From: Pseudomonas helleri
GTDB taxonomy: Bacteria > Pseudomonadota > Gammaproteobacteria > Pseudomonadales > Pseudomonadaceae
DNA length: 64,000 nt
Direction of reading: 5' to 3'
NCBI RefSeq assembly: GCF_009600315.1
Contig: NZ_WIWC01000012.1
Span: forward strand, 1 to 64,000
Position numbers and translations under genes: made by a program. Positions 1 to 64,000 of this stretch are shown in pieces (position 1 is the stretch's first letter; every line of letters begins with the position of its first letter). A model generated the notes under the pieces. It saw only the letters and a list, made by a program, of their open reading frames with translations. It had not been told where the DNA came from and made no database searches.

Positions 1-86
1 GGCCCAACACGGCTCTCCCGGCATCCATGCCGGTCGACCCACTCCGCGAAACCTCCTCTCGGCCTCCCGACGGGGCGGCAGATCAA

Positions 87-168
87 GATCAAAAACCAGA
101 TCAAAAACCAGATCAAAAACCAGATCAAAAACCAGATCAAAAGCGGATCAAAAGCGGATCAAAAACTG
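87..168. repeat. Short tandem repeat, 12-mer and 11-mer GATC units
   Basis: Four copies of the 12-mer GATCAAAAACCA run from 87 to 134. Two copies of an 11-mer variant GATCAAAAGCG follow, then a partial unit ending near 168. Every unit contains GATC. A 7-bp palindrome (CCGGCAT-cc-ATGCCGG, 18-33) lies just upstream. The array sits between the window edge and the 3' end of the SDR gene and has no coding potential. The ten bases before it (71-80) recur at 12124-12133. Confidence 0.8.
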
Positions 169-196
169 GTGTTGATGCCGATCAATTGCTTGCGCT

Positions 197-952
197 TTAA
201 CGCACACTCATCCCTCCATCCATTACCAACGTGGCACCCGTTATCCAGCGACTCGCCCCTGACAACATAAAAATAGCGGCATGGGCAATGTCTTCCGGTT
301 CACCAAAACCCAACGGGTAACTCGCCAGTTGTTCACTCACGGAGGCCGGCGATTTACGCAGTGAGTCCAACAAGGGTGTGTTGGCCAATCCCGGCGCCAG
401 GCAGTTAACCCGAATACGACGTTTGCTCACTTCCAGCGCCAGACAACGCGCCATCGCAATGACCGCGGCCTTGGTGCCCGAATAGGCCCCTACGCCGGGT
501 ACACCTTGAAACGCGGCTACCGACGCAATGAAAACAATGGCGCCGTCGTTCGCGATCAGGTTTTTGCGAAGCAGCGCCTGGGTCAGCAACATCGGCGACT
601 CCACATTGAGTCGATGCAGATCCCGCAGGTGCTGCTCGGTCATCTGCCGCGTCGGGCAAATGACAGACGTGCCCGCGTTGTGCACAACCCCGTGTACCTC
701 ACCCAATGTCTCCACCAGCATCGCTCGGTCATGCGGTTCGGTCAGGTCACCGATGACAGCACGATGGCCAAGGGAGGAGATGCCGTTAAGATGCTCAAGT
801 GTTTCACTGAGACGCTCTACATTGCGCCCTGTAGCGATCACCTCTGCACCCATGTTTGCGCAGCCCAAAGCAATCGCCCGACCAAATCCGGAACTCGCCC
901 CTGTGACCAGTACACGCTTGCCTTGCAGGCTGAAGGGGTTGTACGCACTCAT
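197..952 (-). CDS. SDR-family oxidoreductase, probable 3-oxoacyl-ACP reductase of the flagellin-sugar operon
   Basis: A 251-residue classical short-chain dehydrogenase/reductase. The N-terminal Rossmann motif is TGASSGFG (residues 18-25), the NAG motif is near 92-94 and the active site is Tyr157-x3-Lys161 (YSGTK). The length is typical of FabG-like enzymes. The start codon overlaps the KAS III stop by four bases (ATGA), so the two are translationally coupled. With an ACP and a KAS III-like synthase in the same operon, the likely role is NAD(P)H reduction of a 3-oxoacyl (perhaps acetoacetyl) group on the dedicated ACP. This is the last operon gene visible. The reductase fold is clear; the substrate is inferred from neighbours. 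Confidence 0.85.
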   Translation of the reverse strand: MSAYNPFSLQGKRVLVTGASSGFGRAIALGCANMGAEVIATGRNVERLSETLEHLNGISSLGHRAVIGDLTEPHDRAMLVETLGEVHGVVHNAGTSVICPTRQMTEQHLRDLHRLNVESPMLLTQALLRKNLIANDGAIVFIASVAAFQGVPGVGAYSGTKAAVIAMARCLALEVSKRRIRVNCLAPGLANTPLLDSLRKSPASVSEQLASYPLGFGEPEDIAHAAIFMLSGASRWITGATLVMDGGMSVR

Positions 953-1989
953 GATTCAATCAATGCCGGAAAGCACGCGCCGTCTATATCCACAAGGCAG
1001 GTCGCCCACGACAAACCAATCCCGAAACCGCACAGGAGCAAGCGGTGAGGTCCGCTCTCAAGCTGTTCATGGAGGCGTGCGGTCATGGTCAACGGTACGG
1101 ACGCACCGCTGGTATTACCAAAATCACGCAGGCTGCTGGGTACCTTTTCAACGGGCAACTCAAGTTTTTTGCGCAAGGTGTCGTTAATCATCCGGTTCGC
1201 CTGATGGAAGATGAAGTAGTCCACTTGCGACTTGCTGACGTGTGCGTACTCCAGCAATTTTTCGACAGCAGGCGGGATGCGCTGCGTCGAAAATGTCAGT
1301 ACGGCCGGACCATCGAGTATCAGGTCCAAAGGCCGGCGCCAAAGCGCTTGCGGATCCTGACGGTGCGGCAGCAGATGCTCGATGGCGGTCGGCTCTCGGT
1401 GACCTCCCACTGGCAGAATTATGGCCTGATAACCACTGCCATCACTGTTCAGATCGAAGTACATGGGTGCAGCGTGGGCATCGAACTCCATCGCTGTCGC
1501 CGTGCCCGCATCGGAGAACAAAGGATCGTTGGGCGTGGAGGTGCAGTCACCGACCAACACAAGGCCCTTTTTGACACTGCCACTGGCAATCATCGAGCCC
1601 AGCAGGTGCAGCGCATAGGGATACGCGGAGCACCCAAGATTGACGTCAAAGGCCAGGGTTGAATGGGGCAATCCCAGGCGATCCTGCAAAATGATGGCGG
1701 TGGCAGGCGCCCGATAGTCTGGGGATTGGGTGACCACAATCAACGCATCAATCTCACTGCGCTGCCAATTCAAGGCGTCAAGCAGCGTCTGCGCGGCGTC
1801 AAAGGCCAAATCCGAGAAGCACTGCCAACTGGGTGCCACGCGGCGAAACTCGATCCCGATATTACGTACCAACCGCTCACGCTCATCGCGCAGCTGCGGT
1901 TTGCAATCCAGTAGATTGGAGACGCTGTTTCTGGGCACGCATGTGGCCATGCCACTAAAGCGGACGTGATTCAGGGTGCACTGAGGCAT
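949..1989 (-). CDS. 3-oxoacyl-ACP synthase III family protein (FabH-like)
   Basis: 346 residues of the KAS III/thiolase fold. The full catalytic triad is visible: Cys120 (NLGCSAYPY), His262 (FHQAN) and Asn292 (GNTSG). KAS III condenses an acyl-CoA primer with malonyl-ACP. With the adjacent ACP and SDR it would give a 3-oxoacyl-ACP and then a 3-hydroxyacyl-ACP. In Pseudomonas syringae a KAS III homologue lies beside the flagellin glycosylation genes, and its flagellin carries viosamine N-acylated with a 3-hydroxybutanoyl group. The position beside a VioA-like aminotransferase and a flagellin gene suggests the same chemistry. It starts 3 bp after the ACP stop. Housekeeping FabH is less likely because of the context. 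Confidence 0.85.
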   Translation of the reverse strand: MPQCTLNHVRFSGMATCVPRNSVSNLLDCKPQLRDERERLVRNIGIEFRRVAPSWQCFSDLAFDAAQTLLDALNWQRSEIDALIVVTQSPDYRAPATAIILQDRLGLPHSTLAFDVNLGCSAYPYALHLLGSMIASGSVKKGLVLVGDCTSTPNDPLFSDAGTATAMEFDAHAAPMYFDLNSDGSGYQAIILPVGGHREPTAIEHLLPHRQDPQALWRRPLDLILDGPAVLTFSTQRIPPAVEKLLEYAHVSKSQVDYFIFHQANRMINDTLRKKLELPVEKVPSSLRDFGNTSGASVPLTMTARLHEQLESGPHRLLLCGFGIGLSWATCLVDIDGACFPALIES

Positions 1990-1992
1990 GGC

Positions 1993-2214
1993 TTAACCCA
2001 CCTTGCGGTACAAATCACCGACCGTGGTGGCGGCATACAGGTCTTCGCCGGTTACGCTTTTTTTATAGATCATGTCAAACATCACAATGACTCCAAGCGC
2101 AGCGAGGGAGTCCCACTCGGCCAAAGCCGACAGCCGTGTGTCCAGCGTAATGTCGACAGGCACCTGAAAGTCGGTGGCATCAATAAAGTTGGCGATAAAG
2201 GCTTCAGTACTCAT
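1993..2214 (-). CDS. Acyl carrier protein, dedicated
   Basis: A 73-residue acidic protein with the phosphopantetheine attachment motif WDSL; the modified serine is Ser36. It is the size of a free-standing ACP. Its start overlaps the aminotransferase stop by four bases, and the KAS III gene begins 3 bp after its end. It is therefore most likely a specialised carrier for the acyl group made by this operon, not the fatty-acid-synthesis AcpP, whose motif is usually the more conserved DSLDTVE type. It needs a phosphopantetheinyl transferase, which is not in the window. Confidence 0.85.
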   Translation of the reverse strand: MSTEAFIANFIDATDFQVPVDITLDTRLSALAEWDSLAALGVIVMFDMIYKKSVTGEDLYAATTVGDLYRKVG

Positions 2215-3371
2215 GGTTGCAGTCTCTTCGAATCAGACACGGTTAGGGGCGTAGCGCGAGAAATGAGGGGTACCGATGGAGCCTCACAGATCACGGCCAG
2301 CACACGTTCAACATCGTTCAGGGTTAAATCGGGATGAAGGGGCAGGCAAATCACTCGCTGCGCGACATGAGTGGCCACAGGTAGAGCATGGAAAACAGCC
2401 TGCTGACGCTGGCGATAGGCGGCCATGGTTGTTATCAGCGGGTAGAAATAACGGCGGGTATAGATCTGCTGTTGCCTGAAGGCGTCGTATAGCTGGTCAC
2501 GGCTCAGTGGATAGGCATCTTCAATCAAAATGGGGAAGTAGCCATGGTTGTCGGATTCACGGCATAGCGTAATGCCTGGCACTCCATCCAGACGGTCGCG
2601 GTACAACGCGTCAAACGTGGCGCGACGTTGCAGTGCCGCATCAATATGGGTCAGTTGCAACAGACCAAAAGCGGCGCTGATTTCGTTCATTTTTCCGTTG
2701 ATGCCACAGGCGACCACCGTGGTTTCATCGACAAACCCAAAGTTACGCAGCTGATCCACCAGACGCTTGGTTTCAAGCGTCGGGCTGATGATGGCGCCGC
2801 CTTCAAAGGTGTTGAAAACCTTAGTCGCATGCAGGCTCAAAATACTCATGTCGCCATGACGCAACACGCTGCCCTGCCCATCCTGAACCGCAAAGGCATG
2901 AGCCGCGTCATAGATCACCCGCAAGCCATGACGCCGGGCGATTTCCCCAATAGCGGCAACATCGCAGGGCACGCCATAGCAGTGCACCGGCAAAATAGCG
3001 CGGGTATGCGGGGTGATCGCCGCCTCAATAGCGGCGGGATCGAGATTGAAGGTCTGCGGATCGATATCGACAAACACCGGCGTTAACCGATTCCATACCA
3101 GTGCATGGGCGGTGGCCGCAAAGGTGTAAGGGGTGGTAATGACTTCACCCTCAATGGCCAGAGCTTGCAGCGCAGTCATTAACGCGGTGGTGCCATTGTT
3201 GAATAATGATAAATGTTCAACGTTAAGGTAATCCGCAAGAGCCTGTTCAAAGGCCTGGTGAAAAGGCCCCAGATTGGTCAAACGTTTGCTGTCCCAGATA
3301 TCACGCAAATACGGAATGAAATCATCCAGTTCGGGCAGGAGTGGACTGCTGACATACAGGTCTTTATTCAT
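2211..3371 (-). CDS. DegT/DnrJ/EryC1/StrS aminotransferase, VioA-like sugar aminotransferase
   Basis: 386 residues of the PLP-dependent sugar aminotransferase family. The PLP lysine is Lys184 (HATKVFNTFEGG), and the cofactor-binding aspartate is Asp155 in YDAAHAF. These enzymes transfer an amino group to a keto-deoxy sugar nucleotide, for example making dTDP-viosamine. It is the first gene of a four-gene operon; a candidate sigma-54 promoter lies at 3502-3516. The divergent neighbour is flagellin, so flagellin glycosylation is the likely destination. No glycosyltransferase, N-acyltransferase or methyltransferase is visible, so the pathway cannot be closed from this window alone. Confidence 0.85.
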   Translation of the reverse strand: MNKDLYVSSPLLPELDDFIPYLRDIWDSKRLTNLGPFHQAFEQALADYLNVEHLSLFNNGTTALMTALQALAIEGEVITTPYTFAATAHALVWNRLTPVFVDIDPQTFNLDPAAIEAAITPHTRAILPVHCYGVPCDVAAIGEIARRHGLRVIYDAAHAFAVQDGQGSVLRHGDMSILSLHATKVFNTFEGGAIISPTLETKRLVDQLRNFGFVDETTVVACGINGKMNEISAAFGLLQLTHIDAALQRRATFDALYRDRLDGVPGITLCRESDNHGYFPILIEDAYPLSRDQLYDAFRQQQIYTRRYFYPLITTMAAYRQRQQAVFHALPVATHVAQRVICLPLHPDLTLNDVERVLAVICEAPSVPLISRATPLTVSDSKRLQP

Positions 3372-3501
3372 GAGCGTTGACTTCGAATAAGCGTGCGAAT
3401 CGGATAAACCGTCAAGCGTAAAACTCCGCCAACGTGTGCCTGTCTACGGGCAAATAACTGACACTCTTATGAACAGCTATAACCGGTCTTTCCGGGCAAC
3501 T

Positions 3502-3516
3502 GCAGACCTCGTGCCA
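3502..3516 (-). promoter_or_regulatory. Candidate sigma-54 promoter for the sugar-modification operon
   Basis: Read on the minus strand this is TGGCACG-AGGT-CTGC. The -24 half is perfect, and the -12 half has the essential GC at the required spacing (consensus TGGCACG-N4-TTGC). Transcription would start near 3490, about 120 bp before the aminotransferase start. Sigma-54 control is usual for flagellar genes in Pseudomonas and in lateral flagellar systems, which fits a flagellin-modification role. Confidence 0.6.
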
Positions 3517-3640
3517 ACACCAAAATAAAATATAAGCATCTGATTTAAATATAGTTTTAAAGATATCTCGTTACTGCAAAGTGCTAATTACTTCCTCTTT
3601 TAACTGCCCCTTTGCCGGGCATGCGGAAATCACGCTTCCT

Positions 3641-3668
3641 TCAAGTTCAGGGCTGAGCACTCGGATTA
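3641..3668 (+). promoter_or_regulatory. Possible sigma-28 (FliA) promoter for flagellin
   Basis: TCAAGTTC (3641-3648) resembles the sigma-28 -35 element, and about 11-12 bases downstream is TCGGATTA, a partial match to GCCGATAA. The position about 110 bp before the flagellin start is reasonable, and a sigma-28 gene lies in the same module. The -10 match is imperfect, so this is tentative. Confidence 0.35.
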
Positions 3669-3775
3669 TAAAACGCGCAAATAAAACTTAAGGCTCATCA
3701 ATAGTGCGTCGCCTTTGTAGGGTGAGCGGGCACTTATCGCCTGCATTCACCTCAGTGCAACCAAGGATACTGACC

Positions 3776-4651
3776 ATGGCTCTTACCATTCATACCAACT
3801 ACTCATCGTTGCTGACTCAGACCAACCTGAACAAAACCAACAACGCATTGGCTATTAACCAGCAACGCCTGGGTACTGGCCTGCGAATCAACTCCGCCTC
3901 TGACGATGCAGCAGGCTTGCAAATTGCCACTCGCCTTAACGCTCAAACCAAAGGCATGGCTGTGGCCGGTCGTAACGTGAATGACGCATCATCGCTGTTG
4001 CAAACCGCCGATGGCGCATTCGGCGAGATGACCGACATCCTGCAACGTATGAAAGACTTGGCCACACAATCTGCCAACGGAACTAACAGCGACGACGATC
4101 GTAAAGCCATGCAGGCCGAATACGATGAACTGGGTAAAGAACTCGGCAACATCATGGAGAACACGTCTTACGCGGGCGAGAAGCTGTTCGGCAAGGACGG
4201 TGCCACAGGTAAATTCGGTGCCGCTGTCAGCTTCCAGATCGGCGCAACTGCAGCCGAAACACTGACCCTGGACGTCACAGCACAAGCCGCCGCCCTGGGC
4301 ACCACCTTGGACGGTCTGTCCTCGAACTACACGACTTCGGGTACACCTGGTACTGAAATCAGCACCAGCGGCGCTGCTAATGCTCAGATCGACGTACTGT
4401 CCGCAGCCTTGAAAGACGTCGGTGAGTTACGCGGCCAGTTCGGCGCCAACATCAACCGTCTGGCTCATACCGCCAACAACCTGGCCAACATGAAAGACAA
4501 CACTGAAATGGCCCGAGGACGCATCATGGATGCCGACTTCGCCAGTGAGAGCGCCATGATGAGCAAAAACTCGATGCTGATGCAGTCGGGCATCTCCATG
4601 CTCAAGCAAACCGGTCAAATGCCTGGCCTGGTCATGTCATTGCTGGGCTAA
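3776..4651 (+). CDS. fliC: Flagellin, short lateral-type
   Basis: 291 residues from the ATG at 3776. That start has AAGGA eight bases upstream and gives the canonical N-terminus MALTIHTNYSS; an upstream in-frame ATG at 3704 would add an atypical 24-residue leader. The conserved D0/D1 helices are present at both ends (LNKTNNAL, LGTGLRINSASDDAAGLQIA, and a C-terminal SMLMQSGISMLKQTG). The central variable domain is very short. The protein polymerises into the filament after export by the flagellar type III system. It is followed by a strong terminator. The neighbouring sugar operon suggests that it is glycosylated. The gene content of the module points to the lateral filament subunit (LafA-like). 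Confidence 0.93.
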   Translation: MALTIHTNYSSLLTQTNLNKTNNALAINQQRLGTGLRINSASDDAAGLQIATRLNAQTKGMAVAGRNVNDASSLLQTADGAFGEMTDILQRMKDLATQSANGTNSDDDRKAMQAEYDELGKELGNIMENTSYAGEKLFGKDGATGKFGAAVSFQIGATAAETLTLDVTAQAAALGTTLDGLSSNYTTSGTPGTEISTSGAANAQIDVLSAALKDVGELRGQFGANINRLAHTANNLANMKDNTEMARGRIMDADFASESAMMSKNSMLMQSGISMLKQTGQMPGLVMSLLG

Positions 4652-4672
4652 AGCCGTCCCCGAACAAGAAAG

Positions 4673-4699
4673 CGCCCTTGCAATCAAGGGCGTTTTTTT
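4673..4699 (+). terminator. Rho-independent terminator of flagellin
   Basis: Perfect 8-bp stem CGCCCTTG / CAAGGGCG (4673-4680, 4685-4692) with a 4-base loop, followed by seven T residues (4693-4699). It starts 21 bases after the flagellin stop codon. Confidence 0.93.
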
Positions 4700-4802
4700 G
4701 GAAAAAATCTGATGGTTTACACAAAAAAAAGAAACGTCCTGCATCATTCTTTCGCCCAGCGCTGGAAAATTCTCTGACTTTATCGTAGAGAAGCCTACCC
4801 CT

Positions 4803-5597
4803 ATGAACACACTCTCCGCGAACTTGAAGACCGGGCATGGCGAGTGCCTGGCTTTTTTCTGCTCAGCACTTTGCACATTGACCCTGTACAAAAGTGCCAA
4901 CAGACAAATCATAGACTTGGGGTTTTCCGGCGGCCGACTGCTTGACCGATTGATGCAAGAGCCGGGAGAAATGATTGACCGCGACACCTTGACCGCCTAC
5001 GCCTGGCCCAATCGTATCGTCGGCCAGGGAAGTCTAAATCAGCAGATCTATACCTTGCGCAAAATTTTAGGCGATGAAAAAGATCGAAAGATCATTCAGA
5101 CCGTCACGCGGCGCGGCTATCGGTTTAATCCTGACTTCGTTGTGGCCCAGAGCGCGGTCACGCCTCCAGACATTCAAAGCGACAGGGGGCAAACGCTTTC
5201 ATTACGGTCGGTTTCACGCACTGAAATCCAGCACAAGTGGGCTATCCGGGCAATGGCTACAGCAGGGTTTGTGAGTTACATCCTGATCGCACATCCCAGC
5301 CAATTATTTGCCAGCCTGCACATTGTGGGGGATCACACGGTGATGTATGTCGAGACAAAGAAAGACCAACTCAAACACCTTATCAACGTGACGCGCGGCC
5401 TCAGCACACGGCTCGTGAGCATGAGCAGCAAGCCGCTGGAGTTGTCAATCGTGACGATCGACGATGAGACCTACCATATTTACTGCTCAGGCCAATCAGG
5501 TGCGAACTATATAAGTTTGCAGGATGATCAACTTCACACCATCAGCGACAACCAACTGCGCGAATGCATAGAAGGGGTCACTCAGCCCGTCCATTGA
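4803..5597 (+). CDS. ToxR/CadC-like membrane-anchored winged-helix regulator (LafZ-like)
   Basis: 264 residues. Residues about 30-112 form an OmpR/PhoB-type winged helix with the typical end VTRRGYRFNP. One hydrophobic segment (about 146-164) follows and then a roughly 100-residue C-terminal domain, probably periplasmic. This is the ToxR/CadC layout, in which a membrane-bound DNA-binding domain responds to an external signal. In lateral flagellar clusters such as Escherichia coli Flag-2 a putative transmembrane regulator (LafZ) sits beside the flagellin gene, which matches this position. The target is probably the local flagellar genes, but no operator was identified. The ribosome binding site is weak (GAGAAG about ten bases upstream). 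Confidence 0.75.
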   Translation: MNTLSANLKTGHGECLAFFCSALCTLTLYKSANRQIIDLGFSGGRLLDRLMQEPGEMIDRDTLTAYAWPNRIVGQGSLNQQIYTLRKILGDEKDRKIIQTVTRRGYRFNPDFVVAQSAVTPPDIQSDRGQTLSLRSVSRTEIQHKWAIRAMATAGFVSYILIAHPSQLFASLHIVGDHTVMYVETKKDQLKHLINVTRGLSTRLVSMSSKPLELSIVTIDDETYHIYCSGQSGANYISLQDDQLHTISDNQLRECIEGVTQPVH

Positions 5598-5605
5598 CGA
5601 CCGGC

Positions 5606-5631
5606 AATGCGCAGCCAAACGGCTGCGCATT
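5606..5631. terminator. Strong hairpin between convergent genes
   Basis: Perfect 11-bp stem AATGCGCAGCC / GGCTGCGCATT around a 4-base AAAC loop, between the ends of the regulator gene (5597) and motB (5645). There is no long T tract on either side, but the position suggests a bidirectional terminator. Confidence 0.6.
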
Positions 5632-5644
5632 GTACCGGGCAGGG

Positions 5645-6556
5645 CTAATGAGGCTTATCAGTGGGTGTTGGGACGGGCTCTACATAGTCAACGGCACCGG
5701 GGGAATAGTGCGCGAAGTTTTCGTTGAACAACTGCTTATAGAGTGTTTCTGCCTGCTCGGTCAGGACCAGCAACTCAATACGCCGGTTAGCCCCGCTCAT
5801 GGGGTCTTCAGGTCGTAAAGGCATGACATCGGCTTGCGCCGACACCTGCAAAATACCTTGCACCGGTAACCCTGAGTTCACCAGTACACTGCGAGCTTGC
5901 AAGGCCCTTTCGCCGGATAGATTCCAGTTATCATAACCGCGTGAATCCCGGTACGGGACGGCATCGGTATGCCCGCTGATAATCAACTTGTTCTGCACCT
6001 TGGCCAGCGCTTGCGCCAGCGCAGCCAGCAGGCTGCGAAAGTGCGGGTCAAGCGTCGCGCTGCCTCGCTCGAACATAAATCGCTTGTCATCATCCTTGAT
6101 CAGAATTCTCAAACCCTGAGGCACTACATGCACTTCGAGATTGGACTTCGAATCAGTGCTCTCAGCCAGCAAGGCCATAAGCCTGGCCAACGCCTGGAGG
6201 TCTGCCTCGCTGTCATAACGCTGTACAGCCTCTGAGCGGGAGTCGCTGAGCTGCACGTCTTGACGGCGCGGCACCCAATCAAATTCCGGCAAGCTTTCAA
6301 ATGCCACAGGCACTGAGCTCAGATCGTCGAACACCCCTGCTCCACCTTCAATCACCGATGATGCCAGCACACCCTTTGCAATGCGCTCCGCGTCGGCTTG
6401 CGGCTGAATAACCCACAGCACCATAAACAGCGCCATCATCGCCAGCGCAAAGTCGGCAAAGGCTACTTTCCAAGCACCGCTTTGGTGTTCGTTGTGCCCC
6501 CGCTTGCTGCGACGCTTGACAATAATCGGGGTGTGTTTGTCTTCACGCGTCCTCAT
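5645..6556 (-). CDS. motB: Flagellar motor stator protein MotB (LafU-like)
   Basis: 303 residues from the ATG at 6556, which has GAGGA upstream; an in-frame TTG at 6571 is less likely. One N-terminal transmembrane helix carries the proton-binding aspartate (FADFALAMMALF, Asp35), and a C-terminal OmpA-like peptidoglycan-binding domain follows (ISGHTDAVPYRDSRGYDNWNLSGERA). With MotA it forms the proton-driven stator unit. The start overlaps the motA stop by 14 bases. The gene is the last in the fliD-to-motB operon, the position of lafU in lateral flagellar operons. Confidence 0.9.
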   Translation of the reverse strand: MRTREDKHTPIIVKRRSKRGHNEHQSGAWKVAFADFALAMMALFMVLWVIQPQADAERIAKGVLASSVIEGGAGVFDDLSSVPVAFESLPEFDWVPRRQDVQLSDSRSEAVQRYDSEADLQALARLMALLAESTDSKSNLEVHVVPQGLRILIKDDDKRFMFERGSATLDPHFRSLLAALAQALAKVQNKLIISGHTDAVPYRDSRGYDNWNLSGERALQARSVLVNSGLPVQGILQVSAQADVMPLRPEDPMSGANRRIELLVLTEQAETLYKQLFNENFAHYSPGAVDYVEPVPTPTDKPH

Positions 6557-7418
6557 TGCGTCCGTCCTCAAAACTGGTCACCCACCTTTCCAACATCTGG
6601 AAGGCCGGCTTGACGTCCTGCTCAATCAACTTGCGCCCCGCATCCACCGCCAACAGCGTTGGCTTGCCGGCCACATGGGCGACCAGGGTCGTGCGCACGC
6701 ACTCCAGGGCTGACATCTCGGTTCTGATGCGCTGCGCCATTGCATTGCTCAGCGGCTCCATCATGCAATAACAAAAGAAAATCCCGAGAAACGTACCTAC
6801 CAATGCTGCTGCCACGTGGGTTCCGATTTCAGCCACCGAGCCACCAATACTGTCCATGGTGATGATGATGCCCATGATTGCCGCCAAGATGCCGAATCCC
6901 GGCATGGCTTCGCCCACTTTGTGTAACGAGCGTGAAGGCAGCAGCAAAGCCTCGTGCATGGCGTCGAGTTCCTGCTCAAGAAAACCTTCAAGTTCATGGG
7001 CGCTGATTTTTCCCATGGCCATCAACCTGAAATTATCGGCAATAAATGCCATCAGGTTTTTCTCTTGCAAAATCAGCGGGTATTTTGTGAAGAGATCACT
7101 CTGATCCGGCTCTTCAATGTGCGCATCAAGCGCTTTAAGCCCACCCATGTCGACAGTTTCGAGCAGTTCATAAAGCAGCATCAGCAACTCTCGCTGAAAC
7201 GCCTCACCGCGACGGCGAAAGGAGAACACCCCTTTGACCTGCACCCACATCTCAAGCAGCACTTCCTTGGGGTTTCCGATAATCATGCTACCCAGGGCAG
7301 CCCCCACCACGATCAGCATTTCCGAGGGCTGCCACAACACGGACATGCTCCCTCCGGCAATCACAAAACCACCCAGCACGCAGCCGATAATGATCAATGC
7401 ACCTAACAGTTTCTGCAC
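6543..7418 (-). CDS. motA: Flagellar motor stator protein MotA (LafT-like)
   Basis: 291 residues with a GTG start, four hydrophobic segments (about 3-25, 28-50, 170-192, 198-220) and the conserved prolines in MPGFGI and MMEPLSNA that take part in torque generation. The large cytoplasmic loop lies between helices 2 and 3. The gene begins two bases before the fliA stop region ends and overlaps motB, so translation is coupled. It lies immediately downstream of a sigma-28 gene, the lafS-lafT order, which differs from the usual Pseudomonas arrangement of motAB or motCD. Confidence 0.92.
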   Translation of the reverse strand: MQKLLGALIIIGCVLGGFVIAGGSMSVLWQPSEMLIVVGAALGSMIIGNPKEVLLEMWVQVKGVFSFRRRGEAFQRELLMLLYELLETVDMGGLKALDAHIEEPDQSDLFTKYPLILQEKNLMAFIADNFRLMAMGKISAHELEGFLEQELDAMHEALLLPSRSLHKVGEAMPGFGILAAIMGIIITMDSIGGSVAEIGTHVAAALVGTFLGIFFCYCMMEPLSNAMAQRIRTEMSALECVRTTLVAHVAGKPTLLAVDAGRKLIEQDVKPAFQMLERWVTSFEDGRNEDA

Positions 7419-7419
7419 G

Positions 7420-8154
7420 TTAATTACTCTTGGTTAAGAAGGTTCTGGCCTTATCAATGGCCTGTTTGCTCAGCTGGCACACACGCGCATCACTGATGTC
7501 GAGCACCAGACCGATTTCCTTCAGGTTCAGCTCGTGCAAGTAGTAGAGGGTCAATACCAGCCGCTCCCGCTCGTTCAGCTCGTCCAGCGCCTGAATCAAC
7601 ATTCGTTGGTTGCCTACGATTGCCTCGACACTGGCGTCGCCGTTATGAAAGTCCCGGCTGGTGTCCAGCAACAGGGCATCCAGGCTCTCTAGCGCCTCTC
7701 CCGCCTCGGCTTGCAAGTACGCCTGAAACTGCGAAGGGCTCAGCCCCGTGGCCTGCAAGGCTTCCTCATCGCGGGGCTGGCGACCCAGTTGGCGCGTCAG
7801 GTTGCGCAAAATATCCCGGGTTTTGTGAGCCTGCTGGCGAACTTGCCGCGGGCGCCAATCAAGCCTGCGCAACTCATCAAGAATGGCACCCCGAATTCGC
7901 AGCGCTGCAAAGCGTGCAAAGTGCTCATCGGGCACGCCATAGCGACGCAGTCCTTCCAGCAAACCCATCAGGCCAATCTGCTCCATGTCTTCACGATCAA
8001 GCACCTGACTGGTTTGCAGAGACAATTGATTGACTATCCGTTTGACCAGCGGAAGGTAGTTCACTATCCAGCGCTGTTCAGCTTCAGGCGCTGTAACTAC
8101 CGCGCAAGGGTCGCCCGCATCGGGGCCGTAATCAGCCAGACGATCGCTATTCAT
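7420..8154 (-). CDS. fliA: RNA polymerase sigma-28 factor for flagellar operon (FliA/LafS)
   Basis: 244 residues with regions 2, 3 and 4 of the FliA class. Region 2 has DMEQIGLMGLLEGLRRYG and RIRGAILDELRRLDW. Region 4 has LNERERLVLTLYYLHELNLKEIG followed by the helix-turn-helix DISDARVCQL. It would direct late flagellar genes such as the flagellin at 3776. No FlgM anti-sigma gene is visible in the window. A sigma-28 gene inside the motility operon between fliL and motA is the lafS arrangement and suggests a system with its own late-gene switch. Confidence 0.9.
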   Translation of the reverse strand: MNSDRLADYGPDAGDPCAVVTAPEAEQRWIVNYLPLVKRIVNQLSLQTSQVLDREDMEQIGLMGLLEGLRRYGVPDEHFARFAALRIRGAILDELRRLDWRPRQVRQQAHKTRDILRNLTRQLGRQPRDEEALQATGLSPSQFQAYLQAEAGEALESLDALLLDTSRDFHNGDASVEAIVGNQRMLIQALDELNERERLVLTLYYLHELNLKEIGLVLDISDARVCQLSKQAIDKARTFLTKSN

Positions 8155-8162
8155 GTGGGCAA

Positions 8163-8633
8163 TTACTGCACCAGCATCTTGCTGACCAGTACCGACGTGA
8201 ACGGTATGCCCAGTCCTTTGGCACTGAAACTTTTGCGCAGGTCTTGCTCAAGACGTGATTGCAGATCAGTGAGCGACAACGCACGCAGTTGATTGAGCGG
8301 GAGCGTCGACAAGGAGCCAACCACTGCATTGCGCACCAATAGCTCGGCCTGCTTGAATGCGCTCGCGGACTGTTCGGCATCCCCTTGCAAGGCGAGATCG
8401 AGCACAAAGTAGTGCTCGCGGTCGTCGCCTCGCAGATTCACGACAATTTTATCTACCGGATAAAACACATAGTTAGCTGGATCCTGAGCAATCGTAGCCT
8501 CGCCAACCTTTTGCACCTGCTCAACGTCCGAGGTCTTGTCAGGGCGCAAATACAGATAGCCAAACACGACACTTCCCAACGTGATGACCATGTTCAGCCC
8601 TACGATTAACAAAATTACACGTGGCATCCGCAT
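8163..8633 (-). CDS. fliL: Flagellar basal-body-associated protein FliL (LafF-like)
   Basis: 156 residues from the ATG at 8633; an in-frame TTG lies at 8645 and another ATG at 8627. There is one N-terminal transmembrane helix (VILLIVGLNMVITLGSVV), and the periplasmic FliL domain has the typical stretch FYPVDKIVVNLRG followed by FVLDLALQ. FliL surrounds the stator and stabilises motor function. It ends 8 bp before the sigma-28 start. Confidence 0.88.
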   Translation of the reverse strand: MRMPRVILLIVGLNMVITLGSVVFGYLYLRPDKTSDVEQVQKVGEATIAQDPANYVFYPVDKIVVNLRGDDREHYFVLDLALQGDAEQSASAFKQAELLVRNAVVGSLSTLPLNQLRALSLTDLQSRLEQDLRKSFSAKGLGIPFTSVLVSKMLVQ

Positions 8634-8692
8634 ACAGTCTTTCAATCCACTTCGAGTTGAATTTGGGTGTGGCGCAAGCGCCGTATTTTTTG

Positions 8693-9769
8693 TTACACCG
8701 TGACAAGTACGTCACTGCCATACCCTGTGGGTACGATCTCAGGTATCTGCGCTTCATCGATCGCCTGAGCGATGGCGGGTTCAGACTGCTGGCGCGCCTG
8801 TTCTCGAGACGACTGCCCTCGTGAATCGCTCGAAACCTGTACGTCAACGTGAAGCAGATTTTGCTGCACTAACTCTTGACGCATGCGCTCACTGGAGTGC
8901 GCGAGCAAGCGAGCAACATCGGTCTGGGCGGCCGATATATGCACACTCAAGCGACCGGACTCATGACTGATGAAGATCTCAAGGCTGCCCAACTCCGGTG
9001 GATCCAGACGAATCGTGGCTTGCTGAAAGCGCTGCTGAACCTGGATCTCAACGGTTTCACGCAAGGCATTGAGCATCTGCTCACCCCAGCGCGCTTGAGG
9101 GGCCACCAGCTTAAGCCCGCGCTCAAGCACAGGCTCTGACAAGGGTGACGCGCCGGTCAGGGCAATCGGCGTCACCGTCGCGTCAGCTCGCTCGGAACTC
9201 ACTAAACCTGGCTTCGCTATGCCAGCCCACTGGCCCTCAGCGGGTACGGCTGTTACAGCGGTCTTGACGGGCGTGGTCGCCCCCGCTCCTTCACGTGCAG
9301 CCGCCAAAACCTGAGGATCGAGCGACAACGCCATGGGTTCACCCTGAGTTGTGCGGTTAAGCGTCAAGGGCGCATCAGGTAATGGCGTCGGCTCGTTTAA
9401 CCTCTGCAATACGCCGGCATCTACCGCCAGTCGCGTCAATACGCGCGCAGGAGACGGGGGCGGTGCAGACGCTGCGTTTGAGTCGCGGGCCTGCACATTG
9501 ACCGCTTGCTGGTTGAGCATCATAAGCAGCCATTGCTGTGGGTCCGCCAGCACCTCGACAGCGGGCGCTTGCTCCTCTTGATCTTGTAGCTGCACGGCCT
9601 CGGCGGGCATGTCCATCAACGGCAACGGCAACGGCAACTCAAGCTCCGGCGTTTGCGGGGTATAGATCACCTGCACGAGGGCCTCGATTGCACCCTCCAC
9701 ACCCGCGTCAGGCGCAGGTTGCGCCGCCGGCTGGCTGAAACCGCCGAGCAAAGAAAGCGATGCGGACAT
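8693..9769 (-). CDS. fliK: Flagellar hook-length control protein FliK (LafE-like)
   Basis: 358 residues. The first two thirds are low-complexity and rich in Ala, Pro and Gln, as expected of the FliK ruler. The C-terminal third is the conserved Flg_hook domain with RLDPPELGSLEIFI (about residues 256-269) and QNLLHVDVQVSSD. FliK measures hook length and switches export specificity through FlhB. It starts 3 bp downstream of fliT. No hook gene is in the window, so the hook it would measure must be encoded elsewhere. Confidence 0.88.
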   Translation of the reverse strand: MSASLSLLGGFSQPAAQPAPDAGVEGAIEALVQVIYTPQTPELELPLPLPLMDMPAEAVQLQDQEEQAPAVEVLADPQQWLLMMLNQQAVNVQARDSNAASAPPPSPARVLTRLAVDAGVLQRLNEPTPLPDAPLTLNRTTQGEPMALSLDPQVLAAAREGAGATTPVKTAVTAVPAEGQWAGIAKPGLVSSERADATVTPIALTGASPLSEPVLERGLKLVAPQARWGEQMLNALRETVEIQVQQRFQQATIRLDPPELGSLEIFISHESGRLSVHISAAQTDVARLLAHSSERMRQELVQQNLLHVDVQVSSDSRGQSSREQARQQSEPAIAQAIDEAQIPEIVPTGYGSDVLVTV

Positions 9770-9772
9770 GGC

Positions 9773-10090
9773 CTAGTTCACTCCTTGCAGACTGTCTGCC
9801 AACGAATAGGCCTGACGCCCTTCTGCATAGTCAGTGTGGTTCGCCAATATCTGGCTCAAACGCGCACACTCGCGGGCGCACGCCTGCAAGGCATGACCGT
9901 GCAACGCCTTGAGCGGCGCCAGTTTGTGTCGGGTTTCGTCGTTGAAGGGCTGGGCATCCTGCAAGCGCTCAAGGCAAAGCCGTATCCACCCGTCGACTTC
10001 ACTGATACGCACCCAGTCCTCCCTGGCCAGGGCTTCGGCGAGCAACCCTTGCAGCTGGGCCAGACGACTAAACTCAGCTGCGGATGGCAT
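9773..10090 (-). CDS. fliT: Small flagellar chaperone, FliT-like (LafD position)
   Basis: 105 residues from the ATG at 10090, which has GAGGG five bases upstream; a GTG at 10096 is the alternative. The protein is predicted to be largely helical, without signal peptide or membrane segment. FliT proteins are poorly conserved chaperones of the cap protein FliD. The assignment rests on size and on the position between fliS and fliK, which is lafD in lateral operons. It overlaps the fliS end by 17 bases. Confidence 0.65.
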   Translation of the reverse strand: MPSAAEFSRLAQLQGLLAEALAREDWVRISEVDGWIRLCLERLQDAQPFNDETRHKLAPLKALHGHALQACARECARLSQILANHTDYAEGRQAYSLADSLQGVN

Positions 10091-10457
10091 TGACACCCTC
10101 CCACCCTTCGCGAATCTGCTCGAGCAGGTGCGTTACTTCATCTATTCCGCTGACCGACAACGAAGCACTGACCTCAACCAGACGATGCAGGCAATAGTCA
10201 TAAACACACGATAGACTGACAATCAACTCCCCACCCTGTTCATGATCGAGGGTGCTGTTGAGTGCGTTGATGATGTTCATGCACTTCTCCAGCGACTGGC
10301 CTTTGAGGTCGAAATGCCGGGCTTCAATGTGTCCACGGGCGCGAGACAACTCATCCAGAAGCCCATCGAACAACACCAGCACCAATTCATAAGGAGAAGC
10401 GCAAGACACTTGAGTGTCGAGGTCGATTGCGCGGTAGTGGTCATAGCCGTCATTCAT
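10074..10457 (-). CDS. fliS: Flagellin export chaperone FliS (LafC-like)
   Basis: 127 residues with the FliS signature: a tyrosine-rich N-terminus (YDHYRAIDLDTQVSCASPYEL) and LVLFDGLLDELSRARGHIE. FliS binds the flagellin C-terminus in the cytoplasm and prevents premature polymerisation. The gene starts 8 bp after the fliD stop and overlaps fliT, so it belongs to the same operon. Confidence 0.9.
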   Translation of the reverse strand: MNDGYDHYRAIDLDTQVSCASPYELVLVLFDGLLDELSRARGHIEARHFDLKGQSLEKCMNIINALNSTLDHEQGGELIVSLSCVYDYCLHRLVEVSASLSVSGIDEVTHLLEQIREGWEGVNAIRS

Positions 10458-10465
10458 TTTTCAGA

Positions 10466-11790
10466 TCATCCGAACATGCTGAAGGTTTGTTCCATCGCCG
10501 CCATCACCTGCGCCAACTGGGTGTACTGCTTGAGATAGCGCTGATAGTGATTCTGGTATTTGATTTCCAGATCCTCGTATTTCTCGTCGACACGTTGCAG
10601 CAGGTTATTGAGGTTATCCTTGCGCGCCTTCATGGCCCCTGTGCTGCCGCTGGTATAAGTACCGAGCCTTTTATCGAGGGTTTCGAGCAAGTTTCCCGAA
10701 CCTGAAAAGAGTTTTTCGAAACCTTCCGGGTTTGCATCCAGCATTTTTTCGAAAGCTTTGGTATCCAGCTTGAGCTTGCCGTCCGACCCTGCCAGCACAC
10801 CAAACTCCATCAACGTAACGCCGCCAAAAGGCGTGCGCAGACCGAGTTGAGCATGGCCTCTATGGCACGGATGCTGGAGTCGCCCGCCAGTGCGCCGCGC
10901 TCGCCGTTTTCCCCTCCTGAGCCGGTCAGCTCATCGAAGGTGCTCAACATCGTATTGATCGCAGTGACAAACTCATTGAGCTTGTCATTGGTAGCTGTTT
11001 GGTCACGGCTGATATTGACGGTCAGCGGCTCGTCCCCGGCCTCATGCACTTTGCTGAACGTCAGGCTTACGCCTTCGATCATGTCCTTGAAGGTGTTGGA
11101 GCTTTGCTGCAGCTTCATCCCGTTGGCGTCTGCCCCTAGGTAGATAATGGCGTCCTGGGCCTTGGACAATTCCTTGGCGGCTCCCAGACTGGCTTCGAGC
11201 GGGCTGCCTGCGGCATCTGTGCGCATTTCAATGGCGTACTGCTCGCCTGTTTCTTCGGCGCTCAGCACCATCGTCACTTCACCGCCGCTGCGCACCAGCG
11301 TGGCCTTGACGCCCTCGTTATCCGGATGATTATTAATTGCCGAAGCCAGCTCCTCCTGGGACAGAGCGCCATCGCCGTTACTGTCCGCAGCGGCGAGATC
11401 GACGGCAAACTCGACGCCGTCCTGCTTGATATACAAGTTGCCCGAGTCGGCGGCATCATCACCCAGCCCGCTGAGCGAGACCTGATGCCGACTGGCCAGT
11501 TGCTCGACAAAAAACTGATAGCTGCCCTCTTTGGCGCTGGCACCCACCGTGGCGCTGGCGATGCCTTCAGCGCTGAAAGTAGCCGCATTGATCAGCATGC
11601 TTTTGTCGGCGCCCTTGAAGCTTTTAATCGCATTGCCCAAAGCTTTGAGCGCTGTATCCAGGGCGGTGACTGCCTCCAGCTGGGCTTTGTATTTGGTCTC
11701 GTTACGCTGGGCCTGCGCCAACTCGCGCTGGACTTCATATTCAGCCAGAAGTTTGGCTTGAGCCTGGATGTAGTCGGTATCAATAGCCAT
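10466..11790 (-). pseudogene. fliD: Flagellar cap protein FliD, frameshifted (LafB-like)
   Basis: Two overlapping reading frames make one FliD. The N-terminal part (10810-11790, 326 codons) begins MAIDTDYIQAQAKLLAEYEV, has the FliD core (NTFKDMIEGVSLTFSK) and runs into a short out-of-frame tail after AIEAMLNSV. The C-terminal part continues in another frame with LRTPFGGVTLMEFG down to MEQTFSMFG. One missing base between 10841 and 10840 (minus strand, TCGGT|CTGCGC) restores a 441-residue protein of normal FliD length. No homopolymer or slippery heptamer lies at the break. FliD caps the filament; loss usually lets flagellin leak out and abolishes motility. The break could be a real mutation or a sequencing error. 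AAGGAG (11800-11805) precedes the start. Confidence 0.85.
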
Positions 11791-11817
11791 GTACGTGCTC
11801 TCCTTGGTTGCTCATCA

Positions 11818-11832
11818 GCAAAACCAGTGCCA
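11818..11832 (-). promoter_or_regulatory. Candidate sigma-54 promoter of the fliD-motB operon
   Basis: On the minus strand the sequence is TGGCAC-TGGTT-TTGC, a full match to the -24 and -12 core with correct spacing. Transcription would start near 11806, giving a very short leader that still includes the AAGGAG ribosome binding site. An AT-rich tract just upstream (11837-11876) could be a bending or IHF site. This suggests activation by an enhancer-binding protein (FleQ or LafK type), which is not encoded in the window. Confidence 0.65.
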
Positions 11833-12267
11833 ATAGATAACTTGTTGTTTTATATTGATTATTTTTTGTTTTTGTGAAGCGGTACTTCCGGTTTGGACCT
11901 AGAGGGATGAAGTTGGCCGGAAAGGGGGTTTCCGCATTGTTCAACTCAGAAGTCAGCAGGGTTTAAAGGCGACATAAAGCGGGGAGTGATTAAGGCCAAG
12001 AAGTTTTAAGAGGGGATCAAGGGGAGGATAAATTCGCTTTTAGCTTTTTATTTTAAGAACAATGTCACTGCGGCCACCGAAACAGTGAGGACGACACTGG
12101 GCCCCTGCGTAGGCACTCGCGAGCGGGGCGGCAAATCAAGAGCACAAGCAAAACCAGCTCAAAAACGAAGCGAAATATTCATGCTTATCGCGCGGGTGTG
12201 CTTCGTGTTTTGCAGCACGCTGGAAATGATTGCCAAACGCTGGGTCAAGCCCCAGCACCCAAAACGC

Positions 12268-12296
12268 AAAAGCCCCGTCTAACCGACAGGGCTTTT
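12268..12296 (-). terminator. Terminator downstream of the DUF1329 gene
   Basis: Interrupted stem AAAAGCCC-c-GTC / GAC-a-GGGCTTTT around TAACC. It ends in a T tract on either strand, so it could act in both directions. It lies 28 bases after the stop of the minus-strand DUF1329 gene. Confidence 0.75.
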
Positions 12297-12323
12297 GATC
12301 GTGCTTAAGGGTTACAGCCTGGC

Positions 12324-13706
12324 CTACCTCCCCATCGCCCGTGCCGCGTCAGCGGTGTACTGGTCGGGGGTAAATTTACCCTCGTTGAGAATCGGGCCTT
12401 TCTTCGCTTCGTTGGTCATGCCGTAGCCGGTGTATTGACCCGAGTTCAAGTCGATAAAGAACTGCGAACCCGCCTGCCAGGCACTCATGTCCGGGTGGTA
12501 GTAATAGTTGATCATGGCGTGCTTCCACAACTGGCCGCGTGCGTCGTAGTTGTCTGCCAGAACCGAGTGCCATGTGTCTTCGTCAAGAAACAGCACACGC
12601 TTGCCATACACATGGCGGTAGCCTTCTTTCAGGTCCGCTTCAAGGACCCAGACACGACGCAGTTCATAGCGCATCAAGTCCGGATTGGGATGGTTGGGCG
12701 TCAGCATGTCGGCGTATTTGACCGTACCGGCGTTCGCCTTGTAGGCATTGGCCGGGATGTAGACTTCGCGCTTGCCGATCAACTTCCAGTTAAAGCGCTC
12801 TGGCGAGCCGTTATACAAACGGTCTTCGTCGACGGTCATGGTGCCGTTGGTGCCGATCATCGGCTGGTCATACCCGTAACCCGGCAATTGGCGCACGCGC
12901 CGGGTTGAAGGGCTGTAGGTCCAGGCCTGACGTTGATCGGTGGAGAAGTTGTAGGGTTCGTGAGCGATGTTCAACGTACCGTTGTCACGCGCAGGCTTGA
13001 GGGTCTGGTTGTTGCTCATCGACTGAATCTTGCCCGAAGTCTGGGGCTCAACCACCGGCGAGTTGGCCTGGGACAAGTTACGGGCAAAGGCACGGCCCCA
13101 GCCAATGCTACCGTTAGGCAAGACCGAGGCCAAATCGCTGGTTTTTTCTTCGGTCCAGGCACGGGCTGGCAGTTGGTGGTTCCACAGTACTTCCATGCCG
13201 GTTTTCGGAATTGGGAACGGGACTTGCCCCAACCCCTCGAAGCCCATGCCATCGTTCACCAGCTTAGCGTTCAAGGCGTTGCTCATGACCCGCTTGCACA
13301 CATAATCCGGGTAGCGGTAATCACGGTGGCCGGGGTAGATATTCATCTTGTAGGTGGTCGGATAACGCTTGAGCAGCGCTTTTTGGCCTTCGGTGAGCTT
13401 GTCGGCGTATTGATCCATGTTCTGCGCCGTGATCACCAAAATCGGTTTTTCAGCGGCATAGGGATCAATCGGCTGGTCGCCGGAAAATTTGACGTGATTC
13501 CAACCCGGCACTTCCCCCAGGTATTTGCCGGTGTAAGGCGGGATAGTACCCGCCGCGTTGCCGGCCTGTTCGGCCCCCACACAGGTCAGCTCTTTACCCA
13601 GTTTGGCCGCTTCGGCGGGCGATACCTGAGCGAATGCCGACCCTATGGCGAGGCCATTGACGGCCAGGGTGGCTGCGAGCACTACGCCTGTTCTTGTTAT
13701 TTTCAT
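12324..13706 (-). CDS. DUF1329 family secreted protein
   Basis: 460 residues from the ATG at 13706, which has a strong AGGAGG upstream; a longer frame to 13760 lacks a comparable site. The first 26 residues are a Sec signal peptide (VVLAATLAVNGLAIGSAFA). The mature protein matches the DUF1329 family of periplasmic or outer-membrane-associated proteins with a LolA-like fold. DUF1329 genes often accompany DUF1302 genes in steroid and other hydrophobic-substrate catabolic clusters, where a role in uptake or envelope trafficking is suspected but unproven. No DUF1302 partner is present here. It lies downstream of the CoA ligase with an 86-bp gap that holds a possible third copy of the 16-bp motif. 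Confidence 0.8.
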   Translation of the reverse strand: MKITRTGVVLAATLAVNGLAIGSAFAQVSPAEAAKLGKELTCVGAEQAGNAAGTIPPYTGKYLGEVPGWNHVKFSGDQPIDPYAAEKPILVITAQNMDQYADKLTEGQKALLKRYPTTYKMNIYPGHRDYRYPDYVCKRVMSNALNAKLVNDGMGFEGLGQVPFPIPKTGMEVLWNHQLPARAWTEEKTSDLASVLPNGSIGWGRAFARNLSQANSPVVEPQTSGKIQSMSNNQTLKPARDNGTLNIAHEPYNFSTDQRQAWTYSPSTRRVRQLPGYGYDQPMIGTNGTMTVDEDRLYNGSPERFNWKLIGKREVYIPANAYKANAGTVKYADMLTPNHPNPDLMRYELRRVWVLEADLKEGYRHVYGKRVLFLDEDTWHSVLADNYDARGQLWKHAMINYYYHPDMSAWQAGSQFFIDLNSGQYTGYGMTNEAKKGPILNEGKFTPDQYTADAARAMGR

Positions 13707-13792
13707 GTATTGCCTCCTACGCGAATAAGGCTTGCTGGGTATGGGTCCATTCTTCGCCATCCACCGGCGAGCACATCGTCCACAAAGACTAA

Positions 13793-15481
13793 TCAGGCCG
13801 TTACCAGCACTTCTTTGAGCAATCCTTTGAGCAGCTTGCCCGACGCATTGCGAGCAAATGGGGTGTGTTGCACATGGATCTGTGCCGGCACTTTGTAGCT
13901 CGCCAGACGCTGGGCAAAATACCCGCGCACGGCTTCGCTGTCGGGGCAGTCGCCCGCATGGCCGCGCACCACCACAAACACCACCTCGCCCAGTACATCG
14001 TCCGGCACGGCAAAGGCGGCGGCTTCAATCACGCCGGGCATTTCACACGCACAGGATTCAATCTCGGCTGCGGAAATTTTCTCGCCGCCACGGTTGATCA
14101 AATCCTTGGCGCGGTCAGTGATATAGAGAAAACCTTCGTCATCCAGATGGCCAATATCGCCGGTGTCGAGCCAGCCATCACTCAAGGTCCGGGCACTGGC
14201 TTCAGGCAGATTCCAGTAGGCAGTCATCAAGGTCGGCGAGCGCACCCAAATCAGCCCGCTGACGCCCGTAGGCATTGGCCGCTGCGGGTTATCGCCAATG
14301 CGCACATCGACAATCGGCAAGGGCCAGCCAGCCGACGCAGGCTTATAGATGAACTGATCACCACCAATGGCCGCGCAGATACCGTTGCTTTCGGTCAGAC
14401 CGTAGCCACTGCCACCGACGGCCTCGGGTTTGCGTTGGGTCAAGTGCGCCAACAGGCTGGCCGAGGGTGCCGCCCCGCCCAGACCCAAGCCGTACAGACT
14501 CTGGGTATCGGCACTGCCGAAGCGTGGCGAGGTCAGCAGTTGCTGCATCATCACCGGGGCACCATTGAACTGGGTGCAGTGTTCGTCGCGGATCAGGTCG
14601 AAGGCTTTGTTCACGTCCCACTTGTACATCAGCACCAGCCGTCGACCGCCACGCAGGGCCAGCAGGAACTGGGCGTGCAGCCCACTGACATGAAACAGCG
14701 GCACCGCCATCAGGGTGGTCGGGGCAAAGCCGCTGTTGATGACGACACTGATGCGCTCAGGTGAGCTAACCGCGCAGAAAACGCCTTGAAACTCCAGCGC
14801 AACCAGAGCTTGACACACCGCACCATGGGTCGACAGCACGCCCTTGGCCAAGCTGGTAGTGCCCGAGGTGTATAGGATCATCGCCGGGTCATCAGCTTTG
14901 ACGCTCGGCACCGGCGCATCCCGCAACGGCTCAGCCAGCAGCTCTTCCAGACGCTGGCAATGCTCGTCGCGAGGCTGGTTGGGGTCCATGCCCACCACCA
15001 CCGTCGCCAAACCGTGTTCGCGCAGGTCATCCTTGAGCAGTTGCAGGCGCGGCTCGTCGCACAGCAAGAGGTGCGCACCGCTGTCCTGCAACCCATGGAA
15101 CAATTCGTCGCGCAGGCCCCAGCTGTTCAAAGGCACACACACACCAGCGCAACGCTGGATTGCGGCAAACGCCACCAGCCAGGCCGGTTGGTTACGCATG
15201 GCAATCGCCACACGATCGCCCTTGCGCACTCCAAAGCGGTGCACCAGCTGGCCCGCCAGACGATCGACCTGATCAAAAAACTGGGTGAAGGTCAGGCGTT
15301 GTTGCTCCCACACCAGAAATTCGCGATCCGCGTGAACCCGGCCAGTGTCAATTGCAGCCCAGACGCTTTCAGCGCTATGACGAAAGTGCCTGGGGCCACC
15401 AGCCACAGGCGTCAGCACTTCATAAGGCGACCCGGGACCAATCAGTTGATCCCAGGCGTTCTGCCATTGTTCAAGTTTCAT
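13793..15481 (-). CDS. Acyl-CoA ligase (AMP-binding), probable steroid side-chain CoA ligase
   Basis: 562 residues from the ATG at 15481, preceded by GGAG. ANL-superfamily motifs are in order: the P-loop LYTSGTTSLAKG, the A5 motif GYGLTES, the A8 hinge region WLDTGDIGHLDDEGFLYITD and the C-terminal lysine motif NASGKLLKG. It activates a carboxylic acid to an acyl-CoA through an acyl-adenylate. Downstream of two acyl-CoA dehydrogenase pairs, a MaoC hydratase and an Ltp2-like aldolase, the probable substrate is a steroid or bile-acid side-chain carboxylate, as for StdA1 or FadD17/19-type ligases. Exact chain length cannot be read from sequence. Confidence 0.8.
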   Translation of the reverse strand: MKLEQWQNAWDQLIGPGSPYEVLTPVAGGPRHFRHSAESVWAAIDTGRVHADREFLVWEQQRLTFTQFFDQVDRLAGQLVHRFGVRKGDRVAIAMRNQPAWLVAFAAIQRCAGVCVPLNSWGLRDELFHGLQDSGAHLLLCDEPRLQLLKDDLREHGLATVVVGMDPNQPRDEHCQRLEELLAEPLRDAPVPSVKADDPAMILYTSGTTSLAKGVLSTHGAVCQALVALEFQGVFCAVSSPERISVVINSGFAPTTLMAVPLFHVSGLHAQFLLALRGGRRLVLMYKWDVNKAFDLIRDEHCTQFNGAPVMMQQLLTSPRFGSADTQSLYGLGLGGAAPSASLLAHLTQRKPEAVGGSGYGLTESNGICAAIGGDQFIYKPASAGWPLPIVDVRIGDNPQRPMPTGVSGLIWVRSPTLMTAYWNLPEASARTLSDGWLDTGDIGHLDDEGFLYITDRAKDLINRGGEKISAAEIESCACEMPGVIEAAAFAVPDDVLGEVVFVVVRGHAGDCPDSEAVRGYFAQRLASYKVPAQIHVQHTPFARNASGKLLKGLLKEVLVTA

Positions 15482-15518
15482 CTTGTTAGTCTCCGGGCTT
15501 GAACCCCTGCACACCGGT

Positions 15519-16646
15519 TCAAGCGAGTGCGCCATAACGCTCGCAGTGATAATCGGCATCCCCCAGGCAAGCCTGTGCCACACGAATGCGCTTGAGAAAC
15601 AAACCGACATCCAGTTCGTCAGTGACACCAATACCGCCGTGCATTTGCACCGCTTCATTGGCCACCTTGACGGCCATCAGCCCGGCCTTCCATTTGGCCA
15701 GGCTCACCAGTCGTTGACGCTCCACCTCGCTCAAAGCGCTATCGTCCAGCGCAGCCAAACCGGCGATCACTGCGCTGCGTGCCAGTGCCAGCTCCACATA
15801 GAGCTGGGCCGACCGATGTTGCAGGGACTGAAAGGAGCCAATGGCGACGTCGAACTGCACGCGGGTTTTCAGGTAATCGAGGGTCAACGCGAAGAGTTTT
15901 TCAGCCATGCCCAGCATCTCGGCCGCCAGGCACACACGGCCGCGATCCAGTGCGATGGTTAACGCCGCACCGGCCGACCCCAGATCACCCAGCAAGGCAT
16001 CTGGCCCAACTTGCACCTGCTCCAGTTGCACGTGCGCGTGGTTACGCGAGTCAATCAGCGACAAGGGTTCAACCCTTAAACCCTGCGCACCGGCGGGCAC
16101 CAGAAACAGGCTGACGCCTTGCTGTGCATTACCTGCAGCCACGAGGTAGCCATCAGCCCCTACCCCGTCGATCACGAAGGTTTTTTGCCCGTTCAGACAA
16201 AACCCCTGCGCATTGGCCACGGCTTGCACCGCCAGCTGCGCGGGGTTGTGCCGTGGGCGCTCGTCCAGTGCCAGCGCCAGACGCTGCTCGCCGCTGATGG
16301 TGGCCGACAACCAGCGATCCTGCTGTTGCGCATTGCCTTGCAGGTGCAACAAAGAACCGCACAGCACCACGCTTGATAGCAAGGGTGACGCACTTAGGTT
16401 GCTGCCGATGGATTCAAAAATCGGGCCCAGGCCCATGCAGCCGAAATCCAGACCGCCGAGGTTTTCCGGGAACGGAATTGCACTCCAGCCCAGAGCTACA
16501 GCCTCTTGCCACAGTTGGCTGTCGAAGCCGAGTTGACTGCTCTCGTCGCGCAAGGCGCGCTGACGGGACACGGGACTGCGCGCCGCCAGAAACTCGCGGG
16601 CGCTGTCGGCCAACAGCCGATGATCTTCGCTATAAAGCAGGTTCAT
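15519..16646 (-). CDS. Acyl-CoA dehydrogenase, beta-like subunit of pair 1
   Basis: 375 residues of the acyl-CoA dehydrogenase fold. The helical N-terminus starts MNLLYSEDHRLLADSAREFL, and near the C-terminus is VQMHGGIGVTDELDVGLFLKRI. Steroid-degrading bacteria use heteromeric alpha2beta2 acyl-CoA dehydrogenases made from two adjacent genes. This gene starts 11 bp after the partner at 16658-17848 and has the HGGIG type of C-terminus, whereas the partner has the GGASEIQ type. It probably takes part in FAD-dependent alpha,beta-desaturation of a steroid side-chain acyl-CoA. Confidence 0.82.
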   Translation of the reverse strand: MNLLYSEDHRLLADSAREFLAARSPVSRQRALRDESSQLGFDSQLWQEAVALGWSAIPFPENLGGLDFGCMGLGPIFESIGSNLSASPLLSSVVLCGSLLHLQGNAQQQDRWLSATISGEQRLALALDERPRHNPAQLAVQAVANAQGFCLNGQKTFVIDGVGADGYLVAAGNAQQGVSLFLVPAGAQGLRVEPLSLIDSRNHAHVQLEQVQVGPDALLGDLGSAGAALTIALDRGRVCLAAEMLGMAEKLFALTLDYLKTRVQFDVAIGSFQSLQHRSAQLYVELALARSAVIAGLAALDDSALSEVERQRLVSLAKWKAGLMAVKVANEAVQMHGGIGVTDELDVGLFLKRIRVAQACLGDADYHCERYGALA

Positions 16647-16657
16647 GGTCTGGATCC

Positions 16658-17848
16658 TTACTTGACTTCAGGCAGGCCCAAGACCCGCTTGGCGATCACA
16701 TTGAGCTGAATTTCCGACGCACCGCCAGAAATCGTCAGGGCAAAACTGTTTAACCAACCGCGGGTAATCGCCTGTTCCTGAGGACTGAACGCAGCCTTGT
16801 CCCAGCCCAGCGCATTGACCCCCATGACATCCAGCAGCACCTCGAACTTTTCGCGTTCCTGTTCGGTGTGCACCAGTTTCATGATCGACATCAATCCGCT
16901 GACGTCTTGCCCGGCACGGGCTTCTTCACCCATGCGTTGCACCGTCAGGTTGTAGCTGTGCTCGTTCATCGTGCAGGCCACCGCCCTCGCCGCCACCGCC
17001 GACTCGCTTAATCCGCTGGGTTCAGGCAGGTACTCCTGCACCAGCGCCCGCAGGTTGAAATGCGTCGGCAAGCTGAACTCGCCGAACTTGGACATGGCTT
17101 TGCGCTCATGCTGCAACAAGCGTTTGGCCAGGTTCCAGCCGCCGTGCAAAGGCCCAATCAACTGGCTTTTGGGCACTTTCACGGCGTCAAAAAACACCTG
17201 ACAAAACGCCGATTTACCGCTGATCAAATCAATTGGCGCAACACTCACACCGGGGCTTTTCATGTCCAGCACAATCAGGCTGATGCCCGCGTGTTTACTG
17301 GCGCTGCCATCGGTTCTGACCAGTGCATACATCCAGTCCGACTTGTCGCCGTAGGAGGTCCAGATCTTGCTGCCATCCACCACAAAGTGATCGCCCTCAT
17401 CGCGGGCAGTGGTTTTCAGGCTGGCCAGATCAGAACCGGCATTAGGCTCGGAAAACCCTTGGCACCAACGCACTTCGCCACGGGTCATGGGGGTTAACAG
17501 GCTGAGTTTCTGCTCTTCAGTGCCGAACTCCAGCAACACGGGGCCCAACATCCAGATCCCCAGGTTGATTTGCGGCGGGCGGCATTTAAGACGGCGTAGC
17601 TCGCTTTCCAGAACGGCGTTGTATTCCGGACTCAGGCCGCCACCGCCGTAGGCTTGCGGCCAGTCGGGGCAGAACCAGCCTTTGTCACGCATGCGCTCGA
17701 ACCATAGCTGAGCGTCAGCATCGGGGAACTCGACATCACGGGCTCCCCACACCATCTCCCCTTCAGGAATGGCTTTGCGCTGGGACGGCGGGCAATTGGC
17801 CTCAAGCCAGCTACGGGTCTGCTCTCTGAACTGTTCAATCGCGCTCAT
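16658..17848 (-). CDS. Acyl-CoA dehydrogenase, alpha-like subunit of pair 1
   Basis: 396 residues from the ATG at 17848, with AGAGG upstream; a longer frame to 17950 has no support. Acyl-CoA dehydrogenase motifs include WCQGFSEPNAGSDLASL (FAD/substrate region) and the C-terminal SGGASEIQLNVIAKRVLGLP. With the following gene it probably forms a heterotetrameric enzyme of the ChsE4-ChsE5 or Scd type that oxidises steroid side-chain CoA thioesters. A 187-bp gap separates it from the next upstream gene, so a separate promoter is possible. Confidence 0.83.
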   Translation of the reverse strand: MSAIEQFREQTRSWLEANCPPSQRKAIPEGEMVWGARDVEFPDADAQLWFERMRDKGWFCPDWPQAYGGGGLSPEYNAVLESELRRLKCRPPQINLGIWMLGPVLLEFGTEEQKLSLLTPMTRGEVRWCQGFSEPNAGSDLASLKTTARDEGDHFVVDGSKIWTSYGDKSDWMYALVRTDGSASKHAGISLIVLDMKSPGVSVAPIDLISGKSAFCQVFFDAVKVPKSQLIGPLHGGWNLAKRLLQHERKAMSKFGEFSLPTHFNLRALVQEYLPEPSGLSESAVAARAVACTMNEHSYNLTVQRMGEEARAGQDVSGLMSIMKLVHTEQEREKFEVLLDVMGVNALGWDKAAFSPQEQAITRGWLNSFALTISGGASEIQLNVIAKRVLGLPEVK

Positions 17849-18035
17849 GTCATTACCTCTGATGAATTCGTAGCAGCTGTCGAGTTTTGCGAGGCTGCGT
17901 TCGGGGACGAAGTCCTCGTAAATCCTGACTTTTCGGTATGCCTGACACACCGTATTGCCTCTGTTTACGACTGCTGAGCAGTCGGACGCGGCCTCGTTCT
18001 ACTCGACCGCTGCTACGGGGCGAATGGGGGGGCGT

Positions 18036-19205
18036 TCAACGCTGAGTGCGCGGCATACCCAAACCAAACTGGGCAATCAGCTCGCGCTGGATCTCGTTGG
18101 TGCCACCGCCAAAGGTCAGAGTCACAGAGGCACGCACTTCGTACTCCAGATCGCCTTGCATCAACGCCGCAGGCGAACCGCTGCGTACCAGCCCGTTGGC
18201 GCCGACGATGTTGCTCAGCACGCGCAGAATCTCGATGCCCGATTCCGAGCCATAGACCTTGGTGGTCGACGCCAGAGCCACATCCATGCGGTCATGCTCC
18301 AGGTCGGCAGCGATGCGCAGGTTGATCAGGCGCATCGCTTCGAGTCGGGCATAACACTGCGCCAACCCGGCCCGCACCCAGGCTTTGTCGGTCGCTTTAA
18401 CGCCGTTTTCATCGGCCTCCCGGGACCACATCAAAACCCGGCGAAACAACCCCACCACTTTGTCGGACCAGGCACCCAGCCCCAGACGCTCATGGTTCAG
18501 TTGCGCGGTGATCAGCTTCCAGCCGCCGTGCAACTCACCCACCAACATGTCGTGGGGCACCCGCACGTTGTCGTAATAAGTCGCCGCCGTCGGATTGCTG
18601 GTGGTGGGGATGACGGTGCTGGAGAAACCTTCTGCGCGCGTGTCCACAATCAGGATCGACACGCCCTTGTGCCGTGGCCGTTCCGGGTCGGTACGCGCGG
18701 CCAGCCAGATGTAATCGGCCGACTCGGCACCCGAGGTCCAGAGTTTGTTGCCATTCACCACGAAGGTGTCGCCCTCAAGCCGGGCGGTGGTTTTCAGTAC
18801 CGCCAGATCGCTGCCCGCATCCGGCTCTGAATAACCGATGGCGAAAATTATTTCACCTGCCGCAATGCCCGGCAGAAATTTGGCTTTTTGTGCCTCGGTG
18901 CCGTGGGCCATCAAGGCCGGGCCCACAGTGCTGATGGTCACAAACGGCAGCGGCGCCCCAGCAATATTGGCCTCTTCAAAGAAGATAAACTGCTCGGTCG
19001 GGCCGTAACCCTGACCGCCATGTTCCTTGGGCCAGCCCACGGCCAGCCAGCCGTCACGGCCCATCTGGCGGATGGTGTTACGGTACAGTTCGCCGCCTTC
19101 CTTGCCGCGCAATTGCTCACGCAGCTCAGGCGTCATCAGGTTTTGGAAGTAATCGCGCACTTTATGGCGCAGGGCGTGTTGCGCGGGCGTGAGGTCGACG
19201 TACAT
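18036..19205 (-). CDS. Acyl-CoA dehydrogenase, alpha-like subunit of pair 2 (ChsE1/ChsE2-like)
   Basis: 389 residues with IGYSEPDAGSDLAVLKTTAR in the FAD-binding region and FGGGTNEIQRELIAQFGLG at the C-terminus. It begins 1 bp after the aldolase gene ends. Together with the dehydrogenase at 20795-21928 and the hydratase and aldolase genes between them, it reproduces the content of the mycobacterial igr operon (FadE28, FadE29, ChsH1, ChsH2, Ltp2), which removes the last three-carbon unit of the steroid side chain. The pairing is inferred from order and subunit type. Confidence 0.83.
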   Translation of the reverse strand: MYVDLTPAQHALRHKVRDYFQNLMTPELREQLRGKEGGELYRNTIRQMGRDGWLAVGWPKEHGGQGYGPTEQFIFFEEANIAGAPLPFVTISTVGPALMAHGTEAQKAKFLPGIAAGEIIFAIGYSEPDAGSDLAVLKTTARLEGDTFVVNGNKLWTSGAESADYIWLAARTDPERPRHKGVSILIVDTRAEGFSSTVIPTTSNPTAATYYDNVRVPHDMLVGELHGGWKLITAQLNHERLGLGAWSDKVVGLFRRVLMWSREADENGVKATDKAWVRAGLAQCYARLEAMRLINLRIAADLEHDRMDVALASTTKVYGSESGIEILRVLSNIVGANGLVRSGSPAALMQGDLEYEVRASVTLTFGGGTNEIQRELIAQFGLGMPRTQR

Positions 19206-19206
19206 G

Positions 19207-20385
19207 TCAGGCTGCTCCCAAAATCAGACCGCTGGTGGGTACGCCCGTACCGGCCGTGACCAGTACGTTTTCAACACTGTCCACTTGATTGACAGCACTG
19301 CCACGCACTTGCCGTACCGCTTCCGCCACGCCGTTCATGCCGTGGATATAGGCCTCGCCCAACTGCCCGCCGTGGGTGTTGATCGGGAATTTGCCGCCAC
19401 GGGCATGGTGCCCCGCGCGAATAAATTCCTTGGCTTCGCCCCGCTCGCACAAGCCGAACTCTTCCAGCTGAGGCAATACAAACGGGGTGAAATGGTCGTA
19501 AATCACCGCTGTCTGCAAGGCCTCTGGGCCAAGGCCTGACTGGCGATACAACTCTTTGGCCACCACGCCCATCTCCGGCAACCCGGTGATGTCATCGCGG
19601 TAGAACGAGGTCATGATTTGCTGGCCAGAGGTAATCCCCTGAGAACCGGCCTTGATCATCACCGGCTTTTGGCGCAAGTCTTTGGCGCGCTCGGCCGAGG
19701 TAATCACCATCGCCACTGCGCCATCCGATTCCTGGCAGCAGTCCAGCAAGTGCAGCGGCTCACAGATCCAGCGTGACGCCTGATGTTCTTCCAGCGTGAT
19801 TGGCTTGCCATAAAAAAACGCCGCCGGGTTGGTCGCGGCAAAATCACGGACGGCCACGGCCACGCGGCCAAAATCTTCTGAGGTCGCGCCATAGGTGTGC
19901 ATGTAACGCTGGGCAAACATACCGACCCACGACGCGGGTGTATGCAAGCCGTGGGGCATGTACCAGCCATAGTTGACGTTTTCAAAAATCGGCGTGGACG
20001 CAAAACCGTAACTGCCGCTGCCGAAGCGATACCACGAACGCTCGTTCATGGCGCGATACACCACCACCACCTTGGCCACACCGGTGGCGACGGCCATCGC
20101 GGCATGCATGATCGGCGCACAGGCGGCTCCACCGCCGTGGGGCACCTGGGAGAAGAACTTGACGTCTTTGCAACCCAGCAGGCGGGCAATTTCGTATTCC
20201 GGAACCTTGTCCACGGAGTACGAGCTGAACCCTTCCACTTCACTGGGATCAATACCGGCGTCTTTAAGCGCAGCCAATGTGGCTTCCATGGCCAGACGCA
20301 GCTCGGTGCGGCCAGAGTTCTTGGAAAATTCAGTGGCGCCCAAACCGACAATGGCTGCGCTACCGGAAAGTGACGATTGCGTCAT
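19207..20385 (-). CDS. Thiolase-like retro-aldolase, Ltp2/SCP2-type
   Basis: 392 residues of the lipid-transfer (SCP2-thiolase) branch of the thiolase superfamily: AIVGLGATEFSKNSGRTELRLA at the N-terminus, VPHGGGAACAPIMHAAMAV around residue 90, YDHFTPFVLPQLEEFGLC and the C-terminal NTHGGQLGEAYIHG. Ltp2-type enzymes are aldolases. They cleave the beta-hydroxyacyl-CoA side chain and require a DUF35 partner; a DUF35 domain is encoded two genes upstream (21930-22916). The expected product is a 17-keto steroid plus propionyl- or acetyl-CoA. The length is close to mycobacterial Ltp2. Confidence 0.82.
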   Translation of the reverse strand: MTQSSLSGSAAIVGLGATEFSKNSGRTELRLAMEATLAALKDAGIDPSEVEGFSSYSVDKVPEYEIARLLGCKDVKFFSQVPHGGGAACAPIMHAAMAVATGVAKVVVVYRAMNERSWYRFGSGSYGFASTPIFENVNYGWYMPHGLHTPASWVGMFAQRYMHTYGATSEDFGRVAVAVRDFAATNPAAFFYGKPITLEEHQASRWICEPLHLLDCCQESDGAVAMVITSAERAKDLRQKPVMIKAGSQGITSGQQIMTSFYRDDITGLPEMGVVAKELYRQSGLGPEALQTAVIYDHFTPFVLPQLEEFGLCERGEAKEFIRAGHHARGGKFPINTHGGQLGEAYIHGMNGVAEAVRQVRGSAVNQVDSVENVLVTAGTGVPTSGLILGAA

Positions 20386-20403
20386 GAGTGCTGTCTCCCG
20401 CTA

Positions 20404-20823
20404 TCAAGGCAGAACCAGCGCGACCGTACCGGTCACGTGGTTGCCCATGGAATTTTTGCCGCTGAGGGTGATTTCCACCGTGCGGGTGGCGGCATCCTGG
20501 CCCGTTACGGCGCCGTTGAAGGTCATGCAATCGCCGGGGTAATTGGGTGCGCCAAGCTTGATTTTCAGCGACGCAAAACGCGCTGCCGGGCCGGCCCACT
20601 CTTCGACATAGCGTTGCACCAGACCGTTGGTGGTCAGGATGTTCATAAAGATATGCGGTGACCCCAGCGCTTGCGCGGCGTGGAGGTCATGGTGGCCGGG
20701 GAAATAGTCGCGGGTCGCAATCGCGCCGCCCGTGACCAGCCCCACGGTAATCGGGATCGCCAGAGGCGGCAGTGCTTCGCCGGGGCGCACGTCATCAAAG
20801 CGCTTGGTGTTCTTCAAGGTCAT
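20404..20823 (-). CDS. MaoC-like enoyl-CoA hydratase subunit, ChsH1-like
   Basis: 139 residues, a single hot-dog domain. The segment ATRDYFPGHHDLH holds Asp39 and His44 with the same five-residue spacing as the catalytic Asp and His of mycobacterial ChsH1. ChsH1 pairs with the MaoC half of ChsH2 to hydrate the unsaturated steroid side-chain CoA. A ChsH2-like gene lies two genes upstream. The start overlaps the end of the dehydrogenase gene by 29 bases. Confidence 0.82.
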   Translation of the reverse strand: MTLKNTKRFDDVRPGEALPPLAIPITVGLVTGGAIATRDYFPGHHDLHAAQALGSPHIFMNILTTNGLVQRYVEEWAGPAARFASLKIKLGAPNYPGDCMTFNGAVTGQDAATRTVEITLSGKNSMGNHVTGTVALVLP

Positions 20824-21928
20824 ATTTCCATCCCAGCTTGTCGTTATGGCTCAGCCAATCGCCGAGGCGTTCAAGGCTTGCTGCCGATCCGCCCAGGGCA
20901 CTGCCCAGCGCGCGGCTCCAGTAGAGAAAACGGTGCATCGGGTAGGTCAGGTCGACGCCGATACCGCCATGTACGTGCTGAGCGTTATGCCCGATCAGAT
21001 GGCCCGCTTCACAGGCCTGCCAAGCGGTGGCCAGCGCTTCGCTCGGCGCAGGCAAACCGGCGTCAAGGCGGTAGCACAATTGCCACAGGCAACTGCGCAA
21101 CGCTTCGAGAGCGATATGGGCGTTGGCCATGCTCATTTGCACCGCTTGAAAACTGCCTATGCTGCGGTCGAACTGGCGGCGGTCGGTGACGTACGCCACC
21201 GTGCGGCTGATTTGTTCGGCGCTGACGCCCAACTGCAAGGCCGCCAATGCTGCCGTGCTGCGCGGCTCCAGCCAGTCCAGAGCGGCCACCGGGAGCAATT
21301 GCTGCGCGGTGATGGACAGCCCGTCAATCTGCAAATCGGCGATCGCTTCGCCGTGGGTCATACGCCCCGGCACATGGGTGATTCCCTGTGCAGCCAGTTC
21401 AACAAACGCCAGACGCGGCTGGCCTTCAACGCTGACCAACAGCACAGCAGCCTGAGACTGTTCAGCCAGCGCCAAAGCGCTAACCCGGCCACTCAGGCGC
21501 CATCCGCCTGCCACCGGCTGCGCGTGCAGCGTCATCCCGTGTGCCGTGTTCAGCCCGCTCAGGTCCAGGGTCAGCAAGGTACGTCCCGCCGCCGCCTCAA
21601 CCGCCCAGGCGTGCAGGGCCGAGTCCGCGAACTGGGCCAAGGTTGCGGCTGCCAATTGATGGCGCCACAACGGCACTTGCCCCAGTGCTCGCCCTTGCGC
21701 CTCCAGAACGCACATCAACTCGGTCATTCCAAGCCCGCTGCCGCCCTGATTTTCCGGGATGGCCAAGGCCTGCAAACCGGTCTCTACGCACAGTTGCCAC
21801 AACGGCTCCATATAGGCGTCATCGCGGGCATCGAACTGGCGCAAGCGGTCATCGGTGCAATAGTCGGCAAACACGCTTTGCGCCATTTCGGCAATCGCGC
21901 GCTGATCTTCGGTCAATTCAAAATCCAT
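20795..21928 (-). CDS. Acyl-CoA dehydrogenase, beta-like subunit of pair 2
   Basis: 377 residues. It starts MDFELTEDQRAIAEMAQSVF and has VHGGIGVDLTYPMHRFLYW near the C-terminus, the HGGIG subunit type. It lies 1 bp after the ChsH2-like gene and overlaps the ChsH1-like gene. It probably forms a heteromer with the product of 18036-19205, as FadE28 and FadE29 do in the igr operon. Confidence 0.82.
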   Translation of the reverse strand: MDFELTEDQRAIAEMAQSVFADYCTDDRLRQFDARDDAYMEPLWQLCVETGLQALAIPENQGGSGLGMTELMCVLEAQGRALGQVPLWRHQLAAATLAQFADSALHAWAVEAAAGRTLLTLDLSGLNTAHGMTLHAQPVAGGWRLSGRVSALALAEQSQAAVLLVSVEGQPRLAFVELAAQGITHVPGRMTHGEAIADLQIDGLSITAQQLLPVAALDWLEPRSTAALAALQLGVSAEQISRTVAYVTDRRQFDRSIGSFQAVQMSMANAHIALEALRSCLWQLCYRLDAGLPAPSEALATAWQACEAGHLIGHNAQHVHGGIGVDLTYPMHRFLYWSRALGSALGGSAASLERLGDWLSHNDKLGWKYDLEEHQAL

Positions 21929-21929
21929 G

Positions 21930-22916
21930 CTAAGCCCCCTGCCCGGCGACCGGCCGGAACATCGGCAAGGTCATTTCACCGTCGAAGGTCTGGAACTCCA
22001 GTTGCAAGGCCTGGCCGATACGCAGGTCCTCACGGGTTACACCCGCCAGCCCCGCCACCAGACGCACACCCTCCTCAAGTTCGATCAAACCAATGGGGTT
22101 GGGATGATCGAACGGCGCGACTTCGGGGTAATGCATGATCACAAAGGAATACAGGCTGGCGCGGCCACTGGCCTCAACGCTGTCCCAATCAAAGGAGTGA
22201 CACTCGATACACACCGGCGCAGGAGGATGGCGCAGGGTCTGGCATTGGGTGCAGCGCTGAATCAGCAACTTGCCCGCATCGCACCCTTCCCAGAAAAACC
22301 GTGTGTCATCGCTCATGCCCGGTTTAGGACGCTTGATCACCGGCGCGGGCTCAGCCTTGGCTGGCTCGGCCTTGACACTGTGATCCGTGGCCGGGCGGAA
22401 CTTGAAGACGCGAAACAACAACTCGCCCACCGCCTCGTCGCCGCTTTTGTGCTCGACGAAATAACTCATCACCAAGGTGACAAAAAAACCGGTGCCCAGC
22501 CCCGTGGTTTTCTCGTCGCCCACGGCGTCCAGACGCGTCGTGTAATAGAGCTTTTCGCCCGGACGCAGGTTGCGGTTGAAGGTCAGCTCGGAGTTGACCG
22601 CCACCACGGACGGATAGCCGTAGCCCTCGATCAGCTTGAGCACTTCATACGGGTTTTCGGTGGTCGAGCCCGGCGGGTAATTGTTGGCATGCAAGCCTTC
22701 CATGCACCACACCTGCAACATCGCCGCGGGTGCCACCAGTCCATCCTGCTCACTGTTGGCAGCCGTGGTCGGGTCGGTGTACAGCGGGTTGTCGACGCCC
22801 ATGATCTCGCACCATTGGCGAATCATCGGGGCGTTGACCTCGTCCCAGGCGTAGACGCGACCATAGTCACGCCCCACCAGGGCGCGCACGTCGGTTAGCA
22901 ATTGAGAATCAGCCAC
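21930..22916 (-). CDS. MaoC-DUF35 fusion protein, ChsH2-like
   Basis: 328 residues with two parts. Residues about 1-155 form a MaoC-like hot-dog domain. Residues about 185-320 form a DUF35 protein with a zinc ribbon (RCTQCQ...PVCIEC, spacing C-x2-C-x10-C-x2-C) followed by an OB fold. This is the architecture of ChsH2, whose MaoC half pairs with ChsH1 for hydration and whose DUF35 half binds the aldolase Ltp2 and possibly channels the intermediate. All three partners are encoded within 3.7 kb here. It is the first gene of the side-chain operon after the SDR. Confidence 0.85.
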   Translation of the reverse strand: MADSQLLTDVRALVGRDYGRVYAWDEVNAPMIRQWCEIMGVDNPLYTDPTTAANSEQDGLVAPAAMLQVWCMEGLHANNYPPGSTTENPYEVLKLIEGYGYPSVVAVNSELTFNRNLRPGEKLYYTTRLDAVGDEKTTGLGTGFFVTLVMSYFVEHKSGDEAVGELLFRVFKFRPATDHSVKAEPAKAEPAPVIKRPKPGMSDDTRFFWEGCDAGKLLIQRCTQCQTLRHPPAPVCIECHSFDWDSVEASGRASLYSFVIMHYPEVAPFDHPNPIGLIELEEGVRLVAGLAGVTREDLRIGQALQLEFQTFDGEMTLPMFRPVAGQGA

Positions 22917-22970
22917 GTTCGTCTCCTGCGTGTAGAGAACGGCAACCCACTGGTCGCCGCTAAAGGTCGA

Positions 22971-23756
22971 TCAGTGCGCTGCGCTCTGCGCGGCACCCAG
23001 AAAAGCTGGACGTTCACCGCCGCCGTGCAACAACAGATTGCAGCCACTGGCATAACCGGCCAGGGGCGAAGCGATAAACAGGCAGGCGTTGCCAATGTCT
23101 TCGGGCACGGCCATGCGCCCGGCGGGAATCCCGGCACTGACCGCAGCAATGCCGTGTTCATCGCCGTAGTGCAGGTGCGATTGCTCAGTGCGAACCAGTC
23201 CCGGACTGACCGCGACCACCCGCACCTTGGGCGCCCATTCCACCGCCAGCGACTGCACAAGGGCCAGCACACCGGCCTTGGCTGCGCCATACGCTGCGGT
23301 GCCGGGCGATGCGCGCAAGGCGCTGATACTGCCGATAAACACAATGCAACCGCCGCTGGCCTGTTGTTGCATCAAGGCGTTGGCCTGCTGCGCGACATTC
23401 AGGGGGGCGATCAGATTGAGACGGATAATGCCTTCATGAAAGCGCGGCGAAGCACTGGCGGCCTCGGCCGCCGGGCTGCCACCGGCGTTGTTGATGACCA
23501 CATCGAGGCGGCCGAAATCGGCGCGAATACCGTCAAACAACGCCTTGAGCGAATCCACATCGCGCACGTCACAAGCCATGAAAATGGCCTGCGCGGTGCC
23601 GCCCCGAGGCAACACCTCGGGTGCTGTCCTGCCGCACACAATCACCTGCGCGCCGGCCTGGAGAAAACTGCTGGCGATCCCGGCCCCGATGCCTTTAGTA
23701 CCGCCGGTGACCAGCACCACCTTACCGCTGTAGTCCAGCCCTGAGAGTTGGCCCAT
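22971..23756 (-). CDS. SDR-family oxidoreductase, probable hydroxyacyl-CoA or hydroxysteroid dehydrogenase
   Basis: 261 residues from the ATG at 23756, which has AGAGGAG upstream. Rossmann motif TGGTKGIGAGIA, NNAGG, and active site YGAAK. It lies at the head of the side-chain operon, 54 bp before the ChsH2-like gene, and is divergent from the crotonase gene. A role in oxidising a side-chain beta-hydroxyacyl-CoA or a ring hydroxyl is plausible, but the substrate cannot be read from sequence. Confidence 0.8.
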   Translation of the reverse strand: MGQLSGLDYSGKVVLVTGGTKGIGAGIASSFLQAGAQVIVCGRTAPEVLPRGGTAQAIFMACDVRDVDSLKALFDGIRADFGRLDVVINNAGGSPAAEAASASPRFHEGIIRLNLIAPLNVAQQANALMQQQASGGCIVFIGSISALRASPGTAAYGAAKAGVLALVQSLAVEWAPKVRVVAVSPGLVRTEQSHLHYGDEHGIAAVSAGIPAGRMAVPEDIGNACLFIASPLAGYASGCNLLLHGGGERPAFLGAAQSAAH

Positions 23757-23813
23757 GACACGCTCCTCTTCTACTGATAGAGCCACTCTAGGGGCTACGT
23801 TGAGGGTGCTCGT

Positions 23814-23829
23814 CGTCTGAACGGACGAT
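23814..23829. promoter_or_regulatory. Candidate operator, site 1 of a shared steroid-cluster motif
   Basis: CGTCTGAACGGACGAT, with near-palindromic arms TCGTCT / GGACGA, lies in the 145-bp divergent region between the SDR and crotonase genes. It matches the site at 45101-45116 at 13 of 16 positions. The location suits a repressor or activator controlling both directions. Confidence 0.5.
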
Positions 23830-23901
23830 GAAGCGCGCCCGCGTGAAGGCAACACTCCCCTGCAGGCTGTTTTGACAGCGCCCTGCTCAATGAGGAACCC
23901 C

Positions 23902-24687
23902 ATGTCTGACCCAACTGCTGCGCCGGTATTGCTGGAATTTCCGGCCCAGGGCGTGGCCCTGCTGCGCCTCAATCGTCCGCACGCCACCAATGCCCTGAGC
24001 CTTGAACTGCAAGCCTTGCTCTCGCGTTACTTCACAGAACTGGCCGAAAACCCCGAAGTGCGCTGCATCCTGCTGACCGGAGGGGACAGCGTGTTTGCCG
24101 CGGGCGGCGACATCAACAGCATGGCCGGCGTGGGGCCGATCGATATTTACCAACGCCATACCGAACGGGTCTGGGCGCCGATCCAGCACTGCCCCAAGCC
24201 GGTGATTGCGGCGGTCTGTGGTTATGCCTACGGCGGCGGCTGCGAATTGGCCATGCTGGCGGACATTATCGTGGCGGGTACCAGCGCCAAATTTTGCCAG
24301 CCAGAAATCCGCATCGGCATCATGCCCGGCATTGGCGGCACCCAACGTTTAGTGAGGGCAGTGGGCAAAGCGAAAGCCATGCGCATGGCCTTGACCGGGC
24401 AACCGATTACCGCTGAAGAGGCCTGGATTTCCGGGTTGGTCAGCGACGTGGTCGAAGATGCCCAGGTACAGGCCCATGCGTTGAAATTGGCAACATTGAT
24501 CGCCGCCATGCCGCCCTTGGCCGCCGAACAGATCAAGGAAGTGATATTGGCTGGCGTCGATGCCCCGCTGGAGACTGGCCTGGCTCTGGAACGCAAAGCC
24601 AATGCGCTGTTGTTTGCCTCGCGGGATCAGAAGGAAGGAATGCAGGCGTTTATAGAAAAGCGTACGCCGCGATTTGAAGGTCACTGA
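23902..24687 (+). CDS. Enoyl-CoA hydratase/isomerase (crotonase family)
   Basis: 261 residues from the ATG at 23902, with GAGGAA just upstream; in-frame ATGs at 23872 and 23890 are less well placed. Crotonase motifs: the oxyanion-hole segment GGDSVFAAGGDI and YGGGCELAMLADIIVA, and the catalytic region PEIRIGIMPGIGGTQRL. It hydrates a trans-2-enoyl-CoA and probably serves the first beta-oxidation turn of the steroid side chain. It is divergent from the rest of the block, with the shared motif between them. Confidence 0.85.
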   Translation: MSDPTAAPVLLEFPAQGVALLRLNRPHATNALSLELQALLSRYFTELAENPEVRCILLTGGDSVFAAGGDINSMAGVGPIDIYQRHTERVWAPIQHCPKPVIAAVCGYAYGGGCELAMLADIIVAGTSAKFCQPEIRIGIMPGIGGTQRLVRAVGKAKAMRMALTGQPITAEEAWISGLVSDVVEDAQVQAHALKLATLIAAMPPLAAEQIKEVILAGVDAPLETGLALERKANALLFASRDQKEGMQAFIEKRTPRFEGH

Positions 24688-24794
24688 GTCGCCTTATACT
24701 TCCGGCCGAGATTACCGTTGGATAACGACGGTATGCCGCCGCTGTGAAAACAAGTGCATACCCCTCAATACACTTTAAATAAACAACTTACTCA

Positions 24795-24909
24795 TTCAAT
24801 CAATAAGAAAAGTCTGAAGTTTAAAAAATACTAATCTAAATCGAAGTTGCACTTCGCGACCCTCTCGCTTCAATCAATAGGAAAATTCTGAACTTTTAAA
24901 AATAAATAC
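24795..24909. repeat. Imperfect direct repeat in AT-rich gap
   Basis: TTCAATCAATAAGAAAAGTC (first 20 bases of copy 1, from 24795) recurs from 24869 as TTCAATCAATAGGAAAATTC. Both copies are followed by a CTGAA and an A/T-rich run ending in AATA. The copies are about 37-41 bp long and 74 bp apart. Function unknown. Confidence 0.7.
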
Positions 24910-25044
24910 CTGTAGGACACTTCCCAAATTTGGGCTTGGCGCTGGTTTTATATTTCAGAGCAAGCCACTATCTCCGACATTAAAAAGCGATATTCACAAA
25001 CAACAACGCCTGCCTTCTATAACGCAGTGCGCCTCGTGTGTTTG

Positions 25045-25205
25045 TTAGGCTCTGTACGAAATGTATCTGCGCTCGGTTATGCGGCGTTGAAAACAGGCCC
25101 GGAATGCTCATTAACAACACGTTAAGTCGTGCGCGACCCCGACCGTTCCTCGCCTGTTTTCGCCTTGCCTAACCTTCGCTCGAAAACATTTCGTACAGAC
25201 CCTAA
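25045..25205. mobile_element. MITE-like element with about 50-bp imperfect terminal inverted repeats
   Basis: A 161-bp element. The left end TTAGGCTCTGTACGAAATGT and the inverted right end differ at one of 20 positions. Similarity continues inward for about 50 bp, including GAAAACAGGC on both arms. There is no coding capacity. TA dinucleotides lie at both edges of the GG...CC core and could be a target duplication, but the parent insertion sequence family is not certain. It sits 80 bp upstream of vgrG, at the junction of the catabolic block and the type VI cassette. Confidence 0.7.
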
Positions 25206-25285
25206 TTGCTTTAACACCCATTTATCGCCCAATCCGCCGTGCCATGGCTTTAGTTTATGCCCTGTACGTCGCCTAAGAGTCTTGA

Positions 25286-27988
25286 ATGAACCTGCCTGTT
25301 TTTTTCGACCACAGTCGCCACTCAATCGATGTGCATGGGCTTGCCACCCGGCTGGATGTACTGACCTTTGAGGGCGAAGAGTGCCTGAGCCAACCCTTCA
25401 CCTACCGCGTGGAGTTCACCAGCACCGACGGCGATATTGCGGTCGATCAGATGCTGGGACGCGACGCGCGTTTTTGCCTGCATGGCCCACCGCCTGGCCC
25501 GGCGCTACCGGGGTTCAGCAAGCCAGAAGTCAATGCGCTGCGCACCCTGTACGGTGTGGTTACGGCCTTCAAACGACTGTCTGCCTCCCTTGACGAAGCC
25601 CGCTACGAACTCACCCTTGAGCCGCGATTGGCCCTGCTCGGCCGTGGCAAACAGTTTCGGATCTACCAGCATCAATCGGTGCCGGAGATTGTCGAGAGCA
25701 TTCTGCGCAGCCGTCACGACTTCAGAGGCCAGGATTTTCTATTTGATCTGAAGCGCGAATACCCCAGGCGCGAACAGGTCATGCAGTACGACGAGAGCGA
25801 CCTGGCGTTTATCGCCCGCCTGCTGGCCGAGGTGGGCATCTGGTACCGCTTCACCAGCGATGATCGGCTGCGCATCGACGTGGTGGAGTTTCACGACGAT
25901 CAGCGCAACTACCAGTTCAATGTTGAACTGCCGTACTACCCACAATCCGGGCTGAGCAGCAGCGGGGAAGACGGCGTCTGGCACCTTCAATCGAGCCATC
26001 AGGTGGTGGAAAAAAACATCAACATCCGCGCCTACCACCACCGTGACGCCAGGGCCTGGCTCGATGGCGAGGTTGACCAGACCCGCGGCGCCAAAGGCAC
26101 CTACGGCGAGGCTTACCACTACGCCGAACCCTACACCGTGCGGGGCGATACGCTGGCACAGGACGAAGACCTGCAAAGCGAAAGCGGCTATTTCTACGCC
26201 CGTTTGCGTCACGAGCGCTACCTGAATGGCCAGACCCAACTCAGCGGCATCAGCAGCAGCGCGACGCTGGCCCCCGCTCAAGTCCTGAAAATCACAGGCG
26301 GCGCGCCGCAGGCCTTTGCGCCGAGGGCGGTGATCACCCGCATCATCACCCGCGCGGCCCGTGATAGCAGCCTTGTCGTCACCTTCGAGGCCATTCCCTA
26401 TGCAGAAACCGTGTGCTTTCGTCCACCACTGCTGGCCAAACCGCAAATCGCCGGCACCGTCCCGGCCCGCGTCACCAGCCCGGATGCCAACTATCTCTAC
26501 GCCGACTTAGACGAGGAAGGCCGCTATCGGGTGAGCTTCCTGTTCGACCGCGACACCTGGAAGCCGGGCCAGGAAAGCATGTGGCTGCGTTTGGCGCGGC
26601 CTTACGCCGGTGACACCCACGGCCTGCACTTGCCGCTGGTCCAAGGCACCGAAGTGGCAGTGGCGTTCGAGCAAGGCGACCCGGATCGCCCCTACATCGC
26701 CCATGCCCTGCACGACAGTGAGCACCCGGACCACGTGACCATGCGCAACGAGCGGCGCAACGTGCTGCGCACCCCGACCAACAACAAACTGCGCATGGAC
26801 GATACCCGCGGCCAGGAACACATCAAGCTCAGCACTGAACACAGTGGCAAGAGCCAGCTCAACCTTGGGCATCTGGTCGACGGCAAGCGCCAACCTCGGG
26901 GTCAGGGCGCGGAGCTGCGTACTGATGGCCACGGGGCCATTCGGGCGGGCAGCGGCATGTTTATCAGTGCCGACACCCAGCCCAGGGCGCAAGGTCAAAT
27001 GCTCGAAATGAGTGCCGCCACGAGCCGTTTGCAACAGGCAGGCGACCAGCTTGAGTCACTCTCTAAAGATGCGCAGACAGCCAACGCCGATCCGGCTGAT
27101 GTGCAGGCACAACTCTCGCTTATGCGCGAACAACTCGACCAGCTCAAGGCATCGGTTTTATTACTGAGCGCGCCCCAAGGTATTGCACTCACCAGCGGCA
27201 ACCACCTGCAACTGGCGGCGCAAAACAACCTGATGCTCAACGCCGGAGGCCAAGCCGACATCAGCGTGGTCAAGCGCCTGTTTATGGGTGTGGGCCAAGG
27301 CTTGAGCCTGTTTGTGCGCAAGCTGGGCATCAAGCTGATTGCCAACCAAGGCGCGGTGAGCATTCAGGCGCAAAACGACACCCTGCAACTGATGGCCCGC
27401 CATGGTCTGGAGATCACCAGCACCGAAAACGAAATCCACATCACCGCCAAAAAGAAAATCATCCTCAATGCTGGCGGCAGCTACATCACCCTCGACCCGA
27501 ACGGTATCGAGTCGGGGACGCTGGGGGACTACGGCGTCAAGTCGGGGCATTTCGATTACAGCGGCCCGGCCAGTATGTCGGCGGCTCACCCGGATTATCC
27601 GCAAAGCCAATCCAAAGAAACACTTCGGCTCAACGTGTTACAAGCGCCGAATGCCCCGGCTGGCGGCTGGGCGGGCATGCCTTACACACTTTATGCAGAC
27701 GGCCTGGCGCTTAAAAAAGGCGTGCTGGATAACACGGGCTATCTGTTGATTGAGCATCAAGTCATCACCCGTCAATACCAGTTGGCAATGGCTAATGGCG
27801 TGAATTATCAAATACCGATACCCACTGATTACCGCAATGCCGAACACGGGCCATTGGCCAATCGTGGACTGCATAACCACACCTCGAACAGCCACGATGA
27901 GATTAGCCAGCCCTCCTCTCACAAGGAGCACCGCACCCTGTACGCAGCTGCGATTGATAAGAACCAGACGCCAGGTGAAGCCCAATGA
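25286..27988 (+). CDS. vgrG: Type VI secretion tip protein VgrG
   Basis: 900 residues. The N-terminal gp27-like region starts HSRHSIDVHGLATRLDVLTFEGEECLSQPF, and the gp5-like OB fold (about 390-480) contains the VgrG stretch GRYRVSFLFDRDTWKPGQESMWLRLARP. A long beta-helical DUF2345-type needle follows, with repeated short strands (about 620-750). A roughly 120-residue polar tail ends the protein and probably acts as the docking site for the cargo. The stop overlaps the phospholipase start (ATGA). VgrG trimers cap the Hcp tube and carry effectors. No DUF4123 or other adaptor and no PAAR gene is present, so the phospholipase probably binds VgrG directly. Confidence 0.93.
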   Translation: MNLPVFFDHSRHSIDVHGLATRLDVLTFEGEECLSQPFTYRVEFTSTDGDIAVDQMLGRDARFCLHGPPPGPALPGFSKPEVNALRTLYGVVTAFKRLSASLDEARYELTLEPRLALLGRGKQFRIYQHQSVPEIVESILRSRHDFRGQDFLFDLKREYPRREQVMQYDESDLAFIARLLAEVGIWYRFTSDDRLRIDVVEFHDDQRNYQFNVELPYYPQSGLSSSGEDGVWHLQSSHQVVEKNINIRAYHHRDARAWLDGEVDQTRGAKGTYGEAYHYAEPYTVRGDTLAQDEDLQSESGYFYARLRHERYLNGQTQLSGISSSATLAPAQVLKITGGAPQAFAPRAVITRIITRAARDSSLVVTFEAIPYAETVCFRPPLLAKPQIAGTVPARVTSPDANYLYADLDEEGRYRVSFLFDRDTWKPGQESMWLRLARPYAGDTHGLHLPLVQGTEVAVAFEQGDPDRPYIAHALHDSEHPDHVTMRNERRNVLRTPTNNKLRMDDTRGQEHIKLSTEHSGKSQLNLGHLVDGKRQPRGQGAELRTDGHGAIRAGSGMFISADTQPRAQGQMLEMSAATSRLQQAGDQLESLSKDAQTANADPADVQAQLSLMREQLDQLKASVLLLSAPQGIALTSGNHLQLAAQNNLMLNAGGQADISVVKRLFMGVGQGLSLFVRKLGIKLIANQGAVSIQAQNDTLQLMARHGLEITSTENEIHITAKKKIILNAGGSYITLDPNGIESGTLGDYGVKSGHFDYSGPASMSAAHPDYPQSQSKETLRLNVLQAPNAPAGGWAGMPYTLYADGLALKKGVLDNTGYLLIEHQVITRQYQLAMANGVNYQIPIPTDYRNAEHGPLANRGLHNHTSNSHDEISQPSSHKEHRTLYAAAIDKNQTPGEAQ

Positions 27989-29772
27989 CCTACCCCGACA
28001 TCGTGACCCCGGTCGCCCTGCAACGCACCAACGAGGCCACGTGCACCTTGCCCTGGTATGTGCAGAACAGTGAATACCCCCCGGCCCTGGCCACGTATCA
28101 GCCTCTGGTCAACGGCGAAGAAACCTTCAAGGCTGTGCATCTGGCCATCGAGAAAGCCACCAAAACCGTCGACATCATCTGCTGGGGGTTTCAGCCCTCG
28201 ATGTACTTTATTCGGGATGGCAAAAACCAGGTGTGCATCGGTGACTTGCTCAGGGCCAAAGCCCGTGAAGGCGTGCGAGTGCGTGTGCTGGGGTGGGAGA
28301 TGCCGTTAAATCTGGCCGGTTTTGCTGGCGAGGCCAACCTGCCTGGCAAGGGCAACGTAAGGCTCAAGGACCGCGAACTGCAGCACTCCACGCCAAAGCA
28401 ATACGCCCTTGACCGGGAATGGTTTGCCGAATGTGCCGTCGCCGACGACAAGGCCCTGTTGCAGGCCACACACAACCTGCCAGTGTTTGTCAGCCGGGGG
28501 TTCAGTTGGGCTGAAAGGGCCGAGATTGCCAAGCAGGTGAAATCCAACAGCCTCGACCCGTTGATCAGTACCCGGATGCATCAAACCTTGAAGTTGAGCG
28601 CAACCCATCACCAAAAAAGCGTGCTCGTCGATTACGAATGTGTAGACACCGCCGTGGGTTTTGTCATGGGCCACAACATGCTCGACGAGTATTGGGACAG
28701 CGATGCCCATTCAGCGTTGAACCGCAAGGAAGGCAGCAAACCCGCGCCCAATGCCGGCCCTCGGGGTGATACACCGCGTCAGGATATTTCCAGTCAGATC
28801 AGCGGACCGATTCTGGAACACCTGCACCATAACTTTGCCTCGGCCTGGCTCAAGGAAACCGGTGAAGACCTGCTTCACACCCGTCAGGCCAAGGTGATCG
28901 GCCCACAACTGCAATGCACGCCTGGGGCCAACGTACAGCTGGCCCAACTTTTACGCACACAGGCTCAGAAAGGCATTCGCGATATTGAAAAGCTTTACCT
29001 GAAAGCAGTGAACAACGCCACGCAGTTTATCTACATCGAAAACCAGTACTTTCGTTGGCCGCCGCTGGCTGAAGCCATCAAAAAAGCAGCGGCCAGCCAG
29101 ACCCGAGCCGGGCGTGATCCGGGCCTGCATGGCGCTTTGCATTTGTTTGTCATAACCAATGCCACCAACGACGGCATCGGCGCCGGCACGGTGAATACCC
29201 AGCGGATGCTCGAAAGTCTTGGGCGCGCCGAGACCATTCCCGAAGTGACCAAACTGCAACGCGTTGAAGCACTCAGAGCCGCAGCCAAGTCTCAATCCGA
29301 CCCGCGCGACCGCACCGCGCAGATTGCGCTCGAGCAGGAAATAGAGGCCGTCATGAAGAGCACCCTCACCGCTCAGCACTATCCAGGCCTGAAAATTCAC
29401 ATCTGCTCGCTGGTTGCGCCCGACTCACTCCCAGGGCAAGCGTGGATGCCGGTGTACATCCATTCCAAGTTAATGATCGTCAACGACGTGTTCACTACTC
29501 ACGGCTCGGCCAATATCAACACCCGCAGCATGCAGGTGGACAGTGAGCTGAATATTGCTCATGAGTGGGCGAGTGTGACCCAGGGGCTGCGGCGAAGGTT
29601 GTGGGAGCAACATACGGGTGGGATGGGGGCGCAGGATGATCCGGCGGTGGCGTTTGATAAGTGGCGGGAAATCATCAATGAAAATCAAAGCCTTCGAGAG
29701 GATAAGAAAAATCCTTATGCACCACTTGTGGAATTTTATTATGGCGATGCCACCTTGAGTGATTATGACTGA
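27985..29772 (+). CDS. tle5: Type VI phospholipase D effector, PldB/Tle5-type
   Basis: 595 residues with two phospholipase D motifs. Motif 1 is complete: His209-x-Lys211-x4-Asp216 (HQKSVLVD). Motif 2 reads His493-x-Lys495-x4-Asn500 followed by Asp501 and GSAN, so the canonical Asp position is Asn. There is no signal peptide, as expected for VgrG-delivered cargo. PldA/PldB effectors hydrolyse phosphatidylethanolamine in the membranes of competing bacteria. In P. aeruginosa, pldB also sits between a vgrG gene and three tandem immunity genes, the same order as here. It is translationally coupled to vgrG and to the first immunity gene. Confidence 0.9.
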   Translation: MTYPDIVTPVALQRTNEATCTLPWYVQNSEYPPALATYQPLVNGEETFKAVHLAIEKATKTVDIICWGFQPSMYFIRDGKNQVCIGDLLRAKAREGVRVRVLGWEMPLNLAGFAGEANLPGKGNVRLKDRELQHSTPKQYALDREWFAECAVADDKALLQATHNLPVFVSRGFSWAERAEIAKQVKSNSLDPLISTRMHQTLKLSATHHQKSVLVDYECVDTAVGFVMGHNMLDEYWDSDAHSALNRKEGSKPAPNAGPRGDTPRQDISSQISGPILEHLHHNFASAWLKETGEDLLHTRQAKVIGPQLQCTPGANVQLAQLLRTQAQKGIRDIEKLYLKAVNNATQFIYIENQYFRWPPLAEAIKKAAASQTRAGRDPGLHGALHLFVITNATNDGIGAGTVNTQRMLESLGRAETIPEVTKLQRVEALRAAAKSQSDPRDRTAQIALEQEIEAVMKSTLTAQHYPGLKIHICSLVAPDSLPGQAWMPVYIHSKLMIVNDVFTTHGSANINTRSMQVDSELNIAHEWASVTQGLRRRLWEQHTGGMGAQDDPAVAFDKWREIINENQSLREDKKNPYAPLVEFYYGDATLSDYD

Positions 29773-31049
29773 TGCACCGCCTTTTTTTGCTGACCTGCCT
29801 ATTGCTGGCGGCCTGCGACAGTCGCAGTGCCTTTACCTACACGAAGAAGGCCCCTCCTGTGAATCCGCTCACCGAAATCAAGGCCAAGCTGGCCTTTACC
29901 TGCGTACATGAAACTATTCCTGCGCCTTCGGCCGACACCGACTTAGTTTTTCAATACGCCCGCTGGTTGCAAAAAAACAACCTGATCAAGCAGGACAAAA
30001 CAGTAGATTCCGAGATTGAGCGTCTTTACCGCATTGCATCCGAAAACGGTCATTTCAAGGCCAATATTAATTTGCAAAACGGCACCATGCGGGGGGAGTT
30101 CAATCTACGGGGCGATGAACACCTGCGTCTGAGTCAGCAGTTGATCGACGCCAATGTGGCTACGGGTTACTACTTTATTGGCATCTTCCTGAAAAACGGC
30201 TCGGCTGGTTTAAAGCAGGATCCAGAGATGGCGCTGCGCTACTTTCGTAAGGCAGCGGATATGGGCAGTGCTCAATCCCAAGGCTACGTGAGCGATAAAT
30301 TGGCGCCGATAGATATCGCGCCGGACGTTGCACGAAGGATGCGCAGATGTGCGGCTGAGCAAGGTAATGGTAAAGCGGCTGTGATGCTAAGCATTAGTCT
30401 TAAAAATGAGAAAAGCTACAAAGAGGCGCTCGAGATATTACATCTAGGAGTAGCTGCGGGCACTGAAGGTGCGGCTTCTCGTTTGAACATGGGATTTCGT
30501 AACCCTCCTCCAAGTGACACACTCTCCTACCTCGGCCAACAAGAAGACCTAGAACGCGCCGACCGCTATGAAAAAATCTGGAGGGTGCTCGCAAACTATT
30601 CCTACGCTGACCCTAAAGTCCCCGAAATCAACGAAATCCTCCCCTTGCCTCCAGCCAAACTGCCCGCTTGGGACGGCAAGTTGCAATGGCTGGAAGCCCG
30701 GCTGGCCAATATCCCGCCGCCCAAGCCCACGCCAGAACTGATCCAGCAATTGGCCAAGGCCAAAACTCTGGACCCGGCCACCGGCAAACCAATGCCGGGC
30801 TCGCCCGGCTTTAGCCAGGCCCATTTGTCTGCCCCCTTCTGCTATAGCGGGCAGCCTTGCCCACAAAGCGGTTACTGGAAAGTCGGCAGGTTGCGTGGTC
30901 GTGGAGTCGTCACACCCAGCGTCGTTAGTCATTTCGAGCAAGGCGATGTATTTCCTTTGCAGACAGTCCAGCGCTACTACCCACGGTTTTGGCCCCTGTC
31001 ACCCAAGTGGACGCAGCAAGAAGAAGCTGTGTGCTGGTGGTTGGTGTGA
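29772..31049 (+). CDS. Sel1-type lipoprotein, probable Tle5 immunity protein, copy 1
   Basis: 425 residues. A lipoprotein signal peptide has its lipobox at LLAAC (Cys16). Sel1/TPR-like repeats follow (MALRYFRKAADMGSAQSQGYV), and the shared C-terminal region starting LPLPPAKLPAWDGKLQWLEA resembles DUF6396. A periplasmic lipoprotein is the right place to neutralise a Tle5 phospholipase delivered to that compartment. Its start overlaps the effector stop by one base. The C-terminal 140 residues are essentially identical to copy 2, while the N-terminal third has diverged from copies 2 and 3. Confidence 0.8.
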   Translation: MHRLFLLTCLLLAACDSRSAFTYTKKAPPVNPLTEIKAKLAFTCVHETIPAPSADTDLVFQYARWLQKNNLIKQDKTVDSEIERLYRIASENGHFKANINLQNGTMRGEFNLRGDEHLRLSQQLIDANVATGYYFIGIFLKNGSAGLKQDPEMALRYFRKAADMGSAQSQGYVSDKLAPIDIAPDVARRMRRCAAEQGNGKAAVMLSISLKNEKSYKEALEILHLGVAAGTEGAASRLNMGFRNPPPSDTLSYLGQQEDLERADRYEKIWRVLANYSYADPKVPEINEILPLPPAKLPAWDGKLQWLEARLANIPPPKPTPELIQQLAKAKTLDPATGKPMPGSPGFSQAHLSAPFCYSGQPCPQSGYWKVGRLRGRGVVTPSVVSHFEQGDVFPLQTVQRYYPRFWPLSPKWTQQEEAVCWWLV

Positions 31050-32314
31050 TGAGACCAAAGCACCTTGCAACCGTGCTGGCAAGTCTGCTGCTGATCGCCT
31101 GCAATAGGAGCGATAAAACCCCATTGAAACCGCTTGACGATATCAAGGCGGACTTGGCCTTTACCTGCGTTCACGAAGCTATTCCTGCGCCTTCGACTGA
31201 CACTGATGTGCTGTTTAAGTACGCCCGCTGGCTGCAAAAAAACAATCAGCTCAAGCAGGACAAAAGCGTTGATGTCGAGATCGAGCGTCTGTACCGCATT
31301 GCTGCCGAGAATGGTCATTACAAGGCCAACATCAACCTGCAGAACGGTGCCATGCGCGGACATTTCCAGTTTCGAGGTGACGAGTATCTACGTTTGAGTG
31401 AGCGACTGATCAGCGAGGGGGTGGCGACGGGATATTACTTTGTCGGGATCTTCCTGCAACAGGGATCCGCCGGGCTCAAGCAAGATCCGGAAATGGCCCT
31501 GCGTTATTTCCGCAAGGCTGCAGATAGCGGCAATGCACAAGCTCAGGGGTATGTGGGCGAAAAACTGGCACCGAGCGACATGTCCCCCGACATCGCCCGA
31601 CAAATGCGCCGTTGCGCAGCAGAGCAAGGCAATGGCGAAGCGGCGTTGACATTAGGGATAAATCTTCAGGGCAAAGGCCGATATCAGGAAGCGTTAGAAG
31701 CCTTACAACTTGGCGTTGCTGCGGGCGACAGCACTTCTGCTTATAAGTTAGGAAAGGTCTTTCGTAATCCTCCCCCGACCGATGAACTTAATTACCTCGG
31801 CCAACAGGAAGACCAGGAACGTGTCGAGCGCTATATGAAAATAAGCAAAGTGCTAGGCAACTATTCCTACGCAAGCCCCAATGTCCCCGAAATCAACGAA
31901 ATCCTCCCCTTGCCTCCAGCCAAACTGCCCGCTTGGGACGGCAAGTTGCAATGGCTGGAAGCCCGGCTGGCCAATATCCCGCCGCCCAAGCCCACGCCAG
32001 AACTGATCCAGCAATTGGCCAAGGCCAAAACTCTGGACCCGGCCACCGGCAAACCCATGCCGGGCTCGCCCGGCTTTAGCCAGGCCCATTTGTCTGCCCC
32101 CTTCTGCTATAGCGGGCAACCTTGCCCACAAAGCGGTTACTGGAAAGTCGGCAGGTTGCGTGGTCGTGGAGTCGTCACACCCAGCGTCGTTAGTCATTTC
32201 GAGCAAGGCGATGTATTTCCTTTGCAGACAGTCCAGCGCTACTACCCACGGTTTTGGCCCCTGTCACCCAAGTGGACGCAGCAAGAAGAAGCTGTGTGCT
32301 GGTGGTTGGTGTGA
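31049..32314 (+). CDS. Sel1-type lipoprotein, probable Tle5 immunity protein, copy 2
   Basis: 421 residues from the ATG at 31049, which overlaps the copy 1 stop (TGATG). A longer frame from 30989 would lose the signal peptide. The lipobox is LIAC (Cys19). Sel1-like repeats match copy 1 in plan. The first 170 residues are nearly identical to copy 3, and the last 140 are nearly identical to copy 1; the middle (about 175-260) differs from both. This mosaic points to unequal crossing-over with a 1265-bp period. Confidence 0.8.
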   Translation: MRPKHLATVLASLLLIACNRSDKTPLKPLDDIKADLAFTCVHEAIPAPSTDTDVLFKYARWLQKNNQLKQDKSVDVEIERLYRIAAENGHYKANINLQNGAMRGHFQFRGDEYLRLSERLISEGVATGYYFVGIFLQQGSAGLKQDPEMALRYFRKAADSGNAQAQGYVGEKLAPSDMSPDIARQMRRCAAEQGNGEAALTLGINLQGKGRYQEALEALQLGVAAGDSTSAYKLGKVFRNPPPTDELNYLGQQEDQERVERYMKISKVLGNYSYASPNVPEINEILPLPPAKLPAWDGKLQWLEARLANIPPPKPTPELIQQLAKAKTLDPATGKPMPGSPGFSQAHLSAPFCYSGQPCPQSGYWKVGRLRGRGVVTPSVVSHFEQGDVFPLQTVQRYYPRFWPLSPKWTQQEEAVCWWLV

Positions 32315-33429
32315 TGAGACCAAAGCACCTTGCAACCGTGCTGGCAAGTCTGCTGCTGATCGCCTGCAATAGGAGCGATAAAACCCCATTGAAACCGCTT
32401 GACGATATCAAGGCGGACTTGGCCTTTACCTGCGTTCACGAAGTTATTCCTGCGCCTTCGACTGACACTGATGTGCTGTTTAAGTACGCCCGCTGGCTGC
32501 AAAAAAACAATCAGCTCAAGCAGGACAAAAGCGTTGATGTCGAGATTGAGCGGCTGTACCGCATTGCTGCCGAAAATGGTCATTACAAGGCCAACATCAA
32601 CCTGCAGAACGGTGCCATGCGCGGACATTTCCAGCTTCGAGGTGACGAGTATCTACGTTTGAGTGAGCGACTGATCAGCGAGGGGGTGGCGACGGGATAT
32701 TACTTTGTTGGAATCTTCCTGCAACAGGGTTCTGCGGGGCTGAAACAAGATCCGGAAATGGCCCTGCGTTACTTCCGCAAGGCTGCCGATAGCGGCAATG
32801 CACAAGCCCAGGCGTATGTGGGCGAGAAAATGGCGCCAATCAGAATTGCTCCTACGGTTGCCCGAATGATGCGCCAGTGCGCGGCTGAGCAAGGCAATGG
32901 AGAGGCTGCCCGTGCATTAGGGGTTGATCTGTCGATAGATGGGCATTATCCAGAAGCGCTCGAAGCACTTCAATTGGGAGTAGCAGCGGGTGATAGCACC
33001 TCTGCTTATAAGTTAGGAAAAGTCTTTCGTAATCACCCCTCATTCGATGAACTTGACTCTCTCGGCCAACAGGAAGACCTGGAGCGTGTCGAGCGCTATA
33101 TGAAAATAAGCAAAGTGCTAGGCAACTATTCCTACGCCGACCCTAAAGTCCCCGAAGTCAACGAAATCCTCCCGCTGCCTCCGGCCAAACTCCCCGCCTG
33201 GGACGGCAAGTTGCAATGGCTGGAAGCCCGGCTGGCCAATATCCCGCCGCCCAAGCCCACGCCAGAACTGATCCAGCAATTGGCCAAGGCTAAAACTCTG
33301 GACCCGGCCACCGGCAAACCCATGCCGGGCTCACCCTCGTTCAGCGAAAACCAATTTCTGGAGCCGACGTGCAGCAGCGGCCAAGCCTGCCCGCAGAAGC
33401 AACTACAACCCAATGGAGCAACATCATGA
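32314..33429 (+). CDS. Sel1-type lipoprotein, probable Tle5 immunity protein, copy 3 (short C-terminus)
   Basis: 371 residues from the ATG at 32314, overlapping the copy 2 stop. The lipobox and N-terminal part are nearly identical to copy 2. The middle segment is distinct (MAPIRIAPTVARMMRQCAAE). The C-terminus follows the common PPAKLPAWDGKLQW stretch, then diverges after GKPMPGSP and ends about 90 residues earlier than the other copies. The stop overlaps the next gene (ATGA). The truncated end may mark the ancestral array boundary. Confidence 0.78.
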   Translation: MRPKHLATVLASLLLIACNRSDKTPLKPLDDIKADLAFTCVHEVIPAPSTDTDVLFKYARWLQKNNQLKQDKSVDVEIERLYRIAAENGHYKANINLQNGAMRGHFQLRGDEYLRLSERLISEGVATGYYFVGIFLQQGSAGLKQDPEMALRYFRKAADSGNAQAQAYVGEKMAPIRIAPTVARMMRQCAAEQGNGEAARALGVDLSIDGHYPEALEALQLGVAAGDSTSAYKLGKVFRNHPSFDELDSLGQQEDLERVERYMKISKVLGNYSYADPKVPEVNEILPLPPAKLPAWDGKLQWLEARLANIPPPKPTPELIQQLAKAKTLDPATGKPMPGSPSFSENQFLEPTCSSGQACPQKQLQPNGATS

Positions 33430-33878
33430 GCAAATCTAAAAATGACGATGTGACGATCACGTTTGATACAGCCCCGCCAACGCCTGGAGTAGAGGGTGAA
33501 ACCATTGTTCAGTACGACGAACAAGGCATGTTTAAAGAAGCTCATTCATATGGCAACTTCGTGGAAAAAATTGAGGGCGGTGTGAGGGTCACTCGCCCTG
33601 ACGGGGTAACGATAAGCATGGTTAACGGTGATACCACCATCGAACACCTTATGCCCAAATCGGTCGGTATCAAGGACATATCCGAAATCGAGTCATTGAC
33701 AGTGCGAACAGTGGATCAGACACGGATTTATCGCATGGACTTTCTTGAGGGTGGCTATATCGAGGTCGCGTATTCACAAGATGGCCAAGTGACGGGATTC
33801 ACAGGTCGGAACATTAAGCAGTCACTCAGCCAAGACAACGAACTTATGGTTAGCCGATACCATCCTCCCGCAGACTGA
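33426..33878 (+). CDS. Unrecognised 150-residue protein at the end of the type VI cassette
   Basis: 150 residues from the ATG at 33426, coupled by ATGA to copy 3 of the immunity array. No signal peptide or membrane segment is seen. The sequence alternates charged and beta-forming residues (EGGVRVTRPDGVTISMVNGD; GGYIEVAYSQDGQVTGF), suggesting a soluble beta-rich fold with strand-turn-strand repeats. I do not recognise a family. The coupling implies expression with the effector and immunity genes, so it may be an accessory or second immunity factor; this is inference only. Confidence 0.7.
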   Translation: MSKSKNDDVTITFDTAPPTPGVEGETIVQYDEQGMFKEAHSYGNFVEKIEGGVRVTRPDGVTISMVNGDTTIEHLMPKSVGIKDISEIESLTVRTVDQTRIYRMDFLEGGYIEVAYSQDGQVTGFTGRNIKQSLSQDNELMVSRYHPPAD

Positions 33879-33947
33879 AATAATGGCACGCCCATCAGTG
33901 GCCTCTGACTAAACACTCTTTACAGTCAATGAATATCAGGAAACATC

Positions 33948-34349
33948 ATGCGTATTTTGAAACGATGGAAAGCTCGCCTCATCCGCCCATGGTTGAGCGC
34001 GGTGGGTCTGAGCCTAATGATCATGCTGCCCTCTGTACAGGCTCAAACCACAGCGCAGGCCGCTCAAGAGATTCAGGGCTTGCTGGATTTTGTCGAACAC
34101 AGTGAGTGTCGGTTTGTGCGCAACGGCAAAGAATACCCCGGTGCACAGGCGAGTGCCCATTTGGGTAAAAAGCTGGCTTATCTCGAAGGTAAGAACCGGG
34201 TGAGCAGTGCAGAAGACTTCATTGCTCTAGGGGCCACTAAAAGCAGCATGACGGGCACCGCCTATGAAGTTCGATGCCCAACAGGCGTACAACCGGCGGG
34301 CATTTGGCTCAACACAGAGCTAAACAGGCAGCGACAGCTCGGACAGTAA
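33948..34349 (+). CDS. DUF5329 family exported protein
   Basis: 133 residues. There is a long basic N-terminus and a hydrophobic signal peptide ending near AQA (LSLMIMLPSVQAQ, about residue 33). The mature part contains LDFVEHSECRFVRNGKEYPGAQASAHLGKKL, typical of DUF5329 proteins, with two cysteines that could pair. AGGAAAC lies six bases upstream. It is 69 bp after the preceding gene and may be read through from the cassette. Function unknown. Confidence 0.75.
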   Translation: MRILKRWKARLIRPWLSAVGLSLMIMLPSVQAQTTAQAAQEIQGLLDFVEHSECRFVRNGKEYPGAQASAHLGKKLAYLEGKNRVSSAEDFIALGATKSSMTGTAYEVRCPTGVQPAGIWLNTELNRQRQLGQ

Positions 34350-34470
34350 GTTGTGACACGGCAGAAACGGCCCGTGGGAGTCGCCAGCATCCAGCGTTTC
34401 ATCGGCCTGTTCGCAAGGCGGCTACCCACAGGTTTTTACCGCTGTTTAACGGCCATTCAAGGCAAAACAA

Positions 34471-36024
34471 CTAGCCCGTAAACTCCGCCCTTAACTCATT
34501 CTTCGCCACTTTATTCGACGCATTGACCGGCAAGGCCTCATAAAACCGTACAGCCCTCGGCACTTTGTAGTTGGCCATGTGCTCGCGTGCCCACTGAATC
34601 AAGCCAGCCTCATCCAGCGTTTGCTGATGACGCAAGACCACACAAGCACAGCCCACCTCCCCCATGCGTTCATCGGGCACGCCAATCACCGCCACCTGGG
34701 CAATCGCCGGGTGCTCAATCAATCCCGCTTCAATTTCTGCGGGGTAACAGTTGAATCCACCGACGATAAACATGTCTTTCAAGCGATCGGTGATCCGCAA
34801 ATTCCCCGCCGTGTCCAGCACGCCTATGTCACCCGTGTGCAACCAGCCTTCGGCGTCAATGGTTTCAGCTGTCGCTTTGGGGTCTTCAAAGTAACCCTGC
34901 ATGACATGAAAACCGCGCAGGCAAATTTCCCCCGTTGAGCCTGCCGGCAATGCGTGGTTCTGCGGGTCGCGGATGCTCACTTCAGTGCCGGGGATCGCCC
35001 GCCCGCTGGTGCCCGCGATCACGTCGCTGGCGGCGTCAGGGTCGCAAATGGTGGCCAGCCCCCCGCATTCGGTCAACCCATAGGCTGTGGTCACTACCGC
35101 AAAACCCAGTTCGCGACGCATGCGTTCAATCAGGATCGGCGGGATGGTGGCCGCGCCCGTGACGGCAATGCGCAGGCTCGACAGGTCGGTCTCGGCCAGT
35201 TTGGGATGGGCCAGCATGGACAGGTATAAGGTGGGCGGCCCCGGCAGTACGTTGATTTTTTCAGCCGCAATGCGCTGAAACACCGCTTCAGCATCGAAGA
35301 CCGGGTGCGGCAGGATGGTTGCCCCGGCCAGCAGGCAGGTCAGCCACCCCGCTTTGTAGCCAAACGCATGGAAGAACGGGTTGATCACCAAGTAGCGGTC
35401 GCCCGCCACCAGGCCGATCACCTTCACGTACTCGCTGAACGCGCGAATCGTTTGCCCGTGAGCGCTCATGACGCCTTTGGGTTTGCCCGTGGTTCCGGAG
35501 GTGAACAGCAAGTCGCTCAGGTCTTGCGCGCCGACGCTGGCCGCACGGGCTTGGGCATCCTCCTCGCTGATCGCCGCGCCCAGCGCTAAAAAACCGTCCC
35601 AGGCACTGGCGTCGCCGAGTTTGATTAACTGTTCCAGCCCAACCGGTCGATGGGGCGCCAGCAATGCCAGGTAGTCGACACCGAGAAAATCCGGTTGCAC
35701 GAACAACAGGCGAGTGCCACTGCGATGCAGGATGTCGGCCGCTTCGTTGCCTTTCATGCGGGTATTGATCGGCACCATCACCGCTCCGGCGCAATGGATA
35801 CCCAACGCGGCGATGATCCAGTCGCGGCCGTTGGGGGCCCAGATCGCCACGCGATCACCTTTGCGAATGCCCAGTGCCATCAGGCTGCGGGTGACGCCCA
35901 GCGCCAGGTGCGGCAACTCGCGGTAGTCGGTGCACAGGCCATTTTCTTCGATGGCGGTACGCCCTGCATGGTCGCGGGCGGCCAACTGGAGTAACTCGGG
36001 AATGCTGTTCGGGCTGGAAGTCAT
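34471..36024 (-). CDS. fadD3: Acyl-CoA ligase, FadD3-like (HIP-CoA ligase)
   Basis: 517 residues. ANL motifs: LLFTSGTTGKPKGVMSAHG, INPFFHAFGYKAGWL, TAYGLTECGG, WLHTGDIGVLDTAGNLRITD and the terminal lysine NASNKVAKNELR. Long stretches resemble mycobacterial FadD3, which attaches CoA to the propionate chain of the C/D-ring fragment HIP after ring A and B cleavage. The cluster of kshB, kstD and hsa genes supports this strongly. It is the last gene of the minus-strand steroid-nucleus operon. Confidence 0.82.
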   Translation of the reverse strand: MTSSPNSIPELLQLAARDHAGRTAIEENGLCTDYRELPHLALGVTRSLMALGIRKGDRVAIWAPNGRDWIIAALGIHCAGAVMVPINTRMKGNEAADILHRSGTRLLFVQPDFLGVDYLALLAPHRPVGLEQLIKLGDASAWDGFLALGAAISEEDAQARAASVGAQDLSDLLFTSGTTGKPKGVMSAHGQTIRAFSEYVKVIGLVAGDRYLVINPFFHAFGYKAGWLTCLLAGATILPHPVFDAEAVFQRIAAEKINVLPGPPTLYLSMLAHPKLAETDLSSLRIAVTGAATIPPILIERMRRELGFAVVTTAYGLTECGGLATICDPDAASDVIAGTSGRAIPGTEVSIRDPQNHALPAGSTGEICLRGFHVMQGYFEDPKATAETIDAEGWLHTGDIGVLDTAGNLRITDRLKDMFIVGGFNCYPAEIEAGLIEHPAIAQVAVIGVPDERMGEVGCACVVLRHQQTLDEAGLIQWAREHMANYKVPRAVRFYEALPVNASNKVAKNELRAEFTG

Positions 36025-36043
36025 CGGTCACTCGTCTGGCAGG

Positions 36044-37075
36044 TTATTCAGGAAAGCACACGCGCAGGTGTTCACTGTTGGGCACTGATTGACATGCCAG
36101 TACCCAGCCATCGTTGAGTTCCTGAGCGTCGAGGGCATCGTTGCGCAGCATGTTGACACTGCCGCGCTCAACGGTGCACATGCAGGTCGCGCAGGAGCCG
36201 ACAAGGCAGGAACTGGGCGGGCTTAAACCCGCACGCTGCATGGCGTTCAGCAGGGTTTCACCTTCGGCACAGGGCACTTCGTATTCTTCGCCATCGAGGC
36301 GCACTGACAGCTGGCTGCCGATCACGTCGGTGTTGACCGGGGCCGGGGCCGCCACGCTGCCATCTTCGGGCAGGGAGACAAACCGCTCGACGTGAATGCG
36401 CCCGTGGTCCATGCCAATGTGCTGCAAGGCACTGACGGCAGCATCCATAAACGGCCCCGGACCACAGATATAGGCTTGGGCATGGGTAAAGGGTTTGGCC
36501 ATCTGCGCCAATTGGGCCACGGCCGGAATACCCTGAACCGAGTCCAGCCAGTGAATCACTTGCAGGCGCTGCGGGTAGGCGCTGGCCAGTGCTTTGAGTT
36601 CAGCCGCAAAGATCACCGAGGCTTCATCGCGGTTGGCGTAAATCAGCAGGATATTGCCGGTGCCCGCGATCAACGCCGAACGCAGGATGGACAGCACCGG
36701 CGTGACGCCGCTGCCGCCGCCAAACAGGATGAAATCATCGGCAAAATGCCGTGGTACAAAGACCCCGGCCGGCACCAGCACGTCAAGCTGATCGCCTTCG
36801 CGCAGTTGCTGGCACAGCCAGTTGGACGCGCGGCCATCGCGCACTTGCTTGATGGTGACGCGCAAGGGTTCGTCCACCAGCGGGGTGCTCGACAGCGAGT
36901 AACAGCGTGGCAACCAACCGCCTTCGTGAGGAACGCGCAAGGTCAGAAATTGACCCGCCTTATAGGCAAATTGCTCACGCAGGGCCTCAGGCACATCGAA
37001 CACCAACGACTTGCTGTCGTGGGTTTCGCTGATGATGTGCGCCACACGCAGGGAGATATAGGCCGGTGTATTCAT
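36044..37075 (-). CDS. kshB: 3-ketosteroid 9-alpha-hydroxylase reductase component, KshB-like
   Basis: 343 residues with FAD-binding RCYSLSSTP (about 57-65), the NAD-binding FGGGSGVTPVLSIL and a C-terminal plant-type [2Fe-2S] ferredoxin with Cys ligands in CLVGSCATCMC and ACQS. This order (flavin-NAD-ferredoxin) is that of KshB, which passes electrons from NADH to the Rieske oxygenase KshA during 9-alpha-hydroxylation. The kshA gene is not in the window. It starts 19 bp before fadD3 and ends the ketosteroid part of the operon. A general oxygenase reductase is the alternative. Confidence 0.8.
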   Translation of the reverse strand: MNTPAYISLRVAHIISETHDSKSLVFDVPEALREQFAYKAGQFLTLRVPHEGGWLPRCYSLSSTPLVDEPLRVTIKQVRDGRASNWLCQQLREGDQLDVLVPAGVFVPRHFADDFILFGGGSGVTPVLSILRSALIAGTGNILLIYANRDEASVIFAAELKALASAYPQRLQVIHWLDSVQGIPAVAQLAQMAKPFTHAQAYICGPGPFMDAAVSALQHIGMDHGRIHVERFVSLPEDGSVAAPAPVNTDVIGSQLSVRLDGEEYEVPCAEGETLLNAMQRAGLSPPSSCLVGSCATCMCTVERGSVNMLRNDALDAQELNDGWVLACQSVPNSEHLRVCFPE

Positions 37076-37087
37076 CTTAAATACTCA

Positions 37088-38818
37088 TCAAAAACGGGCC
37101 ACTGTCGATGCGCAGCTCAATGCCGGGCGGTGTTTTGACAGCTCCACCGCACCGTCTACAGGCCGGGTGTTGCTGATCGCCAGACCCGCGCGGCGCCCTG
37201 AAAATACACAATCAGCCAGTGACAAACCGCTGATATACAAGTGCGACGCGACGCCAATGGCGGTACGCCCGGCGCTGAACAGCCCGGCAATCGGCTGGCC
37301 GAGGTCATCCAGCACCGCGCCGTTATTTTCATCGACTTTCAGACCGCCCAGGGTCAAGGCTCCCAGGGGAAAAATCGGGTTGTCCACGCTGATGTTGCAG
37401 GCGTAAAAGGGACCTTTGTCGAGCACCTGACGGCTGTCTTTGGACTTGCCAAAAGCATCCTCGGCCTCTCCCCGTGCCGCTGCGTTATAGGCGCGAAGTG
37501 CGCCGTTCAACTGGCCGGGCTGCATGCCGCACGCTTGCGCCAGTTGGTCAGGGCTTTGGCCCTTGCGCACCCGTAGCAGCATCAACGCCAACGCCGGTAG
37601 GCTTTGAAACCACCAATAGCCGCCGAACAACGCCTGACGAATCGCTTGTTGGCGCAAACGTGCATCCAGCACCAACCAGGCCTGACCGCCCTGCTCTTCA
37701 CACAGCGGCTGGCCCAAGGTCGCGCCATACACTTCTTCGTTGCAAAAGCGTTGCCCCTGGGTGTTGACCACGATCCCTTTGGGCCAGCAATACGGCGGGT
37801 TGATAAAGCGCCAGGCCGAAACTCGGCTCAGACGATCACTTTGCGCGCCCACTGACTGGCCCAGACGCAAGCCACTGCCGTCGCAGCCCGTGGCCCCGAC
37901 TTTAAAGTTGCGGCGAAATTTGGGCGCGTGCTCGCGGATCAAGTCACGGTTAAAAATAAAGCCGCCGGTGCTGAGAATCACACCGAGCCGCGCCCGCACT
38001 AAAATCGGTTGCGCATGATCGCGCTCAAGCTGAGTGACCTTTTGGCGCAGGCGGTCACAGTAACCGGGTGCAAAATTTTGCAAGCGCTCGGCACGTGCGG
38101 CCAGACGCGCATGCAGATGCGCCTCGCGGCTGCCTGCGGGCATGCTCCACAGCTCAGCCCCCACGACGCGCCCGGTGGCATCCACGACCATGCGCCGTGC
38201 GGCCGATTGCAGCAAAGGCTGGACCCCGGCGCGCAGGCAGGCGTCTTTGAGTTGTGCATAGAGCACGGCCCCACACTGCCCTTTGCCGACCGTGCGATGG
38301 CCACGGGGTGCAGGGGGTTGTAGACCGGCATAGGACGGCACTTTTTCATTGCCCGAGTAATACAAGAAGTAGCCGTCACTGGGGTATGAGGTTTTACCGC
38401 CCGGTGGCACGCTGTGGGCGAAGCGTGCGCCGTGGCCTTCCAGCCAGTGCAAATTGCTCACACTGTCCGCGCAAAATTTACGCAGCGTGGCGTCGCTGAT
38501 CACGCCCTGAGTTTCGTGCTTGAGGTAATCAAACATCGCTTGCGGGCTATCAGTGAAACCGGCGTCTTGCTGTTGCTGTGTACCGCCGCCGGCGTAAACC
38601 ACACCGCCACTTTTGGCACTGGCCCCGCCGCCGGTGAAACGGTCGGCAACCATCACCTCACAGCCTTGACTGCGGGCTTCCAGCGCCGCGCAGGCACCGG
38701 CTGCCCCCCAGCCGATGACCAGCACATCGCAGCTGTCGTGCCAGTCCTGTTCCGTCAGGGTGTGGGCCTGTAACGGCGCGAGGATCGGGGTATTGCTGTC
38801 GACCCTGGACTGGCTCAT
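37088..38818 (-). CDS. FAD-dependent 3-ketosteroid dehydrogenase-like protein, possibly Delta4(5)-type (TesI-like)
   Basis: 576 residues from the ATG at 38818, which overlaps the kstD stop. The N-terminal FAD motif is VLVIGWGAAGACAALEARSQGCEVMVADR with GGGASAKSGGVVYAGGG; the C-terminal stretch GGLKVDENNGAVLDDLGQPIAGLFSAGRTA is typical of the fumarate reductase/KstD flavoprotein family. Two such genes side by side are found in steroid degraders, where one removes the 1,2 hydrogens and the other the 4,5 hydrogens of ring A. The neighbour resembles KstD more closely, so this one may be the Delta4 enzyme. The regiochemistry is inferred. Confidence 0.72.
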   Translation of the reverse strand: MSQSRVDSNTPILAPLQAHTLTEQDWHDSCDVLVIGWGAAGACAALEARSQGCEVMVADRFTGGGASAKSGGVVYAGGGTQQQQDAGFTDSPQAMFDYLKHETQGVISDATLRKFCADSVSNLHWLEGHGARFAHSVPPGGKTSYPSDGYFLYYSGNEKVPSYAGLQPPAPRGHRTVGKGQCGAVLYAQLKDACLRAGVQPLLQSAARRMVVDATGRVVGAELWSMPAGSREAHLHARLAARAERLQNFAPGYCDRLRQKVTQLERDHAQPILVRARLGVILSTGGFIFNRDLIREHAPKFRRNFKVGATGCDGSGLRLGQSVGAQSDRLSRVSAWRFINPPYCWPKGIVVNTQGQRFCNEEVYGATLGQPLCEEQGGQAWLVLDARLRQQAIRQALFGGYWWFQSLPALALMLLRVRKGQSPDQLAQACGMQPGQLNGALRAYNAAARGEAEDAFGKSKDSRQVLDKGPFYACNISVDNPIFPLGALTLGGLKVDENNGAVLDDLGQPIAGLFSAGRTAIGVASHLYISGLSLADCVFSGRRAGLAISNTRPVDGAVELSKHRPALSCASTVARF

Positions 38819-40560
38819 GACAGTACCTTCGCGCGAGTGTCTGCGGTGACGGGTGCATGGCTGGCAATATGATTGGCCGCGATATAACCAAAGGTCATCG
38901 CCGGGCCCAGGGTGCCTCCCGCGCCGGGATAGCTGGTGCCCATCACGGACGCCGAGCAATTGCCGATGGCATAAAGACCGGCAATCGGCTGACCGTTTTC
39001 ACGCACCACCTGGGCAAACTGGTTGGTCAGTAGTCCGCCTTTGGTGCCAATGTCACCGGCATCCAGACGCATGGCGTAGTAAGGGCCTTTGCGCAGCGGT
39101 GCCAGACACGGGTTGGGTTTGATGTTGCTGTCGCCGTAATAGCGGTCAAACACGTTGCCGCCCCGATCAAAGTCCAGATCAACGCCGGTCTGCGCGTACG
39201 CATTAACCTTGCTCACCGTGCTGTTCAATCCGCTCGCATCGACGCCGATTTGCTCCGCCAACGCATCCAGAGTGTCAGCCTTCCAATACACACTGTTGAG
39301 CCATTCCTTGCGCAACCGGCTGTCGGGCACGACCTGCCCCGGCATCAACGGCCCCATCGCGTAATGGAAGCGGAAGTGGCCGTCGAAAATCACCCACGAG
39401 GGCACCGACCGGCCGCCGGTTTTGTGGTTGTCCTTGTACATGGCGTCGACAAATTCGAGGTACGGCGCCGCTTCGTTGACAAACCGATGGCCCAGGCTGT
39501 TGACCACGATGGCACCGGGGAACGCCCGCTCGGCAAACACGCCGCGGGGTTTTTCTTCGCCGGGCACGGCAATGGTCGGCGCCCACCAGGCCCAGTCCAT
39601 CAATGCCGTGGCGGCACCGATGTTCATCCCCGCTTCCAGCGCGGCACCGGTGTTATTGCCCGGTGGCGTGGCACTCCACTGTGTGCGGGTGGGTTGTGGC
39701 AGGAATTTTTCGCGCAGGGTCTGATTCTGCTCAAACCCACCCGAGCCAAAAATCACCCCGCGCCGAGCCTTGAGTTCCAGCACTTTGCCGCCCGTGCTCA
39801 CAGTGATCCCGCACACGCGATCGCCGTCCAGCACAACGTCCTGAAAATCAGTGTTAAGCCAGAGCGGCACATTGCGGTCCATCAACGAGCGACGCAAGGA
39901 CGCCACCAGTGAACTGCCCAATGCCGCGCGGCGGTCGTATTTGCTTTTGCGTCGCCATTTAAAGTCGAGCTTGTAGCGCGCCATCAATTTGAAAATCAGC
40001 CATTGCCAGCCAAAACTGCGCGCCATGGCCTTGTGCGCATCCCGTGCTGTCCAGGCAATGCGCCCCATTAACAGGGTCGAGGGCGAAGGTTTGCGCAGGT
40101 TGGGTAACTCTTCGCCCAACAGGCTGGTGTCAAACAGCTCCGGGTCCAGGGTGCGGCCACCGGCCAGCGCGCCGGGCAACTGCGGGTAGTAATCCGGGTA
40201 TTTGGCCGCCACGGCGTAACGCACGCGGCTGGTTTGCGTGAGCTGTTTGATCATGGCAGCGGCGTTGTCCAGATACGCCTGCAACCGCACCGGATCACCG
40301 TGCTCACCCGTGGCGGCCTTGAGGTATTGCATCGACAACTCAGGGCTGTCCTGTCCGCCTAGCGCGGCGAAGTAATGGTTATTGGGGATCCAGATCCCCC
40401 CGCCGGAAATCGCCGAGGTGCCGCCGTACTTGTCGCTTTTCTCGACAATCAGAACCGACAGGCCTTGATCGGCAGCAAACAGTGCCGAGGTCATGGCCCC
40501 GGCACCGGAGCCAACCACTATTACGTCATAGGTGGACTGAGACTGAACGTGAGCCGTCAT
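38815..40560 (-). CDS. kstD: 3-ketosteroid Delta1-dehydrogenase, KstD-like
   Basis: 581 residues. FAD motif VIVVGSGAGAMTSALFAADQGLSVLIVEKSDKYGGTSAISGGG at the N-terminus. The C-terminal RKGPYYAMRLDAGDIGTKGG and NCSASVMGTSYPGAGGTLGPAM are hallmarks of Delta1-KSTD; the Tyr in GPYYA lies in the region of a known catalytic tyrosine. The enzyme introduces the 1,2 double bond needed, with 9-alpha-hydroxylation, to open ring B. It is coupled to the following flavoprotein and lies 39 bp after hsaA. Confidence 0.86.
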   Translation of the reverse strand: MTAHVQSQSTYDVIVVGSGAGAMTSALFAADQGLSVLIVEKSDKYGGTSAISGGGIWIPNNHYFAALGGQDSPELSMQYLKAATGEHGDPVRLQAYLDNAAAMIKQLTQTSRVRYAVAAKYPDYYPQLPGALAGGRTLDPELFDTSLLGEELPNLRKPSPSTLLMGRIAWTARDAHKAMARSFGWQWLIFKLMARYKLDFKWRRKSKYDRRAALGSSLVASLRRSLMDRNVPLWLNTDFQDVVLDGDRVCGITVSTGGKVLELKARRGVIFGSGGFEQNQTLREKFLPQPTRTQWSATPPGNNTGAALEAGMNIGAATALMDWAWWAPTIAVPGEEKPRGVFAERAFPGAIVVNSLGHRFVNEAAPYLEFVDAMYKDNHKTGGRSVPSWVIFDGHFRFHYAMGPLMPGQVVPDSRLRKEWLNSVYWKADTLDALAEQIGVDASGLNSTVSKVNAYAQTGVDLDFDRGGNVFDRYYGDSNIKPNPCLAPLRKGPYYAMRLDAGDIGTKGGLLTNQFAQVVRENGQPIAGLYAIGNCSASVMGTSYPGAGGTLGPAMTFGYIAANHIASHAPVTADTRAKVLS

Positions 40561-40599
40561 TATTGTTATGCCATCCGCTGAGGTCAGTAATTCACAGGG

Positions 40600-41787
40600 T
40601 CAAACAAACGGGTCTGCGTTGGGCAGGCCCAGTTGCACTACACCGAAGCTGCGTCGGTAAGCCGCCTCATTGTTGGCAATATGCCCGCGAGCCTGATGCA
40701 GATCGCGGAAATAGCGCGCCACCGGGTTGGTGTTGTACAACCCCGAGGCTGCCATGCAGCGCAGCAGGTCGCTGACCCGGTCGGCGCACACATTGGTCAC
40801 ATGAGAGGACTGATAGCGATACAGCAAACGGGTTTCAACGTCCGGGTACTCACCTGCGCTGGCCAATGCCATGAGATTGGCGTAGTTGCGCATCAACACC
40901 AGCTTGAGGGCGTCGACGGTGATGGTGGCTTCGGCAACTGCCGCCTGTGCGGCCGGGTCTTCAGCGGTTTTGGCGCCGTGTTTGCCGATATGCTTGGCGG
41001 CGTTGTCGCGAAACTCAGTGATCGCCCCTTGCAGCGCGCCAATGGCCGACGACGATACGGCCCGGGCAAACACCTGAGCAAAGGGAATGGCGTACATCGG
41101 ATGGGTATTGACCAGCCGTCCAGGGGTGGCTTCGATGCTGTAGTTGTTGGTGCGTTGCACACGATGGGCCGGTACAAACACATCCTCGACGATGATGTCG
41201 TGGCTGCCGCTGCCGCGCAGGCCCAGCACATCCCAGTTCTGCTCGATCCGATAATCGGTGGCCGGGATCAAAAAAGTGCCGTGCTCGGTCGGGCCCATTT
41301 CGTCTTGCGGGACGATGCCACCGAGCAAACACCATTTGGCATGCTGGCTACCGCTGGAAAAACCCCAGCGCCCACTGACCTGATAACCGCCCTTGACCGG
41401 TGTGACTTTAGCCACCGGCATATAGGTCGAGGCCACCAGTGTGGAGCTGTCTTCACCCCACACATCGCGTTGCGCCTCGACCGGGTAACGCGCCAGCTGC
41501 CAAGGGTGAACACCGACCACACCAAAGACCCAAGCGGTCGACATACAGCCTTCGGCCAAGGTCATCTGGATTTCAAAGAACGTGCGCGGGTCCACTTCGT
41601 GACCGCCCCACATCTTGGGCTGCAAGGCACGAAACAGACCGGCCTCCTGCATATCGCGCACGGTTGCGTCGGGCAGTTTGCAGTCCTTGTCCGCCTGAGC
41701 CGAGCGGCTTTTGAGCGCGGGAATCAATTGCCGCGCGCGTTCCAGCAGCTCAAGCTCTATCGGACTTTTCTCTCGTATCTGATCCAT
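40600..41787 (-). CDS. hsaA: 3-HSA 4-hydroxylase oxygenase component, HsaA/TesA2-like
   Basis: 395 residues from the ATG at 41787, preceded by GGAGAA; this equals the length of known HsaA proteins, whereas the longer frame to 41877 does not. It has the acyl-CoA dehydrogenase-like fold of two-component flavin monooxygenases: MWGGHEVDPRTFFEIQMTLAEG, VSGRWGFSSGSQHAKWCLLGG and LGLRGSGSHDIIVEDVFVP. It hydroxylates the phenolic seco-steroid 3-HSA to the catechol, using reduced flavin from HsaB. A matching reductase is encoded at 45210-46190. The catechol dioxygenase HsaC is not in the window. Confidence 0.87.
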   Translation of the reverse strand: MDQIREKSPIELELLERARQLIPALKSRSAQADKDCKLPDATVRDMQEAGLFRALQPKMWGGHEVDPRTFFEIQMTLAEGCMSTAWVFGVVGVHPWQLARYPVEAQRDVWGEDSSTLVASTYMPVAKVTPVKGGYQVSGRWGFSSGSQHAKWCLLGGIVPQDEMGPTEHGTFLIPATDYRIEQNWDVLGLRGSGSHDIIVEDVFVPAHRVQRTNNYSIEATPGRLVNTHPMYAIPFAQVFARAVSSSAIGALQGAITEFRDNAAKHIGKHGAKTAEDPAAQAAVAEATITVDALKLVLMRNYANLMALASAGEYPDVETRLLYRYQSSHVTNVCADRVSDLLRCMAASGLYNTNPVARYFRDLHQARGHIANNEAAYRRSFGVVQLGLPNADPFV

Positions 41788-41901
41788 CCGTGTGTTCTCC
41801 GTCAGTCTCTCGCTGCGCGAATGCGCGGGCGCTGTATGACGAATAATCCAACTTGCGGCGATAGCCATCATCGTCAAAGTGGACTACGTTCAGAGGTGCC
41901 T

Positions 41902-43467
41902 TCAAACAACCGGCAACTTCGCCCAGCCCCGATCCTGCTCAATCTGCGCACTCAAGCGCAGCAGCACGTCTTCGCCGCCCAGCGGCCCGGTAAACATCAT
42001 GCCGATGGGCAAGCCGTTATCACTCATGCCCACCGGCAGCGAAATCGCCGGTTGCCCGCTGACATTGGCCAGCACCGTAAACGCCGCACTGCCCATGGCG
42101 TTGTGGGCGTAGCTGTCCCACGGTTGATCGAGACTGAGCAAACCCAGCTGCGGCGTGACATTGGCCGTGACCGGCGAGAGGATCACGTCAAAGGTCTGAA
42201 ACTGCTGCTCCATGTAGCCGCCAATGGTTTCGAACGATTGTCGGGCGCGGTACAGCCCTTCTCCCGTGACATTTTTGGCATTGCCCAACACCACCTGTGT
42301 GACGCGCTCGAAGTCGTCCGCCGTGGCTGTGCGCCCCAGTGCTTGCTCACGGTCATGGATCATGGTCAGCAAAGCATCGCCTATCACCGCTCCATGGGCG
42401 CCAAACAGTTGGCGCGGATCAACCTTGAGCTGCACCTCTTCCACGTTGTGCCCCATCGTACTCAGGCGCTTGACGATTTCATCCAGTACCCGCGCCACAG
42501 CAGGGTCCAGCGGCGCGCCGGTCAAGGATTCACGCACCAGACCAATGCGCAACGTGCCGGGTGCGGTTTGAATCTCGTCCACGTACGGGCGCACCAGTGG
42601 CTTTGCCCAGTACGGGCTGCCGGGTTCATGGCCTTGACCAATATCGAGGAACAAGGCCATGTCGCGGATATTGCGCGACACCACGTTGCCCACGCTGGCC
42701 CCAAACCAGCCCTCATATTTGCCGGGGCCGCTGGGTGTGCGGTAACGGCTGGGCTTAAGGCCGACCACGCCGCAGTAGGACGCCGGAATCCGAATAGAAC
42801 CGCCGCCATCGGTGGCATGGGCCACCGGCACAATCCCGGCGGCCACCGCTGCCGCTGCGCCACCGGAGGAGCCGCCTGCGCTATGGGCCAGGTTCCACGG
42901 GTTGCGGGTTTGCCCCCACAGCAGGGACTCGGTGGTGGTGGTCAGGCCGAATTCCGGGCACGTGGTTTTGCCAAAGGGCACCGCACCCTGGGCCTGATAC
43001 CGGGCAATCAAGGTGCTGGTTTGAGAGGCCAGTGGTGCATCCTTGTACAAACGGCAGCCATGGGTGGTGCGAGTGCCCTCCAGCGGCGTGTTGAGGTCTT
43101 TGATCAGGATCGGCACCCCGGCCAGCGCGCCAGCATTTGACGTACCGCCAGCGCGGCGCGACTTGAGCAACGCCGTGGCGTACTCGTCGTGACGCATGTT
43201 GACCGCATTGACCTTGGGGTTGACCGCATCACAGCGCGCCATTGCGGCCGCCAGCAAGTGCTCGGGCGCCAGTTCGCCCTTGCGCACGGCATTGGCCATG
43301 TCCCAGGCGTCCATCGACTGATAGTCGGCCGGTGACACGGCATCGCCACCACTGGCATGGGCAAAACGGCCGAGCAGGCCAACGCCTGCGGCCACTGCGC
43401 CCGCCTTGAGCACATGACGTCGTTGCCAACCGGTGGGTTCTTCAGGTGTTGTGGCAGGGTTTTGCAA
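41902..43467 (-). CDS. Amidase-signature hydrolase with Tat signal
   Basis: 521 residues. The N-terminus has a twin-arginine signal ([19 protein letters not shown], cleavage near AHASG), so it is exported folded. The amidase signature is complete: catalytic Lys in PILIKDLN, the Ser-cisSer motif in [17 protein letters not shown] and [19 protein letters not shown]. In a steroid-nucleus operon an exported amidase could release glycine or taurine from conjugated bile salts before uptake. That is inference; a general amidase function is possible. The gene lies between hsaA and an aldehyde dehydrogenase, with a REP-like palindrome upstream. Confidence 0.82.
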
Positions 43468-43510
43468 AGGATTACTCCAGCTTCATTTTATTTTTATGGA
43501 AATTTTTCCC

Positions 43511-43590
43511 GTAGTCGCTGACGAGGTACGAAGGCTGCGATGGGCGCAACGAGCGCTTCGCGTTCGATCGCAGCCTTCAACAGCGACTAC
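43511..43590. repeat. REP-like palindrome overlapping the aldehyde dehydrogenase stop
   Basis: The ends are GTAGTCGCTG and CAGCGACTAC, with internal GAAGGCTGCGAT / ATCGCAGCCTTC, giving an 80-bp imperfect hairpin. It covers the stop codon of the aldehyde dehydrogenase gene (43587-43589) and could act as an mRNA-stabilising or attenuating structure between it and the amidase gene. Confidence 0.8.
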
Positions 43591-45023
43591 ACAGCGGTGA
43601 CCATCGACTGCATGGTCGGCAGGAAGTGCTCGCCGTAGGGCGGCAACAAGCCCCACTCGCGGCGCGGGTCATGACTCGGTGCCTTGAACACGGTGCGCAT
43701 ATGGCTGAACTGTAAAAAGCCTTCACGGCCGTGGTAATGCCCCATGCCGGAAGCGCCGATGCCGCCAAACGGCGCGTCGTGCAAGGCGGCGTGCATCATC
43801 ACGTCATTGATCGTGACGCCGCCCGAAATGCTGTGCTGCAACACGTAGCGCTGCTCGTCTTCATCCTGACCAAAGTAATACAGTGCCAATGGCCGCTCAC
43901 GGCGGTGAATATCCTCCAGCGCCTGTTCCATCTGCTCGTAGGGCAGCACCACCAGCGCGGGCCCAAAGATTTCTTCGTGCATAATCTGGCTGTCCCGTGG
44001 CGGGTCGATCACCACTTGCAGCGGTCGACGCCGCGCCTGAGGATCGGCCTTGAGGGCCTGCGGGAAGCTTTCTACCCGGGCACCGCGCTCGCGGGCGTCT
44101 TGCACATAACGTTCAACGCGCTGCAAATGCCGCGCATTGACCACGGCCACCACGTCAGGGTTGTCCTCAACACGGGGACAGAGGTCGCTGTAGGCATCGC
44201 CCAAGGCACCGATAAAGTCTTCGAGTTGCTCACGGGGCACATACACCACGTCCGGATTGATGCAGATTTGCCCACCGTTATTGGCCTTGGCCACGGCAAT
44301 GCTGAACGCCGCCTTGGCCAGCTCGGCACTGCGGGAAATAATCACGGGTGATTTGCCCCCCAACTCAAGGGTCAGCGGCACCAGGTTTTCGGCGGCGTTG
44401 CGCATCACCGAACGGGCCACCGCCGTGCTGCCGGTAAAGACCAGATGGTCAAACGGCTGCGCGGTAAACGCCTGGGCTACGTCGGCATCACCCAACACCA
44501 CGGCGACCTCAAGCGGGTCAAACAGGTCGGCAAAAGCGCTCGCCAGCACTGCGGCCGTGCGCGGCACCACTTCCGAAGGTTTGAGGATCGCCCGATTGCC
44601 CGCCGCCAGCACGCACGCCAGCGGGCTGAGCAAGGTGAACAGCGGCGCATTCCAGGTGCCCAGAATGCCAATCGAGCCTTTGGGCTGATGCATCACCCAG
44701 GCCTTGGCGCCCAGTTGGTCATAAGGGGCAAACACCTCACGCGGCTCGTCTTCGATCCAGCTTGAAAGATTGTCACGGGCATATTTGAGCGATGCCAGCG
44801 AACCAATCACGTCATTCATCAAGGAAAAACCCTGAGGCCGCCCGCCAAAATCCAGGTCTATGGCTTCGACCAACGGCTGCTGATAGCGCACCAACAGCTC
44901 GATGACCCGCTGAATCCGTTCCTGGCGCTGCTCGGCACTGACCGGGCCAGCCTCGATAAAGGCTTTTTTCTGCGCTGCCAGCAGGCTGGGCAACTGTTCG
45001 GCGGCGGTGTCGGAATAAGTCAT
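43587..45023 (-). CDS. Aldehyde dehydrogenase (coniferyl-aldehyde dehydrogenase-like)
   Basis: 478 residues from the ATG at 45023, with GAGAGGA upstream. It has the ALDH general-base Glu in LELGGKSPVII and the nucleophilic Cys in NNGGQICINPDVVYVP, plus EIFGPALVVLPY near the C-terminus. Bile-acid degraders use an aldehyde dehydrogenase (Sad in Pseudomonas sp. Chol1) to oxidise the side-chain aldehyde left after retro-aldol cleavage; its place at the head of this operon suits that role. Its upstream region holds the second copy of the shared motif. Confidence 0.83.
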   Translation of the reverse strand: MTYSDTAAEQLPSLLAAQKKAFIEAGPVSAEQRQERIQRVIELLVRYQQPLVEAIDLDFGGRPQGFSLMNDVIGSLASLKYARDNLSSWIEDEPREVFAPYDQLGAKAWVMHQPKGSIGILGTWNAPLFTLLSPLACVLAAGNRAILKPSEVVPRTAAVLASAFADLFDPLEVAVVLGDADVAQAFTAQPFDHLVFTGSTAVARSVMRNAAENLVPLTLELGGKSPVIISRSAELAKAAFSIAVAKANNGGQICINPDVVYVPREQLEDFIGALGDAYSDLCPRVEDNPDVVAVVNARHLQRVERYVQDARERGARVESFPQALKADPQARRRPLQVVIDPPRDSQIMHEEIFGPALVVLPYEQMEQALEDIHRRERPLALYYFGQDEDEQRYVLQHSISGGVTINDVMMHAALHDAPFGGIGASGMGHYHGREGFLQFSHMRTVFKAPSHDPRREWGLLPPYGEHFLPTMQSMVTAV

Positions 45024-45100
45024 TGGGCGTGTCCTCTCAGGGCAAATGCGGGCTGGCATTAAAGTGACCCGACGCTAGACAAATCGCGGCCTGCACGCCT

Positions 45101-45116
45101 CGTCCAATCGGACGAT
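45101..45116. promoter_or_regulatory. Candidate operator, site 2 of a shared steroid-cluster motif
   Basis: CGTCCAATCGGACGAT contains the perfect inverted repeat TCGTCC-aatc-GGACGA (45100-45115). It lies in the 186-bp divergent region between the aldehyde dehydrogenase and the HsaB-like gene, about 78 bp from one start and 94 bp from the other. It matches the site at 23814-23829 at 13 of 16 positions. Confidence 0.55.
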
Positions 45117-45209
45117 AATCGGCCCAATTCGTTAGTCCGTTAAGACGATGTAACACACCGTTGCCGAGGGAATACTGCCAGCACGCCAATTCAATCCATG
45201 GGGTCCGTC

Positions 45210-46190
45210 ATGGCAGTGCAAAGCAATTTCGATCCGCAGGCATTTCGTACCGCACTCGGCACCTTCACCACCGGGGTGACGATCATTACCACCCAGGCCG
45301 AGGACGGTTCACCCATTGGCATCACCGCCAATAGCTTTAACTCGGTGTCGCTCAACCCGCCGCTGGTGTTGTGGAGCCTGGCCAAAACCGCTCGCAGCTT
45401 GCCGGTGTTCACATCCGGCAAACACTGGAACGTACACGTGCTGTCGACTGAACAGGAACCCCTGTCCGGACGCTTTGCCATGCAAGGTGAAAACAAGTTC
45501 GAGCAAATCCAGCTCGACAGTGGCATCAGCGAAGCGCCGCTGTTGCAGGACTGCACAGCACGTTTCCAGTGCCGCACAGCCTTTCAATATGAAGGCGGCG
45601 ACCATGTGATTTTTGTCGGCGAGGTGCTCGCCTTCGACCACAGCGACCGCGCCCCGTTGGCCTTTCAAAGCGGTCAATACGCGCTGGCCACCCGCAAGCC
45701 GCGCAGCGAGCTGCGTCTTGCCACCACCCCGCCGCCACCCGAATGCAGCTACACCGAGGACTTGCTGGGGTATTTGCTGGGCCGTGCCCACTACCAACTG
45801 CTGGATGCCTTACATCGCCTGCTGAGCAATCAGCAACTGGACGAGCATGCGTTTTTTATCCTGTCGGTGCTGTGTATCCGCGACAACTTGAGCCTGAGTG
45901 AAATCAACACGTTCGTCAGTTACACCGGGCACGTGGTGACGCTGGCGAGCATGCGCTTCCTTGAAAAACAAAATATGGTTGCCGTCGAAGACAGCAGCAC
46001 AGACCCGCGCTATGTCCTGACCGCCAATGGACGCGAAGCCTCTGTGCAGCAATTGGCTCTGGCCAAGGCGGTGGAAGAAGACCTGGCAGCCAAGATGGGG
46101 CCCGGCGATGCGCAAGCGCTCAAGGTGCTGCTCAAGCGCCTGATCAGCGTCAGCGATCCCGGTTTGCCTGACTTGTGGGCGCCTCGCTGA
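45210..46190 (+). CDS. hsaB: Flavin reductase of the HsaB/TesA1 type with MarR-like C-terminal domain
   Basis: 326 residues from the ATG at 45210, which has GGGG upstream; an in-frame ATG at 45198 has no such site. Residues about 1-160 are a flavin reductase-like FMN-binding domain (FRTALGTFTTGVTIITTQ; GITANSFNSVSLNPPLVLWSL). Residues about 185-320 resemble a MarR winged helix (HAFFILSVLCIRDNLSLSEINTFVSYTGH...VTLASMRFLEKQNMVAVEDSSTDPRYVLTANG). HsaB normally lacks this tail. The reductase C1 of Acinetobacter baumannii 4-hydroxyphenylacetate hydroxylase has a similar C-terminal domain that senses substrate. It supplies reduced flavin to HsaA. Confidence 0.85.
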   Translation: MAVQSNFDPQAFRTALGTFTTGVTIITTQAEDGSPIGITANSFNSVSLNPPLVLWSLAKTARSLPVFTSGKHWNVHVLSTEQEPLSGRFAMQGENKFEQIQLDSGISEAPLLQDCTARFQCRTAFQYEGGDHVIFVGEVLAFDHSDRAPLAFQSGQYALATRKPRSELRLATTPPPPECSYTEDLLGYLLGRAHYQLLDALHRLLSNQQLDEHAFFILSVLCIRDNLSLSEINTFVSYTGHVVTLASMRFLEKQNMVAVEDSSTDPRYVLTANGREASVQQLALAKAVEEDLAAKMGPGDAQALKVLLKRLISVSDPGLPDLWAPR

Positions 46191-46220
46191 TTTTTAATTA
46201 GAAGAAGGAAAAGGACCCTT

Positions 46221-46994
46221 ATGAGCATTATCAAACGCTTCGACCTGACCGGCAGCGTAGCGGTCATTACCGGAGGTGGCCGGGGCATTGGCCGGGGTAT
46301 TGCACTGGCCTACGCCGAGGCGGGTGCAGATGTGGTGCTGGCCGCTCGCACCTTGGCCGATGTTGAGGCCGTGGCTGAAGAAGTGCGCAGTCTGGGCCGA
46401 CGGGCGTTGGCCATTGCCTGTGATGTAACGGTCGATGAGCAACGCAGCGCGCTGATTGAGCAGGCCCGCGAAGACATGGGCGCTATCACTCACTTGGTCA
46501 ATAACGCCGGGGGCGCTGGCCCCAACGACCCGTTGACGCTCAGCGTCGAACGCTTTGAAGAAATACTGCGCTTCAACGTGTCGTCGGCTTATCACCTGTG
46601 CCAACTCTGCGTGCCGCATATGCGCGCGGCTGGCACGGGCAACATTATCAATATCACTTCAGGGGCGGCGCGTTATGCGCAGACCCAGTTCAGCGCCTAC
46701 GGCACCGCCAAGGCGGCGCTGAGCCATATGACCCGGCTACTGGCCCAGGATTTTGCGCCGGTGGTGCGGGTTAATGCGATTGCTCCCGGGCCGATCTTGA
46801 CCGATGCCCTGAACCGCGTCCTGCCGGTGGCCATGCGCGACGGCATGATCAAGGCCACACCGATGCAAAGTCTGGGTGAAGTGGAAGACATTGCCGCCGC
46901 GGCGTTGTACTTGGCCAGCCCGGCTTCGCGCTGGGTCACGGGCAAGATTCTGGAAGTCGACGGCGGCGCTGAATCCAGCGTGTGGCCGGGCTGA
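46221..46994 (+). CDS. SDR-family oxidoreductase, hydroxysteroid dehydrogenase-like
   Basis: 257 residues. Rossmann motif TGGGRGIGRGIA, NNAGG, and active site YGTAK; the C-terminal VTGKILEVDGG is typical. AAGGA precedes the start. The general resemblance to 7-alpha-hydroxysteroid dehydrogenases and the location between hsaB and hsaE suggest oxidation or epimerisation of a ring hydroxyl of a bile acid. The specificity cannot be set from sequence. Confidence 0.8.
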   Translation: MSIIKRFDLTGSVAVITGGGRGIGRGIALAYAEAGADVVLAARTLADVEAVAEEVRSLGRRALAIACDVTVDEQRSALIEQAREDMGAITHLVNNAGGAGPNDPLTLSVERFEEILRFNVSSAYHLCQLCVPHMRAAGTGNIINITSGAARYAQTQFSAYGTAKAALSHMTRLLAQDFAPVVRVNAIAPGPILTDALNRVLPVAMRDGMIKATPMQSLGEVEDIAAAALYLASPASRWVTGKILEVDGGAESSVWPG

Positions 46995-46998
46995 ACCT

Positions 46999-47128
46999 GT
47001 AGCAGTTGCCGAAGGCTACGTCCGGCGGCGCAGCCGTCGCAAATCGGCTAACGCGTTGTGTCAGATAAACCGGGGGCAGTGGGTTGACGATTACTTCGCA
47101 ACCGGACGTAGCCTGCGGCAACTGCTAC
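46999..47128. repeat. REPIN-like inverted pair of REP sequences
   Basis: A left REP starting GTAGCAGTTGCCGAAGGCTACGTCCGG and a right inverted copy ending GCCTGCGGCAACTGCTAC enclose about 80 bp, 130 bp overall. It fills the gap between the SDR and hsaE genes. Such REP doublets are dispersed Pseudomonas elements moved by a RAYT transposase encoded elsewhere. Confidence 0.85.
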
Positions 47129-47149
47129 GACAATTTAGAGAGAGTGTTT

Positions 47150-47941
47150 ATGGACTCACAGTTGATTGAAGCGCTGGGCGATGAGTTGTTCCATGCGTTG
47201 CTGGAACGCCGCAGCCTGCAACCGCTGACCCAGCGTTACCCGGACCTGACTCTGGAAACCGCGTACCAGATTTCCCTGCGCTTTTTACAGCGCCGGGTGG
47301 CCTTGGGCGAACAGGTGATCGGCAAAAAAATCGGCGTCACCAGCCGTGCCGTTCAAGAGATGCTGGATGTGCATCAACCCGACTTCGGTTTTTTGACCAA
47401 CCGCATGCACGTCGCCGATAACAGCGAAGTCAGTTTCAGCGCCCACCATCTGGTGCAACCTCGGGCCGAAGGCGAAATCGCCTTTATTCTGGCTGAAGAC
47501 CTCAGCGGGCCGGGCATCACGGCCCAAGATGTGATGGCCGCCACGCAATGGGTAGTGCCGTGTTTCGAGATTGTCGACTCGCGCATCGCCGACTGGAAAA
47601 TCCGCATACAAGACACCGTGGCCGATAACGCGTCCTGCGGTGTATTTGCCTTGGGTGAGCAACGCATTGACCCGCGCGAACTGGACTTGACCCAGGTCGA
47701 GCTACAGCTGCTGAAGAACGGCCAGCCTGCCGGGCACGGGTTCGGCTCAGCGGTACAGGGCCACCCCTGCGAGGCCGTGGCTTGGTTGGCCAATACCCTG
47801 GGCAAGTTCGACATTCCGTTTCGCAAAGGCGAAATCATTTTGTCTGGAGCATTGGCGCCACTGGTGCCGGTGCAACCGGGCGATGAAGTCAGCCTGACCC
47901 TCAGCGGTCTTGGCTCTGCCCGCCTGCGCTTTGTGCCTTAA
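47150..47941 (+). CDS. hsaE: 2-hydroxypenta-2,4-dienoate hydratase, HsaE/TesE-like
   Basis: 263 residues from the ATG at 47150, with AGAGAG upstream; the frame to 47084 runs through the REP doublet and is not used. It belongs to the 2-keto-4-pentenoate hydratase (MhpD) fold: IGKKIGVTSRAVQEML, PRAEGEIAFILAEDL, CFEIVDSRIADWKI and NASCGVFALG. It hydrates the C5 dienoate released when HsaD cleaves the ring-A product, giving 4-hydroxy-2-oxo acid for the next two enzymes. Confidence 0.88.
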   Translation: MDSQLIEALGDELFHALLERRSLQPLTQRYPDLTLETAYQISLRFLQRRVALGEQVIGKKIGVTSRAVQEMLDVHQPDFGFLTNRMHVADNSEVSFSAHHLVQPRAEGEIAFILAEDLSGPGITAQDVMAATQWVVPCFEIVDSRIADWKIRIQDTVADNASCGVFALGEQRIDPRELDLTQVELQLLKNGQPAGHGFGSAVQGHPCEAVAWLANTLGKFDIPFRKGEIILSGALAPLVPVQPGDEVSLTLSGLGSARLRFVP

Positions 47942-47962
47942 ATCACGTCTGAGACCCTGACC

Positions 47963-48892
47963 ATGACCAGAAAAATCAAGTGTGCCCTCATAGGGCCGGG
48001 CAATATCGGCACCGACCTGCTGTACAAGCTGTTGCGCAGCGAAGTTCTGGGGCCGGTGTGGATGGTGGGCATTGATGCCACTTCCGAAGGCTTGAGCCGT
48101 GCCCGGGAGATGGGTCTTAAAACTACCAGCGATGGCGTGGACGGTCTGCTTGAGCATGTACTGGCCGACAATATCCAGATCGCCTTCGACGCCACTTCCG
48201 CGTATGTACACGCCGAAAACAGCCGCAAGCTCAACGCGCTGGGCGTGCTCATGATCGACCTCACCCCCGCGGCTATCGGTCCGTACTGCGTGCCGCCGGT
48301 CAACCTCAAGGACAACCTCAAACGCGGCGCGATGAACGTCAATATGGTCACCTGCGGCGGTCAGGCCACCATTCCCCTGGTGGCGGCTGTTTCCAGCGTG
48401 CAGCCCGTGGCGTACGCCGAAATTGTTGCCACAGCGGCGTCCAAATCGGTCGGTCCCGGCACGCGTAAAAACATCGACGAATTTACCCGCACCACGGCCA
48501 ATGCCATCGAGCAGGTCGGCGGTGCGAAAAAAGGCAAGGCGATCATTATCGTCAATCCCGCCGAACCGCCGCTGATCATGCGCGACACCGTGCATTGCCT
48601 GACCGAAACCGAACCGGATCAAGCCGCCATTACGGCGGCCCTGCACGCCATGATCGAGCAAGTGCAGCAGTACGTGCCGGGTTACAAACTGGTGAACGGC
48701 CCGGTGTTCGATGGCAATCGGGTGTCGATCTTCATGGAGGTCGAAGGATTGGGTGACTACCTGCCCAAATACGCCGGCAATCTGGACATCATGACCGCTG
48801 CGGCAGCACGTACGGCCGAGATGTTCGCCGAAGAAATTCTCAACGGCGAGCTGCAACTCAAGGCCACCGCCGCTCAACCCGCCCTCGCTTAA
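47963..48892 (+). CDS. hsaG: Acylating acetaldehyde/propanal dehydrogenase, HsaG/TesF-like
   Basis: 309 residues. The N-terminal NAD motif is [15 protein letters not shown], and the catalytic Cys131 lies in [15 protein letters not shown]. The family makes acetyl- or propionyl-CoA from the aldehyde and works as a channelled complex with the aldolase. It ends 10 bp before that aldolase gene. The order hydratase-dehydrogenase-aldolase is the standard meta-cleavage lower pathway. Confidence 0.92.
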
Positions 48893-48902
48893 GGAGCACC
48901 CC

Positions 48903-49925
48903 ATGGACCTTCGCGGCAAAAAAATCACCGTGCATGACATGTGCCTGCGCGACGGCATGCACCCCAAGCGTCATCAAATCACCCTTGAGCAAATGAAAAG
49001 CATCGCCTGCGGGCTGGATGCGGCCGGTGTACCGCTGATTGAAGTGACCCACGGTGACGGTCTGGGCGGCAGCTCAGTGAACTATGGTTTTCCTGCCCAC
49101 ACCGATGAGCAGTACCTGTCGGCGGTGATTCCCATGATGAAACAGGCCAAAGTATCGGCCCTGTTGCTACCCGGCATCGGTACGGTAGACCATCTGCAAA
49201 TGGCCTATGAGCTGGGGGTCAATACCATCCGGGTCGCGACCCATTGCACCGAGGCGGATGTGTCCGAACAGCACATTTCCTATGCCCGCAAGCTGGGCAT
49301 GGACACCGTCGGCTTTCTGATGATGGCGCACATGAACAGCCCCGAAGGACTGGTCAAGCAAGGCAAACTGATGGAGAGCTACGGCGCCAACTGCATTTAC
49401 CTGACCGACTCAGCGGGCTACATGCTGCCCCATGACATCAAGGCCCGTGTGGCGGCCATGCGTGAAGCGTTGCACCCGGACACCGAAATCGGTTTCCACG
49501 GCCATCACAACCTGTCGATGGGCGTGTCCAACTCCATCGCTGCCATCGAAGCCGGTGCGACGCGCATCGACGCCGCTGCAGCAGGGTTGGGCGCAGGCGC
49601 GGGCAATACGCCGATGGAAATTCTGGTGGCGGTGTGTGATCGCATGGGTATCGACACCGGGGTCAGCGTGTTCGGCATTCAGGACGTGGCCGAAGACCTG
49701 GTGGTGCCAATCATGGACTTCCCGATCCGCAGTGATCGCGATGCTTTGACCATGGGCTATGCCGGTGTCTATGGCTCGTTCCTGCTGTTCGCCAAGCGCG
49801 CCGAGAAAAAGTACGGCGTACCGGCACGGGAAATTCTGGTCGAAATGGGCCGTCGCGGCATGGTCGGTGGTCAGGAAGACATGATTGAAGACACCGCCAT
49901 GACCCTCGCCCGCCAACGGGCCTGA
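48903..49925 (+). CDS. hsaF: 4-hydroxy-2-oxovalerate/oxohexanoate aldolase, HsaF/TesG-like
   Basis: 340 residues, DmpG/BphI type. The metal- and substrate-binding [15 protein letters not shown] is at the N-terminus, [15 protein letters not shown] (metal-binding His) and [19 protein letters not shown] are in the barrel, and the C-terminal dimerisation segment binds the dehydrogenase partner. It splits the hydroxy-oxo acid to pyruvate and an aldehyde handed to HsaG. A terminator follows. Confidence 0.92.
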
Positions 49926-49939
49926 AGCTCGCCCTGAAC

Positions 49940-49972
49940 AAAGGCGCTGACGCAGAACGGGTCAGCGCCTTT
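49940..49972 (+). terminator. Terminator after the hsaB-hsaF operon
   Basis: Perfect 12-bp stem AAAGGCGCTGAC / GTCAGCGCCTTT around a 9-base loop, followed by GTCGTTT. It lies between the aldolase stop and the MFS start. Confidence 0.85.
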
Positions 49973-49998
49973 GTCGTTTATCAAAGGTGAAACTGACT

Positions 49999-51312
49999 AT
50001 GACCCAGACTCACGTCGGCTGGCGCAGCCACGCATTGCTGTTGTTGCTGGCGGCGGTGTTTGCCGACAACTTTGTCGGCCGCCAGATTCTGGCGGTGATG
50101 ATTGAACCGATCAAACGGGAATTCGGGGTCAGCGACACGGCCATGGGGTTGATCTCAGGCCTGGCCTTTGCCGGCGTGTATGCCCTGCTCGCCCTGCCCG
50201 CCGGGCGTCTGGCGGACCGCATGTCCCGCACCCGTCTGCTGGCCATTGCCTGCCTGTTGTGGGCGGTGGCGACCATGCTGTGCGGGCTGGCCGTGAGTTT
50301 CTGGATGTTGGCACTGGCGCGAATGGCGGTGGCGGTCAGCGAGTCCCCCACCACCTCGGCGTCCATGTCGATGATTGCCGACTTGTACCCGCCGCACCGG
50401 CGCTCGTTTGCGATCAGTTGCTTTACGGCGGCGCCGACCTTTTCTGCCGTTATTGGCTTGAGCCTCGGCGCCTGGGTGGTCGAGCACTATGGATGGCGCA
50501 TGGCGTTTATCGTGATCGGCATGCCCGCGCTGCTGTTTTCGCTGGCGCTGGCCGTGCTGGCCAAAGACCCGCCCCGTGGGCGCTGGGATCTGGCCAGCAC
50601 TCATGCGGCCCATCCCTTGCAAAGCATGGCCAGTGAAGCCCGCAAGCTGTGGGCCCTGCCCGCCTACCGTTGCCTGATCATGGCGGGCGGCCTGACCACC
50701 CTCAGCTCGTATGCCATCGGCATGTGGAACACCAGCTTTCTGGTGCGCTCCCACGGCCTGTCATTGCAACACGCGGGCTTACTGGCCGGGTTTATCTGTG
50801 GCGGCGTTGCCGGGATTGGTGCGCTGTTCAGCGGTTGGCTAAGCGATCACCTGACGCCGCGCAACCCACATTGGCAAGTGGGCATTCCGATCATTGGCCA
50901 CGTGGCGGCAACCTGTGCCTTGGCCGCCTATCTGTTGTGGCCTTCGACGGTGTGGCTGTCTCTGGGTGAAGTGCCAGTGCCCAGCGCCATGCTCTGGTGT
51001 GCGCTCTACAGTTTTTTTGCGGTGTGGTGGGTCGCGCCTTCCTACAATCTGGTGACGCAACTGGTGCCCGCCAACCGCCGAGGCACGGCGATGGCCTTGC
51101 AGACCATCATCTCTACGCTGCTGGGCGTCGGCACCGGGCCGTTGCTCGCCGGATTGCTCAGTGATGCGCTAGTGCCCCGGTTCGGCGTGGAATCGCTGCG
51201 CTACGCCCTGCTGCTGGTCAGCTTGCCGGTGCTGGGCTCCATTGCCCTGCTGATACGCACCTCCAGTCATGCCGCGCCCACGGGCTATTTGCCCGTGGAG
51301 CGCGCCGCATAA
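49999..51312 (+). CDS. MFS transporter, probable steroid or bile-acid permease
   Basis: 437 residues from the ATG at 49999, with AAAGGTG at the right distance; an in-frame GTG at 49987 is less likely. It has about 12 hydrophobic helices and the MFS loop 2-3 motif GRLADRMSRTRLL. The N-terminal half begins LLLLAAVFADNFVGRQILAVM. Its place between steroid genes suggests import of the substrate or export of an intermediate. Its 3' end overlaps the convergent gene by 28 bases. Confidence 0.82.
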   Translation: MTQTHVGWRSHALLLLLAAVFADNFVGRQILAVMIEPIKREFGVSDTAMGLISGLAFAGVYALLALPAGRLADRMSRTRLLAIACLLWAVATMLCGLAVSFWMLALARMAVAVSESPTTSASMSMIADLYPPHRRSFAISCFTAAPTFSAVIGLSLGAWVVEHYGWRMAFIVIGMPALLFSLALAVLAKDPPRGRWDLASTHAAHPLQSMASEARKLWALPAYRCLIMAGGLTTLSSYAIGMWNTSFLVRSHGLSLQHAGLLAGFICGGVAGIGALFSGWLSDHLTPRNPHWQVGIPIIGHVAATCALAAYLLWPSTVWLSLGEVPVPSAMLWCALYSFFAVWWVAPSYNLVTQLVPANRRGTAMALQTIISTLLGVGTGPLLAGLLSDALVPRFGVESLRYALLLVSLPVLGSIALLIRTSSHAAPTGYLPVERAA

Positions 51313-52370
51313 TCCTCGACCCAGCGGCGGGTCAGCTCATACGCCGACAATTGCGCCGTGCGCCCGGGGCTTAACGGGAACGCCTGCCCCGCCCACAGGT
51401 TGATAAAGTCGCCGGAACCGGCAGGCTCACTCATCGCCTTGAGCGGCAGCAACACACCGCCCGCCAACGGAAACGCTGGCGCTTGAGGGTTGATCGGGCC
51501 CATTTCGCGCATCACCCGGTTGAGAATCCCGCGCGCCGGGCGCCCGGTGAACAGGTTGGTGAGTGCCGTGTCACTGGAGCCTGCCTCACGCAAGGCCTTG
51601 TAATGCGGCTGGCTGATCTTGGCCTGCGGACAGAACAGGTACGCCGTGCCGATTTGCACCGCACTGGCACCCAGCGCAAAGGCCGCCGCAATCCCGCGCG
51701 CGTCGGCAATTCCGCCCGCCGCAATCACCGGCACCGAGACCGCATCGACAATCTGTGGCACCAGGGCAAAGGTGCCGATCTGACTGGCCAGATCGGTACT
51801 CAAAAACATCGCCCGGTGGCCTCCAGCTTCATAGCCCATGGCAATGATCGCATCGCAGCCGTGGTGCTCCAGCCACTGCGCTTCGGCCACGGTGGTGGCT
51901 GAGCTGAGGATCGTTGCCCCGCTGGCTTTTACCCGTGCCACCAGCGCGGCGTCGGGCAGACCAAAATGAAAACTCACCACCTGCGGGCGTAATTCTTCGA
52001 CCAGCGCACAGGTGGCTTCATCAAACGGCGCGCGGCTGGACACGGGAGTCGGCGCGTCAAAGTCGGCGCCCAGCTCGTTGTAATAGGGTTTGAACAGCGA
52101 TTTCCAGTGCTGCGCACGGGCTTCGTCCAGCTCCGGAGCCTGATGGCAGAAAAAATTCAGATTGAGTGGCTGATCACTCACGGCACGAAACGCCGCGACC
52201 TCGGCACGAATCGCTTCATGGCTTAACGTGGCACAGGCCAGAGAACCCAGCCCGCCTGCCTGAGCAACGCCGATCATGATCTCACTGCCGGCACCGAGCA
52301 TGGGCCCTTGAATAATGGGGTGGGCAGTGCCGGTTAAATCGGTAAAACGTGAATCTGGCCAACGGGGCAT
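51285..52370 (-). CDS. Nitronate monooxygenase-family flavoprotein, IpdC-like candidate
   Basis: 361 residues from the ATG at 52370; an ATG at 52382 is the alternative. FMN-binding TIM barrel of the 2-nitropropane dioxygenase family: IIQGPMLGAGSEIMIGVAQAGGLGSLA, IAMGYEAGGHRA and AAGGIADARGIAAAFALGASAVQIGTAYLFC. In actinobacterial steroid degraders a member of this family, IpdC, acts on the C/D-ring HIP-CoA intermediates. The location at the end of a steroid cluster, with a FadD3-like ligase in the window, makes that plausible. It is convergent with, and overlaps, the MFS gene. Confidence 0.75.
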   Translation of the reverse strand: MPRWPDSRFTDLTGTAHPIIQGPMLGAGSEIMIGVAQAGGLGSLACATLSHEAIRAEVAAFRAVSDQPLNLNFFCHQAPELDEARAQHWKSLFKPYYNELGADFDAPTPVSSRAPFDEATCALVEELRPQVVSFHFGLPDAALVARVKASGATILSSATTVAEAQWLEHHGCDAIIAMGYEAGGHRAMFLSTDLASQIGTFALVPQIVDAVSVPVIAAGGIADARGIAAAFALGASAVQIGTAYLFCPQAKISQPHYKALREAGSSDTALTNLFTGRPARGILNRVMREMGPINPQAPAFPLAGGVLLPLKAMSEPAGSGDFINLWAGQAFPLSPGRTAQLSAYELTRRWVEDYAARSTGK

Positions 52371-52403
52371 AAAAAATCTCATGACAGTGAAATGTGTAAA
52401 GAA

Positions 52404-52505
52404 CCCGTAGCAGCTGCCGTAGGCTGCGTTTGGGCGCGAAGCGCACGTAAATATAACTTTACGACGGCTTCGCCGCCGGACGCAGCCTGCGGCAGCTGCT
52501 ACGGG
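52404..52505. repeat. REPIN-like inverted pair of REP sequences
   Basis: CCCGTAGCAGCTGCCGTAGG on the left mirrors CTGCGGCAGCTGCTACGGG on the right, 102 bp overall, with GGCTTCGCCGCC inside. It lies between the start of the IpdC-like gene and the end of the L,D-transpeptidase gene. The arm sequence is related to the doublet at 46999-47128. Confidence 0.85.
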
Positions 52506-52537
52506 ATTTGTTAAACCGAGGATGATGAGTCCGGGGT

Positions 52538-54097
52538 TTAGCCCTGTTTAGCCAGCGCCGCGATCAACGCCCGGTCGAAATTGTAAATGTCCGGCGAATA
52601 CACCACTTTGCCGTCTTTATCGGCGTGCGCCGTCCAGTAGGTCATCAGGATGGGCATCGGGTTGGACAACCTGAACTCACTGGTACGGCCGGTGCTGAGC
52701 AACTCCTCAGTGCGCACTTTCTCGGACGGGGTCACCAGCCAGTCACGCAGTTCAAACACTGATTCAACCCTTACACAGCCCGAGCTGAAGGCCCTGGGGC
52801 CTTTGCTGAACAGTGCTTGGCTGGGCGTGTCATGCAGGTACACCGAGAACGGGTTGGGGAAGCGAATGGCGATGCGCCCCAGCGGATTGCGCGGCCCGGC
52901 CCCTTGGCGCAGGAGTATGTTGCCTGGGCGATCCCAGTCAACACTGCCGGGGGAAATGGGCCGCCCGCTGCTGTCGATCACTTGCAGGTCATGACGGCTC
53001 AGGAAAGACGGATCACGGCGAATCTGCGGCAGTTTGTCTTTTTTGAAGATAGTCGGCGGAATGGTCCACGTCGGGTTAAGGGTCAATCGATTGACCGTGG
53101 ATTTGAGCAAGGGCGTCTGCCGGTCGGGGCGTCCGACCTGAGTGCGGGTTTGCCACACGGGATGGCCGTTCTGGTACACCGCCAGTTGTGCCGCAGCGAC
53201 GTTGACCAACAGGCTGGTCGGCTCGAAGTCGTGGGCCATCCAGCGAAAACGTTCCAGATTGACCCGCAGTTGAGCGCGGCGTGTGGCCGGGCTGACGTTC
53301 AGTTCCTTGATGGTGCCAGCGCCGATCACGCCATCAGCCTGCAACGAGTGGTCCAGCTGAAAGCTTTTAACCGCTGAGACCAGTTCATTGTTGTAGGTGT
53401 TGTTGACGGTAGCCTGACGGCTCAGATAACCCTCATCGGCCAGCCGCCGGGCCAGTGCCGGTACCCGAGAGTCCTGCATGCCGGGGCGCAGCAAGGGGCC
53501 ATCGGGGATCGGCTGCCACTGCGTCAAGGGCTGCTGACGCAAACGGGCATAGACCTTGCGCAGGTTCTGGTATTGCTCGAAGGCGGGTCTGGCCCGCTCG
53601 AACGCCGCACTCACGTCCTGAACGCCGGGTACGGCGAGGGCCAACAGTTCAGCTTGCCGGTCCGGTGCCACCACTGAATCAGAATGCCAGACCGGCTCGT
53701 ACCGGCTCTGGGACAGACGTCCAAAATGCAGATCATGCAACGCTTTGAGGTATTGCTGGCTGGTGCCGATATCGGCACACAGGTCCTGACCCACGGGTAA
53801 TGGATAGTGAGCCGGGTTCAGCCCATCGTCGGCCAATTGCGCCAAGGCTGCCTTCAACGCGGCAACACGGCCAGGGTCGGCCCAGACCATTTGATCGCTC
53901 TGAGCCTGATAGAACGCCTGCAACAGCGCCTGTTGTTGCGCGTCAATGCCCGTGGCCAGCGCCGGGCAAGACTGCGGCAATTGAAGCAATGCCATCTGCA
54001 CGGGGCTGACTGGCGCAACGACCATGTCGTCCGCCGACGCGACCAATGGCGCTACGAGCAAGGCAATGCTCAAGTAAACTGCGTGTTTTTTGATCAA
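52538..54097 (-). CDS. L,D-transpeptidase, YcbB/LdtD-like
   Basis: 519 residues. The start is a TTG at 54097 with GGAG eight bases upstream; no in-frame ATG precedes it. Signal peptide (residues 1-22, ending VASA), scaffold domain, a peptidoglycan-binding domain at about 203-268 (LRPGMQDSRVPALARRLADEG) and a YkuD catalytic domain with HDTPSQALF and the nucleophile Cys441 in FSSGCVRVE. It makes 3-3 crosslinks between meso-diaminopimelate residues in the periplasm. Divergent from a second, smaller transpeptidase. Confidence 0.88.
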   Translation of the reverse strand: MIKKHAVYLSIALLVAPLVASADDMVVAPVSPVQMALLQLPQSCPALATGIDAQQQALLQAFYQAQSDQMVWADPGRVAALKAALAQLADDGLNPAHYPLPVGQDLCADIGTSQQYLKALHDLHFGRLSQSRYEPVWHSDSVVAPDRQAELLALAVPGVQDVSAAFERARPAFEQYQNLRKVYARLRQQPLTQWQPIPDGPLLRPGMQDSRVPALARRLADEGYLSRQATVNNTYNNELVSAVKSFQLDHSLQADGVIGAGTIKELNVSPATRRAQLRVNLERFRWMAHDFEPTSLLVNVAAAQLAVYQNGHPVWQTRTQVGRPDRQTPLLKSTVNRLTLNPTWTIPPTIFKKDKLPQIRRDPSFLSRHDLQVIDSSGRPISPGSVDWDRPGNILLRQGAGPRNPLGRIAIRFPNPFSVYLHDTPSQALFSKGPRAFSSGCVRVESVFELRDWLVTPSEKVRTEELLSTGRTSEFRLSNPMPILMTYWTAHADKDGKVVYSPDIYNFDRALIAALAKQG

Positions 54098-54254
54098 CTG
54101 CTTTACTCCAATCCATGGCCGTTGCGTAGGAATTCACCGTATTACCGTCACGGCTGACCCCGAAGGCTAGCAGCTCTATTCTGACTGTCTTAAACATAGC
54201 AGCCATCGGGTGACGGAGTTTCAGTAACCTTTAAACAGTGGAATATCGTTATCT

Positions 54255-54968
54255 ATGCTGATTACTTTGCGACGACTCTTTCTGGTCGCCGCGACGCTGG
54301 GAGCCCTGTGCAACCCTGCGTTCGCCGCCAATATTTCCAAACAAGGGCTCTACAACAGCCTTGCCCAAGCCGCCCCGGAACTCAACCCCCTCGTCCTGCA
54401 AAGCGCTCTGAGTGCCATGCAATGCGCCGTCAACAATGGTGCCAGCCCGGCCGAAAACCTGGCTGTGATTGATTACTCGCAACCGTCGACCGCCCGCCGC
54501 CTGTGGATCTTCGATCTGCAAAAGAAGACCCTGGTGCTGCGTGATCTGGTGGCCCACGGGCAAAAGTCCGGTGAAAACTTCGCCACTCAATTTTCCAATA
54601 ACGAGGGCAGCCATCAATCCAGTCTGGGGTTGTTTCGCACTCAGGAAAGCTATCAGGGTGCCAACGGCTACTCATTGCGCATGGACGGGCTTGAACCGGG
54701 TTTCAACGACAGCGCCCGTGATCGGGCCATCGTCATCCACCCGGCCAGTTACGTGAATCCGCTGTGGAGCCAGACCCAAGGCCGCATCGGTCGCAGTCAG
54801 GGCTGCCCTGCCGTACGCCCGCAGATTGCCCGTACCGTGGTAGACAAACTCAAGGATGGGCAGTTCATGTTTGCCTGGTATCCGGATCAAAAATGGCTGC
54901 AATCCTCGGCTTACCTCAACTGCAAACCGCGGCTGGTGGCCAGCATTGTCTCGTCCAAAAAGGGCTGA
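54255..54968 (+). CDS. Murein L,D-transpeptidase catalytic-domain protein (YkuD_2 type)
   Basis: 237 residues. Signal peptide of about 25 residues ending AFAA, then a compact catalytic domain with HPASYVNP and the nucleophile Cys184 in GRSQGCPAV. This S-x-GCP form is typical of the YkuD_2 family, distinct from the GCVR form of the divergent neighbour. No peptidoglycan-binding module. The 157-bp divergent gap with the YcbB-like gene suggests shared envelope-related regulation. Confidence 0.85.
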   Translation: MLITLRRLFLVAATLGALCNPAFAANISKQGLYNSLAQAAPELNPLVLQSALSAMQCAVNNGASPAENLAVIDYSQPSTARRLWIFDLQKKTLVLRDLVAHGQKSGENFATQFSNNEGSHQSSLGLFRTQESYQGANGYSLRMDGLEPGFNDSARDRAIVIHPASYVNPLWSQTQGRIGRSQGCPAVRPQIARTVVDKLKDGQFMFAWYPDQKWLQSSAYLNCKPRLVASIVSSKKG

Positions 54969-55052
54969 CAGTCAGCGACCACTCCATTACCGACCCCTTT
55001 GAGCTGAAAGCGACACGCTGCCCGGTCTTTCATTGACGGATCGGGCCAAGCG

Positions 55053-55091
55053 CTATTTATTACTATTAATCCGCATTAATACGATAAATAG
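55053..55091. promoter_or_regulatory. Nested palindrome, probable operator of the FadR-type regulator
   Basis: Outer arms CTATTTAT (55053-55060) and ATAAATAG (55084-55091) enclose inner arms TATTAAT (55064-55070) and ATTAATA (55075-55081) around CCGC. The right arm ends six bases before the regulator start codon. The AT-rich nested symmetry is what a dimeric GntR protein would bind, and the position suggests autoregulation. Confidence 0.65.
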
Positions 55092-55096
55092 ACCCT

Positions 55097-55864
55097 ATGC
55101 TAAGTCGCCCGCTGCGCCGCAAACGCCAGAAGCTTTCCGATGTGATTGTCGAATCGGTCAAACGCTCGATTGTGACCGACGCCCTCAAGCCCGGTGACCG
55201 CCTGCCTACTGAACGCGAGCTGATGGAAAGTTTTCAGTGCTCCAAAGGGTCGGCCCGCGAAGCCCTCAAGGCACTGGAAGTTGAAGGGTTGGTCAGCACT
55301 CGCACCGGCCCCAGCGGCGGCGCCTATTTGAATCAGGCCGGGACCGAACCCGCCAGCCGGGCCTTACGCAACTATTTGCACTTCCAGCATCTGGATGGCG
55401 AGCAGGTCTACCAACTGCGCAAAGTCATCGAAGTGGAACTGGCCGTGTCGGTGATTGGCCGACTCAGTGCCCAGGACTTCGCAGCGCTGCAAGCCAATGT
55501 CGATTTTTGCAGCGCTCCCGAAGACAGCGAGGCCGGCCAGCGTGAACAGCGTTTGGCGGAACTTGAATTTCACACGCTGCTGGCCCATGCCTGCCCCAAC
55601 CCTTTACTGAGCTTTATGGCGCAATTTCTCAACGATTTGCTGCGCGATCTGGTGGTGCTGAAAAAAGCCTACAAACCCAAGCGCAAGCAATTCGACGCCG
55701 CCAACCTCGATTATCACAAGCAGTTGTTGATTGCCCTGCGCGCTGAAGACGAGCCGCGGGTACGCACCTTGATGCACGAACACATGTGCGATGCCGAACA
55801 CCATATGAGCGCACTTGAAGGTCAAGTCAGCCCGCATTTTTTGCTGGAGTTCGATCACAGCTAG
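55097..55864 (+). CDS. GntR-family regulator, FadR/FCD subfamily
   Basis: 255 residues. The N-terminal GntR winged helix has KPGDRLPTERELMESFQCSKGSAREALKALEVEGLVSTRTGPSGGAYL, and the FCD effector domain (about 95-235) has helical segments with candidate metal-ligand His residues (EFHTLLAHA; YHKQLLIAL). There is no clear Shine-Dalgarno before the ATG; the nested palindrome occupies that region. It is the first gene of a nine-gene run and very likely controls the transporter and hydrolase genes, responding to the imported substrate or its product. Confidence 0.87.
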   Translation: MLSRPLRRKRQKLSDVIVESVKRSIVTDALKPGDRLPTERELMESFQCSKGSAREALKALEVEGLVSTRTGPSGGAYLNQAGTEPASRALRNYLHFQHLDGEQVYQLRKVIEVELAVSVIGRLSAQDFAALQANVDFCSAPEDSEAGQREQRLAELEFHTLLAHACPNPLLSFMAQFLNDLLRDLVVLKKAYKPKRKQFDAANLDYHKQLLIALRAEDEPRVRTLMHEHMCDAEHHMSALEGQVSPHFLLEFDHS

Positions 55865-55970
55865 CACCACACCGTATGAGCTATCCCCAATAAAAAAGGC
55901 CTGCCCACGGGCCCTGTTCCGCCGTTTGCCATTGCTACTCCTGCCAATAATTAAATCAGGGAGTCATTCC

Positions 55971-57173
55971 ATGCAGCGTCGTACGTTGTTGAAAGCGGGA
56001 CTGGCGGCTGCCGGTGCTCTTGGCCTCGCGCCGGGCATCCGTCAGGCCTTCGCCAGCGAACCGTTCACCTTTTATGGCCTCAAGTCGATGTCCGGGCCTT
56101 TCGCCAGTTATGGCAAGTTCGCCGACATGGGTTCGCGTCTGGCCGTCGAGCACTACCCGCAACTGCTCGGCCGACCGCTCCATTACAAGGTCATCGACAC
56201 GGAAGGCAACGCCGGCAAGGCGGTGCGCAAAGTGCAGGAAGCCATCGCACAGGACGGGGCACGCTTCTTTCAGGGCTGCACACTGTCTTCGTCGGCGCTT
56301 GCCGTGGCCAAGGAAGTGAACAAGGCGGGCGGCGTCTTCATGACGCCCGTGGGGGCCGATGAAGTCACCGGCAAGGATTGCAACAGCGCGACCTTTCGCT
56401 GGTCGGTGCCAACCTACGGCGCCATCCGCGAAACCCTGGTGCCCCTGATCAAAACCCTGCCCGATGCCAAACGCTGGTACACCATCACCCCGCAGTACGT
56501 GTTCGGCGAAGCGCTGTTGGACGGCACCCGCCAAGTGCTGGATGAACACGGTCTGGAACACATCGGCAACAGCTATCACTCGCTTCAGGAGCAGGAGTTT
56601 TCCGGCTACCTGACCAATGCCATCGTCGCCAAGCCCGATGTGCTGGTGCTGCTCAACTTTGGCAGCCAATCGAACAACGCACTGCGTCAGGCGGTGAATT
56701 TCGGCATCAAGGAGCGGATGAAAGTGCTGCTGGTCTGGTCCGCCGGGCTGGATCAATTTCAGGAACTGGGCAGCGATATTCTCGAAGGGGTTTACCTCGG
56801 GGCGCAGTACTGGCATCAGGTCGATACCCCGCTCAACCGCGAGCTGGTCAAAGCCACTCAGGCCAAATACGGGATTAACCCCACCTACCCGCTGGCGGCT
56901 GATTACATCAGCACCAAGGTCATGCTCGACACCATCGCGTCGACCGGCAGCTTCGACGGGCCGACCGTCGCCAACGCCATGCAGGGCCTGAACTACCAAG
57001 GCCCAACGGGCGCGGAGTCGATCCGCGCCGGCGACCATCAGGTGATCAAGGATTATTACCTGCTGGTGGGCAAACCCGCCGATCAAATGAGGGACGCGGA
57101 CGATCTGGCCACGGTGATCAGTTCCGGACGCTCGTTTGCGTCGGTCGAAAGCACGGGCTGCGTGTTGGGTTAA
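55971..57173 (+). CDS. ABC transporter substrate-binding protein, Liv/urea-amide type
   Basis: 400 residues from the ATG at 55971, with GGGAG upstream; the upstream frame to 55815 overlaps the regulator and is not used. A twin-arginine-like signal (MQRRTLLKAGLAAAGALG, cleavage near AFA) precedes a periplasmic binding protein of the Peripla_BP_6 family (TFYGLKSMSGPFASYG; DTEGNAGKAVRKVQEAI). This family binds branched-chain amino acids, urea or short amides. The downstream hydrolases suggest an amide- or carbamoyl-containing ligand. Confidence 0.87.
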   Translation: MQRRTLLKAGLAAAGALGLAPGIRQAFASEPFTFYGLKSMSGPFASYGKFADMGSRLAVEHYPQLLGRPLHYKVIDTEGNAGKAVRKVQEAIAQDGARFFQGCTLSSSALAVAKEVNKAGGVFMTPVGADEVTGKDCNSATFRWSVPTYGAIRETLVPLIKTLPDAKRWYTITPQYVFGEALLDGTRQVLDEHGLEHIGNSYHSLQEQEFSGYLTNAIVAKPDVLVLLNFGSQSNNALRQAVNFGIKERMKVLLVWSAGLDQFQELGSDILEGVYLGAQYWHQVDTPLNRELVKATQAKYGINPTYPLAADYISTKVMLDTIASTGSFDGPTVANAMQGLNYQGPTGAESIRAGDHQVIKDYYLLVGKPADQMRDADDLATVISSGRSFASVESTGCVLG

Positions 57174-57240
57174 ATCACGGTTTTCAAGCACCTTTCAACG
57201 GGCAAACGATGACGCGTGATCGCTTGCCGAGGGTATCTGC

Positions 57241-58101
57241 ATGCTCGAACTTTACCTGTTTCAGATTCTCAACGGCCTTGGCCTGGGGATGATCTACTTC
57301 TTGATCGCAGTGGGACTGACGATCATTTTTGGCCTGCTCAACTTCGTTAACTTTGCCCACGGTGCGTTTTTTCTGCTGGGCGCCTATATCTGTTACACGG
57401 TGGTCAGCCTGACCGGTAACTTCTGGCTGTCACTGCTCTTCGCCCCCTTGCTGGTGGCAGGGCTGGCGTGGCTGATCGAACGCCTGCTGATCCAGCGCAT
57501 TTATCACTTGCCGCACATGTTCCAGATTCTGGTCACGCTGGGTATCGCCCTGATCATTCAGGAAGCCAGCGTGATGATCTGGGGCCCGGTGGGCAAAAGC
57601 GTGGCCGTGCCACAGTTACTGCGTGGCGTACTGGTGATCGGCGACTTCGTGTACCCCTACTACCGCTTGTTTCTGATCGCCTTCTCGGCGCTGATCGGTT
57701 TTGCCCTGTGGTTGCTGCTGGAGCGCACGCGCTTCGGGGCGCTGGTTCGTGCGGGCAGCGAGAGCACCGAAACCGTGTCCCTGCTGGGCACCAATATCTT
57801 TCGCCTGTTTTCCATGACCTTCGCCCTTGGCGCGGGGTTAGCGGGGATTGCCGGTGTGCTGTTCGCGCCGTTACGCGGTGCGCAGCCCTTCGTTGGCCCG
57901 GAAATCCTCGGTGTGGCCTTTGTGGTCGTGGTCATCGGCGGCATGGGTTCGTTCAGCGGTGCGCTGGTCGGCGGTTTACTGGTGGGCGTGGTGCAAAGCC
58001 TGATGACCACTATCTGGCCTCAGGGCGCGAGCTTGATGATCTACGGCGCCATGGCCGTGGTGATTCTGCTGCGCCCTTATGGCCTGTTCGGGAGAGCCTG
58101 A
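57241..58101 (+). CDS. Branched-chain-type ABC transporter permease, LivH-like
   Basis: 286 residues, mostly hydrophobic, with about eight transmembrane segments and the LivH motifs GLTIIFGLLNFVNFAHGAFFLLG at the N-terminus and GAGLAGIAGVLFAPL later. It forms the inner-membrane channel with the LivM-like partner that starts 1 bp after its stop. Confidence 0.9.
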   Translation: MLELYLFQILNGLGLGMIYFLIAVGLTIIFGLLNFVNFAHGAFFLLGAYICYTVVSLTGNFWLSLLFAPLLVAGLAWLIERLLIQRIYHLPHMFQILVTLGIALIIQEASVMIWGPVGKSVAVPQLLRGVLVIGDFVYPYYRLFLIAFSALIGFALWLLLERTRFGALVRAGSESTETVSLLGTNIFRLFSMTFALGAGLAGIAGVLFAPLRGAQPFVGPEILGVAFVVVVIGGMGSFSGALVGGLLVGVVQSLMTTIWPQGASLMIYGAMAVVILLRPYGLFGRA

Positions 58102-58102
58102 C

Positions 58103-59113
58103 ATGAATGAGAAAAACCCCCTGCCCTTCGCCAAGACCCAATCGCGCGCCATGCTGCTGTTGGTCATCGCGGTCTTGATCGGCCTGCCGCTGGTGTTGCC
58201 CTCGGCCACGCTGGCCACTGAAATCCTGATCTTCGCCATGGCCGCACTGGCCTGCAACCTGTTACTGGGCTACACCGGCTTGCTGTCTTTCGGCCAAGGT
58301 ATTTTCTTTGGTGCCGGTTCTTACTGCGCGGCCTTGCTGATGATTCATCTGCATTTGGGTTTGTTCAGTGCCTTGCTCGGTGCCGCGCTGGTGGGCGCCT
58401 TTCTGGCGTTTCTGGTGGGCGCACTGGCCATCCGCCGAACCGGTATTTATTTCGTGATGCTGACCCTGGCCTTCAGCCAGATGGCTTATTTCCTGACCTA
58501 TACCCTGAGTGACTGGACCGGTGGCGACAACGGCCTGCTGGACGTGCCCCGCCCCGAAATTCGCATCGGCGATACCGTGCTGATGTCGCTCAGTGACGCA
58601 CGCTATTTCTACGGCTTCGTCGCTGTGCTGTTCCTGCTGATTTTCATCGGCGCCCGCCGGGTGATTGCTTCGCCTTTCGGCAGCACGCTGATGGCCATCC
58701 GCGAAAACGAAACCCGCGCCGCGGCCATCGGCTACGACACGCGGCACTTCAAGATTCTGGTGTTTATGTTGTCCGGGTCCGTCACCGGGATTGCCGGGGC
58801 GCTCTACGCCATGCTGCTGCATTTCGTCCCCCTGTCCAACATCGACCTCGCCATGTCAGAGAACATTCTGATCATGACCATTGTCGGCGGCACCGGGTCG
58901 TTGTTTGGCTCCTTGCTGGGTGCGGGCACTATTGTGTTGCTCGGCGACTTCCTGTCTGACTTGTGGCCGCGCTGGCTGATGCTGCTGGGGGTGATTCTGA
59001 TTCTGGTGGTGGTGTTTATGCGCGGCGGTTTGTGGGGCGGATTTTCCAGCCTGTTTGATAGGATCAAAGGCTCGCGCAAACGCCAACAACCCCTTCAGGA
59101 GGAACAGCCATGA
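58103..59113 (+). CDS. Branched-chain-type ABC transporter permease, LivM-like
   Basis: 336 residues from the ATG at 58103; a frame from 58079 would overlap LivH. Multiple membrane helices with the LivM stretch NLLLGYTGLLSFGQGIFFGAGSYCAA and the coupling-helix region AIRENETRAAAIGYDTRHFKILVF. The start of the ATPase gene overlaps its stop by four bases. Confidence 0.9.
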   Translation: MNEKNPLPFAKTQSRAMLLLVIAVLIGLPLVLPSATLATEILIFAMAALACNLLLGYTGLLSFGQGIFFGAGSYCAALLMIHLHLGLFSALLGAALVGAFLAFLVGALAIRRTGIYFVMLTLAFSQMAYFLTYTLSDWTGGDNGLLDVPRPEIRIGDTVLMSLSDARYFYGFVAVLFLLIFIGARRVIASPFGSTLMAIRENETRAAAIGYDTRHFKILVFMLSGSVTGIAGALYAMLLHFVPLSNIDLAMSENILIMTIVGGTGSLFGSLLGAGTIVLLGDFLSDLWPRWLMLLGVILILVVVFMRGGLWGGFSSLFDRIKGSRKRQQPLQEEQP

Positions 59114-59868
59114 GCACCACTCCCCCCCTGCTGCAAACCGACAACCTGCAACTGGCCTACGGCGCGTTCAATGCGGTCAACGGCGTCAACCTGAAGGTCG
59201 AGCAAGGCACCATTCACACCGTGATCGGCCCTAACGGTGCGGGCAAGACCAGCCTGTTTCACTGCTTGACCGGTGAGCGTCAGGCCACTGGAGGCACTAT
59301 CGTGTTCGATGGCAAGCACATCATTAAAAAGCCCTCCCACGGCCGCGTCGCGCTGGGCATGGCCCGTTCATTCCAGCTCACCAGCCTGTTCCAGAACCTC
59401 AGCGTGCGCGAGAACTTGCGTCTGGCGGCCCAAGGCCGGGATGGATTGGGCGCTCTTAATTTCTGGCGGCATGTGGACAGCCGCCGCCAACACCACGACA
59501 TGGCCGATCAGGTGCTCGAACGCCTGCAACTGACCCGACGCGCCAACACCCTGGCCGGTGAGCTGTCCCACGGCCAACAGCGGGTGCTCGAAGTGGGCAT
59601 GTCGATCTGCTCCAAACCTAAGCTGCTGATGCTCGACGAACCAACGTCGGGCATGGGCATCGACGATATTCCGATCATGACCCAACTGATCAGCGACCTG
59701 GGCCGCGACCACACGGTGCTGCTGATTGAACACAACATGAGCATTGTCATGTCCATCAGCCAACGCATCACCGTGATGAGCCAAGGCCAGATTCTGGTCG
59801 AAGGCACGCCTGAATTCGTCCGCGCCGATGAACGTGTACGCACTGCCTATCTGGGAGAAGCCGCCTGA
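59110..59868 (+). CDS. ABC transporter ATP-binding protein, LivG-like
   Basis: 252 residues with Walker A GPNGAGKTS, the signature segment LSHGQQRVLEVG, Walker B KLLMLDEPTSGM and a switch histidine in LLIEHNMSIV. The LivG-type insertion (ALGMARSFQLTSLFQNLSVREN) is present. It overlaps the LivF-like gene by one base and forms a heterodimer with that product. Confidence 0.92.
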   Translation: MSTTPPLLQTDNLQLAYGAFNAVNGVNLKVEQGTIHTVIGPNGAGKTSLFHCLTGERQATGGTIVFDGKHIIKKPSHGRVALGMARSFQLTSLFQNLSVRENLRLAAQGRDGLGALNFWRHVDSRRQHHDMADQVLERLQLTRRANTLAGELSHGQQRVLEVGMSICSKPKLLMLDEPTSGMGIDDIPIMTQLISDLGRDHTVLLIEHNMSIVMSISQRITVMSQGQILVEGTPEFVRADERVRTAYLGEAA

Positions 59869-60563
59869 TGCTGACTGTCGACACTATCCATTCCTATTAC
59901 GACAAAAGCCACGTCCTTGAAGGCGTTTCGCTGCAGGTCAATCCGGGTGAGCTGGTGACGTTGCTCGGGCGCAACGGCGCGGGCAAGACCACCACGTTGC
60001 GCAGCATTCTGGGGATCATCTGCCCGCGCCAGGGCCAGGTGCGCTTCAATGGCCAGGACATGGTCGGGCGCAAGGTCTTTGAGATTGCCCGCGAGGGGCT
60101 GGCCTTGGTGCCCGAGCATCGCGGCATTTTCCGCTTGCTCAGCGTTGAGGAAAACCTGCGCATCGCTCAGCGCAAAAGCAGCCGCTGGCAACTGGAGGAT
60201 GTCTACGCGATGTTCCCGCGCCTCAAGGAGCGGCGCAAAAATGCCGGCCACGCATTGTCCGGCGGCGAGCAGCAAATGCTCGCCATCGCTCGGGCACTGG
60301 TCAATGACCCCAAGCTGTTGATCCTCGATGAACCGACCGAGGGACTGGCGCCGGTGATTGTCGATGAGCTGGTGAAAATTCTGCGCACGATCAAGGAGGA
60401 CGGCCTGCCCGTGCTGTTGGTGGAGCAGAACCTGAAGGTCTGCGACGCGCTTGCCGACCGCCATTACGTGCTCGAACAAGGCCGCGTGGTGTACGAAGGC
60501 AGCGCTGCCGCGTTTCGTGCCGACCCGACCATCAAAAACCGTTATCTGGCCCTGAGCGCCTGA
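59868..60563 (+). CDS. ABC transporter ATP-binding protein, LivF-like
   Basis: 231 residues with Walker A GRNGAGKTT, signature LSGGEQQMLAIARAL, Walker B KLLILDEPTEGLAP and LLVEQNLKVCDALADRHYVLEQG. The length and motifs are those of LivF. The hydrolase gene begins 15 bp later with a strong AAGGAG. Confidence 0.92.
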   Translation: MLTVDTIHSYYDKSHVLEGVSLQVNPGELVTLLGRNGAGKTTTLRSILGIICPRQGQVRFNGQDMVGRKVFEIAREGLALVPEHRGIFRLLSVEENLRIAQRKSSRWQLEDVYAMFPRLKERRKNAGHALSGGEQQMLAIARALVNDPKLLILDEPTEGLAPVIVDELVKILRTIKEDGLPVLLVEQNLKVCDALADRHYVLEQGRVVYEGSAAAFRADPTIKNRYLALSA

Positions 60564-60578
60564 AGGAGAACAGTCGTC

Positions 60579-61859
60579 ATGAACAGCCCTGTCACCTTAT
60601 CCACTGTGTTTAACAGCAACGCGCCACTGATTAATCCTGAGCGCTTGTGGCAATCGTTAATGGACCTTGCGCAACTTGGCGCCACCGCCAAAGGCGGGGT
60701 CTGCCGTCTGGCCCTCACGGACCTTGACCGTCAAGCCCGGGATTTATTTGTGCGCTGGTGTGAAGACGCCGGTTGCAGCGTCAGTGTTGACGCCATCGGC
60801 AATATCTTCGCGCGCCGTGCCGGTCGTCAAACCGACTTGGCGCCAGTCATGACCGGCAGCCATATCGACACCCAGCCCACGGGCGGAAAATTCGACGGTT
60901 GTTACGGGGTCATGGCCGGGCTGGAAGTGATCCGCACCCTCAATGATCTGAATCTGGTCACCGAGGCGCCTATCGAGGTCGTGGTGTGGACCAACGAAGA
61001 AGGCTCGCGTTTCCCGCCGTGCATGATGGGTTCCGGGGTGTTCGCCGGCAAATTTGACCTGCAAGACACCCTCAATAAACAGGATGAACAGGGCTTGTCG
61101 GTCGGCGCCGAGTTACAGCGTATTGGTTACGCCGGCAGCCGTGCGGTGTTGGGGCATCCCGTGGGTGCCTACTTTGAAGCCCATATCGAGCAAGGCCCGG
61201 TGCTGGAAGATCGGGCCATCACCATTGGCGTGGTGATGGGGTGCCTGGGGCAAAAATGGTTTGACCTGACCTTGACTGGCGTCGAGGCCCACGCCGGGCC
61301 AACCCCGATGCACCTGCGCAAGGATGCACTGGTCGGCGCCGCGCAGGTCGTCAGCGCCGTCAACCGTATTGCCCTGCAGCATCAACCGCACGCGTGCGGC
61401 ACCGTCGGCTGCCTGACACTGCACCCCGGCTCGCGCAATGTGATCCCCGGTCAGGTGCACATGACCATCGACTTGCGTCACCTGCATGAAGACCAACTGC
61501 AGGCCATGGTCGATGAAGTGCGTCACGCCATCGAAGAAGCCAGCAGCGCCCACGGTTTGAGCTACACATTGACGCCCACCGCCGACTTCCCGCCACTGGA
61601 CTTTGACCCCGCGTGTGTCGATGCCGTGCGCAAAGGCGCGCAGCAGTTGGGCCTCAGTCATATGGAGATTGTCAGCGGTGCCGGTCACGACGCTATCTTC
61701 GTCGCAGAACTGGGCCCCGCCGGTATGATTTTCGTGCCGTGCGAAGGCGGTATCAGCCATAACGAAATTGAAAACGCAGCACCGCAGGATCTGGCCGATG
61801 GCTGCGCCGTGCTGCTGCGGGCCATGGTCAATGCGGCTCAGGGAGGGCCAACACAATGA
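60579..61859 (+). CDS. Zinc-dependent amidohydrolase, N-carbamoyl-amino-acid hydrolase/allantoate amidohydrolase type
   Basis: 426 residues of the M20-like hydantoinase/carbamoylase family. Metal-binding motifs in order: GSHIDTQPTGGKFDGCYGVMAG, the Glu pair in WTNEEGSRFPP, HIEQGPVLE and the C-terminal His in ISHNEIENAAP. These enzymes hydrolyse carbamoyl or ureido groups. It is fused by a four-base overlap to the following amidase gene and lies in the transporter operon, so it probably processes the imported compound. Confidence 0.85.
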   Translation: MNSPVTLSTVFNSNAPLINPERLWQSLMDLAQLGATAKGGVCRLALTDLDRQARDLFVRWCEDAGCSVSVDAIGNIFARRAGRQTDLAPVMTGSHIDTQPTGGKFDGCYGVMAGLEVIRTLNDLNLVTEAPIEVVVWTNEEGSRFPPCMMGSGVFAGKFDLQDTLNKQDEQGLSVGAELQRIGYAGSRAVLGHPVGAYFEAHIEQGPVLEDRAITIGVVMGCLGQKWFDLTLTGVEAHAGPTPMHLRKDALVGAAQVVSAVNRIALQHQPHACGTVGCLTLHPGSRNVIPGQVHMTIDLRHLHEDQLQAMVDEVRHAIEEASSAHGLSYTLTPTADFPPLDFDPACVDAVRKGAQQLGLSHMEIVSGAGHDAIFVAELGPAGMIFVPCEGGISHNEIENAAPQDLADGCAVLLRAMVNAAQGGPTQ

Positions 61860-63265
61860 GCCAGCCGACTGAGATGGGCCAAATGAGCGCTGTTGAACTG
61901 CTGGAGCGCTACCGCAATAAAAGCCTGTCACCCGTCGACGTGACTGAAGATGCGCTGGCACGTATCGAACGCTTCAACCCGCAGGTCAACGCTTACTGCC
62001 ATATTGATGCCGAAGGTGCCCTGCGCTCAGCCCGCGCCTCGGAACAACGCTGGCTTAAAGGCGAACCCCGCGGCGCTCTGGACGGTGTTCCGGCGTCCAT
62101 CAAAGACCTGACGCTGACCCAGGGCATGCCCACGCGCAAGGGCTCGCGAACCACCTCGGCACACGGCCCGTGGGACGTGGATGCACCGTTCACGGCTTTT
62201 ATGCGTCAAGCCGGAGCCGTGTTGCTGGGTAAAACCACTACCCCGGAATTTGGCTGGAAAGGCGTCACGGACAACCCGCTGTACGGCATCACCCGCAACC
62301 CGTGGGACACCCGCATGACGGCAGGTGGTTCGTCTGGCGGTGCGGCGGCCGCGGCTTCCCTCAATCTGGGGGTTTTGCATCAAGGCAGCGATGCCGGAGG
62401 CTCGATCCGCATTCCCTGTGCCTTTACCGGCACGTTCGGGATCAAACCGACCTTCGGTTATGTGCCGCAATGGCCTGCCAGCTCCATGACCATCCTCTCG
62501 CATCTTGGGCCGATGACCCGCACGGTCGAAGACGCCGTCTTGATGCTGCAAACCGTCGCCCAACCAGATGCTCGTGATGGTTTGATCGGCGCACCGCGAA
62601 CCACGCCGTGGTTACCCGCAGAGCAAAGCCTCAAGGGATTGCGCGTGGCTTTCAGCGCCGACTTTGGTTATGTCAGGGTCGATCCGCAGGTGGCTGCCGT
62701 CATCGCCCGTGCGGTGGCGCGCCTGAGTGAACTGGGCGCAGAGGTCGAGTGTGTCGATCCTGGATTTAACGACCCGCTGAATACGTTCAATACGTTATGG
62801 TTTGCCGGAGCGGCCCGCCTGGCCGGGCAACTGGACAGTGCCCAGCGCGACCAGCTGGATCCCGGCCTGCAACGCATCGCCGCACTGGGCGAAGGCATCA
62901 GCCTCAAGGACTACAGCAGCGCCCTTGAGGCGCGCGCCGCGCTGGTGGCGCAGATGAGCGACTTCCATCAACGCTACGACATTCTGGTAACACCGATGTT
63001 GCCCATCACCGCGTTTGCGGCCGGGCATAACGTGCCGCCAGACTCGCACTACCGCGAATGGATGCACTGGACGCCCTTCAGTTACCCCTTCAACCTGACT
63101 CAACAACCTGCCGCGTCAGTGCCTTGCGGTCTGGCAGACAATGGCCTGCCGGTCGGCTTGCAAGTGGTCGGCGCGCGATTTGCCGATGACGCGGTGCTCA
63201 GGGTCTGCCGGGCCTATGAAACACATTTCCCGAGTGACCATCCGCACGCGCCCGGTGGTGGCTAA
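61856..63265 (+). CDS. Amidase-signature hydrolase, cytoplasmic
   Basis: 469 residues without signal peptide. The amidase signature is complete: catalytic Lys in ASIKDLTLTQ, the Ser-cisSer motif in [15 protein letters not shown] and GGSIRIPCAFTGTFGIKP. It overlaps the preceding hydrolase by four bases. A two-enzyme route (amide cleavage plus carbamoyl cleavage) for one transported substrate is a reasonable reading. It is not closely similar to the exported amidase at 41902-43467. Confidence 0.87.
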   Translation: MSQPTEMGQMSAVELLERYRNKSLSPVDVTEDALARIERFNPQVNAYCHIDAEGALRSARASEQRWLKGEPRGALDGVPASIKDLTLTQGMPTRKGSRTTSAHGPWDVDAPFTAFMRQAGAVLLGKTTTPEFGWKGVTDNPLYGITRNPWDTRMTAGGSSGGAAAAASLNLGVLHQGSDAGGSIRIPCAFTGTFGIKPTFGYVPQWPASSMTILSHLGPMTRTVEDAVLMLQTVAQPDARDGLIGAPRTTPWLPAEQSLKGLRVAFSADFGYVRVDPQVAAVIARAVARLSELGAEVECVDPGFNDPLNTFNTLWFAGAARLAGQLDSAQRDQLDPGLQRIAALGEGISLKDYSSALEARAALVAQMSDFHQRYDILVTPMLPITAFAAGHNVPPDSHYREWMHWTPFSYPFNLTQQPAASVPCGLADNGLPVGLQVVGARFADDAVLRVCRAYETHFPSDHPHAPGGG

Positions 63266-63298
63266 ATCTGCACAGGTGTAGCGTCTACGATCGACAGC

Positions 63299-63322
63299 GC
63301 TTAATGGAACGCGCCATTAAGC
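63299..63322. terminator. Inverted repeat at convergent gene ends
   Basis: GCTTAATGG-aacgcg-CCATTAAGC, a perfect 9-bp stem that includes the stop codon of the CigR-like gene. There is no T tract. It could end transcription of the converging operons. Confidence 0.5.
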
Positions 63323-63804
63323 ACTTCATAAATGATGCCGCTGGCCACGGAAACCAGAATCAAATCAGTCCCGGCCTGACGCCACTCATAGCCGTCATAG
63401 TGAGGCAGTTGTTTGGCCAGTCGACCGTCGATTTTTTTGCCGATGCCCGGTGGCAACGGCTTGCCACGCGCAAGGTTCTTTTGAACACCCGGTGGCAATG
63501 CCGGGCCTGGGCTCCAGTAATCGCGATGCTGACCCACGATGCCCAAAGCATGCTGGCGGTTTACGCTGGGGCCCTTGTTGTGGGCATTGCCATCTGGACG
63601 CTTGCCTTGGGGCTGATTACCACCTGGCTTGCCTTGATGCGTATCTTGAGGCTTTTGACCCTGCTGAACGGGCGGCTTTCCTTTATCACCGCCATTACCT
63701 GGCCCATTGCCATTACCGTTCCCGGGATCGGCTAACGCCGTAGCCGAGCCACACGCCAGCGCAAAGCAAGTCAATGCGGTAACCAGTGAACGCGAAGTCA
63801 ACAT
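63301..63804 (-). CDS. CigR/RcnB-family exported protein
   Basis: 167 residues from the ATG at 63804, with GAGAG upstream. A Sec signal peptide (LVTALTCFALACGSATALA) is followed by a Gly/Asn/Pro/Gln/Lys-rich linker of about 60 residues, and a C-terminal RcnB-like domain (GKPLPPGIGKKIDGRLAKQLPHYDGYEWRQAGTDLILV) ends the protein. The domain resembles CigR of Salmonella, described as an anti-virulence regulator. A C-terminal hydrophobic stretch could touch the membrane. Function here is unknown. Confidence 0.8.
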   Translation of the reverse strand: MLTSRSLVTALTCFALACGSATALADPGNGNGNGPGNGGDKGKPPVQQGQKPQDTHQGKPGGNQPQGKRPDGNAHNKGPSVNRQHALGIVGQHRDYWSPGPALPPGVQKNLARGKPLPPGIGKKIDGRLAKQLPHYDGYEWRQAGTDLILVSVASGIIYEVLNGAFH

Positions 63805-64000
63805 ATCAGTACTCTCAAAAAGAAATTTCCTACTCAGCAATCTAGACCTCAAACGTGGATTAGGTTCCACAGCCGCATAAACATATTGTTACAACCTAGG
63901 CCTATGATGCGAAGTCGATACAAGAACTTTGAACCCACGCCTCGATCAATAGTGTGGGATCGCTGCATCCCTGATGGTGATAATTCTCTCCAGAGGTTAA
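63805..64000. other. Upstream region of the CigR-like gene at the window edge
   Basis: 196 bp without a convincing gene. It should contain the promoter of the CigR-like gene; no confident -35/-10 pair was assigned. Confidence 0.5.

Follow-up and report, generated by a model that had tools for sequence, protein, structure and literature searches.

A late flagellar gene cluster of probable lateral type and its scattered companion loci in a Pseudomonas genome

Results

The window, i.e., the whole 64,000-nucleotide stretch of DNA analysed, holds lafA, a gene for a LafZ-like regulator, and fliD-fliS-fliT-fliK-fliL-fliA-motA-motB at positions 3779-11790. On the forward strand, lafA (3779..4651) encodes a lateral flagellin whose score of 379 bits exceeds the cut-off of 365 for NF038071, a curated model of lateral flagellins. 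The lafZ-like gene (4803..5597, forward strand) encodes a product that matched PF00486 and showed 33% identity over 97 aa to the winged-helix protein of Flag-2. A preliminary description of this DNA had called the regulator ToxR-like; the winged helix was clear in Pfam, and the membrane segment was weak, with a hydropathy maximum of 1.29.

The remaining eight genes lie on the reverse strand. fliD (lafB, 10466..11790), encoding the filament cap, is frame-broken, and both parts of FliD were matched by Pfam. It is followed by fliS (lafC, 10074..10457), whose product matched PF02561 and showed 55% identity to Flag-2 FliS. The product of the open reading frame at 9773..10096 matched neither Pfam nor Flag-2 FliT; its name, fliT (lafD), was given from its position, which is kept across related loci, and its conservation (84% in the P. 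saxonica locus). The product of fliK (lafE, 8693..9769), for hook-length control, matched PF02120 and showed 42% identity over 83 aa to Flag-2 FliK. That of fliL (lafF, 8163..8645) matched PF03748, and no match to Flag-2 FliL was obtained by sequence comparison. The lateral sigma-28 gene fliA (lafS, 7420..8154) passed the FliA models TIGR02479 and NF005413, and its best model was NF009091 (268, below the cut-off of 339). Its product shares 48% identity with Flag-2 FliA, 45% with the Vibrio lateral one, and 38% with the polar FliA of P. aeruginosa. The stator genes are motA (lafT, 6543..7418), which passed TIGR03818 with 371 bits and showed 64% identity to E. coli Flag-2 MotA, and motB (lafU, 5645..6571). 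The best model for MotB was LafU (256, below the cut-off of 383), its OmpA and MotB_plug domains were both matched by Pfam, and its identity to Flag-2 LafU was 44%.

Beside lafA, three reverse-strand genes form a putative flagellin-glycan island. They encode an SDR oxidoreductase (197..952; the FabG-like SDR models listed for it all scored below cut-off), a beta-ketoacyl-ACP synthase III-like protein (949..1989; model scores below cut-off), and a DegT/DesI-like nucleotide-sugar aminotransferase (2211..3371; best model TIGR04427, 278 bits against a cut-off of 650). Their counterparts at the P. saxonica locus share 94% (beside lafA), 97%, and 89% identity, respectively; the aminotransferase also had a partial match beside lafA of another related locus.

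The order fliD-S-T-K-L-A-motA-motB is that of the annotated E. coli Flag-2 locus (CP054241), as the preliminary description had proposed in calling it a lateral (laf) order. Among the best 80 of 179 related loci, 69 contained all eight genes in this order; the other 11, betaproteobacterial by title, carried 5 to 7 of the eight with the order unchanged. This conservation is far beyond chance. The lateral clusters of P. saxonica, P. psychrophila, P. plecoglossicida, P. citronellolis, and Stutzerimonas have the same late genes and order, and P. saxonica has both flanks of the late cluster in common with our genome, a Pseudomonas near P. saxonica. The E. coli locus likewise includes lafA and a LafZ-type winged-helix gene, but lafA is located ahead of fliD there, whereas lafA and lafZ lie beyond motB here. 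No LafZ homologue was found at E 1e-3 in the V. campbellii stretch searched (NZ_CP050465, a record without annotation).

The genome, a draft of 218 contigs, holds two flagellar gene sets, with two FlhA, two FlgI, two flagellins, and three MotB-type stators. The second fliF, flhA, hook genes, and LafK-type activator, which the preliminary description had named as a check, were all found. Contig C73 carries the lateral early genes fliM-flhA and lafK-fliEFGHIJ, most of which align with annotated Flag-2 proteins along almost their whole length. LafK (C73, 81505-82917) has a sigma-54 domain and a Fis helix by Pfam, and the FleQ N-terminal domain was not found in it (Pfam, E 0.001). V. campbellii LafK lacks that domain as well, whereas our own FleQ has it. 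Contig C151 carries the lateral hook operon with a LafW-like gene (25% identity to the LafW-like hook-associated gene of E. coli Flag-2). Its left end lies about 400 bp from that of the window contig when both are mapped to P. saxonica, suggesting by analogy that the hook operon adjoins the left end of the window. Contig C187 carries lateral flgMN, located by profile search (FlgM 28.7 bits, cut-off 25; FlgN 35.8 bits, cut-off 30.5) and from the position of their P. psychrophila counterparts; E. coli FlgM and FlgN as queries gave no convincing match in three stretches of our genome. P. saxonica has a contig on which a FlgM match (24.2 bits, just under the cut-off of 25) is separated from LafK by about 36 kb, and by analogy with this contig alone C187 may belong with C73. 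The early genes had been described as either distant or lost. Loss is ruled out by the second early set on other contigs; distance holds for the export and MS-ring genes and flgMN, and the hook operon is probably adjacent, judging from P. saxonica.

Gene names on C73, C151, C174, C134, and C184 were initially assigned by eye from ORF lists. A later protein comparison backed 19 of the 22 names tested on C73 and C151, as well as the LafW-like one, where the reference holds the gene. The names flhB, flgA, and flgJ obtained no match; flhB and flgA are unannotated in the reference stretches, and FlgJ, absent from the comparison set, had its rod domain matched in another search. Lateral flhB and flgA bear names given by eye, flgA also by its conserved place, and flgF of the lateral set matched FlgG.

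In 7 of the 11 named genomes compared, a single contig carries both LafK and FliA, at a distance of about 10-12 kb; the two are on different contigs in P. saxonica, P. chengduensis, P. mendocina, P. thermotolerans, and our genome. E. coli Flag-2 has its hook genes joined to its early and late ones, whereas our flgMN are apart.

A strict pattern for sigma-54 promoters gave a candidate for the fliD operon at 11818..11832 (reverse strand). Of 68 loci, 64 have such a site ahead of fliD, against 9 of 1360 single-base shuffles, and a sigma-54-like site was also seen by eye before fliD of E. coli Flag-2. Neither the C73 early genes of the lateral set nor the C151 hook genes had a strict site in their vicinity; for this reason we infer, rather than read from such sites, that LafK would control these genes.

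A promoter-like block, TTAA-N16-GTCGCC, is common to lafA, fliD, and flgM. Pattern search placed this variant sigma-28-type candidate at 3688..3713 (forward strand) for lafA, and a second one at 11968..11993 (reverse strand), 203 bp before fliD. Of 81 regions upstream of lafA, 66 had the block, compared with 5 of 2430 two-base block shuffles; of 68 loci, 58 had it before fliD, compared with 4 of 2040 such shuffles; and it occurred in 31 of the 46 stretches that contain flgM. It was first spotted by eye, and the pattern was thus chosen on part of the data later counted. Genome-wide, the block was not enriched (20 matches versus 36 for a reversed-pattern control), so that it is position and conservation that speak for it. 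Contig C151 gave no match to it, so our flgK lacks a strict variant site, and none to the strict form was found in the late stretch of E. coli Flag-2; V. campbellii has TTAA-N17-GTCGCC before its fliD. The classical sigma-28 pattern was absent before lafA in 82 copies, which says little because the same pattern also misses our own primary fliC on C184.

The fliD gene consists of two frames, 11790-10810 and 10813-10466, and in this assembly the reading frame shifts near 10.84 kb. The interrupted gene of the E. coli Flag-2 record is a different one, lafK, which is split there. The break in fliD and the scattering of the lateral loci would fit a system in decay, its cluster broken up and no lateral filament made, as would the lafZ partner ORF, which has homologues in 59 of the best 80 of 179 related loci and none in the three stretches of our genome searched. 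We consider this unlikely, since the other lateral genes are open frames, most of them matching Flag-2 proteins over nearly full length, and the promoter-like sites are retained. Furthermore, P. saxonica has the same split together with a fliD homologue in one open frame, which shows that scatter alone is not decay, and the break itself may be a sequencing error in a draft assembly.

The kinship of the proteins was investigated by identities and trees. Lateral FlhA shares 62% identity with Vibrio lateral, 61% with Flag-2, 49% with P. aeruginosa polar, and 45% with E. coli Flag-1 FlhA; against V. campbellii, identities were 58% for MotA, 53% for LafA, and 51% over 381 aa for LafK. In the trees, FlhA, FliA, MotA, and MotB joined the lateral proteins of Vibrio and Flag-2, apart from the primary ones, with SH-aLRT values of 98-100 for the lateral/primary split; the MotA and MotB trees carry long-branch warnings. 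The LafK/FleQ tree, with its long branches, left Vibrio LafK and one FleQ-like row without clear placement, and the two activators were told apart by Pfam domains instead. These results agree with the lateral nature that had been proposed for the cluster.

A second flagellum controlled by FlhDC is reported for P. fluorescens F113 (PMC8036289), and our genome resembles that strain in being a Pseudomonas with two systems. That our locus is of this type is nevertheless very improbable, because FlhA is nearer to Flag-2 than to E. coli Flag-1, a LafK-type activator lies within the early locus, and the gene order is unlike that of Flag-1. A reading of the cluster as an unusually ordered set of primary Pseudomonas flagellar genes, which only family homology would favour, is refuted by the trees, where no grouping with the P. 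aeruginosa polar proteins was seen, and by a separate primary FleQ-type set on C174, C134, C184, and C154 (FleQ by Pfam, some names by eye), so that this is not the sole flagellar locus. Primary FlhA, FlhB, FliM, FliA, and MotC show 69-90% identity to P. aeruginosa polar proteins; for FliC, FliD, FliS, FleP, FleQ, FlgG, FlgI, FlgK, and FlgL of this set, the P. aeruginosa stretch compared contained no counterpart.

Discussion

Here, we conclude with high confidence that the window contains the late part (filament, cap, stator, and sigma-28) of a lateral system of the Vibrio laf/E. coli Flag-2 type, beside an ordinary FleQ-type flagellum. Lateral flagella of Pseudomonas have already been published: in a proteome figure of Pseudomonas sp. 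M1 (PMC13111069), LafA, FliA, FliK, FlgE, FlhA, MotA, and MotB are named lateral. Our system is of this known kind, with a scattered gene layout.

In the proposed model, LafK would act with sigma-54 to activate transcription of the fliD-motB operon and probably that of the early genes as well. This operon would supply lateral FliA, which the lateral FlgM would restrain until hook completion. Freed FliA may then act on lafA, flgM, and its own operon via the TTAA-N16-GTCGCC promoter, and LafT/LafU would drive the lateral motor in movement over surfaces. A probable role for the sugar genes next to lafA is glycosylation of the lateral flagellin. The cluster, contiguous in most genomes compared, appears to have been broken here, leaving the early genes and flgMN each apart from the late and hook genes.

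It is conceivable, if somewhat short of probable, that the two sigma-28 circuits are kept apart by the wording of their promoters. Lateral FliA would read TTAA-N16-GTCGCC before lafA, flgM, and the fliD-fliA-motB operon, and primary sigma-28 another sequence. At the operon, the block lies upstream of the LafK/sigma-54 site, which would make a self-amplifying switch. Such a circuit could persist after the cluster is scattered, since both of the separated pieces, late and flgM, carry the promoter.

Judging from lateral FliA, present in 17 of 298 sampled Pseudomonas genomes (our own counted), the lateral system has a patchy distribution within Pseudomonas. A lateral cluster that is usually contiguous can break up in one lineage with most of its parts staying open, and the shared promoter-like block offers a direct handle on how one cell may separate two flagellar programmes.

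Late lateral flagellar genes in the window

The draft genome of P. helleri comprises 5.12 Mb in 218 contigs, and the window covers bases 1–64,000 of contig C33 (126,250 bases). The late flagellar genes sit near its left end. The flagellin gene (lafA, 3779–4651) and a lafZ-like regulator gene (4803–5597), whose product has a winged helix by Pfam, lie on the forward strand; fliD, fliS, fliT, fliK, fliL, fliA, motA, and motB run on the reverse strand from 11790 down to 5645. The Laf letters and the name LafW follow usage for Vibrio and E. coli. The flagellin scored 379 bits against NF038071, the curated model for lateral flagellins, above its cut-off of 365, and MotA and FliA passed general curated models. 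LafU and NF009091 were the best models for MotB and FliA, respectively, both below cut-off. Pfam supported FliL, FliK, FliS, both parts of FliD, MotB, and the winged helix, and fliT was assigned from position and conservation only. The E. coli Flag-2 gene order claimed in the preliminary description was confirmed, as E. coli Flag-2 has the same order. The accessible part of a Plesiomonas report likewise gives LafU-T-S-F-E-X-C-B-A, with LafX in the LafD place (PMC4481668).

The window fliD reads as two frames that overlap. In P. saxonica, whose DNA here is 93% identical, fliD is an open frame; relative to it, the window sequence differs slightly in length near 10.84 kb, which causes the frameshift. 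This may reflect either a sequencing error in the 218-contig draft or a mutation.

A second flagellar system in P. helleri

The late flagellar genes of the window are part of a second flagellar system. The second set for which the preliminary description had proposed a search was found: the genome has two copies each of FlhA and FlgI, together with lateral early and hook genes. On contig C73, within 74904–88515, flhA-flhB-fliR-fliQ-fliP-fliN-fliM are divergent from a LafK-type activator gene and fliE-fliF-fliG-fliH-fliI-fliJ. Contig C151 carries flgA, flgB to flgL, and then a LafW-like gene, and contig C187 carries flgM and flgN. The C73 activator has sigma-54 and Fis domains and no FleQ domain by Pfam, as does LafK of V. 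campbellii; the FleQ of the same genome has the FleQ domain. This FleQ is encoded on contig C184 (supported by Pfam), where a second, larger flagellin gene stands beside apparent fliD, fliS, fleP, fleQ, and two-component genes. The primary FlhA, FlhB, FliM, FliA, and MotC were 69–90% identical to annotated P. aeruginosa proteins, and the primary FliL 58%. Three MotB-type stators were found in the genome.

The C73 FlhA showed 62% and 61% identity to the lateral FlhA of V. campbellii and E. coli Flag-2, versus 49% and 45% to the polar FlhA of P. aeruginosa and E. coli Flag-1 FlhA. Quick maximum-likelihood trees, as had been suggested for the lateral kinship, separated lateral from primary proteins with SH-aLRT values of 100 for FlhA, MotB, and FliA and 98 for MotA. 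Tree rows were selected: 26 of the 80 related loci plus references for FliA, and a list of 12 loci plus references for the others, all 12 being used for MotB and MotA and just one holding FlhA. Several references sat on long branches, and meeting long branches triggered warnings for the MotB and MotA trees; hence, no branching within the lateral clade is claimed. The flagellin tree, with a single primary row, adds little.

Separately, a polar flagellar export and chemotaxis region of P. aeruginosa was seen at 61358–87433 of NZ_CP131792.1, filed as an 847-kb conjugative plasmid, possibly reflecting an assembly or chromosome fusion issue.

Promoter candidates

The window fliD is preceded, at a distance of 42 bases, by a strict sigma-54 site, and 64 of 68 related loci likewise have a strict site upstream of their fliD (9/1360 in single-base shuffles). 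With this pattern, neither the lateral early genes on C73 nor the hook genes on C151 had a site nearby. A sigma-28-type candidate block, TTAA-N16-GTCGCC (spacer mostly 16, 15 or 17 in a few), preceded lafA in 66 of 81 copies and fliD in 58 of 68 loci, versus 5/2430 and 4/2040 in two-base block shuffles. These counts, and the one for the fliJ–fliD interval given below, leave out the 11 betaproteobacterial loci, related rows are not independent, and the pattern was picked after viewing some of the counted sequences. When the upstream 300 bases of 12 other genes were scanned (3 to 69 sequences each), 11 had no block, and flgK had it in 3/3 sequences; no strict variant site was found on C151, which holds the P. 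helleri flgK. The block occurred directly before flgM on C187 and between fliJ and fliD in 31 of 46 loci; flgM is located between these genes in two loci looked at. V. campbellii also has it before fliD (spacer 17), and none was found in the E. coli late stretch. Genome-wide it was not enriched (20 matches versus 36 for the reversed control). The classical sigma-28 pattern was found before none of 82 lafA copies and was likewise missing before the primary fliC of P. helleri. The open-access literature, as far as its text was accessible, yielded no description of the variant block or of a scattered lateral cluster, though either may exist.

Distribution and gene layout

Among 298 Pseudomonas genomes (completeness ≥90%, drawn from the genus, P. 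helleri included), lateral FliA was found in 17 (E ≤ 1e-50) and a flagellin over the LafA cut-off in 17, the two sets overlapping in 16. One genome (G249, C1:524439–526420) encodes two flagellins over that cut-off, and lateral FliA at E 1e-50 was not found in it. In the accessible parts of published reports, LafA is among the lateral-flagellum proteins in the Pseudomonas sp. M1 proteome (PMC13111069), a P. stutzeri lateral flagellin is mentioned (PMC5773237), P. fluorescens F113 has an FlhDC-dependent second flagellum (PMC8036289), and secondary lateral flagella are stated for many gammaproteobacteria (PMC8042155).

FliA was used to scan named genomes, yielding 179 relatives, the best 80 of which were kept. 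These were mostly Pseudomonas and Stutzerimonas, the nearest being P. saxonica (FliA 92%). All eight late genes stood in the window's order in 69 of the 80; in the remaining 11, whose titles are betaproteobacterial, 5 to 7 of the eight were seen, with the order kept. Early genes lay inside the fetched stretch in at least 56 of the 80 and hook genes in at least 48, both lower bounds as the stretches end. P. plecoglossicida has the cluster with a strongly diverged lafA (46%; L025 13874). A membrane-anchored ORF lies between motB and lafZ in many Pseudomonas lateral clusters (e.g., L026 12565–13044), with homologues in 59 of the best 80 of 179 relatives and, by a stricter place and hydropathy test, in 31 of the 69 lafZ-bearing loci; this ORF and lafZ might form a regulator-partner pair. 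In the window and P. saxonica it is not adjacent to lafZ.

Of 11 named genomes picked from the 80, seven had LafK and FliA on one contig, about 10–12 kb apart, and four (P. saxonica, P. chengduensis, P. mendocina, and P. thermotolerans) on separate contigs; thus, the contiguous layout was the commoner among them. The break in the P. helleri lineage is common to P. saxonica, where the genes right of fliD are the same as in the window. ORFs at 12324–16646, named by eye as resembling a DUF1329-type protein, an acyl-CoA synthetase, and an acyl-CoA dehydrogenase, flank fliD in both species and do not look flagellar. On the P. saxonica LafK contig, about 36 kb from LafK, an FlgM match falls slightly short of the curated cut-off. 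Long inverted repeats (arms of 110, 107, and 38 nt) lie on C73 at about 88552–89167 (8553–9168 of the fetched stretch L006), directly past the lateral fliJ, and are possibly a rearrangement scar; flgM-flgN occupy the place after fliJ in two other species looked at.

In P. saxonica, the positions to which the left ends of C33 and C151 map are separated by about 400 bp; therefore, the hook operon most likely lies next to the left end of the window, with a short sugar-gene island in between. This island, comprising SDR, ketoacyl synthase III, and aminotransferase genes in the window and hexapeptide transferase and large glycosyltransferase genes on C151, probably serves flagellin glycosylation.
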